The position numbers and the translations under genes are program-made. From NCBI GenBank assembly GCA_024516035.1, contig CM044964.1, positions 11,449,914 to 11,513,913 of the forward strand: DNA of 64,000 bases, in the 5' to 3' direction. This stretch comes from Bactericera cockerelli (lineage: Eukaryota > Arthropoda > Insecta > Hemiptera > Triozidae). The notes below the pieces were generated by a model. The model made no database searches. It saw nothing but the letters and a program-made list of their open reading frames with translations, and had not been told where the DNA came from. This document shows positions 1-64,000 of the stretch, one piece after another. Within the stretch, counting starts at the first letter, position 1; the number at the start of each line of letters is the position of its first letter.

Positions 1-69
1 ATCATACCTATATCTAAAAGTGACAGAGTGGTACCTGGGAGAAGGAAAGAGAGGAAGAGGAACCCTCCC

Positions 70-345
70 CCCCCCTTCCCCTAGATCCTATTTGAAGCAG
101 ATAACTGAACCATCCCCCCTCCCTCCTAGATCCTATTTGAAGCAGATAACTGAACCACCCCCCCCCCCTAGATCCTATTTGAAGCAGATATCTGAACCAC
201 CCCCCCCCCCCCCCTCCTAGATCCTATTTGAAGCAGATAACTGAACCATCCCCCCCCTCCTAGATCCCATTTGAAGCAGATAACTGAACTATTCTCCCCC
301 CTAGATCCTATTTGAAGCAGATAACTAACCCCGCCCTTTAGGTAG
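70..345. repeat. Minisatellite, CTAGATCCTATTTGAAGCAG unit
   Basis: About six tandem copies of a 45-55 bp unit, each containing CTAGATCCTATTTGAAGCAG, then ATAACTGAACC and a C-run of variable length. Two more diverged units lie at 498-590, directly upstream of the first coding exon. Intronic; no coding potential. Confidence 0.85.
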
Positions 346-614
346 GACATTAACATCATTCCCTTTTTTTTCCTGTATCTTTGCTTAATCTTATTGTTTT
401 TCTTTATAATTTCATTATATTTTACTATATGTATGTATATATTTTTGTTCTACCTAAGAAAGCTTACTATAATAATAGTAATAATAATAACCATCCCCCC
501 TAGATCCTATTTGAAGCACATATCTGAACCATAAACCCCCCCGCTATCTCCTAGATCCTATTTGAAACACATATCTGAACCATAAACCCCCCGCCCTCTC
601 TCCTCTGTCCTCAG

Positions 615-776
615 GCCAAGAAGGAACGCAACGTGCTGGCTCACCAGTCGCAGTTGCTGATGCTGGAAGCCATGGCTGACGAGAGGTTCATGCAGCTTCT
701 GACGGAGATAGAGAACCTCAAGTCTCAGCTGGAGGACGCTCAGAATCAGCACGAGGAAGAGATACAATTGCTGCAG
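615..776 (+). CDS. Shootin-like exon a (coiled coil)
   Basis: Acceptor CCTCAG at 609-614, donor CTGCAG/GTGAGT after 776; 162 nt, phase 0 at both ends. Encodes a heptad-like coiled coil ending in HEEEIQLLQ. Five further copies of the same donor follow at 39-bp steps, so the exon could also end at 815, 854, 893, 932 or (weaker GTGAAT donor) 971 without losing frame. Confidence 0.7.
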
Positions 777-3700
777 GTGAGTGATCAGCACGAGGAAGAG
801 ATACAAATGCTGCAGGTGAGTGATCAGCACGGGGAAGAAATACAAATGCTGCAGGTGAGTGATCAGGACGAGGAAGAGATACAAATGCTGCAGGTGAGTG
901 ATCAGCACGGGGAAGAAATACAAATGCTGCAGGTGAGTGATCAGCACGAGGAAGAGATACAAATGCTGCAGGTGAATTGAATTGAATTGAATTGAATTAT
1001 TTGCGGAGCAAGGACTCTGATTGTTAAGTCTCCTCTGTATATAAATACCATTAAAAAAAAGAGAATTATTTGCTTTATTGACAATAAATTATTAATACAA
1101 TATTGTTACCTCTTCTTAAGCTAGTTCTAACTTATTTGCGTGAGTGATCAGCACGAGTGAAACCATTAGAAAAAGAACGTTTTCTAATTTATTTATTTTA
1201 TTTATCGTATGACTGATTGTTTTCTAATTGTATTTATTAGAAATTATTACAATTAGAAAACATTGACTATACAATGTTTTCTAATTGCATAATCTAATCC
1301 AGCATATGGTCAAAATCCGTTCTGGTGGACTGTCAACATAACGCACCTGGTTAATTAGGGTCGCGGCACTGAATTTAGGCCCGAAACGATGTGCGACAAT
1401 ATCTCAATGTCTAGAGCCTCGGTCGGCAATTAGCGGACCGCGAAGCTCATTTGTCCGACCCGCGAATAAAATTTGAGGCTCGAAAAATCATAATTTTTTT
1501 CTCTTTCTTAAAAAAAAATTGATTTGCAAGAAAAAGTAGTCCTAAAAATGTGCAAAGAGACAGTATCGACAGAAGAGTTTTGGTGTAAGAAAGTTCCAAA
1601 AGACTGATGGTTCTTATTAATCCGGACAGTGGAGATTTTTTTCATGTTAATCCGGACCCTAACAGGATTTAATTGCCGACCACTGGTCTAGAGTATGGTT
1701 CGAAAAATAAATAAATAAGGGCCATGCATGCCTCGGGTGCCTATGTGCGTAGCTGGTACAATTCCCAGCGAATGGAGGGTAGAACCTCTGTCCTGAATTA
1801 CTCAAATCAGGACGTTAAAAAGAATCAACTGGTCACAATAAAACTCACTAGGTCGCATTGTATGCTGGAGTCATGCAGTGTCTACCGAAATCCTAGGGCG
1901 AAATTAATGGACAACATGGGCGGAATTAATAGACAACATGAACAACATCAATAACTTAAGTCGTTGGTAAGTGTCGGTTTTCCCTATCTTACACAGTACG
2001 CAATCGGTGACTTAGCGCCACAGAGGTATTACAAAAACGTCTATTAATTCCGTCCTAAAAAGAATTAACTGGTCACAATAGAGCTCACTAGGTCGCAGTG
2101 TTAATTGTATGCTGGAGTCATGGAGTGTCTACCCGGTCTACCGAAACCCTAGGGCGAAATTAATAGACAACATCGATAACTTAAGTCATTTCTAAGCGTC
2201 GGTTTTCCCCATCTTACACAGTACGCAATCCGTGACTTAGCGCCACGGAGGTATTACAAAAAGGTCTATTAGGGCGGAATTAATAGACGTTTTTGTAATA
2301 CATCTGTGGTGCTAAGTCACGGATACAAAGAGGAAATGTGGCATCAGTAATGAGCACACTGAAGAAAGAAGACGTGTAGAATGAAATATATTATATCGTT
2401 TGAAAAAAAAAAAAAGTCACGGATTGCGTACTGTGTAAGATAGGGAAAACCGACACTTAGCAATGACTTGTGATATAGAATTTGTCTATTAATTTCGCCC
2501 CTATTACCTCTGAGGGTCTACAGGCAAACTTTTAACCGTTTTCAAGTTATAGCCATGTGTTCGGCGGGATCACTGTGTTCTTTGAAGGCACTACACAGGC
2601 AAACTTTTAACCGTTTCCAAGTTATAGCCATGTGTTCGACGGGACCATTTCTCTAGAGTCTAGAGCAGTGGTTCCCAACTGGTGGGTCGCGACCCACTGG
2701 TGGGTCGCGAGAAGGTTTCAAGTGGGTCGCCAGAAGGTTTCATGGGTCTTCGCAAGGTCTTAGTTCTTAGGTAGAACAATTTTAAAAGTTTTCTGATTCG
2801 TAAAAATGTTAAATAAAAATCCAATGGCGCTCTTTATTGAAGAAAAAAAAATCAATGAGCTTGTGAAGGCCAGTCGTCCAAATGTGTCCCATTGAAAGAC
2901 TCCACCAGCCTATTTTTTTAAATTATTTTACGTTATAAATTACTTTTTTAATAACTCATTATCCTTCTTGAGAAAAATGCGCCAAGGGCGGGAATCAAAC
3001 CCGCAACCTCGGGGTTCAAAGTCAGGAGTGCTACCTCTGAGCCACCAGCCCACTTTTTTTTCCTTTTTTCTTAATTTTGTTTATTAATTGAATGTTTAAC
3101 AATTAATAAATTTTTATTGTTTGCCTCTTAATAAAATGATTAATTATTTGTTGTTTTTTTCTCAAAACTAATACCTTTTAGAATTTTAGATTAAGAAAGA
3201 TTGAAAAAAGCAACTACGAAAGAGGAAGGGGTGAATACACATTTGGTGGGTCGCGGGTCTCAGAAATTTAAAAAAGTGGGTCACAGTGGAAGTTGAGTTG
3301 GGAACCACTGGTCTAGAGGCACGAACTTGATTCTCGTTCTTGCCGCTAGCGATTTATGTCTCTGCGATCGCACGCGGGACTGATGGGAGAGGAGGGGAGA
3401 CTGTAGAGAGTGAGAGAGGAAGGGGAGAGAGTTTGCATGGTGGCCTTGAGAATTTTTATAGTGACTCAATGTAAGCAACGAGATTTATATGTGTTCTTGT
3501 TCGCGCTCTTCATCATCAGCTGAGGTGTCCGAGTGGTTAAGGAGTTGGACTTGAAATCCAATGGGTTCTACCCGCGCAGGTTCGAATCCTGTCCTCAGCG
3601 AATTTTTGTACGTTAACAGAATGTTTAAAGTTTACTAATTTAACAAATTATCTAAATAGAACCTATTTAACAATAATATTTTAATAATAATTCAACAAAT

Positions 3701-4592
3701 TATTGATAGTGGTTGAATGAAAGACTTTACATTATGTGACACCTGCCACTTCAAAGGGAGCCAAAAAAAATAATTAAATCCCATTACGCCCTGAAGCACG
3801 TATTGTCGAGTATCTCCAGTATCCAGGTTTCTTCTATAATATCCAGGTTAGACTGGATGGGATTGGTAAATGTTTTATTTTTATTGTATTTTAGGGCGAA
3901 ATTAATAGACAACATTAATAACTTAAGTCGTTGGTAAGTGTCAGTTTTCCCTATCTTACACAGTACGCAATCCGTGACTTAGCGCCACAGAGGTATTACA
4001 AAAACGTCTATTAATTCCGCCCTAAATCTTTTGAGTTTGTTTTTTATTCATTTATTAATAATTCAATAAATACTCCTCAGGAAAAGCTGGATGAGCGAGA
4101 GACAGAACCCTACGTGGAGATATTGGAGGAGAAACTGAAGGTGGTGGAGAACGAGCTGAGCATAGCCACGGAGAAGTATGAGAGGGCGGAGGCGAGACTG
4201 GAGGAGCTGGAGGCTGGTGGAGGTGAGAGGACTTCTAGCTTGTATAGTGGAGGTGAGAGTAGTGGTAAGAGGACATCTAGCTTGTATAGTGGAGGTGAGA
4301 GGACATCTAGCTTGTATAGTGGAGGTGAGAGTAGTGGTAAGAGGACATCTAGCTTGTATAGTGGAGGTGAGAGTAGTGGTAAGAGGAGATACTGGAGGAG
4401 AAGCTGAAGGTGGTGGAGAACGAGCTGAGCATAGCCACGGAGAAGTATGAGAGGGCGGAGGCGAGACTGGAGGAGCTGGAGGCTGGTGGAGGTGAGAGGA
4501 CTTTTAATGGGTGTTTCACATAAATAAAATGTCACTAAAAAAAGGTGGATTTAAACTCACTCATCATGGTGCTCTACACTCTCTACAGAATG

Positions 4593-4629
<37 letters not shown>

Positions 4630-7600
4630 GTAAGTGTGCCCCGGAACCGCTTTCGCATTACTTCAGGGCACTTTACCTTTACATCCATGCCATTCCGGAG
4701 CAGAAAATTTCGGTCAGAAATTTCCGCTCCGGCCGGGATTCGAACCCGCAACCTCCGGGTCAGTAACCAATGCTCTCAACCACTGAGCCACGGAGGTCGG
4801 CTCAGTAGTTAACATCGTCTCGGGCCGCAACTCTGCGCCACCGATATTAACACGTTGATCGCCAACGCTACTATAGAGTTACTTTTCCTTAGGGGCCCAA
4901 ATGACACTCCAATGTCAAGTGAATTCACCTGACGGGGCCGTACGAGATAATCATGTCAGGTGAATTCACCTGACTGGGCCGTATGGGATAATTATGTCAG
5001 GTGAATTCACCTGACGGGGTCATACGGGATAATTATGTCAGGTGAATATGCCTGACGGGGCCATACGGGATAATTATGTCAGGTGAATATGCCTGACGGG
5101 GCCATACGGGATAATTATGTCAGGTGAATATGCCTGACGGGGCCATACGGGATAATTATGTCAGGTGAATATGCCTGACGCGGCCAGCTGGGAAAGTTTA
5201 GTGTAAGGTGAATTCACCTGACGTGGCGATCAACGTGTTATTAAGTGACCATTACTCTCTTAGTAGTGTGTGTGTGTATCGTGTGTATAATACCTTTTTT
5301 TTTTGAAGAAACTGCACGCAGTGTTTTATTGGCTCGGAAATTCTCATGAATAAATGACGAGTCCAAAAGGGTATATACAGAAGTGTTGTCCATTTCTGCA
5401 GATCCTCAGTTGACGCTCATCAAGTTATGTTGGACTCGCCTGCTAGTCAGGCGCCTACCAACTAAAACCTTCCAAATCAGACTGCGTGCAGGAAACAGTA
5501 CCCGGAACCGCGTTAGCAATACTTCAGTGTATAATACCTACCTCTCATCATCTCTTCCAGGGCCCCCCTCACCACCACGACCTCCCCCGGCACGCTCCAC
5601 CCCCCCCCCCTCCCCCCGGCAACATGCCGCCGCCCCCTCCTCCACCCCCCCTGCCCAGTGGGGGCGGCGGGGGCATGGGCCTCAATGTGAAGAACGTCAC
5701 GCTGAAGCGACGCGAGTCCACGGCCGTGATGGACATGGCCGATCTGCTGGGGATCAGCAACAGCAACGTCAAGCCCACACCACAAGGAGGTGACACGTTT
5801 ATTGTATTTTTAAAAAAAATAATAAAAAAAAAATGAAAAAAAATATAAATAAAATCACGAAAGTTTGGGGAAAAAAAATTATAAAAAAATGAAAAAAAAT
5901 TATAAATAAATTCACGAAAGTTTGGGAAAAAAATAAAAAAAAAATATAAAAAAAATTGAAAAAAAAAATATAAATAAAATCACGAAAGTTTGGGGAAATC
6001 ACTCAAACTAGTAAATTTTTACCGAACTTGGGACTCGAACCACCGACCTCCAGGTTTCAAATCCACCGCTTTTTCGAACAAGCTACTGGTACACCACAAG
6101 GAGGTGACACATTATTTTATTGTATAAATAAAAAAATAAAAATTACAAATAAAAAAGAAAATGAAAAAAATAAAATCACGAAAGTTTGGGAAAATTCTCA
6201 AACTCCTAAATTTTTACCGAACTTGGGACTCGAATCACCGACCTTCAGGTTTCAAATCCACAGTTTTTTTTTAACAAGCTACTGATGTCGACCACATTAT
6301 TTATTTAATTTTCGTTTTAAAACACAGACTCGTCAAAAAGAATGTAAATAAAGAAATGTGTATTCTTTGAGTTATTATATCTCGAACCACCGACCTCCAG
6401 GTTTCAAATCCACCGCTTTTTAGAACAAGCTACTGACGTCGACCACATTATTTATTTAATTTTCGTTTTAAAACTCAGATCCGCCAAAAAGAATGTAAAT
6501 AACGAAATGTGTATTCTTTGGGGTTTTTTTATTACATTTTTAGTGGGTAGGGCAGAATTGATTTTTCCGTTACTTATTATTGTGACTCGCACCAATTGTC
6601 TTTGTTTTGAGTCTAAGCTTTACACTGTGACAGTACAAGGGCTCATTCTTGCAGGTTAAACAGAGTTAAACAGAGTTAAACAGAGTGTTGCATTTTTATC
6701 ATTTGCCCGTAATTTGGCTACTGGTCGCATCAAAGCAGCTTCTCATTTCTCCTCACGAGGTATGCGTGGACCTCGAAAATCTGAAGTAGAGAGCCGAAAA
6801 ATTCCGACTTCACTTGGATTCGAACCCAGTTCACCGTTCTCATATTCGAACCCCTTGTAATGCTGCCCTAACTCGGCTCCGTGAGGTTAATTTGGGTAGA
6901 CTGTTACTTTCCAGAGAATGAAAAGTGTAAACCTCTTTAATGAATATCTTGAGATCCACTTTGAGTAATCGAATTCTAAACATACACCGGCTTCGATCGA
7001 GTTCTTCTTTTGTTAGATAATTCACAGCCACCCTCCGTGGCGTAACGGTTGAGACTACTGCCCGTAGTCCAGAGTCAGAGTTTGATCCCCGGTTGGGGCA
7101 GACTTTTCAAAGAAAATTCTGTTCCCTCCAAATACGTGAGCCTGGCATTTCCGGCCCATCCCAGGCTGGGTGAGGTTAATGTAGGTAGCTGGTACGATTC
7201 CCAGCGAATGGAGTGTAACACCCCCGTCCTGAACAGGACGTTAAGACCAAATGGAATCAACTGGTCACAATAAATCTAATTAGGTCGCAGTGTTAATTGT
7301 AAGGGTTTCACTGAAAACCCTGCAACCTCATTCAACATTCCCATTTATTTGCTCAGTAAAATACCAGCCACCCGTCGTGATATGACCAATGCAGTTGAAA
7401 GCGACGTTAAACCAAAAAAAAAAAAAAAAAAAAACCAGCCAGGTGTACCCGTATTCAATGTTACTCTACTTAATTTCGAAGAGAAAATTGACAAAGTTGT
7501 ACCCTTTTTCCAGGTGCTATCGACGACATCATCAGTCAGTTGAAGGAGGGGAAGTTCACCTTGAAAGCAACCGAGGTAAGAGACGTCAAAAGATATATTT

Positions 7601-9061
7601 TTATTTAATTTGAGACACACGACGAGGTTAATTCCTTCAGCAACTTACCAAGGATCTTTATTAAACAAGTTGGATCAAGTTTTATTTACAAAATAATGAC
7701 ATAGAATATATAGATACAGTCATAGATATTAAAATTAAGAAAACAAAACTTGATCAAGGGCGGTGCTAATGCCTACGGCATTCTCTTCCAATTCTCTTTA
7801 ACCCGGCTGTCTTTATCACCTCGAAATGAAAGAGGAATCACCGTTGGTGAGACAAATTTAAGCAAATTATTTACCCATGGCTTGAATCGAACCAAAGACT
7901 CGACACATGACTTAGCCAAATACACGTATTATCACACTGATAATCAAGTCAAAAAGACAAAGATGGGTTTCTTACAATTACGATCGGACAACAAAAAAAT
8001 CCTGTTGTCGCAAAAAAACATTTTGTGGTGTGATTTAGTAGACCCGTCAGAAGAATGGAATCATTTTCAATTAGATAATAGTTTTTCAAGGCACTGGACT
8101 TGAAACTAAGCTCGTCAGCGGTGCAAGCGTGGATGGCGCGTTGAATGCACCGGTTCTCGTAGGATCACCAAAGTTAAGCAACGTGGAGCGAGGTGAAGAC
8201 TCCGTGATGCTGGCATTTCGGCCCAACCCAGTCTGGTGAGGTTAAAGTTGTTGGCAGGATTTTTGTGTTTCCTGCGAATGAAGGGTAGATACCACCTCCG
8301 TCGTCGATGGTACCACCAATTAGTTGAAAGCGACGTTGAACCAGAATTAAAAAAAAGCTCGTCACCTATTGAATGACATCCAATGTATGGATTTTTCCTC
8401 TTTTATCTAGTAGGCACGGGACTGTGGAACAAATACCATCGCTTTATGATAACCACTCGAGGTACACACGACAGATGAAGGTCTTTAATAATAATAGTAC
8501 CTAATAAACTAATAACACTACGTGAAGGTAACAATCAGGCAAGGTTAATGCTCAAAGCATTTTCTACCACCTAACCCTCAGAGTCTTATTATTATGTGGT
8601 CACAAACTCAAATAAAAGAGAAAAAATACTTGCACTGGTTGGGATTCAGTATAAATAGAAAACACATACACTACACACTGGACACGGAAGGAGCCCAGAA
8701 CAATGGTTCTGGGCGTCCAAAAGGTTCACCTATATCAATCCTTCCACCACCATGACATCACACATGGACACGGAAAGTAAGTAAGTAAGAACATAATATG
8801 TACCTGGACAGCTGTTTCGAACCAACGGATCCCTACGCTCCCTGGATTACCAGACTAGCGCGTTAACCACTTGCCTTGACCACAAGTGCATAGTCTTTAC
8901 TCACAATGCTTATTTCCCTGTTCACTTTTCAGAAGAAAGCTCAACAGAAGAAGGAAGAGGAATCGCCCGCCGTCGTTCAAGAGATGATGAATGTGCTGGG
9001 TACACTCAAGAAGAGACCCAAGAAGCGTGCCAGCGAGGACCTCACAGCGGTCACTGCTTAA
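615..9061 (+). CDS. Shootin-1-like protein, 3' part of gene (five exons seen)
   Basis: C-terminal part of a coiled-coil protein resembling shootin-1 (SHTN1/KIAA1598), which in vertebrates links actin flow to adhesion molecules during axon outgrowth. Exons: 615-776, 4081-4222, 5561-5789, 7514-7575, 8933-9061 (TAA at 9059-9061); earlier exons lie left of the window. The order is a Glu/Gln-rich coiled coil, then a proline-rich stretch with Pro runs followed by GGGGG, then a KRRES segment, then GAIDDIISQLKEG, then EMMNVLGTLKKRPKKR near the end. Vertebrate shootin-1 has the same order: coiled coils, polyproline, an EEMM..IKKG segment and a LKGILGTL motif. Exon phases agree (0, then 1 into 7514, then 0) except between 4222 and 5561, where they differ by one base; a C-run of 11 in the proline-rich exon or an unseen exon could explain it. 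Family call is from motif order recalled by eye. Confidence 0.65.
777..971 (+). repeat. 39-bp minisatellite carrying the splice donor
   Basis: Five exact-length 39-bp units continuing from the exon end. Each unit reads in frame as VSDQHEEEIQMLQ (with D/G variants) and each ends in CTGCAG followed by GTGAGT, so exon tail and 5' splice site are amplified together. No stop codon occurs until after 971. Confidence 0.9.
972..1720. other. Intron, no recognised element
   Basis: AT-rich intron sequence. It starts with a short GAATT repeat (975-998). I see no gene or complete mobile element. Confidence 0.5.
1724..1885 (+). mobile_element. SINE body fragment (central domain plus tail)
   Basis: Contains the GTAGCTGGTACAATTCCCAG block, GCGAATGGAGGGTA, CAGGACGTTAA and AACTGGTCACAATA, also present in the full SINE at 7024-7432. 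The promoter head is missing. Confidence 0.6.
1893..2055. mobile_element. GGGCGGAATTAATAGAC MITE, copy 1
   Basis: About 130 bp between inverted ends GGGCGGAATTAATAGAC and TCTATTAATTCCGTCC, with the shared core CTTACACAGTACGCAATC and GTGACTTAGCGCCACAG. The left end carries an extra partial terminal repeat. Non-coding and non-autonomous. Confidence 0.75.
2151..2275. mobile_element. GGGCGGAATTAATAGAC MITE, copy 2
   Basis: Same ends and core as the other copies of this family. Its right end abuts the next, oppositely oriented copy. Confidence 0.7.
2272..2502. mobile_element. GGGCGGAATTAATAGAC MITE, copy 3, split by an insertion
   Basis: Inverted copy beginning GGGCGGAATTAATAGACG and ending TCTATTAATTTCGCCCC. 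It is interrupted at 2325-2415 by a poly-A-tailed insertion flanked by a duplication of GTCACGGAT. Confidence 0.75.
2325..2415 (+). mobile_element. Short retroposed insertion with poly-A tail
   Basis: 91-nt insertion ending in 13 A. The 9-bp MITE sequence GTCACGGAT is present on both sides (2316-2324 and 2416-2424), whereas intact MITE copies have it once. That is the mark of LINE-mediated retroposition of a small RNA or cDNA end. I do not recognise the source of the 78-nt body. Confidence 0.75.
2666..3310. mobile_element. Non-autonomous hAT-type element
   Basis: Starts CAGTGGTTCCCAACTGGTGG and ends TTGGGAACCACTG, the typical hAT terminal inverted repeat with GTGGGTCGCGACCC next to it. It is flanked by a perfect 8-bp duplication GTCTAGAG (2658-2665 and 3311-3318), the hAT signature length. 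The 645-bp interior has no transposase ORF and holds a SINE fragment at about 2975-3060. Confidence 0.9.
2975..3060 (-). mobile_element. tRNA-derived SINE head inside the hAT element
   Basis: On the minus strand it reads GTGGCTCAGAGGTAGCACTC (A box) and GCGGGTTTGATTCCCG (B box). It is a nested tRNA-like insertion, not a functional tRNA, because the acceptor stem does not close. Confidence 0.6.
3519..3600 (+). tRNA. tRNA-Ser (anticodon UGA)
   Basis: 82-nt cloverleaf. Acceptor arm GCTGAGG pairs with CCTCAGC near the 3' end. D arm TGTCCGAGTGGTTAAGG, anticodon loop CTTGAAA with TGA, long serine-type variable arm (TGGGTTCTACCCGC) and T arm CAGGTTCGAATCCTG. The internal A and B boxes are intact. 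It lies on the same strand inside a shootin-like intron. Unlike the SINE heads nearby it folds fully and has the class II variable arm. Confidence 0.95.
3894..4025. mobile_element. GGGCGGAATTAATAGAC MITE, copy 4
   Basis: Starts GGGCGAAATTAATAGAC and ends GTCTATTAATTCCGCCC, with the family core between. Ends just upstream of the 4081 exon. Confidence 0.8.
4081..4222 (+). CDS. Shootin-like exon b (coiled coil)
   Basis: Acceptor TACTCCTCAG ends at 4080; preferred donor GGTGGAG/GTGAGA after 4222. Phase 0 start joins exon a cleanly. Encodes KLDERETEP, LEEKLKVVENELSIATEKY and RAEARLEELEAGG, a strong coiled coil. From 4223 on, the donor region is amplified and the exon's 3' half is duplicated at 4387-4491. 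Confidence 0.65.
4216..4500 (+). repeat. Splice-donor repeat array plus partial exon duplication
   Basis: Four or five units of GTGAGAGGAC, TCTAGCTTGTATAGTGGAG and a GTGAGAGTAGTGGTAAGAGG variant, each offering GGAG/GTGAG. They are followed at 4387-4491 by a second copy of exon b from its ATATTGGAGGAG segment to the donor. The copy lacks a polypyrimidine acceptor and is in another frame, so read-through from exon b stops at 4407. Confidence 0.85.
4587..4805 (-). mobile_element. tRNA-derived SINE, near full length
   Basis: Minus strand: head GTGGCTCAGTGGTTGAGAGC (A box), GCGGGTTCGAATCCCGG (B box), a body with CGGAAATTTCTGACCGAAAT, and a 3' tail of about 28 A (T-run near 4597-4625). The anticodon stem is not closed, so this is a SINE rather than a tRNA. 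Confidence 0.8.
4905..5235. repeat. Minisatellite with GTCAGGTGAATTCACCTGAC palindrome
   Basis: About seven units of roughly 41 bp: GTCAGGTGAATTCACCTGAC or its GTGAATATGCCTGAC variant, then GGGGCCATACGGGATAATTAT. The outer units carry the perfect 20-bp palindrome while central ones carry the AATATG variant. Intronic. Confidence 0.85.
5561..5789 (+). CDS. Shootin-like exon c (proline-rich)
   Basis: Acceptor TCTTCCAG ends at 5560, donor GGAG/GTGACA after 5789. In the frame that joins the next exon it encodes GPPHHHDLPRHA, a Pro run, GNM, a second Pro run, LPSGGGGGMG, then VTLKRREST, MADLLGISNS and KPTPQG. Pro-rich segments of shootin bind SH3 or EVH1 domains in vertebrates. A run of 11 C at about 5599-5609 is a risk for length errors; a run of 10 would also repair the phase to exon b. 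Confidence 0.65.
5790..6530. repeat. Duplicated SINE-bearing segments
   Basis: At least three diverged copies of a block with AAATCACGAAAGTTTGGG, then TTTTTACCGAACTTGGGACT, CGAACCACCGACCTCCAG, TTTCAAATCCACCG and TCGACCACATTATTTATTTA. The middle part is a minus-strand tRNA-like SINE head (B box GGTTCGAGTCC). The block also restarts with CACCACAAGGAGGTGACAC, a copy of the exon c end and its donor, at 6092-6110. Confidence 0.65.
7024..7432 (+). mobile_element. tRNA-headed SINE with shared central body and poly-A tail
   Basis: Head CTCCGTGGCGTAACGGTTGA (A box) and CAGAGTTTGATCCCCGG (B-box-like), then body TTTCCGGCCCATCCCAGGCT, GGGTGAGGTTAATGTAGG, GCTGGTACGATTCCCAGCG and AATGGAGTGTAACACCCCCG. The tail CGTCGTGATATGACCAATGC, GTTGAAAGCGACGTTAAACC plus about 18 A. 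The same body and tail follow a 5S-rRNA head at 8108 and 61661. Confidence 0.75.
7514..7575 (+). CDS. Shootin-like exon d
   Basis: Acceptor CCCTTTTTCCAG, donor GAG/GTAAGA. 62 nt; completes the split codon from exon c (phase 1). Encodes GAIDDIISQLKEG and FTLKATE, the segment that matches the conserved C-terminal helix of shootin. Confidence 0.7.
8108..8358 (+). mobile_element. 5S-rRNA-derived SINE (SINE3 type), copy 1
   Basis: The head is clearly 5S-derived: GCGTTGAATGCACCGGTTCT, CGTAGGATCACCAAAGTTAA and GCAACGTGGAGCG follow the order of animal 5S rRNA (GAAUACAUCGGUUCUCGUCC..GAUCACCGAAAUUAAGCA). The body TTTCGGCCCAACCCAGTCTG, GTGAGGTTAAAG, TTTCCTGCGAATG and tail AGTTGAAAGCGACGTTGAAC match the tRNA-headed SINE at 7024. 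Short A-rich end. Confidence 0.85.
8485..8660. repeat. Dispersed repeat, AATGCTCAAAGCATTTTCTA family
   Basis: Contains AATGCTCAAAGCATTTTCTA, CCACCTAACCCTCAGAGTCT and TATTATTATGTGGTCACAAA. The same string is found near 18780, 22365, 32790, 35690 and 37180, the last inverted. tRNA-like minus-strand ends follow (AACCAACGGATCCCTACGCT at 8821-8840). Probably an old SINE. Confidence 0.65.
8933..9061 (+). CDS. Shootin-like last coding exon
   Basis: Acceptor CACTTTTCAG ends at 8932. Encodes KKAQQKKEEESPAVV, EMMNVLGTLKKRPKKR, ASEDLTAVTA and stop TAA. Basic C-terminus. Possible poly-A signals follow: ATTAAA at 9509-9514 and AATAAA at 9916-9921. Confidence 0.7.
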   Translation, partial: KKAQQKKEEESPAVVQEMMNVLGTLKKRPKKRASEDLTAVTA

Positions 9062-9091
9062 GTCTGCCTTAAGATGGGCTTCAGAACTCAT

Positions 9092-9210
9092 AGGGCAGAA
9101 TGAATAGACGTTTAGCTATACCTCTGTGGCACTAAGTTTGCGTACTGTCCAAGATGGGGAAAACGGATGCCAAGCTATGACTTAAGTTATCGATTTTGTC
9201 CATCAATATC
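9092..9210. mobile_element. GGGCGGAATTAATAGAC MITE, copy 5, degenerate
   Basis: Starts 30 nt after the shootin-like stop codon with GGGCAGAATGAATAGACG and keeps the GCGTACTGTCCAAGAT core. It therefore forms part of the 3' UTR. Confidence 0.6.
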
Positions 9211-9714
9211 TGGAAGACTTTCTCTCTACCACATAAATCGACTGATAAGAACTGATATGGGGTTTCTTGAAGGATGCTTTTAATCAGCTTATCTGAAAAT
9301 ATTCGCCCAAAGTGTTGAACATTTTATGTCTCGTTTGCTGAGCTCTTTATTTAGGTGTAGATAAGACATTTATTTTTACTTGTTGAATAGTTTAGTTAAT
9401 GTAAATATTAGAAAATAGGTAGCTAGGATGAGTTTAAATTATTTATTAATGAGGTAATTGAGATCAAAATTATAATTTAAGTGATCAAATACCATGTACT
9501 GTTTTACAATTAAAGTGTCATATTTTTTATACACCAAATTAATGTTTTGCATTTTCTAGCATAATATGAATAGATGTAGGGAAGTATTATGGTTGATTCT
9601 AGCAAGAGCATAGATTGAGTTTATCCAATAGGTCCTCCATAATTTGTCTGCTTACAGGACTTGAATTAAAAACGCTCTCTCTGTTAGTAATACCTTTACC
9701 AGGAGCTGTTTTAC

Positions 9715-9838
9715 AACACAGCAGCACGGGGATTCGAACCCACAATATTCGAAAGAATGGAGGGTAAAACCCCCGTACCCCCGTCGTGATATGACCATGG
9801 CAGTTGAAAGCGACGTTAAACCCCACTTAAAAAAAAAA
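9715..9838 (+). mobile_element. SINE tail fragment
   Basis: GAATGGAGGGTAAAACCCCC, GTCGTGATATGACCATGGCA and TTGAAAGCGACGTTAAACCC with poly-A end: the tail shared by the 5S- and tRNA-headed SINEs. Confidence 0.65.
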
Positions 9839-9865
9839 AGATAATAAGGTATTTCAATCTAAACG

Positions 9866-10034
9866 CTTAAATCAGAAAACGCCAGAATTAAGGCATTTCC
9901 CAGCAGCACCATTACAATAAAAACAGTGAGTTGACTTTTAAGGTCAAGGATCTTAAATCAGAAAACGCCAGAATTAAGGCATTTCCCAGCAGCACCATTA
10001 CAATAAAAACAGTGAGTTGACTTTTAAGGTCAAA
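9866..10034. repeat. Two-copy 84-bp tandem duplication
   Basis: The segment from CTTAAATCAGAAAACGCCAG to GACTTTTAAGGTCAAGGAT is repeated almost perfectly back to back. It lies between the two convergent genes, so it could be near both 3' ends. Confidence 0.85.
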
Positions 10035-10058
10035 GATTTTTCAAGGTTTTCACCTCTT

Positions 10059-10064
10059 TTTATT
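10059..10064 (-). terminator. Candidate RPS8 poly-A signal
   Basis: AATAAA on the minus strand about 230 nt past the RPS8 stop codon. No other AATAAA is closer downstream. Position only; unverified. Confidence 0.35.
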
Positions 10065-10293
10065 CATACATCTCCTCAAAATAAAACATCAGTATATAAA
10101 AAGAAAAAATAAGAAACAAGTTGTGTAACGACGTAGGTGACGAGGGGGGCTATACAATCACACTTGCAGCACTAGCATTGACGACATCGGACCAAAGCTG
10201 ATGGATTTCGACCGGATATTGACACATTTACAGATATTAAACAAGCGTTTGATGTTGTCTAGCGCGGCGCGGTTGGAATGGCTCAGGGCGCGT

Positions 10294-10403
10294 CTATTTG
10301 CCCTTCTTAGCCTTGATCTTCCTCATGTAGAACTCGAGCTCCTTGCCTTCTAGGATGTAGCCGTCTACGCGACCACACTGTCCGGGTCTGCTCGCCACGC
10401 AAG
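10294..10403 (-). CDS. RpS8: RPS8 exon 6
   Basis: Encodes [28 protein letters not shown] and IKAKKGK-stop. Acceptor TTGCAG at 10404-10409 (minus). The stop codon is the reverse complement of 10294-10296. Confidence 0.95.
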
Positions 10404-13400
10404 CTGCAACACATCACAACACAGCAATTAGTATAATTATCTTCACTTAACTATAGTATTTTTTTTTTATTATATAATATCACTTTATTGTAGTATACTT
10501 TATTAGAAAACATTATTCAGGACATCGTCATTTGGATGACAACCCAAAACGCTTGCAGCATTGCCTCGTTGAACTGCAAGGCTTATCTGTTGCAGCAAAT
10601 AATTTCCCGTTCTTGGGTCTCCAAAAGTAATTATACGGAGGGAATACATTAGACTGGTTTTAAAAAATCAATATCGGAATTTTTACAACGCTCAGGCAGA
10701 AATGAGTTCGGCTTTTGCAGAAATTGAGATAGACAAAATTTCAAGGCAATCAGAGTACGTTAACAGGACCCGCTCTGGCCTCAAAGTTTGGAAATTTGCC
10801 AAATTTTCGAGGTTGAGCTGACATTTTCGGCCGTAACTCGAGAACGAAAAATCATACGAGCTTTAAAGATACATCAAATGAAAGACCATTTTGTTGGCTT
10901 TACTTTTTTGTAGAATACTAGTTCCCGAAATCTTAATGGTTACTGACTAAATTAAGAATATGTAGTCGAAAACGGGCCAGGTACCCAAAGTAGAGCATCT
11001 AAGGCAAGATAGGATAATGGGTGAAAATACTTATGATTTATAAAACTTATACATATAAATGTTAGAAGATTAGTTTTGAATGCTTTTTTGACACATTATG
11101 AAGCTATAAATACCCGTTTTTACCTACTTGATAGTTCCTGACAGGTTGAGGCATGGCCAGAAAAACAAAATAATAATACACACATATTACGTCAAAGTTA
11201 TTCTAATTTTTTTTTTATTGTAGAACTACAAATATCTAAAATTAAAAGTACAAATAGGTACCATTCCGTAAAAAAAATACAAATTAAGCAGTAAAACTTA
11301 ACTTAGTTAGTTGGGAGAGTGGTAGAGAGGGAACTTTTTGAAGAATCAGGATAGAGTCTCCTACATTTACTCGCAACTTGTTGGACAAACTGTTTCTGAC
11401 ATTCCTCTCTAGTTAGTAAGTCGCTGAAGTCACTCATCAACTTAACGCCTCTCTTGGCTCTATCGGTTACAACTTTAAGGGATTGTACAATTTTAAGTCC
11501 TTTCTGATACTGAGGCTCACCATGCCAAATTTAGAGGTCTCCCCTCAAAAAGTCAGTTTTTATGACAAATCGACTAAAGAAAAGAAAAGTTCCGTGAGTA
11601 ATGAACTCTTTAAGGCCCCCTCTCACATAAGCTGGTATGTCTTTTATTCGTACTGTAATGTAGACATTTTTTGTCCCCTCTGTATCATCAGATGAACTGA
11701 AAAGCTTTGCAGCCATTCTTGACTTTTCATCATGTGACAAAGTTGGACCGAAAAAATCCCAAGCCAACAATTTCGGCTTTCAAGTACCACAGGTGATAGA
11801 CAACTTTATTTAGTGCTTTCTCTGAACTATGTGTTTTGATACGACAGCATCAAACACAGGTGTAGAGTAAAAGGACCCTGCACATTATTTGAAAAAATGT
11901 TAGAGCGGGACTTGCTCTCCTTAGCATATCGGCACAACATTCTAGAAGTTGTCTTGAGAAGCGTCTTTGACTGTAAAATGGGTAGTAGAACTGAACCTCA
12001 TCCAGATAATTTATATGAGAGCGCGATTAGCTCAGTGGTTAAGCACCGCTTGCCATGCGGAAGGTCCTGGGTTTGATCCTCCGTGCCGACAAAAATTTGT
12101 ATTCTTAATTTGGTTACAATTGTTTGTAAGGGATACCTTCCGGTGCGCTCGTGATAACCTAGCACCTAAATGGGAAGTATTGTGTCACATCTCGCCCATC
12201 AGAGGGGAGGCATACTACGGGATGGGCAGGTTACAACACAGACCACAAGCGTCTACAGTACCTCCTGTTTCTTGGCTATAACGTGTGGTACTTGAATGCC
12301 GAAACTGTTGGCTTGGGATTTTTCGATCCAATTTTGTCACATGATGAAAAGTCTGGAATGGCTGAAGAACTTTTCAGTTCTTCTGATGATACAGAGGGGA
12401 CAAAAAATGTCAACATTACAGTACGAGTAAAAGACATACCAGCTTATGTGAGAGGGGGCCTTAAAGAGTTCATTACTCACGAAACATTTCTTTTCTTCAG
12501 TCGATTTGTCATAAAAACTGACTTTTTGAGGGTAGACCCCTAAATTTGGCATGGTGAGCCTCAGTATCAGAAAGGACATAAAGTTGTACAATCCCTTAAA
12601 GTTGTAAACGACACAGCCAAGAGAGGCGTTAAGTTGAGGAGTGACTTCAGCGACTTACTAACTAGAGAGGAATGTCAGAAACAGTTTGTCCCTCAAGTTG
12701 TGAGTAAATGTAGGAGACTCTATCCTGATTCTTCAAAAAGTTCCCTCTCTACCACTCTCCCAACTAACTAAGTTAGGTTTTACTGCTTAATTTATATTTT
12801 TTTGACGAAATGTTACCTATTTGTACTTTTAATTTTAGATATTTGTAGTTCTACAATAAAAAAATGAGAATAACTTTGACGTAATATGTTTGTATTATTA
12901 TTTTGTTTTTCTGGCCATGCCTTAACCTGTTAGGAACTATCATGTGGGTAAAAACGGGTATTTATAGCTTCATAATGTGTCAAAAAATCATTCAAAACAA
13001 ATCTTATAACATTTTCTAGTATAAGTTTTATAAATCATAAGTATTTTCACCCATTATCCTATCATGCCTTAGATGCTCTACTTTGGGTACCTGGCCCGTT
13101 TTCGACTACATATTCTTAATTTAGTCAGTAACCATTAAGATTTCGGGAACTAGTATTATACAACAAAGTAAAGCCAACAAAATAGTCTTTCATTTGATAT
13201 ATCTTTAAAGCTCGTATGATTTTTCGTTCTCGAGTTACGGCCGAAAATGTCAGCTCAACCTCGAAAATTTGGCAAATTTCCAAACTTTGAGGCCAGAGCG
13301 GGTCCTGTTAACGTACTCTGGTTGCCTTGAAATTTTGTCTATCTCAATTTCTGCAAAAGCCGAACTCATTTCTGCCTGAGCGTTGTAAAAATTCTGACAT

Positions 13401-16400
13401 TTTTTTCTTACCTCTATGAGATAAAACCAGTCTAGGAATACATATAAATAAAGTAAACTCATAGATAAAGACAACACTACCGTGAAGGATGATATAATTC
13501 ATGCAAAATAAAGAAATGTTAAGTTTATTGAAAATGAATAAAATTAGTGAGGCTCGAGAGTGAGTCTATCCTTCACTACATTATGGAAAAGTGACATACG
13601 AAGGTAGATCACATTTTGAAATATCGTATCTCTTTTAGGATCAATAATTTATTTCATTATTTTCAGGAATTCTTCATGACTCGTTTGTAAAAAATGTGCC
13701 AGAAATATGAGAACTCGATTCTTGCACAATCATCAGCACAAGAACCATCTTATGGTTCCCGATTTTCTGACAACTGCTATAGCACTTAAACTGGCCACAC
13801 AACTGATCAACAGCTACATTGCATGGAATTCCGAGGTGCATTCATAAAATCTCTCACTCATACATCTCCCGATGCATTATATTCTTTCACAAGTCTGAAA
13901 ATCACGGTGATTTGAAAACACCAACTACATACTTCTAAGTCATAATGCATACATAAAACTGTTTTATTTTTCTTTTAGTTTTCATATATAAAACTGTTTT
14001 ATTTTTCTTTTAGTTTTCATACTTAAAACTGTTTTATTTTTCTTTAGTTTTATGAACCAAAGAGAACGATGAGATTACTCAAAACTCCTTTTTTTCGAAG
14101 ACAACCAACATAAGCAAATTTAATGTTCTTTGATATATGCTGGGGTAATCAATTTGTGTCAGCAACGAGGAATTCCACAGTTTTCTATCAACAAAGTAGA
14201 AGACGAGCTTCTTTTCTGCGAATTCTGTTGTGTCATCATGCACAAATTGAGAGCCTGAATTTAACTAGTGCCGATTATATCTAATGGAAATCACAAATTA
14301 GGTTTCTATGCTTGTCTCAGAGCGCTGTGGGAAATACAACAGTGTTGTGTCACATCACATAGCTTCAGCAAATGAAATGAACCAAGGTAACACATGTCAT
14401 CATTGGCAAGCAGAATATTAAACAGATAACATGTAAGATGAGAAAGAGAGAAAAAAGAAAATGTATAGATAAGTCACAGTATGTACAATGTCTAAGAGCT
14501 TCCATATAAGCCTGATTTAGGGCAGAATTATAAAACAGTATTATGCTAAGTCAGACTGTCCCTCAAGTCAGGCTATAGTGCGCTGTGATTGGTTGAAACT
14601 CAGGCATGAGGGAGGATTCTGACTAATCTTAAATTAGGGCGGAATTAATAGACGTTTCTGTAACCTGTGGCACTAAGTCACGGATTGCGTACTGTGTAAG
14701 ATAGGGAAAACCGACGCTTAGCAATGACTTGAGTTATAGATTTGTATATTAATTTCGCCCTTAATCTCGTTTTACATTTCAGCCATACGAGTAGGTAATG
14801 TGTTTAAGAACGTCAGGAAATTTTAGTTCTGAGTGACAATTCAGAATCCTTTTGGCTTGAATATAAAATATAATCATTAGCTTCATTTGACGAGTTTTAC
14901 TTGATCATCATTATTGTCGACTCAGAATTTCATATAAAATCTCAAGATAAGCTAAAGTCTAGAGAGGTTCCGGCGCATCTTAAATTTAAAATCCTCTGCC
15001 ATGATTCGGCCATTAGTCTCACATGATTAGGACGGTCACAGGTAAGCTATTCCCAGAGCCTTGCTGGCGTATCTGTACTGTGCATAGGACTTTTTCCTTC
15101 TTCATTGAGCCACTTTATAACACTGTATCACAACAGGTCGTCTATGCTAGTTACCCTTTCTCAAATAGTGTTTTAAATTTGTAGTTCATTGAGGTACTGA
15201 AATAAAGAATCAACGCTCTCGACTGAGTCTGAGAGCGTAGGAGAAACAGGGAGAAAATCACGTATTTGTGAGTGTAAAGGACAGGCGAGGATGTGTCGAA
15301 CAGTGAGATTCTCGCCGCAACCACACAAAGGCTGAGGTGTTTGCTTGCCTGAATATTGCTGTGGGTCAGTCTTGTAGGTCCGATTCTTATTCATGTAGCA
15401 ATTGTTGCATGGGGCTTTTCATACATTCAGTAGAAGGGAATTGAAAAGATTCAGTAGAAGGAAATCTATTTATTTTTTGAAACTCTATTAGTAATAGGTA
15501 TACAAACAAATAATGGTAAAAATTAAAATACAAAATAATATAAACAAGAAAAAATAAACAAAATATATACATATGTCCTAACTAAAGGGCGGGGTAATTG
15601 CCATAGGCAATCTCTTCCACCCAACCCTTAATTGAATAAAAATCTGTGAGTCAGTCTTGTATGACCGATCCCCTCATTCGTGTCGCATGAGGCTTTTCAT
15701 GCATTCAGAGGAAGGGAATCACCCTACAGATTGACGAGGCATGGCTGCAAAAGCTCACCTAGGATACGACCGGTCTGGAATTGCTCCTCGATGGGCTGCT
15801 CCACCTTGGCGTGCTTCTGTCTGGACTTGTACTTCTTCACCACCTTCTTGGATCTCTTCTTGTTCAGGACGGCCTCTTCAGCCTCCGTCTGAAAACAAAC
15901 AAGAGAAACATATTAATAAATAATCGAGCCAAGATAAAGGAAGTTGTCTACATAGGAGTCACCGTCTACAAATTTATGTATTTTTTAAATCTATATTTTT
16001 GTAATTGTGGTATAGGTACATGATATATCAAGAAAAAAATAAAATAACAAACTAACACGTTAATAAATTGAGACCAAGATAAATACAGTAGGCTAAATTT
16101 GTCATTTCATTTAAAAAAAAAAAAAAAAAATGTTAACTTCAGATATTTTGAGACTTAATTTACTGTTATTGGAGAATGCATGGCAACACAAATAAAACTA
16201 GTGCTTAAAAGAAAGGAAGCTTTTTTCGTTATTTTATTTTTTCTGAGACGTCATTCATATCACAATGGCAAGACCATTCGACTACTACAATAATGTTAAT
16301 CGCCATCAGCAAAGGCTCATTTAGAGTGATCTAAGATTCTGCAAAGGGGGAAAACCTCGAGTCCTGATATTCTCTTCCGATAGGTTCGAGGAATGGAATT

Positions 16401-19400
16401 GAATTGGATACTTTTATTTGTGCAAGGAACAAGAAAATATAAAAATACAACTTCTGAGGAAGGAAGAGGACCGAACATGGGACTATTTGTAGCTTAGGGA
16501 GGGCGGGCACTCAGAGTAACTATGAAACACACTCAGCGGTTCTCAACTAGGCGTGGAAGTCAAAAACTGACAAGAGCCACATGAGGCGTCGAGATCATGG
16601 GCTTGGTGTTATCATCATCGTGCCGGGGGGGGGATAATAGGTGGGAGAGTTTGAACTTCGAGAAATACTAATAGTTTAGATATTATACACGATAATATTT
16701 TAAAAGTCGAATGGTCACACTAGTTGGCTCTTTCGGTTGGAGTGGAATAATTTTAAATAGCGGACGCCGCATATAGGAATTTCTTTTAGAGAAGATCCCC
16801 AGAAATTAGTACCGTTTCGGTTGTGGGTTCAATTTTCTTACAGGACAAATTATTATTGATCTATGCTTGTCTCAGAGCGCTGTGGGAAATACAACAGTGT
16901 TGTGTCACATCACATAGCTTCAGCAAATGAAATGAACCAAGGTAACACATGTCATCATTGGCAAGCATATGTTATCAAAATCTTTTTTTAAACTGCACTA
17001 TTGAGTATATAATGTTTATTAAAATTAAAAATGGTATTTTTTGGGGTTTTGTATATTTTGATTTTATTTTCATACCATCATAGGCTATGTTGTTGGAAAT
17101 AACTCTGTACCAAGTTGTTCAGAACGTTAGAGGTGAAATAGTAGGTTGAGTTATTCATCAATGTAACGCAACTGACGACTCAGTGAAGAATCGACAATCA
17201 CGTCAGATAGGGTGGCTCATCATTACAACTTGGTGGTTGAAATATGTCCAATAGTTAAACTTGCTTTTATTTCAACTTGATCTTCCACTGTCTTATTTTT
17301 CAAGAAATTCCAGCTCAAATTTCAAAATGGAGTGTGAAAAGCAATTGATTGTGCTACTACAAAACGCTAGGATTCGTGATTAATTTGTATTTTCTCAGTA
17401 GAAACGGGTTGTCACCATTTCATGTGTAAGAAGACCGTCGTTCTAGCATCATCATTGAAAAATCAAGTTTACTACTATATTAGTAACAACGATACATAAA
17501 TAAGTATAAAGATGGGTTATTTTGAGACAAATCAGAATCCTTTTGGCTTGAATATAAAATAAAATCATTCTCATTTCATTTGACGAGTTTTACTTGATCA
17601 TCATTTTCGTCTCAGGATTTACAATATTAATCTGTAACTTAGGATTTAAATGATATGTACTAACAAAATTACAAAATTCGATATTCAAGTCTTGAGTTAG
17701 TAAAGAAAATCTATTTTTTGCAAGGAAATGTGTTTCAACTAATCATTATTACCACGGCACCCGTCGCCTGGCCTATCAGGGCCGAATTATAAGAGGATTA
17801 CAACAATTGTATAAAAAAAAAAAACAAGCCAGACCAGACCGTCACTCAAGTCGACTATGCTGCGCTGTGATTGGTTGAAACTCCGACTTGAGGGTCGGTC
17901 GAGCTTCCTTCAGTTTAAATTTGTGTCAGCAACGAGGAATTCCACAGTTTTCTATCAACAAAGTAGAAGACGAGCTTCTTTTCTGCGAATTCTGTTGTGT
18001 CATCATGCACAAAGAGTGAACCTCTGAATTTAACTAGTATCACAATGCAAGTATGGAAAAATATGAAACTATGTAGGTTAAAACAATGCAATTTGCATCA
18101 GGTGTCAATTTGAAAATAAGGCAAATTAACAAATGGTTGCAGGTTGAGTTTTCTATGCTTGTCTCAGAGCGCTGTGGGAAATACAACAGTGTTGTGTCAC
18201 ATCACATAGCTTCAGCAAATGAAATGAACCAAGGTAACACGTGTCATCATTGGCAAGCACAAATTTACAAGTTCTTTCGAAAGAAAATATAGGTTCCTTT
18301 TAATGTTATTTTTTTAATCAAGTTTACTGACGAAATAAATACTAAATGACCACTCGTGAATTTTCATTTTATTTTTACACTTCAATAGGATGAAACCCCT
18401 ATGAACAGTAGGTAGTTGAAATCTCTCAGTAGAACGGGTTGTCACCATTTCATGTGTAAGAAGACCGTCGTTCTAGCATCATCATTGAAATTGGAACTCC
18501 TTGATAAATATTATGTTATAGAAGAGAAAAGTGTACGAAAATAAAACCATGGAGAACTACCCGTGTGAATTAAATGGGCATCACATTGAAAGGAAGACAG
18601 TTCAGAATCCTTTTGGCTTGAATATAAAATATAATCATTCTTGTTTCATTTGACGAGTTTTGCTTAGTCATCATTAATGTCTTCACAAGCATGGCGATAG
18701 ATTCTGTTAAGAGGAGAATCGATTATTATTACCCACACTGCATTGCTCACTATCTAATAATAACACTCTTTAGTGTAATGCTCAAAGCATTTTCTACCAC
18801 CTTACCCTCAGACCAAAATATGTGGTCACAAACCCAAATTAAAGAGGAAAAATTTATGCGCTGAGATTCGAACCAACGGATCCCTTACGTGTTAACCACT
18901 TGACTACCATTATCTAGATCTAGAATCTAGATCAGTCTCTAGATCTAGCACCTATTTAGATCTAGAATCTAAGAGCAATTCCTGAAAAAACAATAGAGTA
19001 GATATTCATCTTAAGTTCTGGTTGACAATTCAGAATCCTTTTGGCTTGAATATAAAATATAATCATTAGCTTCATTTGACGAGTTTTACTTCATCATCAT
19101 TATTGTCAACTTGGAATTTGATACAAATAAAATATTAAACTTCAGGGGTAATAGAAAGTTTCAATTAACAAGTATTTTCTCAGTAGAACGGGTTGTCACC
19201 ATTTCATGTGTAAGAAGACCGTCGTTCTAGCATCATCATTGAAAAACGCGACACTTTTTTGTGGTCAAATATCTCAAAATGCGACCTGGCAACCTCCTAT
19301 AGGTCTTACTGTAAATAAAATAAGTCCCATATCATAAAGATATAAAATATTCAATTTTCTATAAAGGATAATAATTATAACAATAAAATTGTAATATAAT

Positions 19401-22400
19401 GTATCGATCGAGACAAATCAGAATCCTTTTGGCTTGAATAAAATTATAATCATTGTCATTTCATTAGACGAGTTTTACTTGATCATCACTTTTGTCTAGG
19501 GATTTGTCACCAGAAGTGAAAATTAACCGTGGAACATATAGTTTTGATACCAATGACATTGAAAACCACAACGATAAAATGAAGGAAAAATATATCTATT
19601 TGGGTTCTAACTGGTGCAAGCTACTTTCCAGGATTTACAAACAACTTTTATTATTCAACTTTACAATACAGGGAAACAGTAGAAAAAAAAACCTTTCACT
19701 TTTTTCGTTATTGCAAATTTATTTCACGAAATTACGAGACTTGGGAATGAAATCTCTCAGTAGAACGGGTTGTCACCATTTCATGTGTAAGAAGACCGTC
19801 GTTCTAGCATCATCATTGAAATTGCAACATCTCTTTAAATTAGTTATAAGTAGATCACTATAAATTAATACGCGCTGATCATTTATCCTCAAGTAAAAAT
19901 CTCGAGCTTCTATGGGTGACAATTCAGAATCCTTTTGGCTTGAATATAGAATATAATCATTAGCTTCATTTGACGAGTTTTACTTAATCATCATTATTGC
20001 ACCCTGCTAATTATAATTATGATAATAATAATTATCTGTCAAAGCTAGCAAATTTTTGTTTTTGTGACCGATTGAAACTTTTCAATGTATGTATGTCTTT
20101 TATACAACAAAAAAAAAATCATTGGGAAAACTAAAAGGAAAGAAAAGTTTATTTGTTCAAGCGATATTAAGCTTTGGTTGTTTCATTCAGCAACGAGGAA
20201 TTCCACAGTTTTGTATCAACACGATGAAATGTCTGCGAAATACTGTTTTGTCATCATAGAAACAGGGCAATATCTACTTAATCAATCAAAGAAAACGATT
20301 TCTGAGAGGGTTTTGAAAATTAGGTTAATAAAAAAATTACAAAGAAATGCTTTCCTGGGGCTGAGGGCTACTTGTGTTGGGACGTGTGTTAGTTATTAAA
20401 AAAAAGTAGTGTTTCATTCAGCAACGAGAAATTCCACAGTTTTGTATCAACACGATAAAAAGTCTGCAAAATACTGTTTTGTCATCATAAAAACACTCAC
20501 ATTTTTTTTTGAAACACCAGGACATGTGCTATTTATTTTATAGTTATCAAATTTGTGTTAATCACAATAACTCTCATACTAGTTTAAAAAAAAAAAAAAA
20601 TCTAAACTCGGGTCTTGAACAGTCGACCTCCAGATATCAAGTCCGCCGCCTTATCGATTGAAACTGAGGTGGGGGGTATATTTTATTTTATTAATATGTG
20701 TTTCATTCAGCAACGAGGAATTCCACAGTTTTGTATCAACACGATAAAATGTCTGCGAAATACTGTTTTGTCATCATAGAAAACACAACTATTTCAATTG
20801 AAAATTTAAAGTATGTACTCACCTCAAGAGTTAAATTACAGTTTTTTATTACATAAAAGTGATAAATTTACAATGATAAAAAATATTTTAAAATTAGACA
20901 GACTTGTGAAAGTAGAGAAATTTCACTTGCACAGATAATATATTTTTAAACAATAATCACTCATATTGTTTGTTTAAATTTTAAAAAGTAAAAAATAATA
21001 TTAGATTCCGTGCTAAGATTTAACCGGGAAGTATAAAAGCACCTTTCTCACTCAGGAGATTTAAGTCAACTAATTAATAAAAAAACTAACACATATTTTC
21101 CAATCCATAAAATCCATTACGCTATAAATAAACCTCTATAACTTTCTAGGAATACAACAAATGGCAATACGGGTTAATAATAGGTAGGTGGCATCTAACT
21201 CACCTGGTTTTACCCTGAGACAAAAGGCTGACCTTTGTCTCCATTACATCAGCCCCAAAGAGGGTCAGACCATTGTCATCAGCCCCAAAAAGGGTCAACC
21301 TATAATTACTTAACCTTCATATTATTACCTATTCTTGTTTTCCTATCGTCTACCTACATTCATTTCACGAGAACTTCCAAATCATGCCTCCTTATAAATT
21401 CTAAGAAAAAACAATATAATTATCTTAAAAACTATAAATAGCGACGGGTCATACAAGATTTTGGTATTACATATTGGAAAAAAAAGTTTACACAAACTCG
21501 CTTTACTAAATCTTTGCTGAACTTGGGACTCGAACCACTGACCTGCGGTTACGAGAAAGACACATTTTCTTGGCTGACATGCAACTTGAACAGTACCTAT
21601 TTTTTGTACAATTTTCATTTCTCAGGTCTAAACAGAATCAGAAATGTACCAGAAACATGAGAACTCGATTCTGGCACTCTGAGGATGCACTAGAATCATC
21701 AAGGTTCTCAATTTCCTGGTAAAATTAATATGGCACTTAAACTGGCCACACAAATTAGTAACAGGTACATTTGCATGGAATTCCGAGGTGCCTTCTCTTC
21801 AAGACTTTTCTTTTATGAACACACAAAAAAACCCATATGAAATCAAATCAGATGCAAAAAAAACAAGTATGTTTAAAAACATTTTCCCTAGCACAATAAA
21901 AATAATAATATAAAAATAGAAATCAAAAATAATAAAATAATGAAGACTGAATAAGTATCATTAAGGTGCGTCCACATTATGTCGATCGACAGTGTTAATA
22001 CTCCAAAGCCTCGATCGACACGTCCACACTATGTCGATTGACACAAAATAGTGTGGACGAACCTTTAGAAACGAAGATGGTTTAGCACGCCAGTTGAGAA
22101 ATAATAATAAAAAGTAAACCACAAAAACTGAGCACATTAAATTTATCAGGTTGCTCAAGTTTGCTATCTTCCTCTATTTAATGAGGAAAGTTGAGGTAGT
22201 ACATGACAAAAGCATTAACACCACCAGTTTGCCTGTCTTGCGTCATTAAGGGCTGAATTATAGAACAGGATTAGATTAAATCCAAGCGGACTCTATCCCT
22301 TACTCTGGCTAAGTTTATAATAATAATAATATCACTCTTAAGTGGAAGGTATCCACCAGGCGAGGTTAATGCTCAAAGCATTTTCTAACACCTAACTCTC

Positions 22401-25400
22401 AGAAACTTATTCATATGGGGTCACAAACTGAAATTAATGAGGAAAAATTCATGCACTGGGTTCGATTGTTGTGATGGGTTGAAACTCTGCTTGAGGGCGC
22501 GTGTCTCGCTTAGCCTAACTTAAATCCCGTTTCATCATGTGAGCCTTAATGAGGATGTTGACTTAGCTTAACTTAAATCCTGTTTCATCATGTGAGCCTT
22601 AAAGAGGATGTTGACTTGGCATAACTTAAATCCTGTTTCATAATGTGGGCCTTAATGAGGATGTTGACTTAGCTTAACTTAAATCCTGTTTCATATTGTG
22701 AGCCCTAATGAGGATGTTGCATGAAGGGTAGTCTACACGAGCTCGCAAAGACTTACCAGTTTGCCCGTCTTCCTGCGTCCGATGGGGATGGCGTAGTACG
22801 TCTCGTACCACTGGCGGAATGGAGTGGCGTCAATCACCACGATGGCGTTCTTCACCAGGGTCTTGGTTCGCACCAGCTCGTTGTTGCTGGCGTTGTACAC
22901 CACATCGATGATACGCGTCTTCCTGGTGCAGCCTGGTCAACAGCCAATCAAATTTTTTTTTTTTTAATATAATTTTAAATTTGTTTTTTTTTGTAACAAA
23001 AATGGGTTAAATCCGGAAGTTTGTGTAAATAATAATAAAAAAAATACCATGCGTGTTGAGAACCACACCAGTTAAACCAATCAAAACAATTACCAAACTT
23101 TGTACCTTGATCGATGAGGCAGCGGACTTGTAACCTGGAGGTCGGTGTTTCAAGTCCCGTCATCAGAGTAGACGTAGTATACCGAGTTAACACAAGGTTT
23201 CAGTTTTCGAACCTCTGACCTCTGAATTTCACTGAAAAGAAGTTTTGGTCCAACCTAGGCTGGGTGAAGTTCACGTGGGTAGCTGGTAATATTCCCAGCA
23301 AATGGAAGGTTAAAACCCCCCCTCTCAATAAACCAAATCAGGATGTTTTCAACAAATAAAATCAACTGGTCACAATGGATCTTATTAGGTTTCAGTGTTA
23401 ATAAGTATATGAAGATTTCACTGAAACCCTGCAAGCAAGTCAGATTTCTTTTTGCATTGGTAGGCAAAGCTATTCATTACAAAGCCAATTAGATTAGATA
23501 ATAATAACATGTACTTAGAACAGCAAACAGTCAGAACGTTAGAGGTGAAATAGTTTTGAGCATTCATCAACCAAAAAGCATTAAACCTCACAGTAAAGCC
23601 CCTGAGAGCTCTACTGTTTTGGTTCAATACTCATCAGATTTACAGTTTAGTCATCATTCTGTTAGCAAGTTAGCATCCAAGTAGAGTTTTCAAAATTAAG
23701 TTGGGGCAATGGACTTTCAACTGTTGAGATTTTATCATCTCAAAACAAAACGAAAAGAATAGAAGGAAGCCAGTCCACCAACAAAAAGAATGGTGAAAAC
23801 CAAAGAAGCCAAAAACTAAATTATTATATCCTTTTAGGCAAAAAGACTGACCAAGAAAAAAGACATAACAGTTTTCAATATCATTGAATGGGTGATTAGA
23901 AGGACAGGGAATGTCAAAGTCATGGGTATCCTTTTAGGATTATTATATCCTTTTAGGCAAAAAGACTGACTAAGATAAAAGACCTAACAGTTTTCAATAT
24001 CATTGAATGGGTGATTAGAAGGACAGGGAATGTAAAACATGGGTAAACCCCGTTAATTTACTTTGACTGCAAAATAATAATTGACTGCATAATAGAAGAA
24101 ATGCACAGGTTCTTCCACTCTCTTAATGCTGAAAATAAATAAATTAAAGAATAACACTAGGGGTATTTTCCCTCGTCCCGATTATAGAATATTCCATATT
24201 ATTCTACAATTTTTGTGTGATTTTAATGGTTACCTTCTCACCCATTCAGTCAGAACCAACATTTATTTCAATATCACCTATTCTTCAGACTACCATTATG
24301 TTTTACTAACAGAAATTGAGCATTCTCAGAGCATCAAAATGTAAACACTGACACTTCATTATGTGGAGAAGGTATGCAATATTAGATTTTCATCATTGAA
24401 AAGTCTCTTTCTGAATAATAAGTGGACTTCAGCATCAGAGATAAATGCAAAAAGATTATCATTGCTAGATATAATTACATAGTAAAGAGCATTTTCAGAG
24501 CATAAATGTAAACACAGACACTTCATAATGTGGAGAAGGTATGCAATGTATGTTCTTTCATCATTAAATAGCTCTAGCTTTTGACAACAAAAAAAAAACC
24601 AAGAGAATGTACATAAAAAATGTGTCAACTTCTAATTTTCTATGGACTGGTTACATTAGTCAAACGTAACCTACCTACCTTATGATATTTTGTAAAAAAT
24701 AAAATTAATACATACTCATCTGAATAGAAGAGGGCATTTTCAGAGCATAAATGTAAACACAGACACTTCATAATGTGGAGAAGGTATGCTATTTGTGTTC
24801 TTTCATCATTAAATGCCTAAGAGTAAGAAATTTAATCAATAGCACTTATCAGACCAGACAGTATAAGTTTAAGCAAAATGGTGTAAATTGATGTTACTCT
24901 AATTCAATTAAGGAATTGTAGAAATTAGAGATCAAGGAGACTCACATTATTTTCAAAAATTACCACAAATTTCTTCTTAAAAACAGACTCAAAAAAAGGC
25001 TTGGGTTTAGAAAATCAGCATTACCTTATTTTTTTTCCAATAAGGGAAAACATTAATATAATAACATAAAAAGACACAAAAATTTCAACACATGTGCAGA
25101 AACAAATTTTTGGCTATTAACATCAAATTAATGTAACACTAATTTAGACTGCTTAAACACAAGTACAGAAATAATTTCAAATCTATTTATGGTGGTTGAG
25201 ATGTGGCTGCTGGGCCCTGAATTATGTGAATTTAACATCATGTGATCAATATCAAGAAATCACAGAGCTTCAAATTGAACACATGAGCTTGAACCTAGTG
25301 GAAGGTCTTGAACTGACCATTAAAGAATCATCTCTATATATGAAACAGAAAAGGACTACCTACCTACCTATGTTTGTTTGTTTGTCCGAGTAAATTAGCC

Positions 25401-27767
25401 AAAACGATAAGAGATAACAAAAATGTCTCAGAATTGACCCCCCCAAAACCATTATCGCTTGTCCAGAAAAATTATAAAAATTTCAAAAGGCATTGCTGTC
25501 CAGCAGTACGGCCATGCCTTAGTAAATTTGAAATTTAGTCCCTTGCAAAGCACGGCAAACGGCTAGTGTCTTAATAACTCAATGCTGGTAAATAATTTAA
25601 TTTCTTCAGTTGAATACTCCCTTGGCAGAGGAATTATGATAAGGTAAAATTACTGAAAACCCTACAATTTAGAATTGGTGGGCAAAAGGAATAAAAGAAA
25701 GTGAGCAGCTGCTCTAACCATGTTTACTAAACACAGGTAAGTTCAGCACAGAGGTGAAATATACAAAACCAAAAACTTATGCTTCTTAAATTCACTGAGG
25801 TTTCTAGTTATTGTATTTATAAACCAAAGTTGCGGATCAAGTTTGAGGGACTAAGGAGTCACCTTGTTAGTAAAAAAAAAGTTGTATAAGAAACAAGCTT
25901 TCTTTTCACATGGTTCTGGAAGTCCTTTTCAATAGTTACACCCCTTGTTTGGAGATTCAAGATACATGACATTTCTAACATATCAGACAGTTGTCTACCT
26001 AAAAAACTGTCTCAGTAGCAAGATTTTCTTAAAATACTAATTAATATATTAACACAATAAATATTATTAAAACTTACATTCAGATCCCCATGAGAAATTG
26101 CCAGTGTCAATGCGGAGAGCTCTGTACTTCTTGTTACCTCCTCGGGTACGTACAGTGTGTATTCTCTTAGGTCCAAGCTGCAAAGGTAAAGAATAATGTT
26201 AATTATTTTCAGCTCTTAATTGTAATGAGAAAAACAGGACTCAAGTAAAATTCATGAATAGACTCATAGAAAGGTTGATATAAGGTAAACACAAAACCAC
26301 TAGTAAAAGATAACCTAGCAACTATTAAGAAGGACAAAAAGTTTATTTTAACACTTAAGGCTGGAAATATTTTAAGAAAAGCCAGAAAGGACCTGCTTAC
26401 AATTGAGGTTACAACTAACAGCTATAGTGCACTACAACAAGACCTGAGGGAAAGGATTATTGTACATTTAATCCTGTTTTATAATTTGGACCTTGGACAG
26501 TGAGGAGATAGTCAAGTAATAGTATGATAGTAATGCAGCAAGATTTACATTGAACACACATGATCAAATTCAAACTGGTGGCTCACTTCATAACAAAGCA
26601 TCAGTAAACTTTTCTCATGGAATTGAATAGGGTTAAGTGCATGGTTAATAATGAGCAGATAAAACCATTCAACTTTCTAAACAATCACATGGCTAATGAC
26701 AATGCTGAATCAGACTGTTAGTAACCATGCACTAAGTCCCAAGTAATTAGTTGAGATTCATTACTTGGTCCCTAAGATTATTATTAACTATCATAAATAA
26801 TAAATGCATTGTGACCCATGCAAGTTGTCCTGGGGTTGTCTAATATAAAATTTGAATGAACTTACCTGGGGTTTGCTGCTGGACGTCCTAACTCAAACTT
26901 CCTCTTCTTTCTGATGGGCTTTCTTTTGCCTCCTGTGGCACGTCTTTTATGCCAATGATCCCGGAGATACCTGGAATTAGAAACACATAATGGTTTACTG
27001 AAATTTCAACACAGATATTTTCTGTGCAATATGTGAATGGTAGAGAAATGAGATCTCAACTATATAAATATCACCAAAATGTTTTGGTTTTTTTTCCCTC
27101 TGACTCAACTTGACATAGATATAATATTCTACTAAGGCTCATGAAGGCAAATTATGATTTAAGATTTGATAAAATCAACCATGGATCTATAAACCTAGGT
27201 AGAGATGCCTGATAAGTTGAACAACTGCTTTCAATATATATGTGTTTATTATTTTGATCAACTTCCTTTGGTTACTTTTTCAGCATTACATGTCTTGCTC
27301 TGTTAAGTTAGGAGCATACTAATGTATCAGAACACTCGGGACAAGATGAATCTTTAAATTCTTTTCTTTAATGCTTTAGTCGTTTTAAATTTTACATTAA
27401 CCCTCCAACTCAAGATACTCAATTACTATCCATATGAGCAGACCTCAAACAGAAACTTCAATTTCTAAAGACCGAGAACCCATGGAAAGATGATTCTGAT
27501 TTCGAGGATTGATGGAATTTCAATTTCTTTAACGTAGTTAGAACCTACCTAGTTTAGTTCCTAACAATTGGATGGATTAGGAAAACCTACCGCCAAGAGG
27601 TCCTTAAGGAACAGCTCCATAGCTTGACACTAGTCAAAAATAGGTGGTTTATATTCTCGAATTGGTACAAGGATGGCTTTGGCTTAAATTAACTTTACAT
27701 GGTGAAACTCAACAAAGCTTATTTAGCCAGATGAAAATGGATAAAAAGGAGAGAAAAACTTACCCAT
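10294..27767 (-). CDS. RpS8: 40S ribosomal protein S8 (eS8), six exons, snoRNA host gene
   Basis: eS8 is a structural protein of the small ribosomal subunit. Minus-strand exons: 27767-27764 (ATGG), 26970-26866, 26177-26078, 22932-22757, 15888-15759, 10403-10294. Recognised segments in order: [137 protein letters not shown] and [16 protein letters not shown]. Exons 3 to 6 join in frame. Exon 2 lacks two single bases against the family: one C in the ATC-TCC-CGG-GAT region and one A in the last AAG. Total length is 625 nt instead of 627. Read literally the frame breaks, so this is either consensus error or a damaged exon. A pyrimidine stretch TTCTTCT (27797-27803, minus) could be part of a TOP start. 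Introns 3-5 hold 25 snoRNA copies. Confidence 0.93.
11288..11793 (-). pseudogene. Decayed ORF of unknown repeat family, left arm
   Basis: Minus strand reads [49 protein letters not shown], then a stop at the position used by the right arm, then [11 protein letters not shown] and further [28 protein letters not shown]. Arthropod genomes contain uncharacterised repeat proteins with a similar [22 protein letters not shown] tail, as I recall. Interrupted, non-functional. Confidence 0.5.
12016..12280 (+). mobile_element. tRNA-headed SINE in the spacer of the inverted repeat
   Basis: Head GCGCGATTAGCTCAGTGGTT (A box) and CTGGGTTTGATCCTCCGTGC (B box), then CGACAAAAATTTGTATTCTT and a body to about 12280. 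A minus-strand relative lies at 52795-52965 (same head with GAGCGCACAAATAGCTCACT). No closed acceptor stem, so not a tRNA gene. Confidence 0.7.
12283..12769 (+). pseudogene. Decayed ORF of unknown repeat family, right arm
   Basis: 86 open codons ([46 protein letters not shown]), an in-frame TAA at 12541, then an open continuation [54 protein letters not shown] and [18 protein letters not shown] to TAA at 12769-12771. The same stop exists in the left arm, so it predates the inverted duplication. Confidence 0.55.
13692..13841 (-). ncRNA. Box H/ACA snoRNA, copy 1
   Basis: Two hairpins on the minus strand. Hairpin 1 is closed by GCAC (5') and GTGC, followed by H box ATAGCA (ANANNA). Hairpin 2 is closed by CAGAAA and TTTCTG, followed by GC, ACA and three nucleotides. 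A second copy at 21642-21792 keeps the CCTCGGAATTCCATGCAA and AATCGAGTTCTCAT segments and GTGTGGCCAGTTTAAGTGC while the rest has diverged. Host intron: RPS8 intron 5. Pseudouridylation target not assigned. Confidence 0.8.
13946..14052. repeat. 37-bp tandem repeat
   Basis: Three copies of AAACTGTTTTATTTTTCTTT followed by TAGTTTTCATA with small differences. Confidence 0.85.
14151..14248 (-). ncRNA. Box C/D snoRNA, family E, copy 1 (18S guide)
   Basis: Minus strand: stem AATTTGTG/CACAAATT, C box ATGATGA, C'-like GTTGATA, D box CTGA. The guide before D is GGAATTCCTCGTTG, complementary to 18S AACGAGGAAUUCC. The D+5 rule picks the G of AACG. By counting from the CACACCGCCC segment I equate it with yeast G1572, target of snR57. 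RPS8 intron 5. Confidence 0.88.
14308..14412 (-). ncRNA. Box C/D snoRNA, family A, copy 1
   Basis: Minus strand: stem TGCTTG/CAAGCA, C box AATGATGA, internal GCTGA (D'), D box CTGA after TTCCCACAGCGCT. Nearly identical to copies at 16862 and 18156. Target unknown to me. RPS8 intron 5, next to a family E copy as at 17919/18156. Confidence 0.85.
14519..14640. mobile_element. AGGGCNGAATTATAAAACAG MITE, copy 1
   Basis: Starts AGGGCAGAATTATAAAACAG and has the shared core AGTGCGCTGTGATTGGTTGA and AACTC. Its relatives at 17778, 22250, 28203 and 61911 end in AATCCTGTTTCA. Confidence 0.65.
14637..14763. mobile_element. GGGCGGAATTAATAGAC MITE, copy 6, with TTA duplication
   Basis: Complete copy with ends GGGCGGAATTAATAGACG and TATTAATTTCGCCC, flanked by TTA on both sides. 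It supports a 3-bp TNA target duplication. Confidence 0.8.
14831..14923 (-). ncRNA. Box C/D snoRNA, family D, copy 1
   Basis: Minus strand: terminal stem GAGT-GACAAT/ATTGTC-GACTC, C box ATGATGA, C'-like AATGATTA, D box CTGA preceded by AAGCCAAAAGGATT. One of six copies whose stems differ but pair. Target unknown to me. RPS8 intron 5. Confidence 0.87.
15173..15394 (-). pseudogene. Non-LTR retrotransposon C-terminal fragment
   Basis: 73-codon minus-strand ORF with [16 protein letters not shown], the C-x-C-x(5-6)-TV-x-H-x-L-x-x-CP pattern found after the RT/RNase H part of Jockey-like and related LINEs. The reverse transcriptase is absent and the ORF is short, so this is a relic. Confidence 0.55.
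15759..15888 (-). CDS. RpS8: RPS8 exon 5
   Basis: Encodes [32 protein letters not shown] and [11 protein letters not shown]. Acceptor TTTTCAG, donor CTAG/GTGAGC. In frame with exons 4 and 6. Confidence 0.95.
16500..16680. repeat. Dispersed repeat shared with 62965-63140
   Basis: From ACTCAGAGTAACTATGAAAC through CAGCGGTTCTCAACTAGGCG to GAGTTTGAACTTCGAGAAAT. The same sequence is found inverted at 62965-63140. The AGCGGTTCTCAAC start resembles hAT ends. Confidence 0.75.
16862..16968 (-). ncRNA. Box C/D snoRNA, family A, copy 2
   Basis: Minus strand stem TATGCTTG/CAAGCATA, C box AATGATGA, D' GCTGA, D box CTGA. RPS8 intron 4. Same guide segments as copy 1. Confidence 0.87.
17110..17233 (-). ncRNA. 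Box C/D snoRNA, family B, copy 1 (18S guide)
   Basis: Minus strand: strong stem CCAAGTTGT/ACAACTTGG, C box AATGATGA, C' TTGATGA, D box CTGA. The guide ATTTCACCTCTAACGTT is complementary to the conserved GUUAGAGGUGAAAU segment of 18S; D+5 falls on the first U of GUU. Shares only this guide with the copy at 23526. RPS8 intron 4. Confidence 0.87.
17388..17463 (-). ncRNA. Box C/D snoRNA, family C, copy 1
   Basis: Minus strand stem ATTTTTC/GAAAAT-like, C box ATGATGA, D box CTGA preceded by ACAACCCGTTTCTA (one extra base compared with the other copies). RPS8 intron 4; lies next to a family D copy as in three other places. Confidence 0.8.
17524..17613 (-). ncRNA. Box C/D snoRNA, family D, copy 2
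   Basis: Terminal stem GAGAC/GTCTC, C box ATGATGA, D box CTGA after AAGCCAAAAGGATT. RPS8 intron 4. Confidence 0.86.
17778..17915. mobile_element. AGGGCNGAATTATAAAACAG MITE, copy 2
   Basis: AGGGCCGAATTATAAGAGGA start and the CTGCGCTGTGATTGGTTGAA core; contains an A-run of 13. Confidence 0.55.
17919..18013 (-). ncRNA. Box C/D snoRNA, family E, copy 2 (18S guide)
   Basis: Stem TTTGTG/CACAAA, C box ATGATGA, D box CTGA with the guide GGAATTCCTCGTTG. Nearly identical to 14151-14248. RPS8 intron 4. Confidence 0.88.
18156..18259 (-). ncRNA. Box C/D snoRNA, family A, copy 3
   Basis: Stem TGCTTG/CAAGCA, C box ATGATGA, D box CTGA after CCCACAGCGCT. RPS8 intron 4. Confidence 0.86.
18419..18494 (-). 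ncRNA. Box C/D snoRNA, family C, copy 2
   Basis: Stem AATTTC/GAGATT, C box ATGATGA, D box CTGA preceded by ACAACCCGTTCTA. RPS8 intron 4. Confidence 0.85.
18593..18684 (-). ncRNA. Box C/D snoRNA, family D, copy 3
   Basis: Stem GAAGACA/TGTCTTC, different from the other copies yet fully paired. C box ATGATGA, D box CTGA. RPS8 intron 4. Confidence 0.87.
18900..18975. repeat. AGATCTAGA-rich short inverted repeats
   Basis: Repeated AGATCTAGAATCTAGATC strings, self-complementary, between two snoRNA copies. Confidence 0.6.
19021..19110 (-). ncRNA. Box C/D snoRNA, family D, copy 4
   Basis: Stem GTTGACAAT/ATTGTCAAC (9 bp), C box ATGATGA, D box CTGA after AAGCCAAAAGGATT. RPS8 intron 4. Confidence 0.88.
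19174..19246 (-). ncRNA. Box C/D snoRNA, family C, copy 3
   Basis: Stem TTTTTC/GAAAAT-like, C box ATGATGA, D box CTGA after ACAACCCGTTCTA. RPS8 intron 4. Confidence 0.85.
19411..19497 (-). ncRNA. Box C/D snoRNA, family D, copy 5
   Basis: Stem AGACAAA/TTTGTCT, C box GTGATGA, D box CTGA. A 3-nt difference lies in the A/T-rich middle. RPS8 intron 4. Confidence 0.86.
19750..19825 (-). ncRNA. Box C/D snoRNA, family C, copy 4
   Basis: Stem AATTTC/GAGATT, C box ATGATGA, D box CTGA after ACAACCCGTTCTA. RPS8 intron 4. Confidence 0.85.
19914..20004 (-). ncRNA. Box C/D snoRNA, family D, copy 6
   Basis: Stem GGGTG-CAAT/ATTG-CACCC with one bulged base, C box ATGATGA, D box CTGA after AAGCCAAAAGGATT. 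RPS8 intron 4. Confidence 0.86.
20180..20263 (-). ncRNA. Box C/D snoRNA, family E-prime, copy 1 (18S guide)
   Basis: Stem GTTTC/GAAAC, C box ATGATGA, D box CTGA with guide GGAATTCCTCGTTG as in family E, but a shorter and diverged 5' half (CAAAACAGTATTTCGCAGAC). RPS8 intron 4. Confidence 0.86.
20410..20496 (-). ncRNA. Box C/D snoRNA, family E-prime, copy 2 (18S guide)
   Basis: Stem GTGTTT/AAACAC, C box ATGATGA, D box CTGA. The guide has one change (GGAATTTCTCGTTG), which leaves a G-U pair with 18S. RPS8 intron 4. Confidence 0.84.
20605..20680 (-). mobile_element. tRNA-derived SINE head
   Basis: Minus strand CGATAAGGCGGCGGACTTGA, ATCTGGAGGTCGACTGTTCA; family of CAGTAGCTTGATCGATAAGG heads also at 21520, 23110, 41950, 53480, 61025, 63790 and 63975. 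Confidence 0.55.
20698..20786 (-). ncRNA. Box C/D snoRNA, family E-prime, copy 3 (18S guide)
   Basis: Stem GTGTTT/AAACAC, C box ATGATGA, D box CTGA, intact guide GGAATTCCTCGTTG. First snoRNA but one to be transcribed in RPS8 intron 4, after the H/ACA copy. Confidence 0.86.
21642..21792 (-). ncRNA. Box H/ACA snoRNA, copy 2
   Basis: Hairpin 1 closed by GGCAC and GTGCC, H box ATATTA, hairpin 2 closed by CCAGGAAA and GTTTCTGG, then T, ACA and three nucleotides. Both pocket regions match copy 1 while the apical loops differ. RPS8 intron 4. Confidence 0.82.
22250..22560. mobile_element. AGGGCNGAATTATAAAACAG MITE, copy 3, with nested insertion
   Basis: AGGGCTGAATTATAGAACAG start, GGTTGAAACTCTGCTTGAGG core, and an inserted repeat of the AATGCTCAAAGCATTTTCTA family at about 22318-22465. 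Confidence 0.6.
22505..22720. repeat. 53-bp tandem repeat made from a MITE end
   Basis: Four copies of TAGCTTAACTTAAATCCTGT, TTCATCATGTGAGCCTTAAT and GAGGATGTTGACT. The unit contains the MITE right end (AATCCTGTTTCA..GTGAGCC), so it arose by amplifying that end. Confidence 0.8.
22757..22932 (-). CDS. RpS8: RPS8 exon 4
   Basis: Encodes [38 protein letters not shown] and [20 protein letters not shown]. Acceptor CCAG/GC, donor CTG/GTAAGT. Confidence 0.95.
23105..23410. mobile_element. tRNA-like head and SINE body fragment
   Basis: Plus-strand head TGATCGATGAGGCAGCGGAC, TTGTAACCTGGAGGTCGGTG at 23108-23165, then a body fragment CAACCTAGGCTGGGTGAAG, GTGGGTAGCTGGTAATATTC, CCAGCAAATGGAAGG and AATCAACTGGTCACAATGG. 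Confidence 0.6.
23526..23664 (-). ncRNA. Box C/D snoRNA, family B, copy 2 (18S guide)
   Basis: Stem AACAG/CTGTT, C box ATGATGA, C'-like TTGATGA, D box CTGA after ATTTCACCTCTAACGTT. About 137 nt, long for the class. The body shares nothing with copy 1 beyond the boxes and the D guide. RPS8 intron 3. Confidence 0.78.
23825..24047. repeat. Two-copy tandem repeat of about 110 bp
   Basis: ATCCTTTTAGGCAAAAAGAC through AACAGTTTTCAATATCATTG to TAGAAGGACAGGGAATGT occurs twice. A hairpin TTTTCAATATCATTGAA is conserved. I could not place C/D or H/ACA boxes convincingly. Confidence 0.8.
24321..24402 (-). ncRNA. Box C/D snoRNA, family F, copy 1
   Basis: C box ATGATGA, D box CTGA after GTTTACATTTTGATGCT, internal CCTTCTCCACATAATGAAGT. 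Short stem CTTTTC/GAGAATG-like. RPS8 intron 3. Target unknown. Confidence 0.78.
24487..24574 (-). ncRNA. Box C/D snoRNA, family F, copy 2
   Basis: Stem GAGC-ATTT/AAAT-GCTC, C box ATGATGA, D box CTGA after GTTTACATTTATGCT. RPS8 intron 3. Confidence 0.84.
24733..24816 (-). ncRNA. Box C/D snoRNA, family F, copy 3
   Basis: Stem GGCATTT/AAATGCC, C box ATGATGA, D box CTGA. Same guide segments as copies 1 and 2, changed but paired stem. RPS8 intron 3. Confidence 0.85.
24830..26070. other. RPS8 intron 3, 5' part
   Basis: AT-rich. 25195-25330 is a diverged relative of the palindromic element at 60152-60292 (ATCATGTGATCAAT, AATCACAGAGCTTCAAATTG). No further snoRNA seen. Confidence 0.5.
26078..26177 (-). 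CDS. RpS8: RPS8 exon 3
   Basis: Encodes [33 protein letters not shown] and the first base of the following Cys codon. Acceptor TTTGCAG, donor GAAT/GTAAGT. Confidence 0.95.
26178..26865. other. RPS8 intron 2
   Basis: 688 bp of AT-rich sequence. No snoRNA boxes in a convincing arrangement. Confidence 0.5.
26866..26970 (-). CDS. RpS8: RPS8 exon 2, two single-base gaps
   Basis: Encodes [20 protein letters not shown] and [11 protein letters not shown], but GTATCTCCGGGAT should be one C longer to follow ATGG in frame, and AACCCCAG before the donor should be one A longer. The splice sites (CCAG acceptor, GTAAGT donor) are intact. As written, translation from the ATG ends after 28 codons. Confidence 0.9.
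27764..27767 (-). CDS. RpS8: RPS8 exon 1 (ATGG) and 5' end
   Basis: ATG at 27765-27767 followed by G and donor GTAAGTT. The ATGG/GT split after the start codon is the same as in vertebrate RPS8. The 5' UTR and promoter should lie just right of it, within about 27768-27900. Confidence 0.8.
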
Positions 27768-28202
27768 TATGAATGAACCCCGCACTCGACGAAACTAGAA
27801 GAACTTCATAAACATGTGGCCATGATTGTTTTGACGGAAAATCCGCGATGAGCGACGAATCTGAACAGCCCGAGTGTTCACGAACTGATTTGAACTGCCA
27901 TACATCCCGAGAGGCATTTCATTTTATAAGATTCGTTTACAAAAAGACTTTTTTGAGAAAACGACTTTCTATTACCTGAACAATTTTATACTTGGAGCTC
28001 AAAATTTTAAAGCTGTTGTTGGCACATTCAAAGCACAAGTTTATTTTAGAAATAAACCTATGACTTAAAGATTCCATGCGAGACTTTTTTGTCTCACAAA
28101 AGAATCCCTATTTTATTTGTTTCTATATAGGAACAAGTTTTTTTAATGTGTTCTGAAAGTTATGGTTTAGAACTTAAGATACCTAACTATTATTTAGTTC
28201 TT

Positions 28203-28372
28203 AGGGTCAAATTATAAAACAGGATTAGATTTGATCTAAGTGGACACTATCCCTTAACACATCCTGTAGTGGGAATTTAAACCAATCACAGCGCACAATC
28301 TGATAACCTGAATTCAATGATAGGGTACTCCTTGGATTAAATATCTAATCCTGTGTCATGATTCGGCCCTGA
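28203..28372. mobile_element. AGGGCNGAATTATAAAACAG MITE, copy 4
   Basis: AGGGTCAAATTATAAAACAG start and ATTCGGCCCT end, with ATTAGAT inverted near both ends and a CAATCACAGCGCAC core (reversed orientation of the core). Confidence 0.75.
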
Positions 28373-28379
28373 GATTCAC

Positions 28380-29280
28380 AAAATGAGACGTGATGGGGAC
28401 TGCTAAGGCATGAACGCATTACGGTAGGTATACGCGGTATCATTATAATTTAAAGTTATCTATTTACCTGGTGAAGTATCGGGAAAGATTCTTTAAAAAT
28501 ATAACATTTTGAGAACCTCACTAGACAATGGATGTGTTCGTCTACTCGAGGCCTTAAAATGGAAATTGCCATTCAAAAGAAATCACCAACACCCCTGAAA
28601 CTACATACGAATTGAACAAATTTTACTATACGTTCTATGTACCTACCTAACAAAGTACGTACAAAAAATACTACACTGGATATTTCACAGTGAATAAATA
28701 AATAAAATTTATTACAAGAAATTATAACCAAACATAAAAATACAGACTTCTTTACATTCATGAAAGTACCTAACATGGTATTAAATGGGATAATTCGGTT
28801 TTGGAAGTGTGCGTATCTGCGTACTAGTCCCTCCGCTAGAGAAGAAGCCACGCGTTCAAACTTCAAAGTATCTATCATGTTTTTCAAGTTAGGTATAACT
28901 TCCTAATGTAATTCATTTTATAATTCGTCAATTCTCTTTCTCGATGTGTAAAGTCTACAATAATGGTGCTCTGTAGAAACTATACAAGGTTCATCCATAA
29001 TCTTCTTCTTCTTTCACTTTGCCTTTTCCCAAACCTACTAGGGGTCGGCCTTGTTCAACCCTGTTCAACCCAATGCAAAGTTCCCTTATAATATACGAGT
29101 ATCACGATTGTTAGAGCTGAATTTGAAATTTTCCGTTTATTTGCGAAAAATATTTTTCAAGTCATTTTATTACTACATATTATTTTAAATACCTATGGTC
29201 AACCTTGAGATTTCATTTCAATATTTAGATCTATTTTAATTATATTAAGTTTAGTAGGTAACAATATAGTCATAGGGTTG
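28380..29280. other. Intergenic region between RPS8 and the secreted-protein gene
   Basis: AT-rich, no gene recognised. An AATAAA on the minus strand at 29136-29141 is a possible poly-A signal for the gene ending at 29287. Confidence 0.5.
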
Positions 29281-29286
29281 AACTAT

Positions 29287-30089
29287 TTATCTTTTTCTCC
29301 CGTACGACACGGTGTATCCTAAATTGGACATCAGAGAGTCCCTCAGAACGTTCTTGAACTGTTTCTCCATGTAATTGGTGAGCAAACTCCGAGATCCTTT
29401 GATAAAAACCTGTTCCATCTCACTCTCCAAATCCTCCTCCCCATCGACCCGCCCACTCCTGTAGACCCTCACGTTCTCGCCACCAGAATCGCTAGTGTCG
29501 TCACGCCTGGCAAGGATGTTCTTGCAATTGTAGGCGTGGACAGAAACATAGTTCGGCTCCAAATAGGTCGCTGTTGTTTTGATGTTGATGTTTCGGCTTG
29601 TATCGGTTTCGATAATTCTCTCGGGAATGGCGGAAAAACCGAGCCCAACCGATTTCAAACGAAGCGTCATATTGCAGCTTTCGACCGGGCGTGGTTGTTG
29701 GTGATGCATTTGGTTGTTGGAGCTGTGAAATGGGTTGTGAAGAGGGTTGTTGGAGTTGTAGTAGAGATTGTAGTTGTTTATCTGATCGAGAAAAGACTTC
29801 CCCTTTGGGTCGATCTCTCGGAGGAGGTATTCTCGGTTGTTTTCGGCAAAACTCGCCGGCTCAAATTGCTGAAGGAGTTTCTTGCCCACTGTGTCGCTCA
29901 CAAGTTGGATGTTCCCAGTGATGGAGAGGTCGCGGAAGAGAAGGTTGGTCTGTAGCAACTTGTGTAGGGTGTTGTAGCGACACTTGTCGATGTGGATGTA
30001 GCCTTGCTTGTGGTGGGGGAGACGAAGGCGAAGGTTTGTGACGTACATGTCATATGGGGCGGAGCGGAGTGGTTGATGCAGAGCATAGC
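29287..30089 (-). CDS. Secreted-protein gene, exon 3
   Basis: Acceptor GCTCCAG, then GCTATGCTCTG joins the G left from exon 2 to make GYALHQP. Runs 267 codons to TAA at 29287-29289. Confidence 0.85.
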
Positions 30090-33000
30090 CTGGAGCAAAG
30101 AGAAAGAAGTGAGACGTCATTAACTTTCATCAGAGTTCCTGTAAATTCCAAATTCTCTAAAACACACAACATATTCTTCACTTGGGTTTTTTATGTAGCA
30201 CTGCAGCTATTCCTTTAATTATGAAACTGATCCGTTCTTGTTCTAGGAAGATTAAGAATTCATAGCATCATCCCCAGACAGCACAGTCAACTGGATGTAT
30301 ACCATACTGTTAGGTGGAAAAAGTCTACTTGCCCACCTGGAAATCAGCTGGAGATTTCCACCTTCCACCTGACCTCCACCTGGAAATCAACTGGAAATGA
30401 ACTGGAAAGTAACCCAACTTTTAACTGGAAGTCAGTTGCCCAAAGTCAACTGGATTTGTTCCACTTATTTCCAGCTACTAGTAGCGCTCTCTAGTGGATG
30501 GGATAAGAAGTCACTACCCCAATGCTTACATACCTATTTACCTATACTGTACATTATCCTACATAATAATTAAATGCTACGCTCTTGGTTTTGAGGTCGT
30601 GGGTTCGAATCCCATTATATGCATTTTTTTGCAACAAAAAAAAAATAATAATAGTAATAAAAATACTAGAAACAAATGTATATTAGGCATACATTCAATT
30701 TAAGTTATTTTATTTAGAGGCCATACATTCAAATCTCATGAAGAATATTTTTTTTGTATAAAAATAAAGTAATAAATTTTAAATAGGTTTTTTTAACATA
30801 TATTATCAATTTTGAGTATAATTTTTTTATATAGAAATTTGGAAAGAAAAAGAAAATAACTAATCTGTTTTAAACAACACAATTCAACCCAGACAGCACC
30901 CAGACAGCACGGCAGGTGACTTCCAGTCTGGATTTAAGGTGGAAATATCCAGGTGTATAAAGTCAACTGGACCTCCAGCTGTCCCGACAGCTGGATTTTT
31001 CCATTATGGATTAAATCAGTTGACCAGCCACCTGGATATTTCCAACAAAAATCCATCTAGACTCAGTCACCTGGGCAGTCAGCTGGAAGTATAACGACTC
31101 TCTCCAGCTAGGACATGAGTAGAATTTAGTCAGTTGACCAGTCAGCTGGAAATGTTCCATATTTTTCCAGTTTACATAAAACGCATCCTTTGTTGAAGAC
31201 GCCATCTTTGATCTGTCGTAATTTCAGAAATTGTGATATTGGTGATTGTAAATTGTTTTAAATAATTAATAATTCTTTTAAATATTAGGTATTTTATTTA
31301 GTTTTGAACATTTTTAAATACAAATATCATTTTATTTAGTTTTGATCTTTTTTATAACTACTGGAAGTGTTTAGATAAAACTCGTAGATAAAACTCGTCC
31401 TTTGTTGAAGGAAATTCAGAAATTGTGATATTTTTGTGACAAATTGTGAATTGTTTTAAATAATTAATAATTCTCTTAAATATTAGGTATTTTATTTAGT
31501 TTTGAACATTTTTAAATACAAATATCATTTTTTACTTTGTCTTTGTGAAGAAAGAGGACAATCATAGTGTTTACTTTGTCATTTCTGAACTCCAAATTTG
31601 CTTTCGAGATGTTTCAAAAAATAGTTCTTTAGTTTATCTAAATCGTGACAGAAGAAAGAGGACAAGAAGCAGTTAATACTGGATCACCTTTTTCATCTGA
31701 CAATAACCATCCATTTCTAGAGACATCCACTTGGACCCTAACGAACTTTCTGCACTCTCCTGTTCCTGGACCTTCAGTGGGATTAACACCTTCAGTTCAC
31801 TTGGAATCATACCAGCTACCCATATTAATCTCACCTAGCCTAGCCAAGCCAAAGTAGGACCATGAATGCTAGTCTCATGTGTTAAGGGAAACAGAATTTT
31901 TTATGCTCAAGATCTCTTGACCATAGGTTGGCTAAAAAAAGGTTCTGGTTCAAGCAAAGAAACAGCTGAATGCATAGTGCTAGATAGTGAAATTTTTGAC
32001 TCTGTGGATTTTATTTAGATGTACAATACATATTATTATAAAATGAATATTTCACTGATAGGTGGTTCTGCCACACTAAAAAATGATGTTTAGGTACTTT
32101 GTGACATGCTTCCTGATTACTTGATTTAAAATTAATTGGCCAATTTACTGTGCACTGTTCATAATAACAATAATAGCTATTGTGCTCTCTCTACCACCTT
32201 ATTACTATGAAGGCCCTTAAATTTTGAGTTAATTTTATATCTATTTAAAAAAAGTGTTCCACACTATTGTGTTTTATAATTTCACTAGTCTTAACTAGTC
32301 AATTTTGTTTTAATTTAAGTATAACAATGTTTTTTGGTAATAATTCTCAAAGCAAACAACCCAGCAATTCTAATTAGCCACAGCAGTACATAAATTGTCA
32401 TGAAGGATTACAAATACATAATAACATTCACTAATCCATGTTCAACCCCGTTAGACATTGCTTAACTTTTGCAATTTCATGAAAACTGGTGTATTCCATG
32501 CCCCATCTTCATTTTCTGCTGGCTATTAGTTTATTTCTTTGTTATTTTTGGTTTCTCAAAAGAAATATATTTTAATTTACATAGTATTATTATTTTATTG
32601 TGATTATGTACATGTTATGAGCATATTTTATAATTGGATATCATTATTTTATTTCTATACTAGCTAAAACCTGGCATTTTGTCACCATTAAGGTTTTTTC
32701 TCATGGCCGGTGTCCCAATAAAAATAATAATAACACTTTTAACTGGAAGGTAACCACCAGGTAAGGTTAAAGGTTATGCTCAAAGCATTTTCTACCACCT
32801 AACCCTCAGAGTCTTATTATTATGTGGTCACAACCATAATGAGGAAAAAATTGAAACAACGGAACCCTACGCTAGGTTAATTATCTGACTAGCGCATTAA
32901 CCACTTGATTACCAGTGCACTTGAAAATTGTATTAGATATTTTAATTTTGATAATTTTCTAGTATGTTGAAGGTGGCTTAGGGGGGGTGAACTCTCAGTG

Positions 33001-36000
33001 AGAGTACCGTTTGGTATTGTAACCCCAAGAGGACATAGTCAGCCAGACATGCATAACTTTGAGTTTTATATATAGAGATTATACCTATTTAGGAAATACT
33101 TTACATTGGTACAAGGTCTTGTGACATGATGGAAATTTGATAGTGCATTTTACACTTTTGGGACAATTTTTTTAATAATAAACACTCTTATTGTAAAAAT
33201 ATAATAATGTTAAAGAGTCTTATTTGAATTGTGTTGTTTAAAACAGATTAGTTATTTTCTTTTTCTTTCCAAATTTCTATATAAAAAAAATTATACTCAA
33301 AATTGTGTGTGTGTACGTGTTAAAAAAACCTATTTAAAATTTATTACTTTATTTTTATACAAAAAAAAATATTCTTCATGAGATTTGAATGCATGGCCTC
33401 TAAATTAAATAACTGAAATTGAATTTATGCCTAATATACATTTGTTTCTAGTATTTTTATTACTATTATTATTTGAAAAAAAAAGGCATATAATGGGATT
33501 CGAACCCACAACCTCAAAACCAAGAGCGTAGCATTTGATTATTATGTAGTATAATGTACAGTATAGGTAAATAGGTATGTCAACATTGTGGTAGTGAGTT
33601 ACTACCCATCCACTAGAGAGCGCTACAAGTAGCTGGAAATAAGTGGAACAAATCCAGTTGACTTTGGGCAACTGACTTCCAGTTAAAAGTTGGGTTACTT
33701 TCCAGTTCATTTCCAGTTGATTTCCAGGTGGAGGTCAGGTGGAAGGTGGAAATCTCCAGCTGATTTCCAGGTGGGCAAGTAGACTTTTTCCACCTAACAG
33801 TATGGTATACATCCAGTTGACTGTGCTGTCTGGGCACGGAAGTTGACTTCCAGTCTGGATTTAAGGTGGAAATATCCAGGTGTATAAAGTCAACTGGACC
33901 TCCAACTGTCCCGACAGCTGGATTTTTCCATCATGGATTAAATCAGTTGACCAGCCACCTGGATATTTCCAACAAAAATCCATCTAGACTCAGTCACCTG
34001 GGCAGTCAGCTGGAAGTATAACGACTCTCTCCAGCTAGGACATAACTAGAATTTAGTCAGTTGACCAGTCAGCTGGAAATGCTCCACATTTTTCCAGTTC
34101 AGTTAAAACGCGTTCTCGGATAGATTCGGGTTTCACACGAACTTTACCGAGAGTGTTCTTGTTGAATTCGCCATCTTTAATCTTTGAATAATTTTTTTGA
34201 GAAATTTCGTTTTTGTGATTCTCGATTATTGTGAGTTGTTTTAATTCTTTTTATAATTGGAACCTATTTCAATTAGTTTTTGAACATTTTTATAACTACT
34301 GCAAGTGTTAATTGTTGGGGAACAAAATGAAACTTGACAACACTGGTTTTATATTTTCATTTTTCCCTCTTGTCTTTTTGTTATTAAGAATGTGTGATCT
34401 GTTCTTGACGTTCTGCCTTTTGAATCTTTTGCTGGAAAACCTTTTGTAATCTCTGTACTCCAATAAAATATGTTACTTATCAGACTAAACTGCATCTCTG
34501 TGTTTTGTTATTTAACATAAACCAACATTAATTCTTACTGAACTTCAAATTTGATTTCGAGAAAGTGTTAATTCTTACTGAACTCCATATTTGATTTTGA
34601 AATGTCACAGAAGGAGTTCTTTGGTTTGTCTAAAATTCTAAATCGTGAATCGTGACAGAAGAAAAGGAGAGGACACAACAAACAGTTAATAATGGATAAC
34701 ATTCTTCATTGGACAATACTCCATGGAGTACTTGGATGCATGCACTTGGACAATAATGAACTTTCTGCACTCTAGTGTTCCTGGACACTGGACAGTCAAC
34801 ACCATCAATTCACTTGGAATTGTACCTTAAAAAAGGTCCTGGGTCAAGCAAGGAAACAGCTGAATTATCTGATGTATGGTGCTAGATAATGAAAATTTTC
34901 ATTCTGTGGATTTTATTTAGATATGCAATACATAATATATTATTATAAATGAATTTTTCACTCGTACGTGCTTCTGCCACACTAAAAAGATGATGTAGTG
35001 TATACTTTTTTACATGCTTCCTGATTATTTGACTCAAAATTAATTAGCCAATCTTCTGTGCACTGTCTCTAATAATAATATTAACTATTCAGCTTTCTAA
35101 ACCACCTTATTACTATGAAGCCCTCAAATTTTGTGTTCATTTTATATCTATTAAAAAAAAGTGTTCCACACTATTGTGTTTTATAATTTCACTAGTCTTA
35201 ACAATTAAGTCAATTTTGTTTTAATTTAAGTATAACAATGCTTTTTTGGTAATAATTCTCAAAGCAAACAACCCAGCAATTCTAATTAGCCACAGAAGTA
35301 TGTAAATTGTCATGAAGGATTACAAATACATAATAAAATTCACTAATCCATGTTCCACCACGTTAGACATTGCTTAACTTTTGCAATTTCATGAAAACTG
35401 GTGTATTCCATGCCCCATCTTCATTTTCTGCTGGCTATTAGTTTATTTCTTTGTTATTTTTGGTTTCACAAAAGAAATATATTTTAATTTACATAGTATT
35501 ATTATTTTATTGTGATTATGTACATGTTATGAGCATATTTTATAATTGGATATCATTATTTTATTTCTATACTAGCTAAAACCTGGCATTTTGTCACCAT
35601 TAAGGTTTTTTCTCATGGCCGGCCGGTGTCCCAATAAAAATAATAATAACACTTTTAATTGGAAGGTAACCACCAGGTAAGGTTAAAGGTTATGCTCAAA
35701 GCATTTTCTACTAACCTAACCCTCAGAGTCTTATTATTATGTGGTCACAACCATAATGAGGAAAAATTTGAAACAACGGAACCCTACGCTAGGTTGATTA
35801 TCTGACTAGCGCGTTAACCACTTGATTACCAGTGCACTTGAAAATTGTATTAGATATTTTAATTTTGATAATTTTCTAGTATGTTGAAGGTGGCCTAGGG
35901 GGGGTGAACTCTCAGTGAGAGTACCGTTTGGTATTGTAACCCCAAGAGGACATAGTCAGCCAGACATGCACAACTTTGAGTTTTATATATAGAGATTATA

Positions 36001-39000
36001 CCTACTTAGGAAATAATTGTGATACATTGGTACAAGGTCTTGTGACATGATGGAAATTTGATAGTGCATTTTACACTTTTGGGACAATTTTTTAATAATA
36101 AACACTCTTATTGAAAAATATAATCATGTTAAAGAGTCTTATTTGAATTGTGTTGTTTAAAACAGATTAGTTATTTTCTTTTTCTTTCCAAATTTCTATA
36201 AAAAAAATTATACCCAAATTTGTGTGTGGGTATGTGTTAAAAAAACCTATTTAAAATTTATTACTTTATTTTTATACAAAAAAAATATTCTTCATGAGAT
36301 TTGAATGTATGGCCTCTAAATTAAATAACTGAAATTGAATTTATGCCTAATATACATTTGTTTCTAGTATTTTTATTACTATTATTATTTTTTTTTGAAA
36401 AAAAAAATGCATATAATGGGATTCGAACCCATGACCTCAAAACCAAGAGCGTAGCATTTGATTATTATGTAGTATAATGTACAGTATAGGTAAATAGGTA
36501 TGTCAACATTGTGGTAGTGAGTTACTACCCATCTACTAGAGAGCGCTACAAGTAGCTGGAAATAAGTGGAACAAATCCAGTTGACTTTGGGCAACTGACT
36601 TCCAGTTAAAAGTTGGGTTACTTTCCAGTTCATTTCCAGTTGATTTCCAGGTGGAGGTCAGGTGGAAGGTGGAAATCTCCAGCTGATTTCCAGGTGGGCA
36701 AGTAGACTTTTTCCACCTAACAGTATGGTATACATCCAGTTGACTGTGCTGTCTGGGAAATAAGACTCTTTAACATTATTATATTTTTACAATACAAGTG
36801 TTTATTTTTAAAAAAATTGTCCCAAAAGTGTAAAATGCACTATCAAATTTCCACCATGTCACAAGACCTTGTACTAATGTATCACAAGTATGTCCTAAGT
36901 AGGTATAATCTCTATATATAAAACTCAAAGTTGTGCATGTCTGGCTGACTATGTCTTCTTGGGGTTACAATACCAAACGGTACTCTCACTGAGAGTTCAC
37001 CCCCCCTAAGCCACCTTCAACATACTAGAAAATTATCAAAATTAAAATATCTAATACAATTTTCAAGTGCACTGGTAATCAAGTGGTTAACGCGCTAGTC
37101 AGATAATCAACCTAGCGTAGGGTTCCGTTGTTTCAAATTTTTCCTCATTATGGTTGTGACCACATAATAATAAGACTCTGAGGGTTAGGTGGTAGAAAAT
37201 GCTTTGAGCATAACCTTTAACCTTACCTGGTGGTTACCTTCCAATTAAAAGTGTTATTATTATTTTTATTGGGACACCGGCCGGCCATGAGAAAAAACCT
37301 TAATGGTGACAAAATGCCAGGTTTTAGCTAGTATAGAAATAAAATAATGATATCCAATTATAAAATATGCTCATAACATGTACATAATCACAATAAAATA
37401 ATAATACTATGTAAATTAAAATATATTTCTTTTGTGAAACCAAAAATAACAAAGAAATAAACTAATAGCCAGCAGAAAATGAAGATGGGGCATGGAATAC
37501 ACCAGTTTTCATGAAAATGCAAAAGTTAAGCAATGTCTTTGAACGTGGTTGAACATGGATTAGTGAATGTTATTATGTATTTGTAATCCTTCATGACAAT
37601 TTATATACTGCTGTGGCTAATTAGAATTGCTGGGTTGTTTGCTTTGAGAATTATTACCAAAAAACATTGTTATACTTAAATTAAAACAAAATTGACTTGT
37701 TAAGACTAGTGAAATTATAAAACACAATAACACAATAGTGTGGAACACTTTTTTTAAATAGATATAAAATTAACTCAAAATTTAAGGGGCTTCATAGTAA
37801 TAAGGTGGTAGAGAGAGCACAATAGTTATTATTGTTATTATTAACAGTTCACAGTAAATTGGCCAATTAATTTTAAATCAAGTAATCAGGAAGCATGTCA
37901 CAAAGTAAACATCATTTTTTAGTGTGGCAGAACCACCTATGAGTGAAATATTCATTTTATTATAATATGTATTGTACATCTAAATAAAATCCACAGAGTG
38001 AAAAATTTCACTATCTAGCACTATGCATTCAGCTGTTTCTTTGCTTGAACCAGAACCTTTTTTTAGCCAACCTATGGTCAAGAGATCGAGCATAAAAAAT
38101 TCTGTTTCCCTTAACACATGAGACTAGCATTCATGGTCCTACTTTGGCTTGGCTAGGCTAGGTGAGATTAATATGGGTAGCTGGTATGATTCCAAGTGAA
38201 CTGAAGGTGTTTGTCATTGTGTGATTGTGCTAGTCCAGGAACAGCAGAGTGCAGAAAGTTCATTAGGGTCCAAGTGGATGTCTCTAGAAATGGATGGTTA
38301 TTGTCAGATGAAAAAGGTGATCCAGTATTAACTGTTTCTTGTCCTTTCCTTTTCTTCTGTCACGATTCACGATTTAGACAAACTAAAGAACTATTTTTTG
38401 AAACATCTCGAAAGCAAATTTGGAGTTCAGAAATCACAAATTAAACACTTTCAGTAGTTATAAAAAAGATGTTCAAAACTAATTAAAATATTATTTGTAT
38501 TTAAAATATGTTCAAATAAATGAAATACCTATTATTTAAGAGAATTATTAATTATTTAAAACAATTCACAATTTGTCACAAAAATATCACAAATTCTGAA
38601 TTTCCTTCAACAAAGGACGAGTTTTATCTAAACACTTCCAGGACGAGTTTTATCAAGATCAAAACTAATTAAAATGATATTTGTATTTAAAAATGTTCAA
38701 AACTAAATGAAATACATATTTAAAAGAATTATTAATTATTTAAAACAATTTACAATCACCAATATCACAATTTCTGAAATTACGAAAGATCAAAGATGGC
38801 GTCTTCAACAAAGGACGCGTTTTATGTAAACTGGAAAAATATGGAACATTTCCAGCTGACTGGTCAACTGACTAAATTCTACTCATGTCCTAGCTGGAGA
38901 GAGTCGTTATATTTCCAGCTGACTGCCCAGGTGACTGAGTCTAGATGGATTTTTGTTGGAAATATCCAGGTGGCTGGTCAACTGATTAAATCCATAATGG

Positions 39001-41691
39001 AAAAATCCAGCTGTCGGGACAGTTGGAGGTCCAGTTGACTTTATACACCTGGATATTTCCACCTTAAATCCAGACTGGAAGTCACCTTCCGTGCTGTCTG
39101 GGATCATAGGGTGGCGTCATCGTGAACGATGGTAGCCAGACTGTGGAGGAATGACTCAGCAGTTAACCCACTGTCTTTACAAGGAGACTAATAATTGACA
39201 AGGGCCCCCAGAACCAAGCCAATGCTGGTATACTCCCTGTTAATAGTCCCCCAGCCAGACTAGCAAGGATTTCAAAAATATATCTTATTTGTGTTAATCA
39301 CGATGTAATAACTTTATTCATACCTGACAAATCCAAAGTGGAAGAGTCTGTGCTAGAAGATCTCCGGTTGGAAAGACTCCCCAACACATTGTGCACCCTG
39401 TATGTGCATTTGTCCAGAGGAGATGAGAAGTGGCGAGGCAAGGAGTCTTCTGAAATGAGAAATCAGAAACAGAAGGTAAGTTGAAGTCATTTCGTTGAAA
39501 CTTTAACTTATTTTGGGGCTTTACGTTGCTTTTAACTACATGGCCATTTCACAACGAGGGTTGAGTGGTAAAACCTCATAGGTTATTTTGGAGTTAAAGT
39601 GCAAATTCTTTAACTAGAATGAGGGTCATTAGTCATTATTTCCTAAACATTCTGATAACTCCTAACTGTGCACATAAACATTATGAAATTATGAACCAAG
39701 CATTAAAATATTTGAGATCAAAAGTTTTCATAACGCTTGCAAAATAATCAGCCACTTTACAATAAAATTTCAATTTGAAAAAAAAAAAAATTAAAGTTAT
39801 ATTTTTGGTTTAGTTTAAACATTTCAAGTTAATAAAATAGGAATACCTAGTACCTGAACTACATATGACGACATTGAAAAATAAGTGAAGAAGCGAACAC
39901 AAATTACGTAGACAAGCTCATGCAGGCATCCGCCGTACGTAACATCTACGTATTCAAGGCATGGGCACCAATACGTATCCGAAGTTCGCGATGTGGCGGA
40001 CACAAGTTACGTAGTCAAGCTCATGCAGGCATCCGCCGTACGTAACATCTACGTATTCAAGGCATGGGCACCAATACGTATTCAGAGTTCGCGATGTGGC
40101 GGACACAAGTTACGTAGACAAGCTCATGCAGGCATCCGCCGTACGTAACATCTACGTATTCAAGGCATGGGCCCCAATACGTATCCAGTGTTCGCGATGT
40201 GGCGGACAGAAAAGTTTCAAGATGGCATGAAAGAAGCCTGGAACTTTGCTGTAAATATTTTTACGATAATTATGTTTGATCGTGTTTGTGTCAATAAATC
40301 ATGCAGGCATCCGCCGTACGTAACATCTACGTATTCAAGGCATGGGCACCAATACGTATTCAGAGTTCGCGATGTGGCGGACACAAGTTACGTAGACAAG
40401 CTCATGCAGGCATCCGCCGTACGTAACATCTACGTATTCAAGGCATGGGCACCAATACGTATTTAGAGTTCGCGATGTGACGGGCACAAGTTACGTAGTC
40501 AAGCTCATGCAGGCATCCGCCGTACGTAACATCTACGTATTCAAGGCATGGGCACCAATACGTATTTAGAGTTCGCGATGTGGCGGGCACAAGTTACGTA
40601 GTCAAGCTCATGCAGGCATCCCCCGTACGTAACATCTATGTACGTATTCAAGGCATGGGCACCAATACGTATTCAGAGTTCGCGATGTGGCGGACACAAG
40701 TTACGTAGACAAGCTCATGCAGGCATGCGCCGTACGTAACATCTACGTATTCAAGGCATGGGCACCAATACGTATGCAAGGTTCGCGATGTGGCGGACAG
40801 AAAAGTTTCAAGATGGCATGAAAGAAGCCAGGAACTTTGCTGTAAATATTTATACGATAATTATGTTTGATCGTGTTTGGGTCAATAAATTATTAATATT
40901 TCAAGATAGCTATTTGTGACTTATTCACTGATGTAAGCATGCACAACGATGGCTCCCTCTGATGATCAATTTCAGTAAGTGGCAACATGATCCACATTAT
41001 CATGTACCTATTGAAAAAGGCTTTTTAATAATAATAATAATTACATACGTTATAATCCTTAGTGAGGGTGTCCTACTAAATACTAAAGCAATAGACAGTG
41101 TACACCTTAAATAGTGCTTAAAAAAGGGTAAGTGATATATAATCTGTTTGGCGTTACCATTATGTACAAATGAAATATATAAGACCCTGTTTGACTGCTG
41201 GTGTAAAGGGATTTTTCAGTCTTACCCTTGGTAGCATAAACATTAATTAAAAATAAAAAAATAGTCACTTATTCGAACAGTTCTTTTTGAGGAAAATGAT
41301 GATGTTGGGTGTAAGGGTTGGGTAGATAATATTTCCTCAGACAATAACCCCGCCCTTTAGGTAGGACATTAGCTTTATTATCTTTTTTGCTCTTGTTGCT
41401 TTGTTCAATCAATAAATTTTTTCTTTATAATTTCATTGTATTTTACTTTAAATCTTGTTTGTACTTTGTCTATACCTATTAAAGCTTAATATAATAATAA
41501 TAATAATGATGATAATGATAATGATAATGACGAGTATATTGATGAAGTAGGCACAAACCTTCTGCCGATTCTTGTCGCGACTCCTGTTGTTTGTCCGGAT
41601 ACTTGATGATCTTCACCTCCTCATTCACGATGGCTTTGCAGTCCGGCAGACACATAGCGAGCAGGAACAACCATCTGGACGTACCCAACAT
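29287..41691 (-). CDS. Predicted secreted protein, three exons, 353 residues
   Basis: Minus-strand exons 41691-41559, 39449-39324, 30089-29287. Lengths 133, 126 and 803 nt sum to 354 codons with stop, and both junctions keep frame. Starts MLGTSRWLFLLAMCLPDCKA, a clear signal peptide; an upstream in-frame Met at 41712 would add seven residues. Exon 2 has LDKCTYRVHNVLG and a Ser-rich segment. Exon 3 has RSAPYDMYVTNLRLRLPHHK, LLFRDLSITGNIQLVSD, a low-complexity Asn/His/Gln stretch (around residues 200-230), EPNYVSVHAYNCKN and QVFIKGSRSLLTNYMEKQF, ending GYTVSYGRKR. The alternating RDLSITGNIQL pattern and the C-terminal helix resemble insect JHBP/takeout-type lipid carriers, but I am not sure of it. 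No membrane anchor is seen. Intron 2 holds an 8.8-kb transposon composite, intron 1 a 104-bp satellite. Confidence 0.8.
30899..33834 (+). mobile_element. CCCAGACAGCAC element, copy 1
   Basis: Left end CCCAGACAGCACGGCAGGTG, then a long subterminal zone of CAACTGGA/TCCAGTTG and CAGCTGG motifs. Right end CCAGTTGACTGTGCTGTCTG. Contains an AATGCTCAAAGCATTTTCTA-family repeat (32720-32840) and a tRNA-like SINE (33480-33540). Confidence 0.8.
33835..36757 (+). mobile_element. CCCAGACAGCAC element, copy 2
   Basis: Same structure as copy 1 but the first nine bases of the left end are missing (starts CACGGAAGTTGACTTCCAG directly after copy 1). It carries extra sequence at about 34100-34560. Confidence 0.8.
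36758..39102 (-). mobile_element. CCCAGACAGCAC element, copy 3, inverted
   Basis: Reverse complement of the 30899-33240 part. It ends TTCCGTGCTGTCTGGG. Together with copy 2 it makes a palindrome centred at about 36440-36760. Confidence 0.8.
39105..39262. repeat. Dispersed repeat shared with 56560-56708
   Basis: ATAGGGTGGCGTCATCGTGA, ACGATGGTAGC, GGAATGACTCAG, CTTTACAAGGAG and AGTCCCCCAGCCAGACT occur in both places in the same orientation. Confidence 0.8.
39324..39449 (-). CDS. Secreted-protein gene, exon 2
   Basis: Acceptor CATTTCAG, donor TCAG/GTATGA. Encodes EDSLPRHFSSPLDKCTYRV, HNVLGSLSNRRSSSTDSS and TLDLS. Phase 1 at both ends. Confidence 0.8.
39890..40800. repeat. Satellite-like array of a roughly 104-bp unit
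   Basis: About eight units of ACAAGTTACGTAGACAAGCT, CATGCAGGCATCCGCCGTAC, GTAACATCTACGTATTCAAG and CATGGGCACCAATACGTATT plus TTCGCGATGTGGCGG. TACGTA palindromes recur at regular spacing. Two units are followed by an identical 80-bp segment (AAAGTTTCAAGATGGCATGA) at 40207 and 40801. Confidence 0.9.
41559..41691 (-). CDS. Secreted-protein gene, exon 1 with signal peptide
   Basis: ATG at 41689-41691; donor GAAG/GTTTGT. Encodes the signal peptide and IVNEEVKIIKYPDKQQE. Alternative upstream ATG at 41710-41712. Confidence 0.75.
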
Positions 41692-41924
41692 CTCTAGATG
41701 GGGGTGAGACAAGAAGTAAGACTTAGGATTTTTTAACTTGTGGATGACTTTTTATTTGGAATTTAGAAAAAATCTTTTTCATTTCTCATCTAGACAACAA
41801 GAAAGTGAATTCTGCAATTTCAGCTCCCTAGGTATTGTTGAAAAGGAGATAATCGATCAGTAAGTCAGTTAATCAATTTAATGACAGATTTTCATTAAAA
41901 ATTATCACATATATTATGTATTAA

Positions 41925-42045
41925 TCACTTTCGTGATGTCACAACTACTCAAACTCGCTCCACTAAATCTTCACTGAACCCGGAGACTTGATCCACCGAC
42001 CTCCAGGTTACATGTCCGCCGCCTCATGGATCAAGCTACTGAGGT
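41925..42045 (-). mobile_element. tRNA-derived SINE
   Basis: Minus strand CAGTAGCTTGATCCATGAGG, GGAGGTCGGTGGATCAAGTC, then AAGATTTAGTGGAGCGAG and GTTGTGACATCACGAAAGTG. Same body as 53455-53570 and 63735-63865. Confidence 0.7.
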
Positions 42046-42049
42046 GATT

Positions 42050-43850
42050 TTCATTAAAAAGGAGAGACCATTACATAAAATAATAAGAGAAACAATATTG
42101 GTCTCACACGTGGTCCAGCCCACTTCAAACATTAAATTTATGGTTCCTGAATACCACGGAGGACAGTGATTACAGGCAAACTAAGAACCAAAATGGAGTG
42201 CATTGCATTTTAAAGCAACTTCTCAAAAAATAATCAAGACATCAAAATCTACAGTTTTCTTCTTTCAATATTTTTTCAAAATTAAAAAATCTGCAGACTT
42301 CCTAGGAAAAAAATGTTGAAAACTATAAAATCAACAATAATAATTTATTATTTTTACCTAAATAATGTTCAACATTTTTTTTTTTTTTTTTTAATCAAAA
42401 GGATAATAACATTTACAATTAAAAAATTCCTTCATCTGGACAGCATCTGGATTTTTGAAAATTATTTACGTACTATCATTTTAGAATACCTACGAAAAAA
42501 TCGTACCGTTTGCGATGTCAAAAAAATCGTCCACTTCTAAAATCGTCTCTTCTTCACTGCACAGTAAAGTTTCAACTAAAGCTTAGAACACGCGCGAATG
42601 GCAAAAAATATTTTACAAATCTCTCTCCATCCAGCTAGAGGCGATTAGGTAATGAATTTAAGCTAAAGAAGAATAATGGTACTTGTGCGAGTATGTACAC
42701 CAGGTAGCTAAAGTTTACATCTGTGATTTTGTACACCTTTTTTCACCGAAGTAGAAATCGCAAAGCAAACGATTCATTTTGAATAGAGGGTTAAACCCCC
42801 CCCCCAAGATTAAAACAATATGAACGGAAGGGTAAAACCCCCAACATTTAGAATAACATCATCCGATGTTAAGAAGAGACTTTAAAAGAAGAAAAAAAGA
42901 GTCACTAAAAAATTCTGTATTTTAAATCTTAATAATATAAAATCCATTTAATTGATTCATAAAATCAACAGAATTCAAAAACGATTGGACCAAATGACTC
43001 CTAGTTTGGCACAGAGTCTCCTTTTGGTATTTAAGTACGTAATAAGAAAGGAATTTTAAAATTTCCAAATACCATACAAGCCACAAGCCGTTACGTATCT
43101 AGTTTTAGCTAGTACTGTATTAAAAAGATTTTTATATTCTAAATTATCCGACTAAGACGATGACGACGGCCATTTTTTTCCCCCTCAATATTTTTCTCAA
43201 TTTTTAGGGGAAATGGAGGGGGGTGTAGCTTTCACATTATCTTTCTTTCGTGAAAAAAGGTTTAGTTCGATCTCTTGCGAAAAGCTTTATAGAACGACAA
43301 ATTACGCAGGTTGACTGATTTGAATAGAAGTTTAAACTAGATGTGCACTAGACTAAGAGAACATAAACAATATTGTAGTATGTTATAATTAAATAAAAAC
43401 AACTGTGTTTAAAAACGAAGTATCTAATAGAAGATAAGGAAAGAAGACGACTGAATCTATATTTCATAATTTTCTCTTCTTCATGCTTCTACAATGACTG
43501 AGAATATTCAGAATAAAATAGATATTATATGATGCATTATCTAAGAAATCTAAGAGACTTGGGTATTTTCATAATATAATAAATCTCTACCTATTACCTA
43601 TAGATAAAATAATTTTTATATTGAAATATTTTTTATTGTGATTCTAACTCATCTAACCCTTCCTTGCAATAAAGTTTTGCAGTCCAAGATACGTTTAAAA
43701 ATATAATTTATACCTACACGTCATATATCGAGTTTTTCCCAAAAATATAACTTTCTAATTTTCACAAGAAAAATCAGCTTTTTCAAAGCTACGTCAAGCA
43801 ACGAAACCATTGAAATCATTTCATCATGACATCTTTGCTTAGAAATTGTA
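42050..43850. other. Intergenic AT-rich region
   Basis: Between two divergent genes. Poly-T run at 42377-42395. No coding or RNA gene recognised; a worn SINE body piece near 42775-42860. Confidence 0.5.
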
Positions 43851-44112
43851 GTTCAGACATCTCCACCAAGAAATTGTAGTTCAGATATCTCCACCAAGAA
43901 ATTGTAGTTCAGATATCTCCACTAAGAAATTGTAGTTCTGATGTCTCCATCAAGAAATTGTAGTTCTGATGTCTCCACTAAGAAATTGTAGTTCAGATAT
44001 CTCCACCAAGAAATTGTAGTTCAGATATCTCCACCAAGAAATTGTAGTTCTGATGTATCCATCAAGAAATTGTAGTTCAGATATTTCCACCAAAAAATGG
44101 TAGTTTTCAGAC
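43850..44112. repeat. 27-bp minisatellite
   Basis: About nine units of AAGAAATTGTAGTTCAGATA followed by TCTCCACC, with T/C and A/T variants. Confidence 0.9.
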
Positions 44113-44114
44113 AT

Positions 44115-45620
44115 CTCCGTTGTTAATACCTTATCAAATTATCATTATAACTGATGCTTTGTCATAACTTAAAACTTAATAATTATATTCATTGTTCATG
44201 TGCATAAATAATATCTTTTACAACTGTTAGTCATTTCAGTGGTGTGCAACTGGTCAAGTAAGGGTTAATATTTTGAAAGAGATGATAATGAGGATGTGTT
44301 TATTCTTCGTGTTTATTGTTTCGTCTTCGCCGGTGAAATCATCATAATAATAATAATCTCTACTTAGTTTAATCCCAGCACGGCGGCGATTTCATTTATT
44401 TTAAAAACAATGTAAATTAACATCTCAGTCATGTTTGCTCAATTTTTTTTGTTAGGTATGGCTGAAATTGACCGACCTATGATTCTGAGAGAGGTAGGTA
44501 TGTGTATCGCTATAGTATAGGCAAATGAGTCGATAGCCTAGAGTCGGGCCTGGATAGGTAATTTATAGGTAAGTGTAGCGCAATTTATATATAGGTAAGT
44601 GTGCCCCTGAGTCAGAGAGTGATGTCCTGCCAAGCATTACATGTGTGAGAAACACTTTCATTTTTACTGGATTCACTCATGTTATTAACCTGTACAGAAG
44701 TACATTAGAATGACTTGCAGCTAACTGCCAGAATAATTGGTGGTAAAGTGTGAGAGAGTTCGATTTCCGCGCGGGGCAAATATTTTTGAGAGAATATTTT
44801 TTCTTGTTTTCACTGGCTTCCTGTTAAATTTATATCTCGGAATACTTTAGCCTTATTGAGGTGGACCAATATTTTGTCACATATAACCGAGGAGAAACAT
44901 AACACTTTCTTAAACTCATACTGGAAGGGTATATTAGTGAAAAAGAGGTCGAGAAGAAGGTGTAGAAAAAACTGGTTTGAAAATTTGAGAGAATTGCCAT
45001 AATGGTTTCCAACCTTCGATAGAAGATGATCATACAGAGATATAAAAGAAGGGGTGCTTCACCACTTTTCTTCTTTACTGATTGTGGTGCTTTTTATAGA
45101 AAAAATAATATAAATGTAATACCCAGCTATAAAAAATGTTAAAGATAACTTCTGTAGTTGTAACATTTAAACTGATTAGTGAATGTACAGAAAAGGGAAA
45201 GCTATGTACTTTATGTAGGTATTGTCTAACAGAAGGTTAACATTTTACACGCCACTCTACAGTGTCCTGCTGTTGTTGTAAACAGACCTTGTTTGACGTC
45301 ACGTCAGCCATTCTACGGGCAGTTTATTTTTCAAAACCCATGATGGCGTTTAACCGGTACTTTTTTCGATTTGGGAAGTGCGATCTTCTTGAAAAGTTGA
45401 TTTTTTTGAGGAAATTGAAGGAAAATCCACTTTTCTCTTACAATACATTAATGTTTTAGAAGTTCATGAATATAGACTTTTTCAGAATCGTTCAAGTAAT
45501 GGTATAATTTGTCATAGTTTGTAAAAAGTTAAGTGTTCTTTAAACTTCAGTGTTTGTGTCTGTACAAAACTGTTATCTGAAGAAAAGCTTTGTTATCTGT
45601 TATTCATTGTGAAAGCAAGA
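44115..45620. other. Upstream region of the RanBP2-like gene
   Basis: No gene recognised. 44555-44610 repeats TATAGGTAAGTGT. The RanBP2-like promoter should lie in the right part; I see no TATA box I would trust. Confidence 0.4.
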
Positions 45621-45627
45621 CGTTATC

Positions 45628-45699
45628 ATGTTCCGGTCGAAAATTGACATAGATCGGCACGTGAAAGAGATATTTCGAAAATGTACCAACCTAGAGCAG
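45628..45699 (+). CDS. RanBP2: RanBP2-like exon 1
   Basis: ATG at 45628; MFRSKIDIDRHVKEIFRK to LEQ; donor CAG/GTAATT. Confidence 0.85.
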
Positions 45700-48600
45700 G
45701 TAATTGTTAAACCTTCCATCACTTACAAACACCTAATTTCATTTTGAGCCTAGGTCAGCAATCTTGTGAAACATGTGTGTGGTCTTCTATATCAAAGGAC
45801 CCAAGGACTGATAAGGAACTTGAAGTGCCTCTATGTGTTGAGACTTCATCAGAGATACTTATCAGTTTTCAATAAAATTAGGTATAATATGGTATTCAAA
45901 GGCTGCTCTTTACATTGTAGTCTTCGACAATCTACAGTACTGAGAAGTCATTGTGCTAGTGATCATGTCAACTTGATTTTCTTATCTTTTTTGAGTAAAG
46001 GAATGATAAGTAAATAATTATATTGAACCAGAGGACTTTGTCTATTTAGGACTTTTACAGAGGAATTTCACATACATCAGTAATTTATGACATTTGCTGA
46101 GTTAAAAGAATTACTTTTGCTTGACTATGTAGAAGGTAGCACTGTGGCATTAAACATTTCCCCCCTACAGTGAAGCAACTAGTACCTATACCAAAACAAA
46201 GATTCTAAATTATAATATTTCTTGAAATTTGATGAGGAAACTATTGTAGATTCAAACTTGATCTTAATTTTGCCCAGTTCTGACTAACCATGAGTTTTGT
46301 CAAAATGGAAGACCTTCAATTAATTAATTAATTTAGCGTGTTTTTTTAATATCTCAAAGAGGATCAGATCTAAAGATCAGATTTACATTAATTTCTTTGT
46401 TGCATTTCAGAGGTCATTAGAATCTCTTAAAATTGCCAACTTATATCTCAAAATTAAAGACTATGAATTAGCTAAGACCTATGCCCAACAATATTTGACT
46501 GTCAAATCAAGTGATGCCACTGGACATGAACTACTGGGGCTCTGCCATGAAGGATTGGGCAACAAGGTGGCTGCATTTGAAGAGTTTAAAATATGCTTGT
46601 CACTGAATTTGAACAACAAAAACATTTTGAAAAAGCTAGCCAGTTTGGCAATAGATGATCAAGTTCCATTGGATTTGGTCAAAGACAAGTATTGGATTGA
46701 AAGAATCGAGCAGCATCTGTCAACAGTGCCAGCTGAGAGTTTCAAATTAAAGGAGAAGCTATTGAAAATGACTCAAGGAAATAAGAATTACAGTAAACAA
46801 TATGAAGATCTTTTGATTGGTAAGTATGCAAATTTGACAAACCAACATTTTGAAAATTTATTTTTTTGTAATATTCTTTACCATCTTTTTTTTTCAAAAG
46901 AAAAACAATTTCAGGTCTTCTTCTTTTTCCCGTAATTGTTTCTCTATCAAATTATTTCTGTAAACTAGAACATGGTCACAGCATTTGCTCATTAAATGAT
47001 GGATTTTTCTATTTTCTGAAATTTAAAACCTTTGAAATATTGATTGCCATTCTAACAAGCCTAGCATCTCCAAACTTTCCGAAAAATTGAGTGCCTCTTG
47101 TGACCATGGCCCCAAAGATTCTACAGCAAAATAAGGAAGATTTACTTGGTATTTGCAATGCTTTATCTAGGTTTGTTTTCTTAAGAATCGGTTAGTGTAT
47201 TTTGTTGATCCATCTTCAATGATGAATTTTGATTGTTTTTCTTCTTTCAGCTGAACTAGATGCAAATCCTCAGTCTTTGAATATTTACTTGAAATTATTA
47301 AAGCTCTACAAATCATCTGATAGAATTCCTGATGCTTACAATTTTGCAATATCCAAATATCCAACAAAACAGAAGTGGATACAACAGTATGTGTGGTTCA
47401 AAGAGATTGTTGATGTGTGTGCTTTGTATGAAGCTAAGATGGGAACGTCACTGACTGGCAAGGATAAGTCCAAGTTCTATGAGAACTTCTTGGTCAATGT
47501 GGAGAAAGAATTGAAGTTTGCTCTACATGAGAAGGGGAAGAAGATTGTTGACTTGGAGAAAAGTTTAGCTTTGTAAGTACTACTTTTCAGAAAATACCAT
47601 TTGTTCCATTTTTTTGTAAAAAAAGACAATATTATTCTCTTTTACATTTAATTTGTTTTTAATTCTACCTTTGGCATATTAATACCATCAGTATTTTGCT
47701 ATCAGACAAAATAAAGCTCTACTGATCTCTTATCTGGTTCTGCCTCTGGTGAAATAACTAGGGTCAAAATCTAATTACCTACTAAATTTGTTTCTCTAAT
47801 TCAAGTGATTTCTAAATTTTCCTACACTTAAAGCAATTCACAGAATGTAGACTCACAGAGGTTTTATAAAACATATGCCTAAAATGTAAAATTATGGAGC
47901 TAATATCACAACACAACAAATGCTCCGACCATTTGAGGATCACTGCCTCATTTAAACTGCATCTATGAGATTTTTATATTTAATACTGTTGATAAATAAT
48001 TTACATTACTCAATAATTTCTGAATACCTCAGGTTAGATGAAGTCCTGTACAAATTAAGATCAAATATCCAGAACATTGATGAGTCAGCAAGTCTGAATG
48101 AGAAGCTTCTAGTGCAGCACTATGCTGCTCAACTTTCTTTCTATGCTCTGCTGATTGTGCTCAAAAAAACCAAGCTAGACATACAGGCTGGAGTACTGGT
48201 GAGTAATATGTGCAATTGTGATTTTGCTTTCTGATTTTCATCTATCATCTAGCAGATCTAGCTAGAGTACTAGAGTATTCTAGAGAAATGTACAAAGAAA
48301 TAAAGTTTACTCTGTACAAACTTAATGAGCATTGAACAATCAATATTTTTACATTCTACCCTAAACAAGGAAGATCCTTTTGATCCTTGTGAGAAAACAC
48401 CATTAATTAATTTTCATCTTCAATCATCAGAATGTTATCAGTTCAAGCAGTCCTCTATTTATGTGTGTCCTGGACTAATCTCTTCATGATGCTGTAGAAA
48501 TCCAAGACTTCATTTATTATTATTCCTATTAAATAAAATAAATTATTTTATCTTTCAGGGCCAAGACGCTCTCAAGGACAAACTGGTCAGCTCTGCCCCA

Positions 48601-51600
48601 CCTCTACTCTTGTTCTCTCTGAACCCAGGCCTGGTCTTAGAGTTCAATGCCTCTTCCCACGGAACATCAGGCCCGGACAATATCACTGAAATGAAGGCTG
48701 AGACTCATTATCGCCTCTCACAATGCTCTTTGTTCTTGAACATTTTGAGAAAGCATGGGCTTCTCTATGGTGAGTGCAAGTGAAATCCTAAGCAAGTTCT
48801 CTGAAAATATTTCAATCTTTTCCTGTCAAGTTTTTGTTCATGTTATTATGAATTGAACAAATCTCTAGTATTATTCTTTCTCTATCAATTCTCTGGAATA
48901 GGTACTCTAGATGTGAAGTACCTACCAAATCCTAGTGTTTTCTTTATCTTTGAAAATCCTAGTGTTGAATCAATTTTTATACAATTTTGTTCAATATATT
49001 GTATTATTCATGTAAATATGTATCTTGTGTGTTGTGTTGTAAACAAAAAAATACAATGTATATAATTTTAATAAAGTTGCTTTCCTCTATTTATCATCAG
49101 ACAACAGTGTACAAAATAACAAGGACTGGTTGGACCCTGTGTACTCCAGCTTATTCCAGAATACCGACTCCAGCACCAGGCAGTCCTACTTGAGGAGTTA
49201 CCTCTCTCAGTACAAGCCAGTCTCTGATCTGCCTCTGCTCAACGCCGATCATTCCCTTCGTCCAGAACATGGTAAATATAATAATAATAAGACTAAGGGC
49301 GGAATTAATAGACAACATCAATAACTTAAGTTGTTGGTAAGTGTCGATTTTCCCTATCTTAAGCAATCCGTGACTTAGCGCCACAGAGGTATTACAAAAA
49401 CGTCTATTAATTCTGCCCTAAGACTCTCTATTTGACATCAAAGTAAGAAGTTAAAATAAATGTAAAAAGGGTGTGATCTTTGCTTATGGCAATCTCTGCC
49501 ATCCAACCCTTAAGAACGCCTCTTTGCTAAGGTCAAGAAAGAGTGAAAAAGAGGAAGCTGTGAAAGGAAAAGATAAAGAAAGAAATATTATTGTTAGGCT
49601 AACCACCAGTTCCATAGTTCCTAACATGGAGAAATATTGGATTTATCATAAAGTATATCTCATAGGTCATGAACACGTCACATAAAATCGGCCATCTGTT
49701 TTTTTTTTTTTTTTTAATAACCTACTAAAATTTAGAAGCACCACAGAAGATTTAAAATTATTCAGAGAATTGCGACCCGCAGCTTTTCAAATTTATAAGT
49801 ATAAGTAGTACTTTATTTAGACTGTCAGCACAAGACAGGTATTCCCATTATGCCAACAGTTTAACAAAGCACCTCTTTATTTATTTGTAACTTAATCTTT
49901 ACATCTTAGTATTCTTTCTACTCAATATTTTCGTTTAGTTTCAGGCACCGAGCTCTCTCATCCTTGCTCCCTCCATCACATGGTCTGGCTGGGTGTCTGT
50001 CAGGTGCTGGGCTCCGACTCAATGCTTCCTCCAGCTTTGTTCAAATCAACACAGACCACACCCCACATTCAGTTTGCGGCTCGCAACATTCACTTGACGC
50101 ACATGAACCTCTGTGCTCTGGACGTGGACGCCTTCCTGTATGCCTCCAGTGAGTTAACTCTATTTATTTTTTTACACTTTATTTTTTTTACATAACAATC
50201 ATCAACAACAACAAAAAATATAACAATAAATTAAAAAAAAAACTTAGAAATATGTATGTACAAAAAGAAATATTAATTTTTATTACAATTGTTTTGTAAT
50301 CCGGGGCGAAGTTAATGCCTTAGGCATTCTCTGCCACTTAACATTCACTCTATTTGTTTACCAAGTGTTTCGTTTTTTAACAGATTTTTTTGTGTGACTT
50401 TAATCGCAAACAAGTTGCCTTTTTATTTACAATATTTGGACATAGGTACCTATTATACAAAATAAACAATAGAATATAATAGAAATTACCTTGTTTATAC
50501 TGCCGAGGTGAGACTAAAATGTCCCTTTATTCCAGCAGTCTAAACAAGGCCTCTTGTTTATTTTCAAATTTAAAAAGACATTTTGTACATACATTTAATA
50601 TTCTCAAGATTATATATGTACATAAAAAAGCCTTGCTTAGGTTAGAAAAAAAAAGAAGAAAAAAAAAAGACAGTAATAATAATGATAATGAATAAAAATA
50701 ATAGAAGCTGAGTAGGGGTATAAAAACAATAGAAATGTTACAACTTACTACAGATAAAAGAATAAGAAGAAAATAAATGTTACCAGTCAATTACAAAATG
50801 TTTCAAGTTATTACTTAAATTACAGTATCAGATTAATTTGAATAATGTGATTACTCAATGGGTGGGAATTTCTGCCTGAGCTCCCTAAGTATAGACAAGA
50901 CCTCCTCATCATATTTAACATATTTATAAAATTATATTATTTTACCTTAGCTGTAGTTACACAAGGAGAAGACCAGTGGCTCGCTGGAGGACTATAAATA
51001 GAGAACAGACTAGCCAACCCTAACAAGCAAGCCTAGCTTACTGTTTCCCAAGGGTTTCATGGCTTATAAAGAAGCCATTCTCACGATGGTTGTTTGCACT
51101 CAGAAATATGTGCTTCAGAACAAGTCAACTTTTCATCGAAAGTTGAATAGAGATCATCACTCCCCCAGCTGTAGCAAAGCTGGGTACCACAACATCAACA
51201 TAAATATACGATTTCGACAACTGTCCTGGAGTGACACCACATTGGTTTTTTGAGCTCAGATTATAAGTATAAGTAGTGCTTTATTTAGACTGTCAGCGCA
51301 AGACAGGTAGTCCCATTATACCAACAGTTTAACAAAGCACCTCTTTATTTATTTGAGTATAAATACAATGTATAAATACAATTATAAGTATGAGTAGTGC
51401 TTTATTTAGACTGTCAGCGCAAGACAGGTATTCCCATTATGCCAACAGTTTAACAAAGCACCTCTTTATTTATTTGAGTATAAATACAATGTATAAATAC
51501 AATTATAAGTATAAGTAGTGCTTTATTTAGACTGTCAGCGCAAGACAGGTAGTCCCATTATGAGACAGGTATCAAATAATATACATATAACTCTTATCAA

Positions 51601-54600
51601 AATCCCCCCTGCCCTCTCCTCCAGTGTTCTGCGCCCTCACGACCCTGCAGCAGGGGCAGGGCCAGGGCGCCTCGTCCCCTCCCCTGCTCCCCGCCGACAT
51701 CACCCCCCCTGACCTCCTGGTCTCCCCCGAGCAGGCCTCCTGGTGGTCGGCCCTGTTCTCTCAGCTCGGCACCTCCCACCAGCACAGTGCTCCCGCCGCC
51801 ATCCGCGACGGGGAAGTACTGGCCGGCGTGTCGCTGGTGCGCAACGTCGCACAACACTCGCTCCACGTCGCGATCCTCGTGTATCTGGCGCGCTGCTTCG
51901 CCAAGCGGGTGAGTTTGTTTATTATTATTATTATTATTTAACACTTTATTGGTCAACTACATGATATATTCAACAAAATATAACATGAGAGAAAAAAAGA
52001 ACACAATCGAATTTGTAGTGAACCAAGGGGCGAGGTTAAAGCCTGTGGCTTTCTCTTCCACCGAACCCCCAAAAGCTTCTCTTGTTTCTTATTTTCTCTC
52101 AGTCTATTTCCTTCTAAATTGAGCAAACACCTTTAATTTTTTTTTATTTAAAGATTAAAATAAAAATACAGTCATGAGTTCATGACTCTCAAGTATTAAT
52201 TTGGTAAAGACTCACAGAGTGCCGCCTTTACCACTGAGCTACCGGGACAGACTCAAGAGTGTGATTATTATTATTCTCAGGCCTCGGACCCAACACTGGC
52301 CGGAAGCAAGGAGGTGGTGAAAGCCCTGGAGGCGAGGAGTCAACACTACTGGGAGTGTGCCCTGCCTGCGCTGGAGCGGCTGGAAAAGAATAAGAACATC
52401 TCCGGTGTGAGTGACACGCTGTTCAGGTGAGAAACATTTTTTTTTTTTTTAAGATGAGTGTTTTACCGACTTTCTTTTATTTCATGGCCATGAAACAGCA
52501 GCTAATGTATATGCTTGTGGTTTGTGTTGTAGCTTGTACATAAGTCCGTCCTCATTTTTTTTTTTTTATAAGATGAGTGTTTTGCAGACTTTTTATTTTG
52601 GATAAACTCAATAAGGAGATGAGTGGAGAAAAACATTTTTTTTTTAATAAAAGGCAGAAATATTTGCGAAATAATTTAATGATTATAATATTTTGTAGCC
52701 ATGAAACAGCAGCTACTGCAGATACAACCTGTGTTGTAGCTTGTCCATCCCGTAGTATGCCTCCCGTGTGATGAGCGAGAAGTGACACAATACTTCCAAT
52801 TTAGGTGCTGTGTCAACACGAGCTCACCGGAAGATATCCCTTACAAACAACTGAAACCATATTTTGAATACAATTTTTTTGTCGGCTCTAGAATTCGTAC
52901 CCGGGACCTTCCGCATCGCAAGCGAGTACGTACCAGTGAGCTATTTGTGCGCTCAGTTATGTTACGTTAATAATAACCATACCATAGAAAGCCATTAACA
53001 TTAACCAATAGAATGTGTAATCTAGATAAGATAATAAGGGCAATGTAGTTAACTTCATGTGTAAAAAAAAAAAAAAATATATACAATGCTCAAATGTTTT
53101 ATATCTGCTCTCATTCTGTAATTTATTCTTGTATACTTAAATTGTAATTATTGTATACCTAAATTGTATTTTGAAAAATAAATAAAGCTCTTGCTACGAT
53201 ACATTTGTTAATAATATCTATCTTCTGTCCTCACCGCCCAGGTACCACGGAGAGCCCATCACCAGCATAGAAGCTTCGGCAATGATCGAGGAAGCCAAGT
53301 GCACGCTCGGCTGCTTCCTCCTCAACGCGAATAAGCTGAGAGAGGCGAGCACAATGCTCAAGCCTTTGAAGTCGGCTTTCGCCAAGTACAACTTGGCCAA
53401 GGTGAGTCCCCAGCTCATGTGAGCTACTGTTGGTATAATGAGAGTATTTTATTTTTATAAAGTTATCATATATGTGGTAATCACTTTCGTGATATCACAA
53501 CTACTCAAACTCTCTTTACTAAATCCAGGTTACAAGTCCGTCGCCTTATCTTTCAAGCTACTGAGGTCGGTTTAATTATTTTCAGATATAGAATAATTAA
53601 ATAGATAATAATTATGTCTAGTAGGTTGTTCAAATCAACAATGAACTGAATGATTTTTTTTTAAATTTAAAATGTCTGGTAGTGATTCTTCCGCCGAAGA
53701 CATTGGGAATCATCAGTAAACCATGAATTATATTTTTTTTATTATAAATTTGGACTGTTTTATTATCATGTGGTCAAATTCTCAAACAGACTTACAAGGA
53801 AAAATTCATGCATTGAGTGGGATCCAAAAAGGACGGCTGTGGTACCTACCTGGATTACCAGACTACCGTCTTAACCACTAGTATTGTAAGTGTTCATATT
53901 AATGTAACTAATTTTTGTTTTTATCGTAGACACAACTATGCATTGGTGGTCATAATTAACCACTATGACCACCAATGTATAATTTTGTCTATTATAAAAC
54001 ACATCGACAAAATTAGGCAAACATTAAAAAAACACTTATTATATTTTTTATTTACAATTCTAAATATTTACACTTATAAGAAAGGGTCAGAAGGGGGTGA
54101 TGTATTCTTTTTCTTTTAAACTGCTTTTTCCTAAACATGTTAAAACAAAAAAAAATAATAATAATAAAAAAATATTTGTGGTCAATATTAGCCAATCTCT
54201 TCTTCATGGATGAAGTTTTTTGGTTCTGGCTCTTCTACGTTATTTATAATTTTGTTTGTATCTGTACATTTGTTGTTAATGTTCTTTTTTTTGTAAACTG
54301 ATCATGTACCATAAAATATACTAACCCTAACGGTATTATTATTATTATTATACACTTGAAAGCCCTTCCTTACGCCAGCTCTGATTTTATCAATGTAATT
54401 TTTATATAATTTAACTTTTTCTTGATATGTCATGTACCTTGTACCTATAGCACACATACAAAAATGTATAACTGTTAGCGTAATGGGACTTCCTGTCTCG
54501 AGCCGACAGTCTAAATAAAGCACTACTATACTATACTATATTTAAATGCTAAAATATAAATCAAAAGGGATCCAACGATTGGTGTTATTGTCTTTTGTCC

Positions 54601-57600
54601 TTTACCCTAGTTGACCAGAAGGGGGCAATGTAATATAATAATAATATCGCCTTATTTATACTGCCCGATTAAGACTATTAAAGTCCCATTATTTCAGCAG
54701 TAAGCCCAAGACATAATATGTGGTAAAAATCCCAAATGGGAGGATAACTTGTCATGTCCCGGCTGGGTTTCGAACCCACGACATCTGGATTCTCTGGATT
54801 CACAGAGTGCCGCTTTTACCACTGACCTACCGGGAGAGACCCTAGTTATGTACCCTAGTTAAAACTGGTTACTTATCAAAAACTATATTAAAACTTAACT
54901 GATGTTACACATTTTGACCATCAAAATCCGGTTTCTCCTTTCGCAGATCTACGTGAAACTAGCAGACGACGAACAGCAGACGGGGTCATCGGACGCGTTC
55001 GATTCCTCGCTGCTCAACGCTTCCTCGCTTCTCAACAACACCACGAGCTCTCCCCACTCGTACAAGTACTTCCTCTTCCTGCAGAAAGCCAAGGAGAGCT
55101 TGGTGTCGGCCCAGGCAAGGCTGGATGCGGATCTCACTGCTCATTGCTCGCTCCTCTATTATCCGGATCTGTCCCACAGGATTCTGGACCTGCTCACCGA
55201 GGTGGAGATGAGGATGGAGCAGGCTGATGGTGAGCATTTTTTTATTATTTTAATATATTACTTTTATTGTATATTTGAGGTCTCTAACATTTTAATACAT
55301 TTAAAAAGAGACTATTTCAAAGAGTTATAAAATATGGAAGTATTTTGTACCCCATTCAGATTAAATCTGGTGGCGGGATACAAGAAAAAAAAGAGAGTTA
55401 TTTTTAAGTTAAGTTAAAGAGTAACAACAAGTAGAAGAGAAAAAAAAAAAAATTAATGAGAATTTTAAAAGTAAAGTAAAAGAAGAAGAGATCAAGAAGT
55501 GGTTCAAGTGTTTTCTTAAAAAAGGAATCATGCCAGTGGTAATAATTTTTGTAGTGTTATTTGGTTATTTAGGATGTATTTTTTTAATAGGAGTGGTACA
55601 TTTTTCAAAGCTTTAATTTCTGTGTATCAATTAATAAGTTGTTAACACAGTACAAGGAAGTTAGTAAATACAATAAATACATACAAATAGTTAATACATA
55701 GTAAGTACAAATAATACATAGTACAAAAAAAAGCATATTTTTTTTTTTAAATAGGATCATAGCTAGATTTCATCTGAATGGCAGGACATGCTTGACTTGC
55801 ACTCCAAGTGACCCGGGTTCGAATCCCAGCAGGGTCGAATTTTTTTCCCCACTCTGTATTTTAGATGTCGGGGACTACACTATAGCCGCGTGAGGACAAT
55901 TCGGGTAGTTGTAGAGTGAGCATCGACCAGTGGGGGCATTACGAGATTGATAATAGGCGGTGATAATCACCTCCCTTGATCAAATTTTATTTTCTTTCCT
56001 TGTGTATATTTTGTAATGTATTGTTAATTTCTTTAAATAATGAAGTTTCATTGAAAAATGTTTAATAAATAAACAAGTCACAAGGTTTCTCTCGCTCATC
56101 CTCATAATATCAACATCTGTTAATCGACATTGTAATACTTCTATGTTTGCTACTTGCTCGCTCATAGAATAATGTTGATAATTACCATGTATAGTAGAAC
56201 CCAAAAGGCACAGACCAAAAATTCTACTATAAAGAGGTTTCTAACTTGGCCAGTTCTCTATTACACATAAACAGGTGACGCAGGGACCTGAGATTTTCTC
56301 TATTATAAAAACTTTTCTATATCCCGGTTTGACAGTACAAATTTATTTATTTATAAAGCCCCATTGGCACATAAATTAATGGGCTAGGGCCTCCTTTAAA
56401 AGGGTATATTATATTATGATTATGTTAATGATCTGTTGCAAGAATGTATAAAAAACAAGAAATGACCTACTTATTAAGTTCAAAATAAAGACTGACCTTG
56501 ACCAAGACATTAAATATGACAAGAAAAGAAAATGATGAGTACAATCATCAGCATCAGCATAGGGTGGCGTCATCGTGAACGATGGTAGCTAGACAGTGAA
56601 GGAATGACTCAGAACTCTGTCTTTACAAGGAGGCTAATAATTCACAAGGGCCCCCAGAACCCAGTCAATGCTGGTCACCTCCCTATTTATAGTCCCCCAG
56701 CCAGACTTGTATAACCATAATTTGTTTTTATTTTTTTTTGTTTTTTACAAATATGATAAATAAAAAGAAGAAAAATAAACAGTAATAATAATGATTCCAG
56801 GCACGGAGGAGAAATCTCTGAACGTGTCCAACTCCACCTTCCCCCACCACCCCCGCCCCAGTGCCCACTACTCCTCCCCCCTGTCCAGCGTGAAGCACAA
56901 CCCCGCCCTGCGCCACAACACCTCACAGCGGCTCTACTTCTCGGTAAGGGCCCGTTCACACTCTTGCAAGTTACGTGCAATTAATTTCATAAGCGGTTTT
57001 TTTTAATTGAACGAAAAGCCTGAACGAGACCGAACAGTCAGCTCTGGTCAACCAAAATTTGAAGAATAAAAAAAAGTGATTTTTGGAACTCTGGTTTGTT
57101 TACATTAAAGATATCGGTGTTTGTTTACATTTTGCATTTGAAATCATCCACTTCTTCTTCTTCTTACTGAACCAAACGCCATGACCGAACGAACGAGCCG
57201 GTCCACTCTGGTCAGGATTTTTCGGTCCGGTCTAATTAAAAAAAGTGAATTTCAGTGACCAGGTCAGCTTCGGTTCGCTTCGTTCAAATAAAAAAAACAG
57301 CTTCATGTCTGTCTGGGACCCGTTCACACTCTTGCAAGTTACGTGCAACTAATTTCATGTCTGTCTGGGACCCGTTCACACTCTTGCAAGTTACGTGCAA
57401 CTAATTTTATGTCTGTCTGGGACCCGTTCACACTCTTGCAAGTTACGTGCATTCAATTCACTGAGATCATATAACATAGAGGGAACCCCATGGCTGCCTA
57501 CCCTAACTAAAACCCTCGGCTCCTCATCAATACTAAATCATACCGTTGTGGAACTTAAATATTACTTCAAAAATAAAGTTAAATACCTTCAACTATAAAG

Positions 57601-60600
57601 TTAAATACCATACCGTTGTGGGACTGTTAAATATTACTCCAACAATTTTAAAACTAAAATAGAACAATAATTTTACTGTAAATTAATTAGATAAAGAGTA
57701 GATTCACTGAGATCATAGAACATAGAGGGAACCATCAGCTGATTTCAAAATCAGTGCCGGAGTTGTAGTTATTTTTCTCTCGCGAAGAGACCGGGTAGCT
57801 AAACTACCTAATTCTTCTAAAATAATATTTTTACTTTTTTCATACTTACATATTAGTTATTTTTGTCTTTGCTTCTTCTTTTACTTTCATTTTTTTCTAC
57901 TTATTATGTAGTAAAATAAGACTTGGTATCTGACGTGAAAATGAAGGATGTTAACATATCTGTCACTGCATGAGGTAAACAAAAAATTCAAATAAATTGA
58001 ACCAATCAGAGGCCGGGATTTGTTGAAAGAGCGACCATCAGCTGTTCAAAGTTGGACGCATAAATTTGTTCAGTTCGAGGTAGGTAAGGTTCCCGTTCAC
58101 ACTCTTGCAAGTTACGTGCAATTAATTTCATGTCTGTCTGGGGAACGGTAAACAGGGAGAAGACCATTGTCTTGCTAGAAGACGAACAATCCTGTCTGTC
58201 AAGAAGTCTGTCCCGGTAGCTCAGTGGTAAAGGCGGCACTCTGTGAAACCCAGCCGATTGGTGTTATTGTCTTTTGTCATTTACCCTAGTTGACCAGAAG
58301 GGGTTGGGTGGAAGTGATTGCCATAGGCAATAACCCCGCCCTTTAGTTAGGACATATGTATATATTTTGTTTTTTTGTTTTGTTTTGTTTTTTTTTTTTT
58401 TTTTTTCCTTGTTTATATTATTAATATTGTCTGTTTTTATATTTACCATTATTTGTCTGTATATATATGTTCTTCCTACTAATAAAGAGTTTCTAAATAA
58501 ATAAAAAATAAATAAGGGGGCAATGTACCCTAGTTAAAACTGGTTGCTTATCAAATACTATATTGAAACTTAACCAATTCTATACATTTCCCGGTAGCTC
58601 AGTGGTAAAGGCGGCACTCTGTGAATCCAGAGGTTCCAGAGGTCGTGGGTTCGAAACCCAGCCGGGACATGACAAGTTATCCTCCCATTTGGGATTTTTA
58701 CCACATAATAATATGTCTTGGGCTTACTGCTGGAATAATGGGACTTTAATAGTCTTTGCCATATTTTGTTAAGCACATAATAGGTTTCAAATTTATTTAT
58801 GTTTGCAATTAGATATCACACGAAAAATAAATCAGATCAATGATTTTGTTACCACTAAGCCGTAATGTGTCTTTATTTTTTTGCTAGTGATTAATAGTCT
58901 TAATCGGGTAGTATAAATAAGGCGATATTATTATTATTATCCAACCCTATCAAGACAGGGTAGCTTTCAGTTTTCCCAAGGGTTGAATGGCTTATAAAGA
59001 AAAAGCACAAGTTCTCACGGTGGTTGATCGCACATAGACATATGTGGTTCAGGACGAACCAACTTTAAACTAATGTTGGTTGGAGACCATCACTCCCCAC
59101 AGCTGTAGTCAAAGTATATTTGTTTTTGCTTCCTCTACATGCCTTTTGATTTTTTTTTTTCATCTTTTTTTGATAGTATTCTACTCCTTATTTTTGCTAT
59201 TTTTCTTTGGTTTGTTTTCAATTTCAACTCTTATTTTAAAATGTGTAAATTCTAGGAATTAAAAAAAATCCAGGAAATTTTCAAGTGGGCTCCAACTTTC
59301 CTTGTATCGGAAGCGCGAAAATTTATCATTTCGAAATCAAGGTATTCTTCACAGTGTGGTTAAAAAAGTTTTAAGTAATTTAAATTTACTCTACTCATTT
59401 TCTTTGCATGTAGGTCTTATTAGTCTGACATTATTCTAGCATGGAGATTGTGGTACTGTATTTTTTTTTTTTTTTTCATTTTAACCCTAGAACACTAACC
59501 CTCCACTATCGAACGTTGCCACTAACCATTCGTAAGTTTTACGACGACACTTTGTTTTCCATTTTAAATATTTAAAGATGTTTCGTTTTAAAGTGTTTCA
59601 CAGCCTTTTTATTTCGCAGCCATGAAACAGGAGCTACTGTAGACGTTTGTGGTCTGTGTTATAGCTTGCTCATCCTGTAGTATGTCTCCCGTCTGATGGG
59701 CGAGTAGTGAAACAATACTTTTTATAGGGGTGCATCTCTTGATCTAAAGAGTCCCTTTACTGTGAGAGTAAAGAGATTCTTCAGTGTTATTCTTGCAGTA
59801 TAAACAGAATATTGTAATGTATTGTATTGCATCTCTTGATCCTCAGCCGGAACCCAACAACCTGAATTCCACTCATCTAGCGCCCTCTAGTGGCGCCAGC
59901 TCTCAGTACAAGTCAATCGAGTCCACCCAGGTGAGTTAAATCTTAGGGCGGAATTAATAGACAAATTCTACATCACAAGTCATTGATAAACGTCGGTTTT
60001 CCCTATCTTACACAGTACGCAATCCGTGACTTAGCGCCACAGAGGTATTACAAAAACGTCTATTTTAATTCCATAGTTCATGTATATAATCCATTTACAG
60101 TCATTCATTCCATAATCATCAGAACTCCGATGTGGCTGCACTAATGGCAGGGTCGAGACTCGACTGCTGGGGCCCAGATCATGTAGATTTAGAGTCACGT
60201 GATCAATTTCCACCAATCACAGAGCTCCAAATTGATCTCGTGACGCCAAATGTACATGAGCTGGGATCCAGCAGTCGAGTCTCGACCCGGCCATTAATGA
60301 TTCTCAGGGCGGCATTAATAGACAACATCAATAACTTAAGTCGTTGGTAAGTGTCGGTTTTCCCTATCTTACACAGCATGCAATCCGTGACTTAGCGCCA
60401 CAGAGCTATTACAAAAACGTCTATTAATTCCGCCCTCAATCTCAATTTGGCACAGAGTTTTCCCCTTTTGCTATTCAAGTGTTTGCTAAGAAAGGAGTAC
60501 TAAAAATTATAACCAAGAAGCGAGGCTTGTGTCTCGCAGCGCATAGGAGAAAAATAGAGAGAAGGGGTCTGCGCCTGGCTGTGAGACGCGTACGAGTGAA

Positions 60601-63347
60601 GTGTCACTCTTATTAGGATTTGTTTTTTTAGCATAATATAACATAAAAAATTGAATAGTAATAAAATTATGTTTCTCGTAAAAATAGTCCTAATTTAATT
60701 TTATTTATTTAATATTTTAGCATTTATTATACATTTTTGTATGTGTGCTAGGTACAAGGTATATGATATATCAAGGAAGAGTTAAAAGATATAAAAATTA
60801 CATTGATAAAATCAGGTGGTAGATAAAGGTAAAGGTAACTGATACATTTTCAGGACTAGTGGATAAAAAAATATAAAAAACAAAAAAATAATATAAAATA
60901 ATCTTAGCTCTTTCATTTTCTTTGGCCTACATCATTTTCTGAATGATTTATTGAATGTGGAACCAACGACGATGAAGATTTTTCTTTTTTCCCCCTCTCA
61001 AATTTGAGCCTATTTCTGCTAGATACCGACCTCAGTAGCTCGATGGATAAGGCGGCGGACTTGTAACTTGGAGGTCGGTGGTTGAAGTTCCTTGTGTTGA
61101 GATATTTTTTTTTTTTTTTTAAAGCGAGTGTGAGTAATTGTAATATCACGATTGTGATATCACACAAATATGATTACTTTTTCTGCAAGATAGCTTATCT
61201 TTTTTCCCGAAGTAGTGTATCGCACGGTTCCGGGAGCTCCTACGTCTTCTGAGGATAGGTAAAAAAAAAAGAAAAAAAGATAGCTTATCTTCTTAAGGTT
61301 TTCTGGTCCACTTTTTCTATATCTGTACGTCAGAAAACGCTTTCTGGTGTTGGTTTTACTTTTTTATTTTTTTACGAGTTCTTGATGATGTTCACAGGTG
61401 GAGCTACTACTGGAGAAGGTGAAGAGACTCCAGGATCTGTGCGAGAGACTCACCGACACCGTGACTGACACTCGAGAGTCCGTGGGTTCGATGCAGGCCC
61501 AGCTCACCGATATGAACGACAAGTAAGCTAGTCTCGTAGATACGTATCCGTAACCTTTTACACTCTGCCGGACTGTCTCTTTTTTTGTATAGGCGTTCTT
61601 CACACCTCGGCCGAGGTGTTTGATTTGAAATTTCACAATGTCAAAGAAATGAAAAAGCCAGCGTCAACGGCGCGTTGAATGCACCAGTTCTCGACGGATC
61701 ATCGAAGTTAAGCGACGTCCAGCGAAGTAAAGACCTCGTGATGCAGGCATTCTGGCTCAACCCATCCTGAGTGAGGTTAATGTGGGTAGCAGGTTTGTGA
61801 GTTTCCTGCGAATGGAGGGTAACACCCCTGTCGCGATATGATCATGCAGTTGAAAGCGACGCCACGTTAAGCAAAAAAAAAAAAGGTGAAAAGTAGATAT
61901 GTGAAATCAAGGGCCGAATTATGAAACAAGATTAGATTTAATTTAAGTGGATACTATCCCTTATTTTGGGCTATAGTGCGCTGTGATTGTTGAAAACTCC
62001 GAATTAAGGGCGTGTCTGGCTTCGATTACTTTTAATCCTGTTTCACAATGTGAACCTAAAAGTTTTCATGAAAAAATTGGTCATTCAATATCCACCTATT
62101 TGTCAAGGTTTGACAACCCTGTTCTGATGATATTCCAATCCTTCTCAGGTTGGGTGAGGTTAATTTCAGTAGTTGAATCGTTCGTCAAGCATTTGATTTG
62201 TAGCAATCCCATTGCATAATGGTGCGAAATGACGCCCAATTCAAATGAAGAACATCAGAAGACACACTTCTGGCGTTGTTTAATTTCAGATCTTCAATTT
62301 AATTACAAAATTTTAGTAAAAATTTAATATTAATGTTTTGTTTTTAGTTCTTGTGTATATAATTTTTTAAGAATTTTATTCGCAGGCTAAAATAGCCAGG
62401 CCAAGTGTTTACGAATTTCATTTCTCTGTACATACTTTATAAATAAAACTACAACTTAAGTAGTTGTGAATAATTATGTTCATTAAAAAAATGTTTAAGA
62501 ATTGATATAAGTTTACGAATTATCATATTTGTCTTCACCGTTATATTTCCTCTTACAGCGTGTAAGCAATGTTATATGCATATGTTGAACCTTGTAAAAA
62601 CATTCTGCTGTACTAATTATCTATTCACTCAAATAAATAAAAATCCCTCCGCGGCACTCCAACCGAAAGACCCAACTCGTGTGTCCATTCGACTTTTCAA
62701 CCTGTTGCTGTGAAAACCATGGGTGCTTGGAGCGTGGAATCTAAAAAATGGTTAGACCATTTGGGAAAGAAGTTGATTCGAAGTACGGGTGATCCCCGTT
62801 CCAATCATTTTCTTTACCAAAAAATTGGTCTGGCCATTCAAAGAGGAAATGCTTCTTGCATCCTCGGTTCCCTTCCGGAAGGACGGTCCCTGGGACAAGT
62901 TTTTTTTATATTTAATAAAACTAAATAAAACATTCCTCTTCTTAAAAAAAAATTGTGTATAATCCCTAAACTATTAGTATTTCTCGAAGTTCAAACTCTC
63001 CCACCTATCCCCCCTCCCCGGCACGATGATGATAACACCAAGCCCATGACCTCGACGCCTCATGTGGCTCTTGTCAGTTTTTGACTTCCACGCCTAGTTG
63101 AGAACCGCTGAGTGTGTTTCATAGTTACTCTGAGTGCTTGGTTCTAATATAGAAATTAAAATGGACCACTTAAATTTGATCTAGGGGGGAGTAGAAAGCT
63201 GAAAGTTGGGACAAAAGATAGAGGAGCTCAATATGCATCTTTTGACTACCCACAATCAAACCTAGGACCTTTCATTACGACGCTAGAGCAAAATCTTGCT
63301 TAAAATTTATTATAGAGCAGACTTTTATTATCTACTTATCATCTACT

Positions 63348-63380
<33 letters not shown>

Positions 63381-63627
63381 AATGTAGGGAAATGTTTCGT
63401 AAATCGCACCGTAAATCGAGATAAGTCCAAAAGTATCTGAGTGTGTTGTTTATCAATCTCCTATTATTATTACCATCAGGTACTCGGCTGTTCTCGAGTC
63501 AAATCGGGAGCTCTCGGATATGCACGGAAAGTATCTGAGCGTGCTGGAGAGTATCAAAGACCTTGTGAGAGACAAGACAGATGTCATCAAGAGCAACACA
63601 GAGAATCTCAACTCGCTTACTACCAAG
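45628..63627 (+). CDS. RanBP2: RanBP2/Nup358-like nucleoporin, N-terminal part, 15 exons
   Basis: Nup358 forms the cytoplasmic filaments of the nuclear pore. Fifteen exons (45628-45699, 46411-46819, 47251-47572, 48033-48198, 48559-48769, 49101-49271, 49945-50148, 51625-51908, 52281-52426, 53242-53401, 54947-55229, 56801-56943, 59847-59930, 61398-61522, 63480-63627) total 2928 nt, 976 codons, all joined in frame. MFRSKIDIDRHVKEIF matches the family start (MRRSKADVERYI). IANLYLKIKDYELAKTYAQQ and HELLGLCHEGLGNKVAAFEE are the TPR repeats, YWIERIEQHL and LKEKLL follow as in the vertebrate TPR domain. The alpha-helical scaffold follows (MVWLGVCQVL, ASWWSALFSQLG, HYWECALPALERLEKNK), then a Ser/Pro linker (SAHYSSPLSSVK) and a coiled coil (ELLLEKVKRLQDLCERL). 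Ran-binding, zinc-finger and cyclophilin domains would be beyond the right edge. Confidence 0.92.
46411..46819 (+). CDS. RanBP2: RanBP2-like exon 2 (TPR)
   Basis: Acceptor TGCATTTCAG, donor ATTG/GTAAGT. Holds the TPR repeats. Confidence 0.93.
47251..47572 (+). CDS. RanBP2: RanBP2-like exon 3
   Basis: Acceptor CTTTCAG, donor CTTT/GTAAGT. NIYLKLLKLYKSSDRIPDAY resembles the helical repeat after the TPRs. Confidence 0.93.
48033..48198 (+). CDS. RanBP2: RanBP2-like exon 4
   Basis: Acceptor TACCTCAG, donor CTG/GTGAGT. LDEVLYKLRSNIQNID and QLSFYALLIVLKK. Confidence 0.92.
48559..48769 (+). CDS. RanBP2: RanBP2-like exon 5
   Basis: Acceptor TCTTTCAG, donor TATG/GTGAGT. GQDALKDKLVSSAPPLLLFS and RLSQCSLFLNILRKHG; human counterpart has RLSQSGHMLLNL. 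Confidence 0.92.
49101..49271 (+). CDS. RanBP2: RanBP2-like exon 6
   Basis: Acceptor TATCATCAG, donor CATG/GTAAAT. DWLDPVYSSLFQNTDSS matches ALYDALFSSQ. Confidence 0.9.
49295..49425. mobile_element. GGGCGGAATTAATAGAC MITE, copy 7, with TAA duplication
   Basis: GGGCGGAATTAATAGACAAC to CTATTAATTCTGCCC, flanked on both sides by TAA. In RanBP2-like intron 6, 23 bp after the donor. Confidence 0.8.
49795..49880. repeat. Dispersed repeat, TTTAGACTGTCAGC family
   Basis: AAGTAGTACTTTATTTAGAC, TGTCAGCACAAGACAGGTAT and AACAGTTTAACAAAGCACCT. Three tandem copies occur at 51260-51565. Confidence 0.75.
49945..50148 (+). CDS. RanBP2: RanBP2-like exon 7
   Basis: Acceptor TTTCAG, donor TCCA/GTGAGT. SLHHMVWLGVCQVLGSDS aligns with human SLQHLTWLGLQWNS. 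Confidence 0.93.
51260..51565. repeat. Three tandem copies of a 117-bp repeat
   Basis: ATTATAAGTATAAGTAGTGC, TTTATTTAGACTGTCAGCGC and the TTATTTGAGTATAAATACAA tail repeat almost exactly; the third is cut short 60 bp before exon 8. Confidence 0.85.
51625..51908 (+). CDS. RanBP2: RanBP2-like exon 8 (GC-rich)
   Basis: Acceptor CTCCTCCAG, donor CGG/GTGAGT. QGQGQGASSPPLLPAD and ASWWSALFSQLG. Clearly richer in C and G than its AT-rich surroundings. Confidence 0.92.
52281..52426 (+). CDS. RanBP2: RanBP2-like exon 9
   Basis: Acceptor TTCTCAG, donor TCAG/GTGAGA. SQHYWECALPALERLEKNKN aligns with human SVHYWKKVLPLLKIIKKKN. Confidence 0.94.
52440..52780. repeat. Diverged tandem copies of a CATGAAACAGCAGCTA repeat
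   Basis: AAGATGAGTGTTTTACCGAC and GCCATGAAACAGCAGCTAAT recur at 52562 and 52699. A third relative is at 59590-59725 (TCGCAGCCATGAAACAGGAG). Confidence 0.7.
52795..52965 (-). mobile_element. tRNA-headed SINE
   Basis: Minus strand GAGCGCACAAATAGCTCACT, TGCGATGCGGAAGGTCCCGG and GTACGAATTCTAGAGCCGAC. Same family as 12016-12280. Confidence 0.65.
53242..53401 (+). CDS. RanBP2: RanBP2-like exon 10
   Basis: Acceptor CCGCCCAG, donor AAG/GTGAGT. ITSIEASAMIEEAKCTLGCF resembles a TPR-like helix pair. Confidence 0.93.
53455..53570 (-). mobile_element. tRNA-derived SINE
   Basis: Minus strand CAGTAGCTTGAAAGATAAGG, then GTGATATCACGAAAGTGATT. B box partly lost. Confidence 0.6.
54725..54845 (-). mobile_element. 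tRNA-derived SINE, TCCCGGTAGCTCAGTGG family
   Basis: Minus strand CTCCCGGTAGGTCAGTGGTA, GTCGTGGGTTCGAAACCCAG and CCGGGACATGACAAGTTATC. Plus-strand copies at 58205-58262 (partial) and 58589-58760. Confidence 0.75.
54947..55229 (+). CDS. RanBP2: RanBP2-like exon 11
   Basis: Acceptor TTTCGCAG, donor GATG/GTGAGC. YVKLADDEQQTGSSDAFDSS and KYFLFLQKAKESLVSAQARL. Confidence 0.92.
55230..56558. other. RanBP2-like intron 11, left part
   Basis: AT-rich. A tRNA-like SINE head lies at 55770-55850 (CGGGTTCGAATCCCAGCAGG). No other feature. Confidence 0.5.
56560..56708. repeat. Dispersed repeat shared with 39105-39262
   Basis: Same string order as the copy at 39105 (AGGGTGGCGTCATCGTGAAC to AGTCCCCCAGCCAGACT). 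Confidence 0.8.
56801..56943 (+). CDS. RanBP2: RanBP2-like exon 12 (linker)
   Basis: Acceptor GATTCCAG, donor TCG/GTAAGG. STFPHHPRPSAHYSSPLSS is the Ser/Pro-rich linker. Confidence 0.88.
56945..58145. repeat. Repeats of GTTCACACTCTTGCAAGTTACG
   Basis: CCGTTCACACTCTTGCAAGT plus TACGTGCAA occurs at about 56949, 57317, 57370, 57420 and 58091. The three middle copies are a 53-bp tandem repeat with CATGTCTGTCTGGGACC. The first copy abuts the exon 12 donor. Confidence 0.8.
58589..58760 (+). mobile_element. tRNA-derived SINE, TCCCGGTAGCTCAGTGG family
   Basis: TCCCGGTAGCTCAGTGGTAA (A box), GTCGTGGGTTCGAAACCCAG (B box), CCGGGACATG and tail TTATCCTCCCATTTGGGA. Confidence 0.75.
58930..59110. repeat. 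Dispersed repeat shared with 50985-51180
   Basis: AATGGCTTATAAAGAAAAAG, CTCACGGTGGTTGATCGCAC and GACCATCACTCCC, matching CATGGCTTATAAAGAAGCCA and GATCATCACTCCCCC there. Confidence 0.7.
59847..59930 (+). CDS. RanBP2: RanBP2-like exon 13
   Basis: Acceptor ATCCTCAG, donor CAG/GTGAGT. NLNSTHLAPSSGASSQYKS; 28 codons. Confidence 0.8.
59944..60075. mobile_element. GGGCGGAATTAATAGAC MITE, copy 8
   Basis: Begins 14 bp after the exon 13 donor; right end worn (GTCTATTTTAATTCC). Confidence 0.7.
60152..60292. mobile_element. Short palindromic MITE
   Basis: Inverted ends GGGTCGAGACTCGACTGCTG and CAGCAGTCGAGTCTCGACCC are perfect. A worn relative is at 25195-25330. Confidence 0.75.
60307..60436. mobile_element. 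GGGCGGAATTAATAGAC MITE, copy 9, with TCA duplication
   Basis: GGGCGGCATTAATAGACAAC to GTCTATTAATTCCGCCC flanked by TCA on both sides. Confidence 0.82.
60440..61020. other. RanBP2-like intron 13, middle
   Basis: AT-rich; no recognised element. Confidence 0.45.
61025..61175 (+). mobile_element. tRNA-derived SINE
   Basis: CCGACCTCAGTAGCTCGATG, GATAAGGCGGCGGACTTGTA, GGAGGTCGGTGGTTGAAGTT, a T-run, and GATATCAC stem at the 3' side. Confidence 0.7.
61398..61522 (+). CDS. RanBP2: RanBP2-like exon 14 (coiled coil)
   Basis: Acceptor TTCACAG, donor ACAA/GTAAGC. VELLLEKVKRLQDLCERLTD and MQAQLTDMNDK. Confidence 0.88.
61661..61885 (+). mobile_element. 5S-rRNA-derived SINE, copy 2
   Basis: Head GCGCGTTGAATGCACCAGTT, GACGGATCATCGAAGTTAAG, CGACGTCCAGCG; body TTCTGGCTCAACCCATCCTG, GTGAGGTTAATGTGGGTAGC; tail GTCGCGATATGATCATGCAG, TTGAAAGCGAC and poly-A. 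Same parts and order as 8108-8358. Confidence 0.85.
61911..62053. mobile_element. AGGGCNGAATTATAAAACAG MITE, copy 5
   Basis: AGGGCCGAATTATGAAACAA start, TAGTGCGCTGTGATTG core, TTTTAATCCTGTTTCACAAT end. Confidence 0.75.
62660..62930 (+). pseudogene. Probable mobile-element ORF relic
   Basis: 72-codon ORF (62710-62928) with WLDHLGKKLIRSTGDPRSNH, LYQKIGLAIQRGNASCILG. The AIQRGNA-type string is one I associate with repeated arthropod mobile-element proteins, but I cannot name the family. No upstream continuation in frame. Confidence 0.3.
62965..63140. repeat. Dispersed repeat, inverted copy of 16500-16680
   Basis: ATTTCTCGAAGTTCAAACTC, CTTGTCAGTTTTTGACTTCC and AGTTGAGAACCGCTGAG. Confidence 0.75.
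63480..63627 (+). CDS. RanBP2: RanBP2-like exon 15 (coiled coil)
   Basis: Acceptor ACCATCAG, donor AAG/GTAATT. YSAVLESNRELSDMHGKY and SIKDLVRDKTDVIKSN. The gene continues past the window. Confidence 0.88.
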
Positions 63628-63734
63628 GTAATTTGCATCCCTAGTTTAGTATTTTTTTTTTGACAAAAATGGTCTTGGCATATAATTTTGAATAACCCGT
63701 CAGAAAAAAAGAATTAAGTTTAGTTTTAAAGTTA

Positions 63735-63865
63735 TCATACATGTGTAAATCACTTTCGCGATGTCACATCTACTCAAACTTGCTTTACTAAATCTTTGCT
63801 GAAACCGGGACTTGAACCACTGACCTCCAGGTTACAAGTCTGCCGCCTTATCGATCAAGCTACAA
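63735..63865 (-). mobile_element. tRNA-derived SINE
   Basis: Minus strand GTAGCTTGATCGATAAGGCG, AGGTCAGTGGTTCAAGTCCC, GATTTAGTAAAGCAAG and ATCGCGAAAGTGATTTAC. A further plus-strand head (CTTGATTGATAAGGCG) starts at about 63975 and is cut by the window edge. Confidence 0.7.
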
Positions 63866-64000
63866 GAAAAAGAATTAAAGAAACAATTAAAAAAATAGAT
63901 ATTATTGGAAAAAAATGAGTTTATGATTTTTCGAATTTACTAGGTATCAGGGTATGTTATTATCAACCGATCTTACCTCAATAGCTTGATTGATAAGGCG

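What the first reader, a model, noticed from the sequence alone, without database searches (positions are those of the whole stretch)
13692..24816. Twenty-five snoRNA copies packed into three RPS8 introns
Seen: 23 C/D copies (families A x3, B x2, C x4, D x6, E x5, F x3) and two H/ACA copies, all on the host strand; 17 sit in one intron. Known: vertebrate RPS8 also hosts C/D snoRNAs, normally one per intron because they are released from debranched introns. Inference: such density needs endonucleolytic processing of a polycistronic intron, or unannotated non-coding exons between the copies.
Basis: partly seen in the sequence, partly recalled or inferred. Interest (0 to 1): 0.88.

Follow-up and report, generated by a model that had tools for sequence, protein, structure and literature searches.

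The report
Polycistronic snoRNA array in insect RPS8
Three introns of a ribosomal-protein gene in a psyllid-like insect carry 26 apparent small nucleolar RNA genes, 18 of them in one intron, so tightly packed that the usual "one snoRNA per intron" animal pathway could not release them all.

Summary
The scan gives 26 candidate C boxes on the host strand (24 accepted), 0 on the other strand, mean 0.31 in resampled sequence. Family D stems covary; guides stay nearly identical while flanks are at background; E, C, F and G1 guides fit recalled human rRNA; A, B and D are not significant there. The organism is psyllid-like. Repeated order suggests local block duplication. Last copies lie 589, 617 and 3,288 nt from 3' splice sites; 6 of 23 spacers are under 100 nt. 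Exon-like signals are not above chance (2 of 23 spacers, 2.8 expected). So release probably needs endonucleolytic cuts, or the intron survives as a multi-snoRNP, sno-lncRNA-like RNA. Intronic clusters are known in algae, plants and (H/ACA) flies; this is an extreme animal variant. No RNA data: expression is inferred.

The parts
27765..27800 (-). RPS8 exon 1, 3' part with the start codon; 5' end not mapped
   Evidence: sequence
26866..26970 (-). RPS8 exon 2 (frame one base off relative to exon 1)
26078..26177 (-). RPS8 exon 3
22933..26077 (-). RPS8 intron 3 (3145 nt), 4 snoRNAs
22757..22932 (-). RPS8 exon 4
   Evidence: Pfam PF01201 E 1.6e-12
15889..22756 (-). RPS8 intron 4 (6868 nt), 18 snoRNAs with G1
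15759..15888 (-). RPS8 exon 5
10404..15758 (-). RPS8 intron 5 (5355 nt), 4 snoRNAs
10294..10403 (-). RPS8 exon 6, coding part with stop
24731..24818 (-). C/D snoRNA F1
   Evidence: weak Rfam RF00353 29.8 bits, gathering 45
24486..24573 (-). C/D snoRNA F2
24317..24405 (-). C/D snoRNA F3 (3-bp terminal stem)
23522..23666 (-). C/D snoRNA B1
   Evidence: guide identical to B2
21642..21791 (-). H/ACA snoRNA H2 (H box ATATTA, ACA near 3' end)
   Evidence: fold z -5.09; SNORA15 E 0.07, 21.1 bits, gathering 47
20698..20786 (-). C/D snoRNA E1
   Evidence: 13-bp match to 18S
20409..20497 (-). C/D snoRNA E2 (one C-to-T in the guide)
20178..20266 (-). C/D snoRNA E3
19915..20003 (-). C/D snoRNA D1
19748..19825 (-). 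C/D snoRNA C1
19409..19498 (-). C/D snoRNA D2
19171..19248 (-). C/D snoRNA C2
19021..19109 (-). C/D snoRNA D3
   Evidence: best Rfam hit of the array, RF00536 E 0.11
18593..18683 (-). C/D snoRNA D4
18417..18494 (-). C/D snoRNA C3
18155..18259 (-). C/D snoRNA A1
17917..18015 (-). C/D snoRNA E4
17523..17613 (-). C/D snoRNA D5
17386..17464 (-). C/D snoRNA C4 (one-base insertion before the D box)
   Evidence: weak SNORD35 hit, 20.2 bits, E 2.4
17110..17232 (-). C/D snoRNA B2
   Evidence: 10-bp stem
16863..16967 (-). C/D snoRNA A2
16506..16624 (-).
   Evidence: best Rfam snoR442 E 0.011, 21.1 bits, gathering 50
14832..14920 (-). C/D snoRNA D6
14308..14412 (-). C/D snoRNA A3
   Evidence: no Rfam match at E of 1 or less
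14150..14248 (-). C/D snoRNA E5
13692..13839 (-). H/ACA snoRNA H1 (H box ATAGCA, ACA near 3' end)
   Evidence: fold z -1.81, 8 of 200 shuffles as good; structure shared with H2

Best explanation
An RPS8 gene of a psyllid-like insect has turned introns 3, 4 and 5 into polycistronic snoRNA precursors. From sequence: 24 C/D and 2 H/ACA snoRNA genes on the host strand; one (G1) appears to be an old RPS8 resident, the rest belong to seven multi-copy families, most simply made by local block and tandem duplication and kept under constraint on boxes, guides and stems. Inferred: they are transcribed with RPS8 pre-mRNA; core snoRNPs assemble on each copy; one or more endonucleases cut the unprotected spacers; exonucleases trim to the terminal stems and release single snoRNPs that modify rRNA. 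Repetition of one guide most likely sets dosage. The nuclease is unknown; no hairpin that would mark an Rnt1-like site was found in the spacers.
For: C/D density 26 against 0.31 expected, 0 on the other strand. Family D stem: 88.9% of 54 cells paired, 0 of 500 shuffles reach its covariation score, slid controls 39-46% paired. D guides 0.95-1.00 identical in A-E (F 0.87; its matching guide is the D' one) while flanks are at background; B1 and B2 share guide, C' and D box and little else. rRNA fit: E 13 bp, C and F 10 bp (0, 0, 1 of 40 shuffles as good), G1 11 bp at the D box (1 of 200); D shares 11 guide nt plus D box with fly Me28S-Cm3227. Six spacers of 58-98 nt and last copies 589, 617 and 3288 nt from the 3' splice site leave no room for one-snoRNA-per-intron release throughout. 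Cryptic exons not above chance.
Against: No expression data: none of the 26 is shown to be made. None reaches an Rfam gathering score. Spacers show no cleavage hairpin (fold z -1.78 to 0.89 in 22 spacers), so the endonuclease rests on geometry alone. For D, the number of pairs changed on both sides (4) is reached by 46 of 500 shuffles; family C stem covariation is not significant (72 of 500). Copies other than F3 were picked by a scan that itself required a 4-bp stem. A strong acceptor (16454, 12.9 bits) sits 52 nt downstream of G1, so G1 could leave by a conventional route.
Confidence: 0.62

Rival explanations
1. Sno-lncRNA-like outcome: with no endonuclease, exonucleases stop at the outermost snoRNPs and intron 4 survives as a 4-5 kb RNA bearing up to 18 snoRNPs, as the main product or beside single snoRNAs.
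For: Two snoRNAs in one intron are the stated prerequisite for a human sno-lncRNA; 48 of 400 human snoRNAs form pairs in single introns and 7 sno-lncRNAs were detected in H9 cells (passages of PMC4234469). Eighteen genes share intron 4; no cleavage hairpins in spacers.
Confidence: 0.15
2. Unannotated non-coding exons or recursive splice sites cut the introns so that each piece holds one snoRNA.
For: In intron 4, donors of 9 bits or more at 21543, 21204, 20823, 18806 and acceptors at 21543, 21215, 20131, 18982, 16454, 16339; opposite strand 2 donors and 4 acceptors. G1 lies 52 nt upstream of the 16454 acceptor.
Against: Exon-like pairs in 2 of 23 spacers (H2-E1, D3-D4), 2.8 expected. The D3-D4 pair overlaps a repeat found at five other places in the window. 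Six spacers are 58-98 nt. Pairs within single spacers could split the 16 C/D copies E1-A2 into at most two groups of 8; exons spanning a snoRNA were not scanned.
Confidence: 0.08
3. Most copies are dead duplicates; only one per family is expressed.
For: C4 has a one-base insertion next to the D box, E2 a guide substitution, F3 a 3-bp stem; silent snoRNA copies are common (general knowledge).
Against: Near-identical guides while flanks are at background and compensatory stem changes in D.
Confidence: 0.1
4. Copies spread by retroposition of snoRNA transcripts rather than by DNA block duplication (concerns origin, not processing).
For: Identity stops near mature ends (A body 0.99, flanks 0.47-0.50). 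G1 has a second copy outside RPS8 (near 62655-63137, plus strand) whose similarity runs 5' into the intron but ends at the G1 3' stem.
Against: The 25 reader copies are on one strand in one gene and the seven families have no copy elsewhere in the window; D-C and A-E order is repeated; E4 and E5 share a 15-nt word 5' of the gene, longest of 253 flank pairs, next 10. No tail was seen by eye at the second G1 copy.
Confidence: 0.15

Closest known systems
Vertebrate RPS8 snoRNA host gene (U38, U39/U55, U40/U46)
   Same: Same host gene, C/D snoRNAs in several introns (chicken, PMC2653536 table rows). G1's guide places the methyl group on the A of 28S AGUAACUAUG, which I recall as the snR63/U40/U46 site, so this guide-host link may be old
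   Different: One snoRNA per intron there. The repeated families are not matched to its guides: no SNORD38, 39, 46 or 55 among 27 Rfam matches up to E 10; targets were not aligned position by position. No H/ACA entry for RPS8 in the passages seen
Intronic snoRNA gene clusters of Chlamydomonas, Ostreococcus and plants
   Same: Several snoRNAs in one intron, polycistronic precursor, often isoforms (PMC7671301 passages; Chen 2008 title only)
   Different: Algae and plants; here an insect ribosomal-protein gene with 18 in one intron
Drosophila intronic H/ACA clusters and Uhg host genes
   Same: Insect, intronic, multi-copy (Huang 2004 title in reference lists; passages of PMC5932544, and PMC13228274)
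   Different: Many fly clusters are described as spread over different introns of one host, and H/ACA flanking C/D as not common; the titled intronic clusters are H/ACA
Vertebrate sno-lncRNAs
   Same: Need two snoRNAs in one intron (PMC4234469 passages)
   Different: Two snoRNAs as end caps there; 18 here; product unknown
Rfam RF00536 snoMe28S-Cm3227
   Same: Family D has its 11 guide nt plus D box unchanged
   Different: 5 of 6 D copies matched at 26.7-33.3 bits, below the gathering score of 43; six copies here

Membership tests
Box C/D snoRNA | C box RUGAUGA near the 5' end | tested here: met
Box C/D snoRNA | D box CUGA near the 3' end | tested here: met
   23 of 23 (F3 read one base off) and G1
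Box C/D snoRNA | Terminal stem joining C and D boxes | tested here: met
   22 of 23 with 5 bp or more, random pairs 11%; F3 3 bp; G1 GGCAC/GTGCC; covariation in D, not significant in C
Box C/D snoRNA | Guide complementary to rRNA next to D or D' | tested here: inconclusive
   4 of 12 guides fit (E, C D', F D', G1 D), 8 do not, on recalled human rRNA; D supported by the fly Rfam family
Box C/D snoRNA | Fibrillarin association, stable 70-150 nt RNA | not testable with these tools
   no RNA or protein data
Box H/ACA snoRNA | Hairpin, H box ANANNA, hairpin, ACA 3 nt from the 3' end | tested here: met
   both copies; boxes read by eye; SNORA15 E 0.07 below gathering
Box H/ACA snoRNA | Pseudouridylation pockets matching rRNA | not tested
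   no target search made for H1 and H2
Exonucleolytic one-snoRNA-per-intron release | One snoRNA per intron, about 70-80 nt from the 3' splice site (distance recalled) | tested here: not met
   4, 18, 4 per intron; last copy 589, 617, 3288 nt from the predicted exon's 3' splice site
Intronic polycistronic snoRNA cluster | Several snoRNAs in one intron, same strand | tested here: met
Intronic polycistronic snoRNA cluster | Endonucleolytic separation | not testable with these tools
   inferred; no hairpin signal
Sno-lncRNA | Inter-snoRNA sequence retained in a stable RNA | not testable with these tools
   needs RNA data
U40/U46 (SNORD46) orthologue, for G1 | Guide to the 28S site and host gene RPS8 | tested here: inconclusive
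   11 bp at the D box, 1 of 200 shuffles as good, in RPS8; site identity recalled, 28S letters recalled, absent from the fetched contigs; no SNORD46 match at E of 1 or less

The most novel reading that the evidence does not exclude
Intron 4 is processed as one multi-snoRNP particle: an animal ribosomal-protein intron that first becomes a stable 4-5 kb RNA carrying up to 18 C/D and H/ACA snoRNPs, and is then cut by a dedicated spacer endonuclease (or not cut at all). Either way this would be an animal maturation route distinct from debranching plus exonucleases, with guide dosage set by copy number inside one RPS8 intron, grown around an old RPS8 resident (the U40/U46-like G1).
Probability: 0.25. 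Interest if true: 0.8.

Novelty: new variant of a known kind. Interest (0 to 1): 0.6.

Why it matters
Most animal snoRNAs are thought to be released one per intron by exonucleases. An 18-gene intron makes the question of which animal endonuclease separates intronic snoRNAs directly testable, where stems and flanks let each copy's product be told apart. It also offers a natural case of guide-copy expansion tied to a ribosomal-protein gene, and a test of whether conserved bodies in diverged spacers are kept by selection or by gene conversion.

Tried and rejected
The motif lies in its middle; its repeat boundary, 5-bp GC stem and 28S fit show a C/D gene, so it is now G1. The statement that no vertebrate RPS8 guide is present was dropped.

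Rejected: 22538 (inside a 53-nt tandem repeat). A decayed B copy near 25742, suspected by eye, was not returned by the profile search. Cleavage hairpins in 22 spacers: none (A2-G1 not folded alone); inverted repeats in intron 4: the 25 longest of 28 shown are weak, AT-rich or distant. Pair counting for family E was not done because the stem register differs between E1-E3 and E4-E5. Target of family A: none found. The organism's own 18S/28S: not available; contaminant eukaryotic rRNA gave parts only; four further viral-contig scans found nothing. D' guides of C and F were cut at degenerate D' positions chosen after seeing the rRNA match; shuffles keep base composition only. The D-C order test left out H2 and G1 and was chosen after seeing the order. 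Literature: nine answered searches, listings capped at 8-20 papers (for instance 10 of 17, 12 of 354); no listed title concerns psyllid snoRNAs in RPS8. The library is open-licence only; Huang 2005 and Chen 2008 are not held.
Full report
HOST GENE. tblastn with recalled human RPS8 places coding exons on the minus strand: exon 2 26866-26970, exon 3 26078-26177, exon 4 22757-22932, exon 5 15759-15888, exon 6 10294-10403, with an ATGG-donor exon 1 end near 27765. Exon 4 matches Pfam Ribosomal_S8e. Introns 1-5 are 794, 688, 3145, 6868 and 5355 nt. The top relatives of the protein encoded upstream at 29287-30120 are from Cyamophila willieti (58% identity), Diaphorina citri (68%) and Cacopsylla melanoneura (80% over 49% of the query), so the window comes from a psyllid or close relative; the species was not determined.

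THE COPIES. In transcription order: intron 3 F1 F2 F3 B1; intron 4 H2 E1 E2 E3 D1 C1 D2 C2 D3 D4 C3 A1 E4 D5 C4 B2 A2 G1; intron 5 D6 A3 E5 H1. The scan gives 26 candidate C boxes on the host strand in 13692-24816, 0 on the other strand, mean 0.31 and maximum 2 in 200 first-order resamples. A profile search of the masked window with the seven families returned one chance-level hit (E 5.4). A relaxed scan of introns 1-5 with known copies masked added one minus-strand candidate (16618, now G1) and none on plus.

A 26TH GENE. G1 (16506-16624) has stem GGCAC/GTGCC, C box ATGATGA, D' and D boxes CTGA. Eleven nt directly upstream of the D box pair with AGTAACTATGA of recalled human 28S, 1 of 200 shuffles as good; the D' guide fits nothing (150 of 200). 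By the D+5 rule the target is the A of GUAAC, which I recall as yeast Am2256 (snR63) and vertebrate U40/U46; chicken RPS8 introns 2 and 3 host U40/U46, listed with snR63 and an 11-nt 3' guide to 28S A3249. Against: no SNORD46 Rfam match at E of 1 or less, and the fetched contaminant rRNA lacks the target word. A second copy lies on the plus strand near 62655-63137 (93.3% over 208 nt plus a 46-nt piece, with an insertion between); similarity stops at the 3' stem and it is the only plus-strand candidate of the window scan.

ARE THEY FUNCTIONAL. Family D terminal stem: 88.9% of 54 cells paired, 4 of 9 pairs changed on both sides (46 of 500 shuffles reach that count), covariation score 0.467 against 0.188 (0 of 500), slid versions 38.9-46.3% paired; the structure was drawn from these sequences. 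Family C: all 20 cells paired with one double change, but 72 of 500 shuffles do as well. Region identities: bodies 0.99, 0.61, 0.99, 0.91, 0.84, 0.89 for A-F; D guides 1.00, 1.00, 0.95, 1.00, 0.98, 0.87; flanking 40-mers 0.46-0.54, against 0.47 for random intron segments. B1 and B2 differ nearly everywhere except C box, C' box, guide and D box. H1 and H2 fold as hairpin-H box-hairpin-ACA (43 consensus pairs, one with a double change, two sequences only; z -1.81 and -5.09).

TARGETS. Twelve guides were tested in register. Fit: E 13 bp to 18S AACGAGGAATTCC one nt from the D box (0 of 40); C D' 10 bp to 28S AGACCGTCGT, recalled as the SNORD35 site (0 of 40; Rfam SNORD35 hits C4 weakly, E 2.4); F D' 10 bp to 28S GTGGAGAAGG (1 of 40); G1 (1 of 200). 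Not significant: A D 7, A D' 40, B1 D 12, B2 D' 25, C D 29, D D 6, F D 40, each of 40; G1 D' 150 of 200. B pairs over 12 bp with 18S TAGAGGTGAAAT but 5 nt from the D box on human rRNA. D shares 11 guide nt and the D box with the fly family snoMe28S-Cm3227 (5 of 6 copies, 26.7-33.3 bits, gathering 43). All rRNA was human from memory plus parts of contaminant contigs, so a miss is weak evidence.

ORIGIN. Masked-intron self-comparison (E up to 1e-3) finds, between different snoRNA spacers, one match: 61 nt at 85% in the D6-A3 and E4-D5 spacers; that element recurs at three other places in the window, so it is a dispersed repeat. Yet order is not random: all 4 C copies of intron 4 directly follow a D copy (P 0.0026, test chosen after the fact); D2 and D5 share a subtype and so do the C2 and C4 that follow them (by eye); A-E occurs twice, with E4 and E5 sharing a 15-nt upstream word, longest of 253 flank pairs. 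This points to old local block duplication with spacers eroded. Why A and C bodies stay almost identical, non-guide parts included, is open: constraint or gene conversion.

PROCESSING. The last copy of each array lies 589, 617 and 3288 nt from its 3' splice site, the first 1259, 962 and 838 nt from its 5' splice site; 23 spacers are 58-860 nt, 6 below 100 nt. From E1 to A2, 16 C/D copies occupy 3924 nt, 1462 of it snoRNA. Exonucleases working inwards from intron ends would stop at the outermost particles. Non-coding exons: 2 of 23 spacers hold an exon-like pair, 2.8 expected, 3 on the opposite strand. Single sites of 9 bits or more on the host strand of intron 4 number 4 donors and 6 acceptors, against 2 and 4 on the other strand; the 16454 acceptor lies 52 nt past G1, and 16338-15963 would make an exon, at a null frequency of 0.4. 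These could split the array at few points only. Spacer folding is ordinary (z -1.78 to 0.89, 22 spacers). So endonucleolytic separation is the most likely route, the enzyme unknown; the alternative is a multi-snoRNP sno-lncRNA-like product.

WHAT IS KNOWN (passages, no whole paper read). Chicken RPS8 hosts U38, U39/U55 and U40/U46 one per intron (PMC2653536); Ostreococcus has two intronic clusters among 12 polycistronic ones, and its authors cite Chlamydomonas for polycistronic clusters (PMC7671301); many fly snoRNA clusters lie in different introns of one host, and H/ACA flanking C/D is called not common (PMC5932544); [quoted passage not shown] human sno-lncRNAs need two snoRNAs in one intron (PMC4234469); the actors maturing co-hosted non-intronic snoRNAs in human are said to be largely unknown (PMC12508059). 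Capped listings for psyllid, hemipteran or aphid snoRNAs showed nothing on this locus. I know no animal ribosomal-protein intron with 18 snoRNAs, but that is recall, not proof of absence.

VERDICT. Observation confirmed and extended by one gene; first interpretation partly supported; new variant of a known kind.

Noticed in passing
window 62655-63137, plus strand: A second copy of the G1 snoRNA with upstream intron sequence, outside RPS8, interrupted by an insertion near 62701-62930; box C and D are intact. Whether it is expressed or a stray copy is unknown.
   Followed up: partly
window 10661-11803 and 12272-13410: A 1.14-kb inverted repeat (94.6% identical arms, about 470-nt loop) inside RPS8 intron 5, downstream of H1; in the pre-mRNA it would form a very long hairpin. 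The loop holds a tRNA-like stretch near 12019-12092 (by eye), so probably a transposon.
   Followed up: partly
window 26866-26970: Exon 2 matches RPS8 homologues only in a frame one base off from the ATGG exon 1 end; an assembly indel or another exon 1 junction could explain it.
   Followed up: partly
window 22509-22719: A 53-nt unit repeated four times inside intron 4 next to exon 4.
   Followed up: partly
window 23820-24045: A 109-nt tandem duplication (94.5%) in intron 3 between B1 and F3, unlike the C/D families; function unknown.
   Followed up: no
window 18776-18871: Dispersed repeat with tRNA-like letters (by eye) in the D3-D4 spacer, also near 8546, 22367, 32773, 35689 and 37135; overlaps the candidate cryptic exon 18807-18982.
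   Followed up: partly
window 18155-18259 (A1) and A2, A3: The D box and 3' stem of family A (TGAGACAAGCA) are complementary over 11 nt to 18S rRNA near its 5' end; not in guide register, so probably chance.
   Followed up: no
window 8123-8215: 5S rRNA-like gene (44.1 bits, gathering 38), a tRNA-Ser at 3519-3600 and a weaker tRNA match at 4727-4795 minus.
   Followed up: no
window 29287-30120: 277-aa ORF upstream of RPS8 with relatives in several insect orders and no Pfam family.
   Followed up: no
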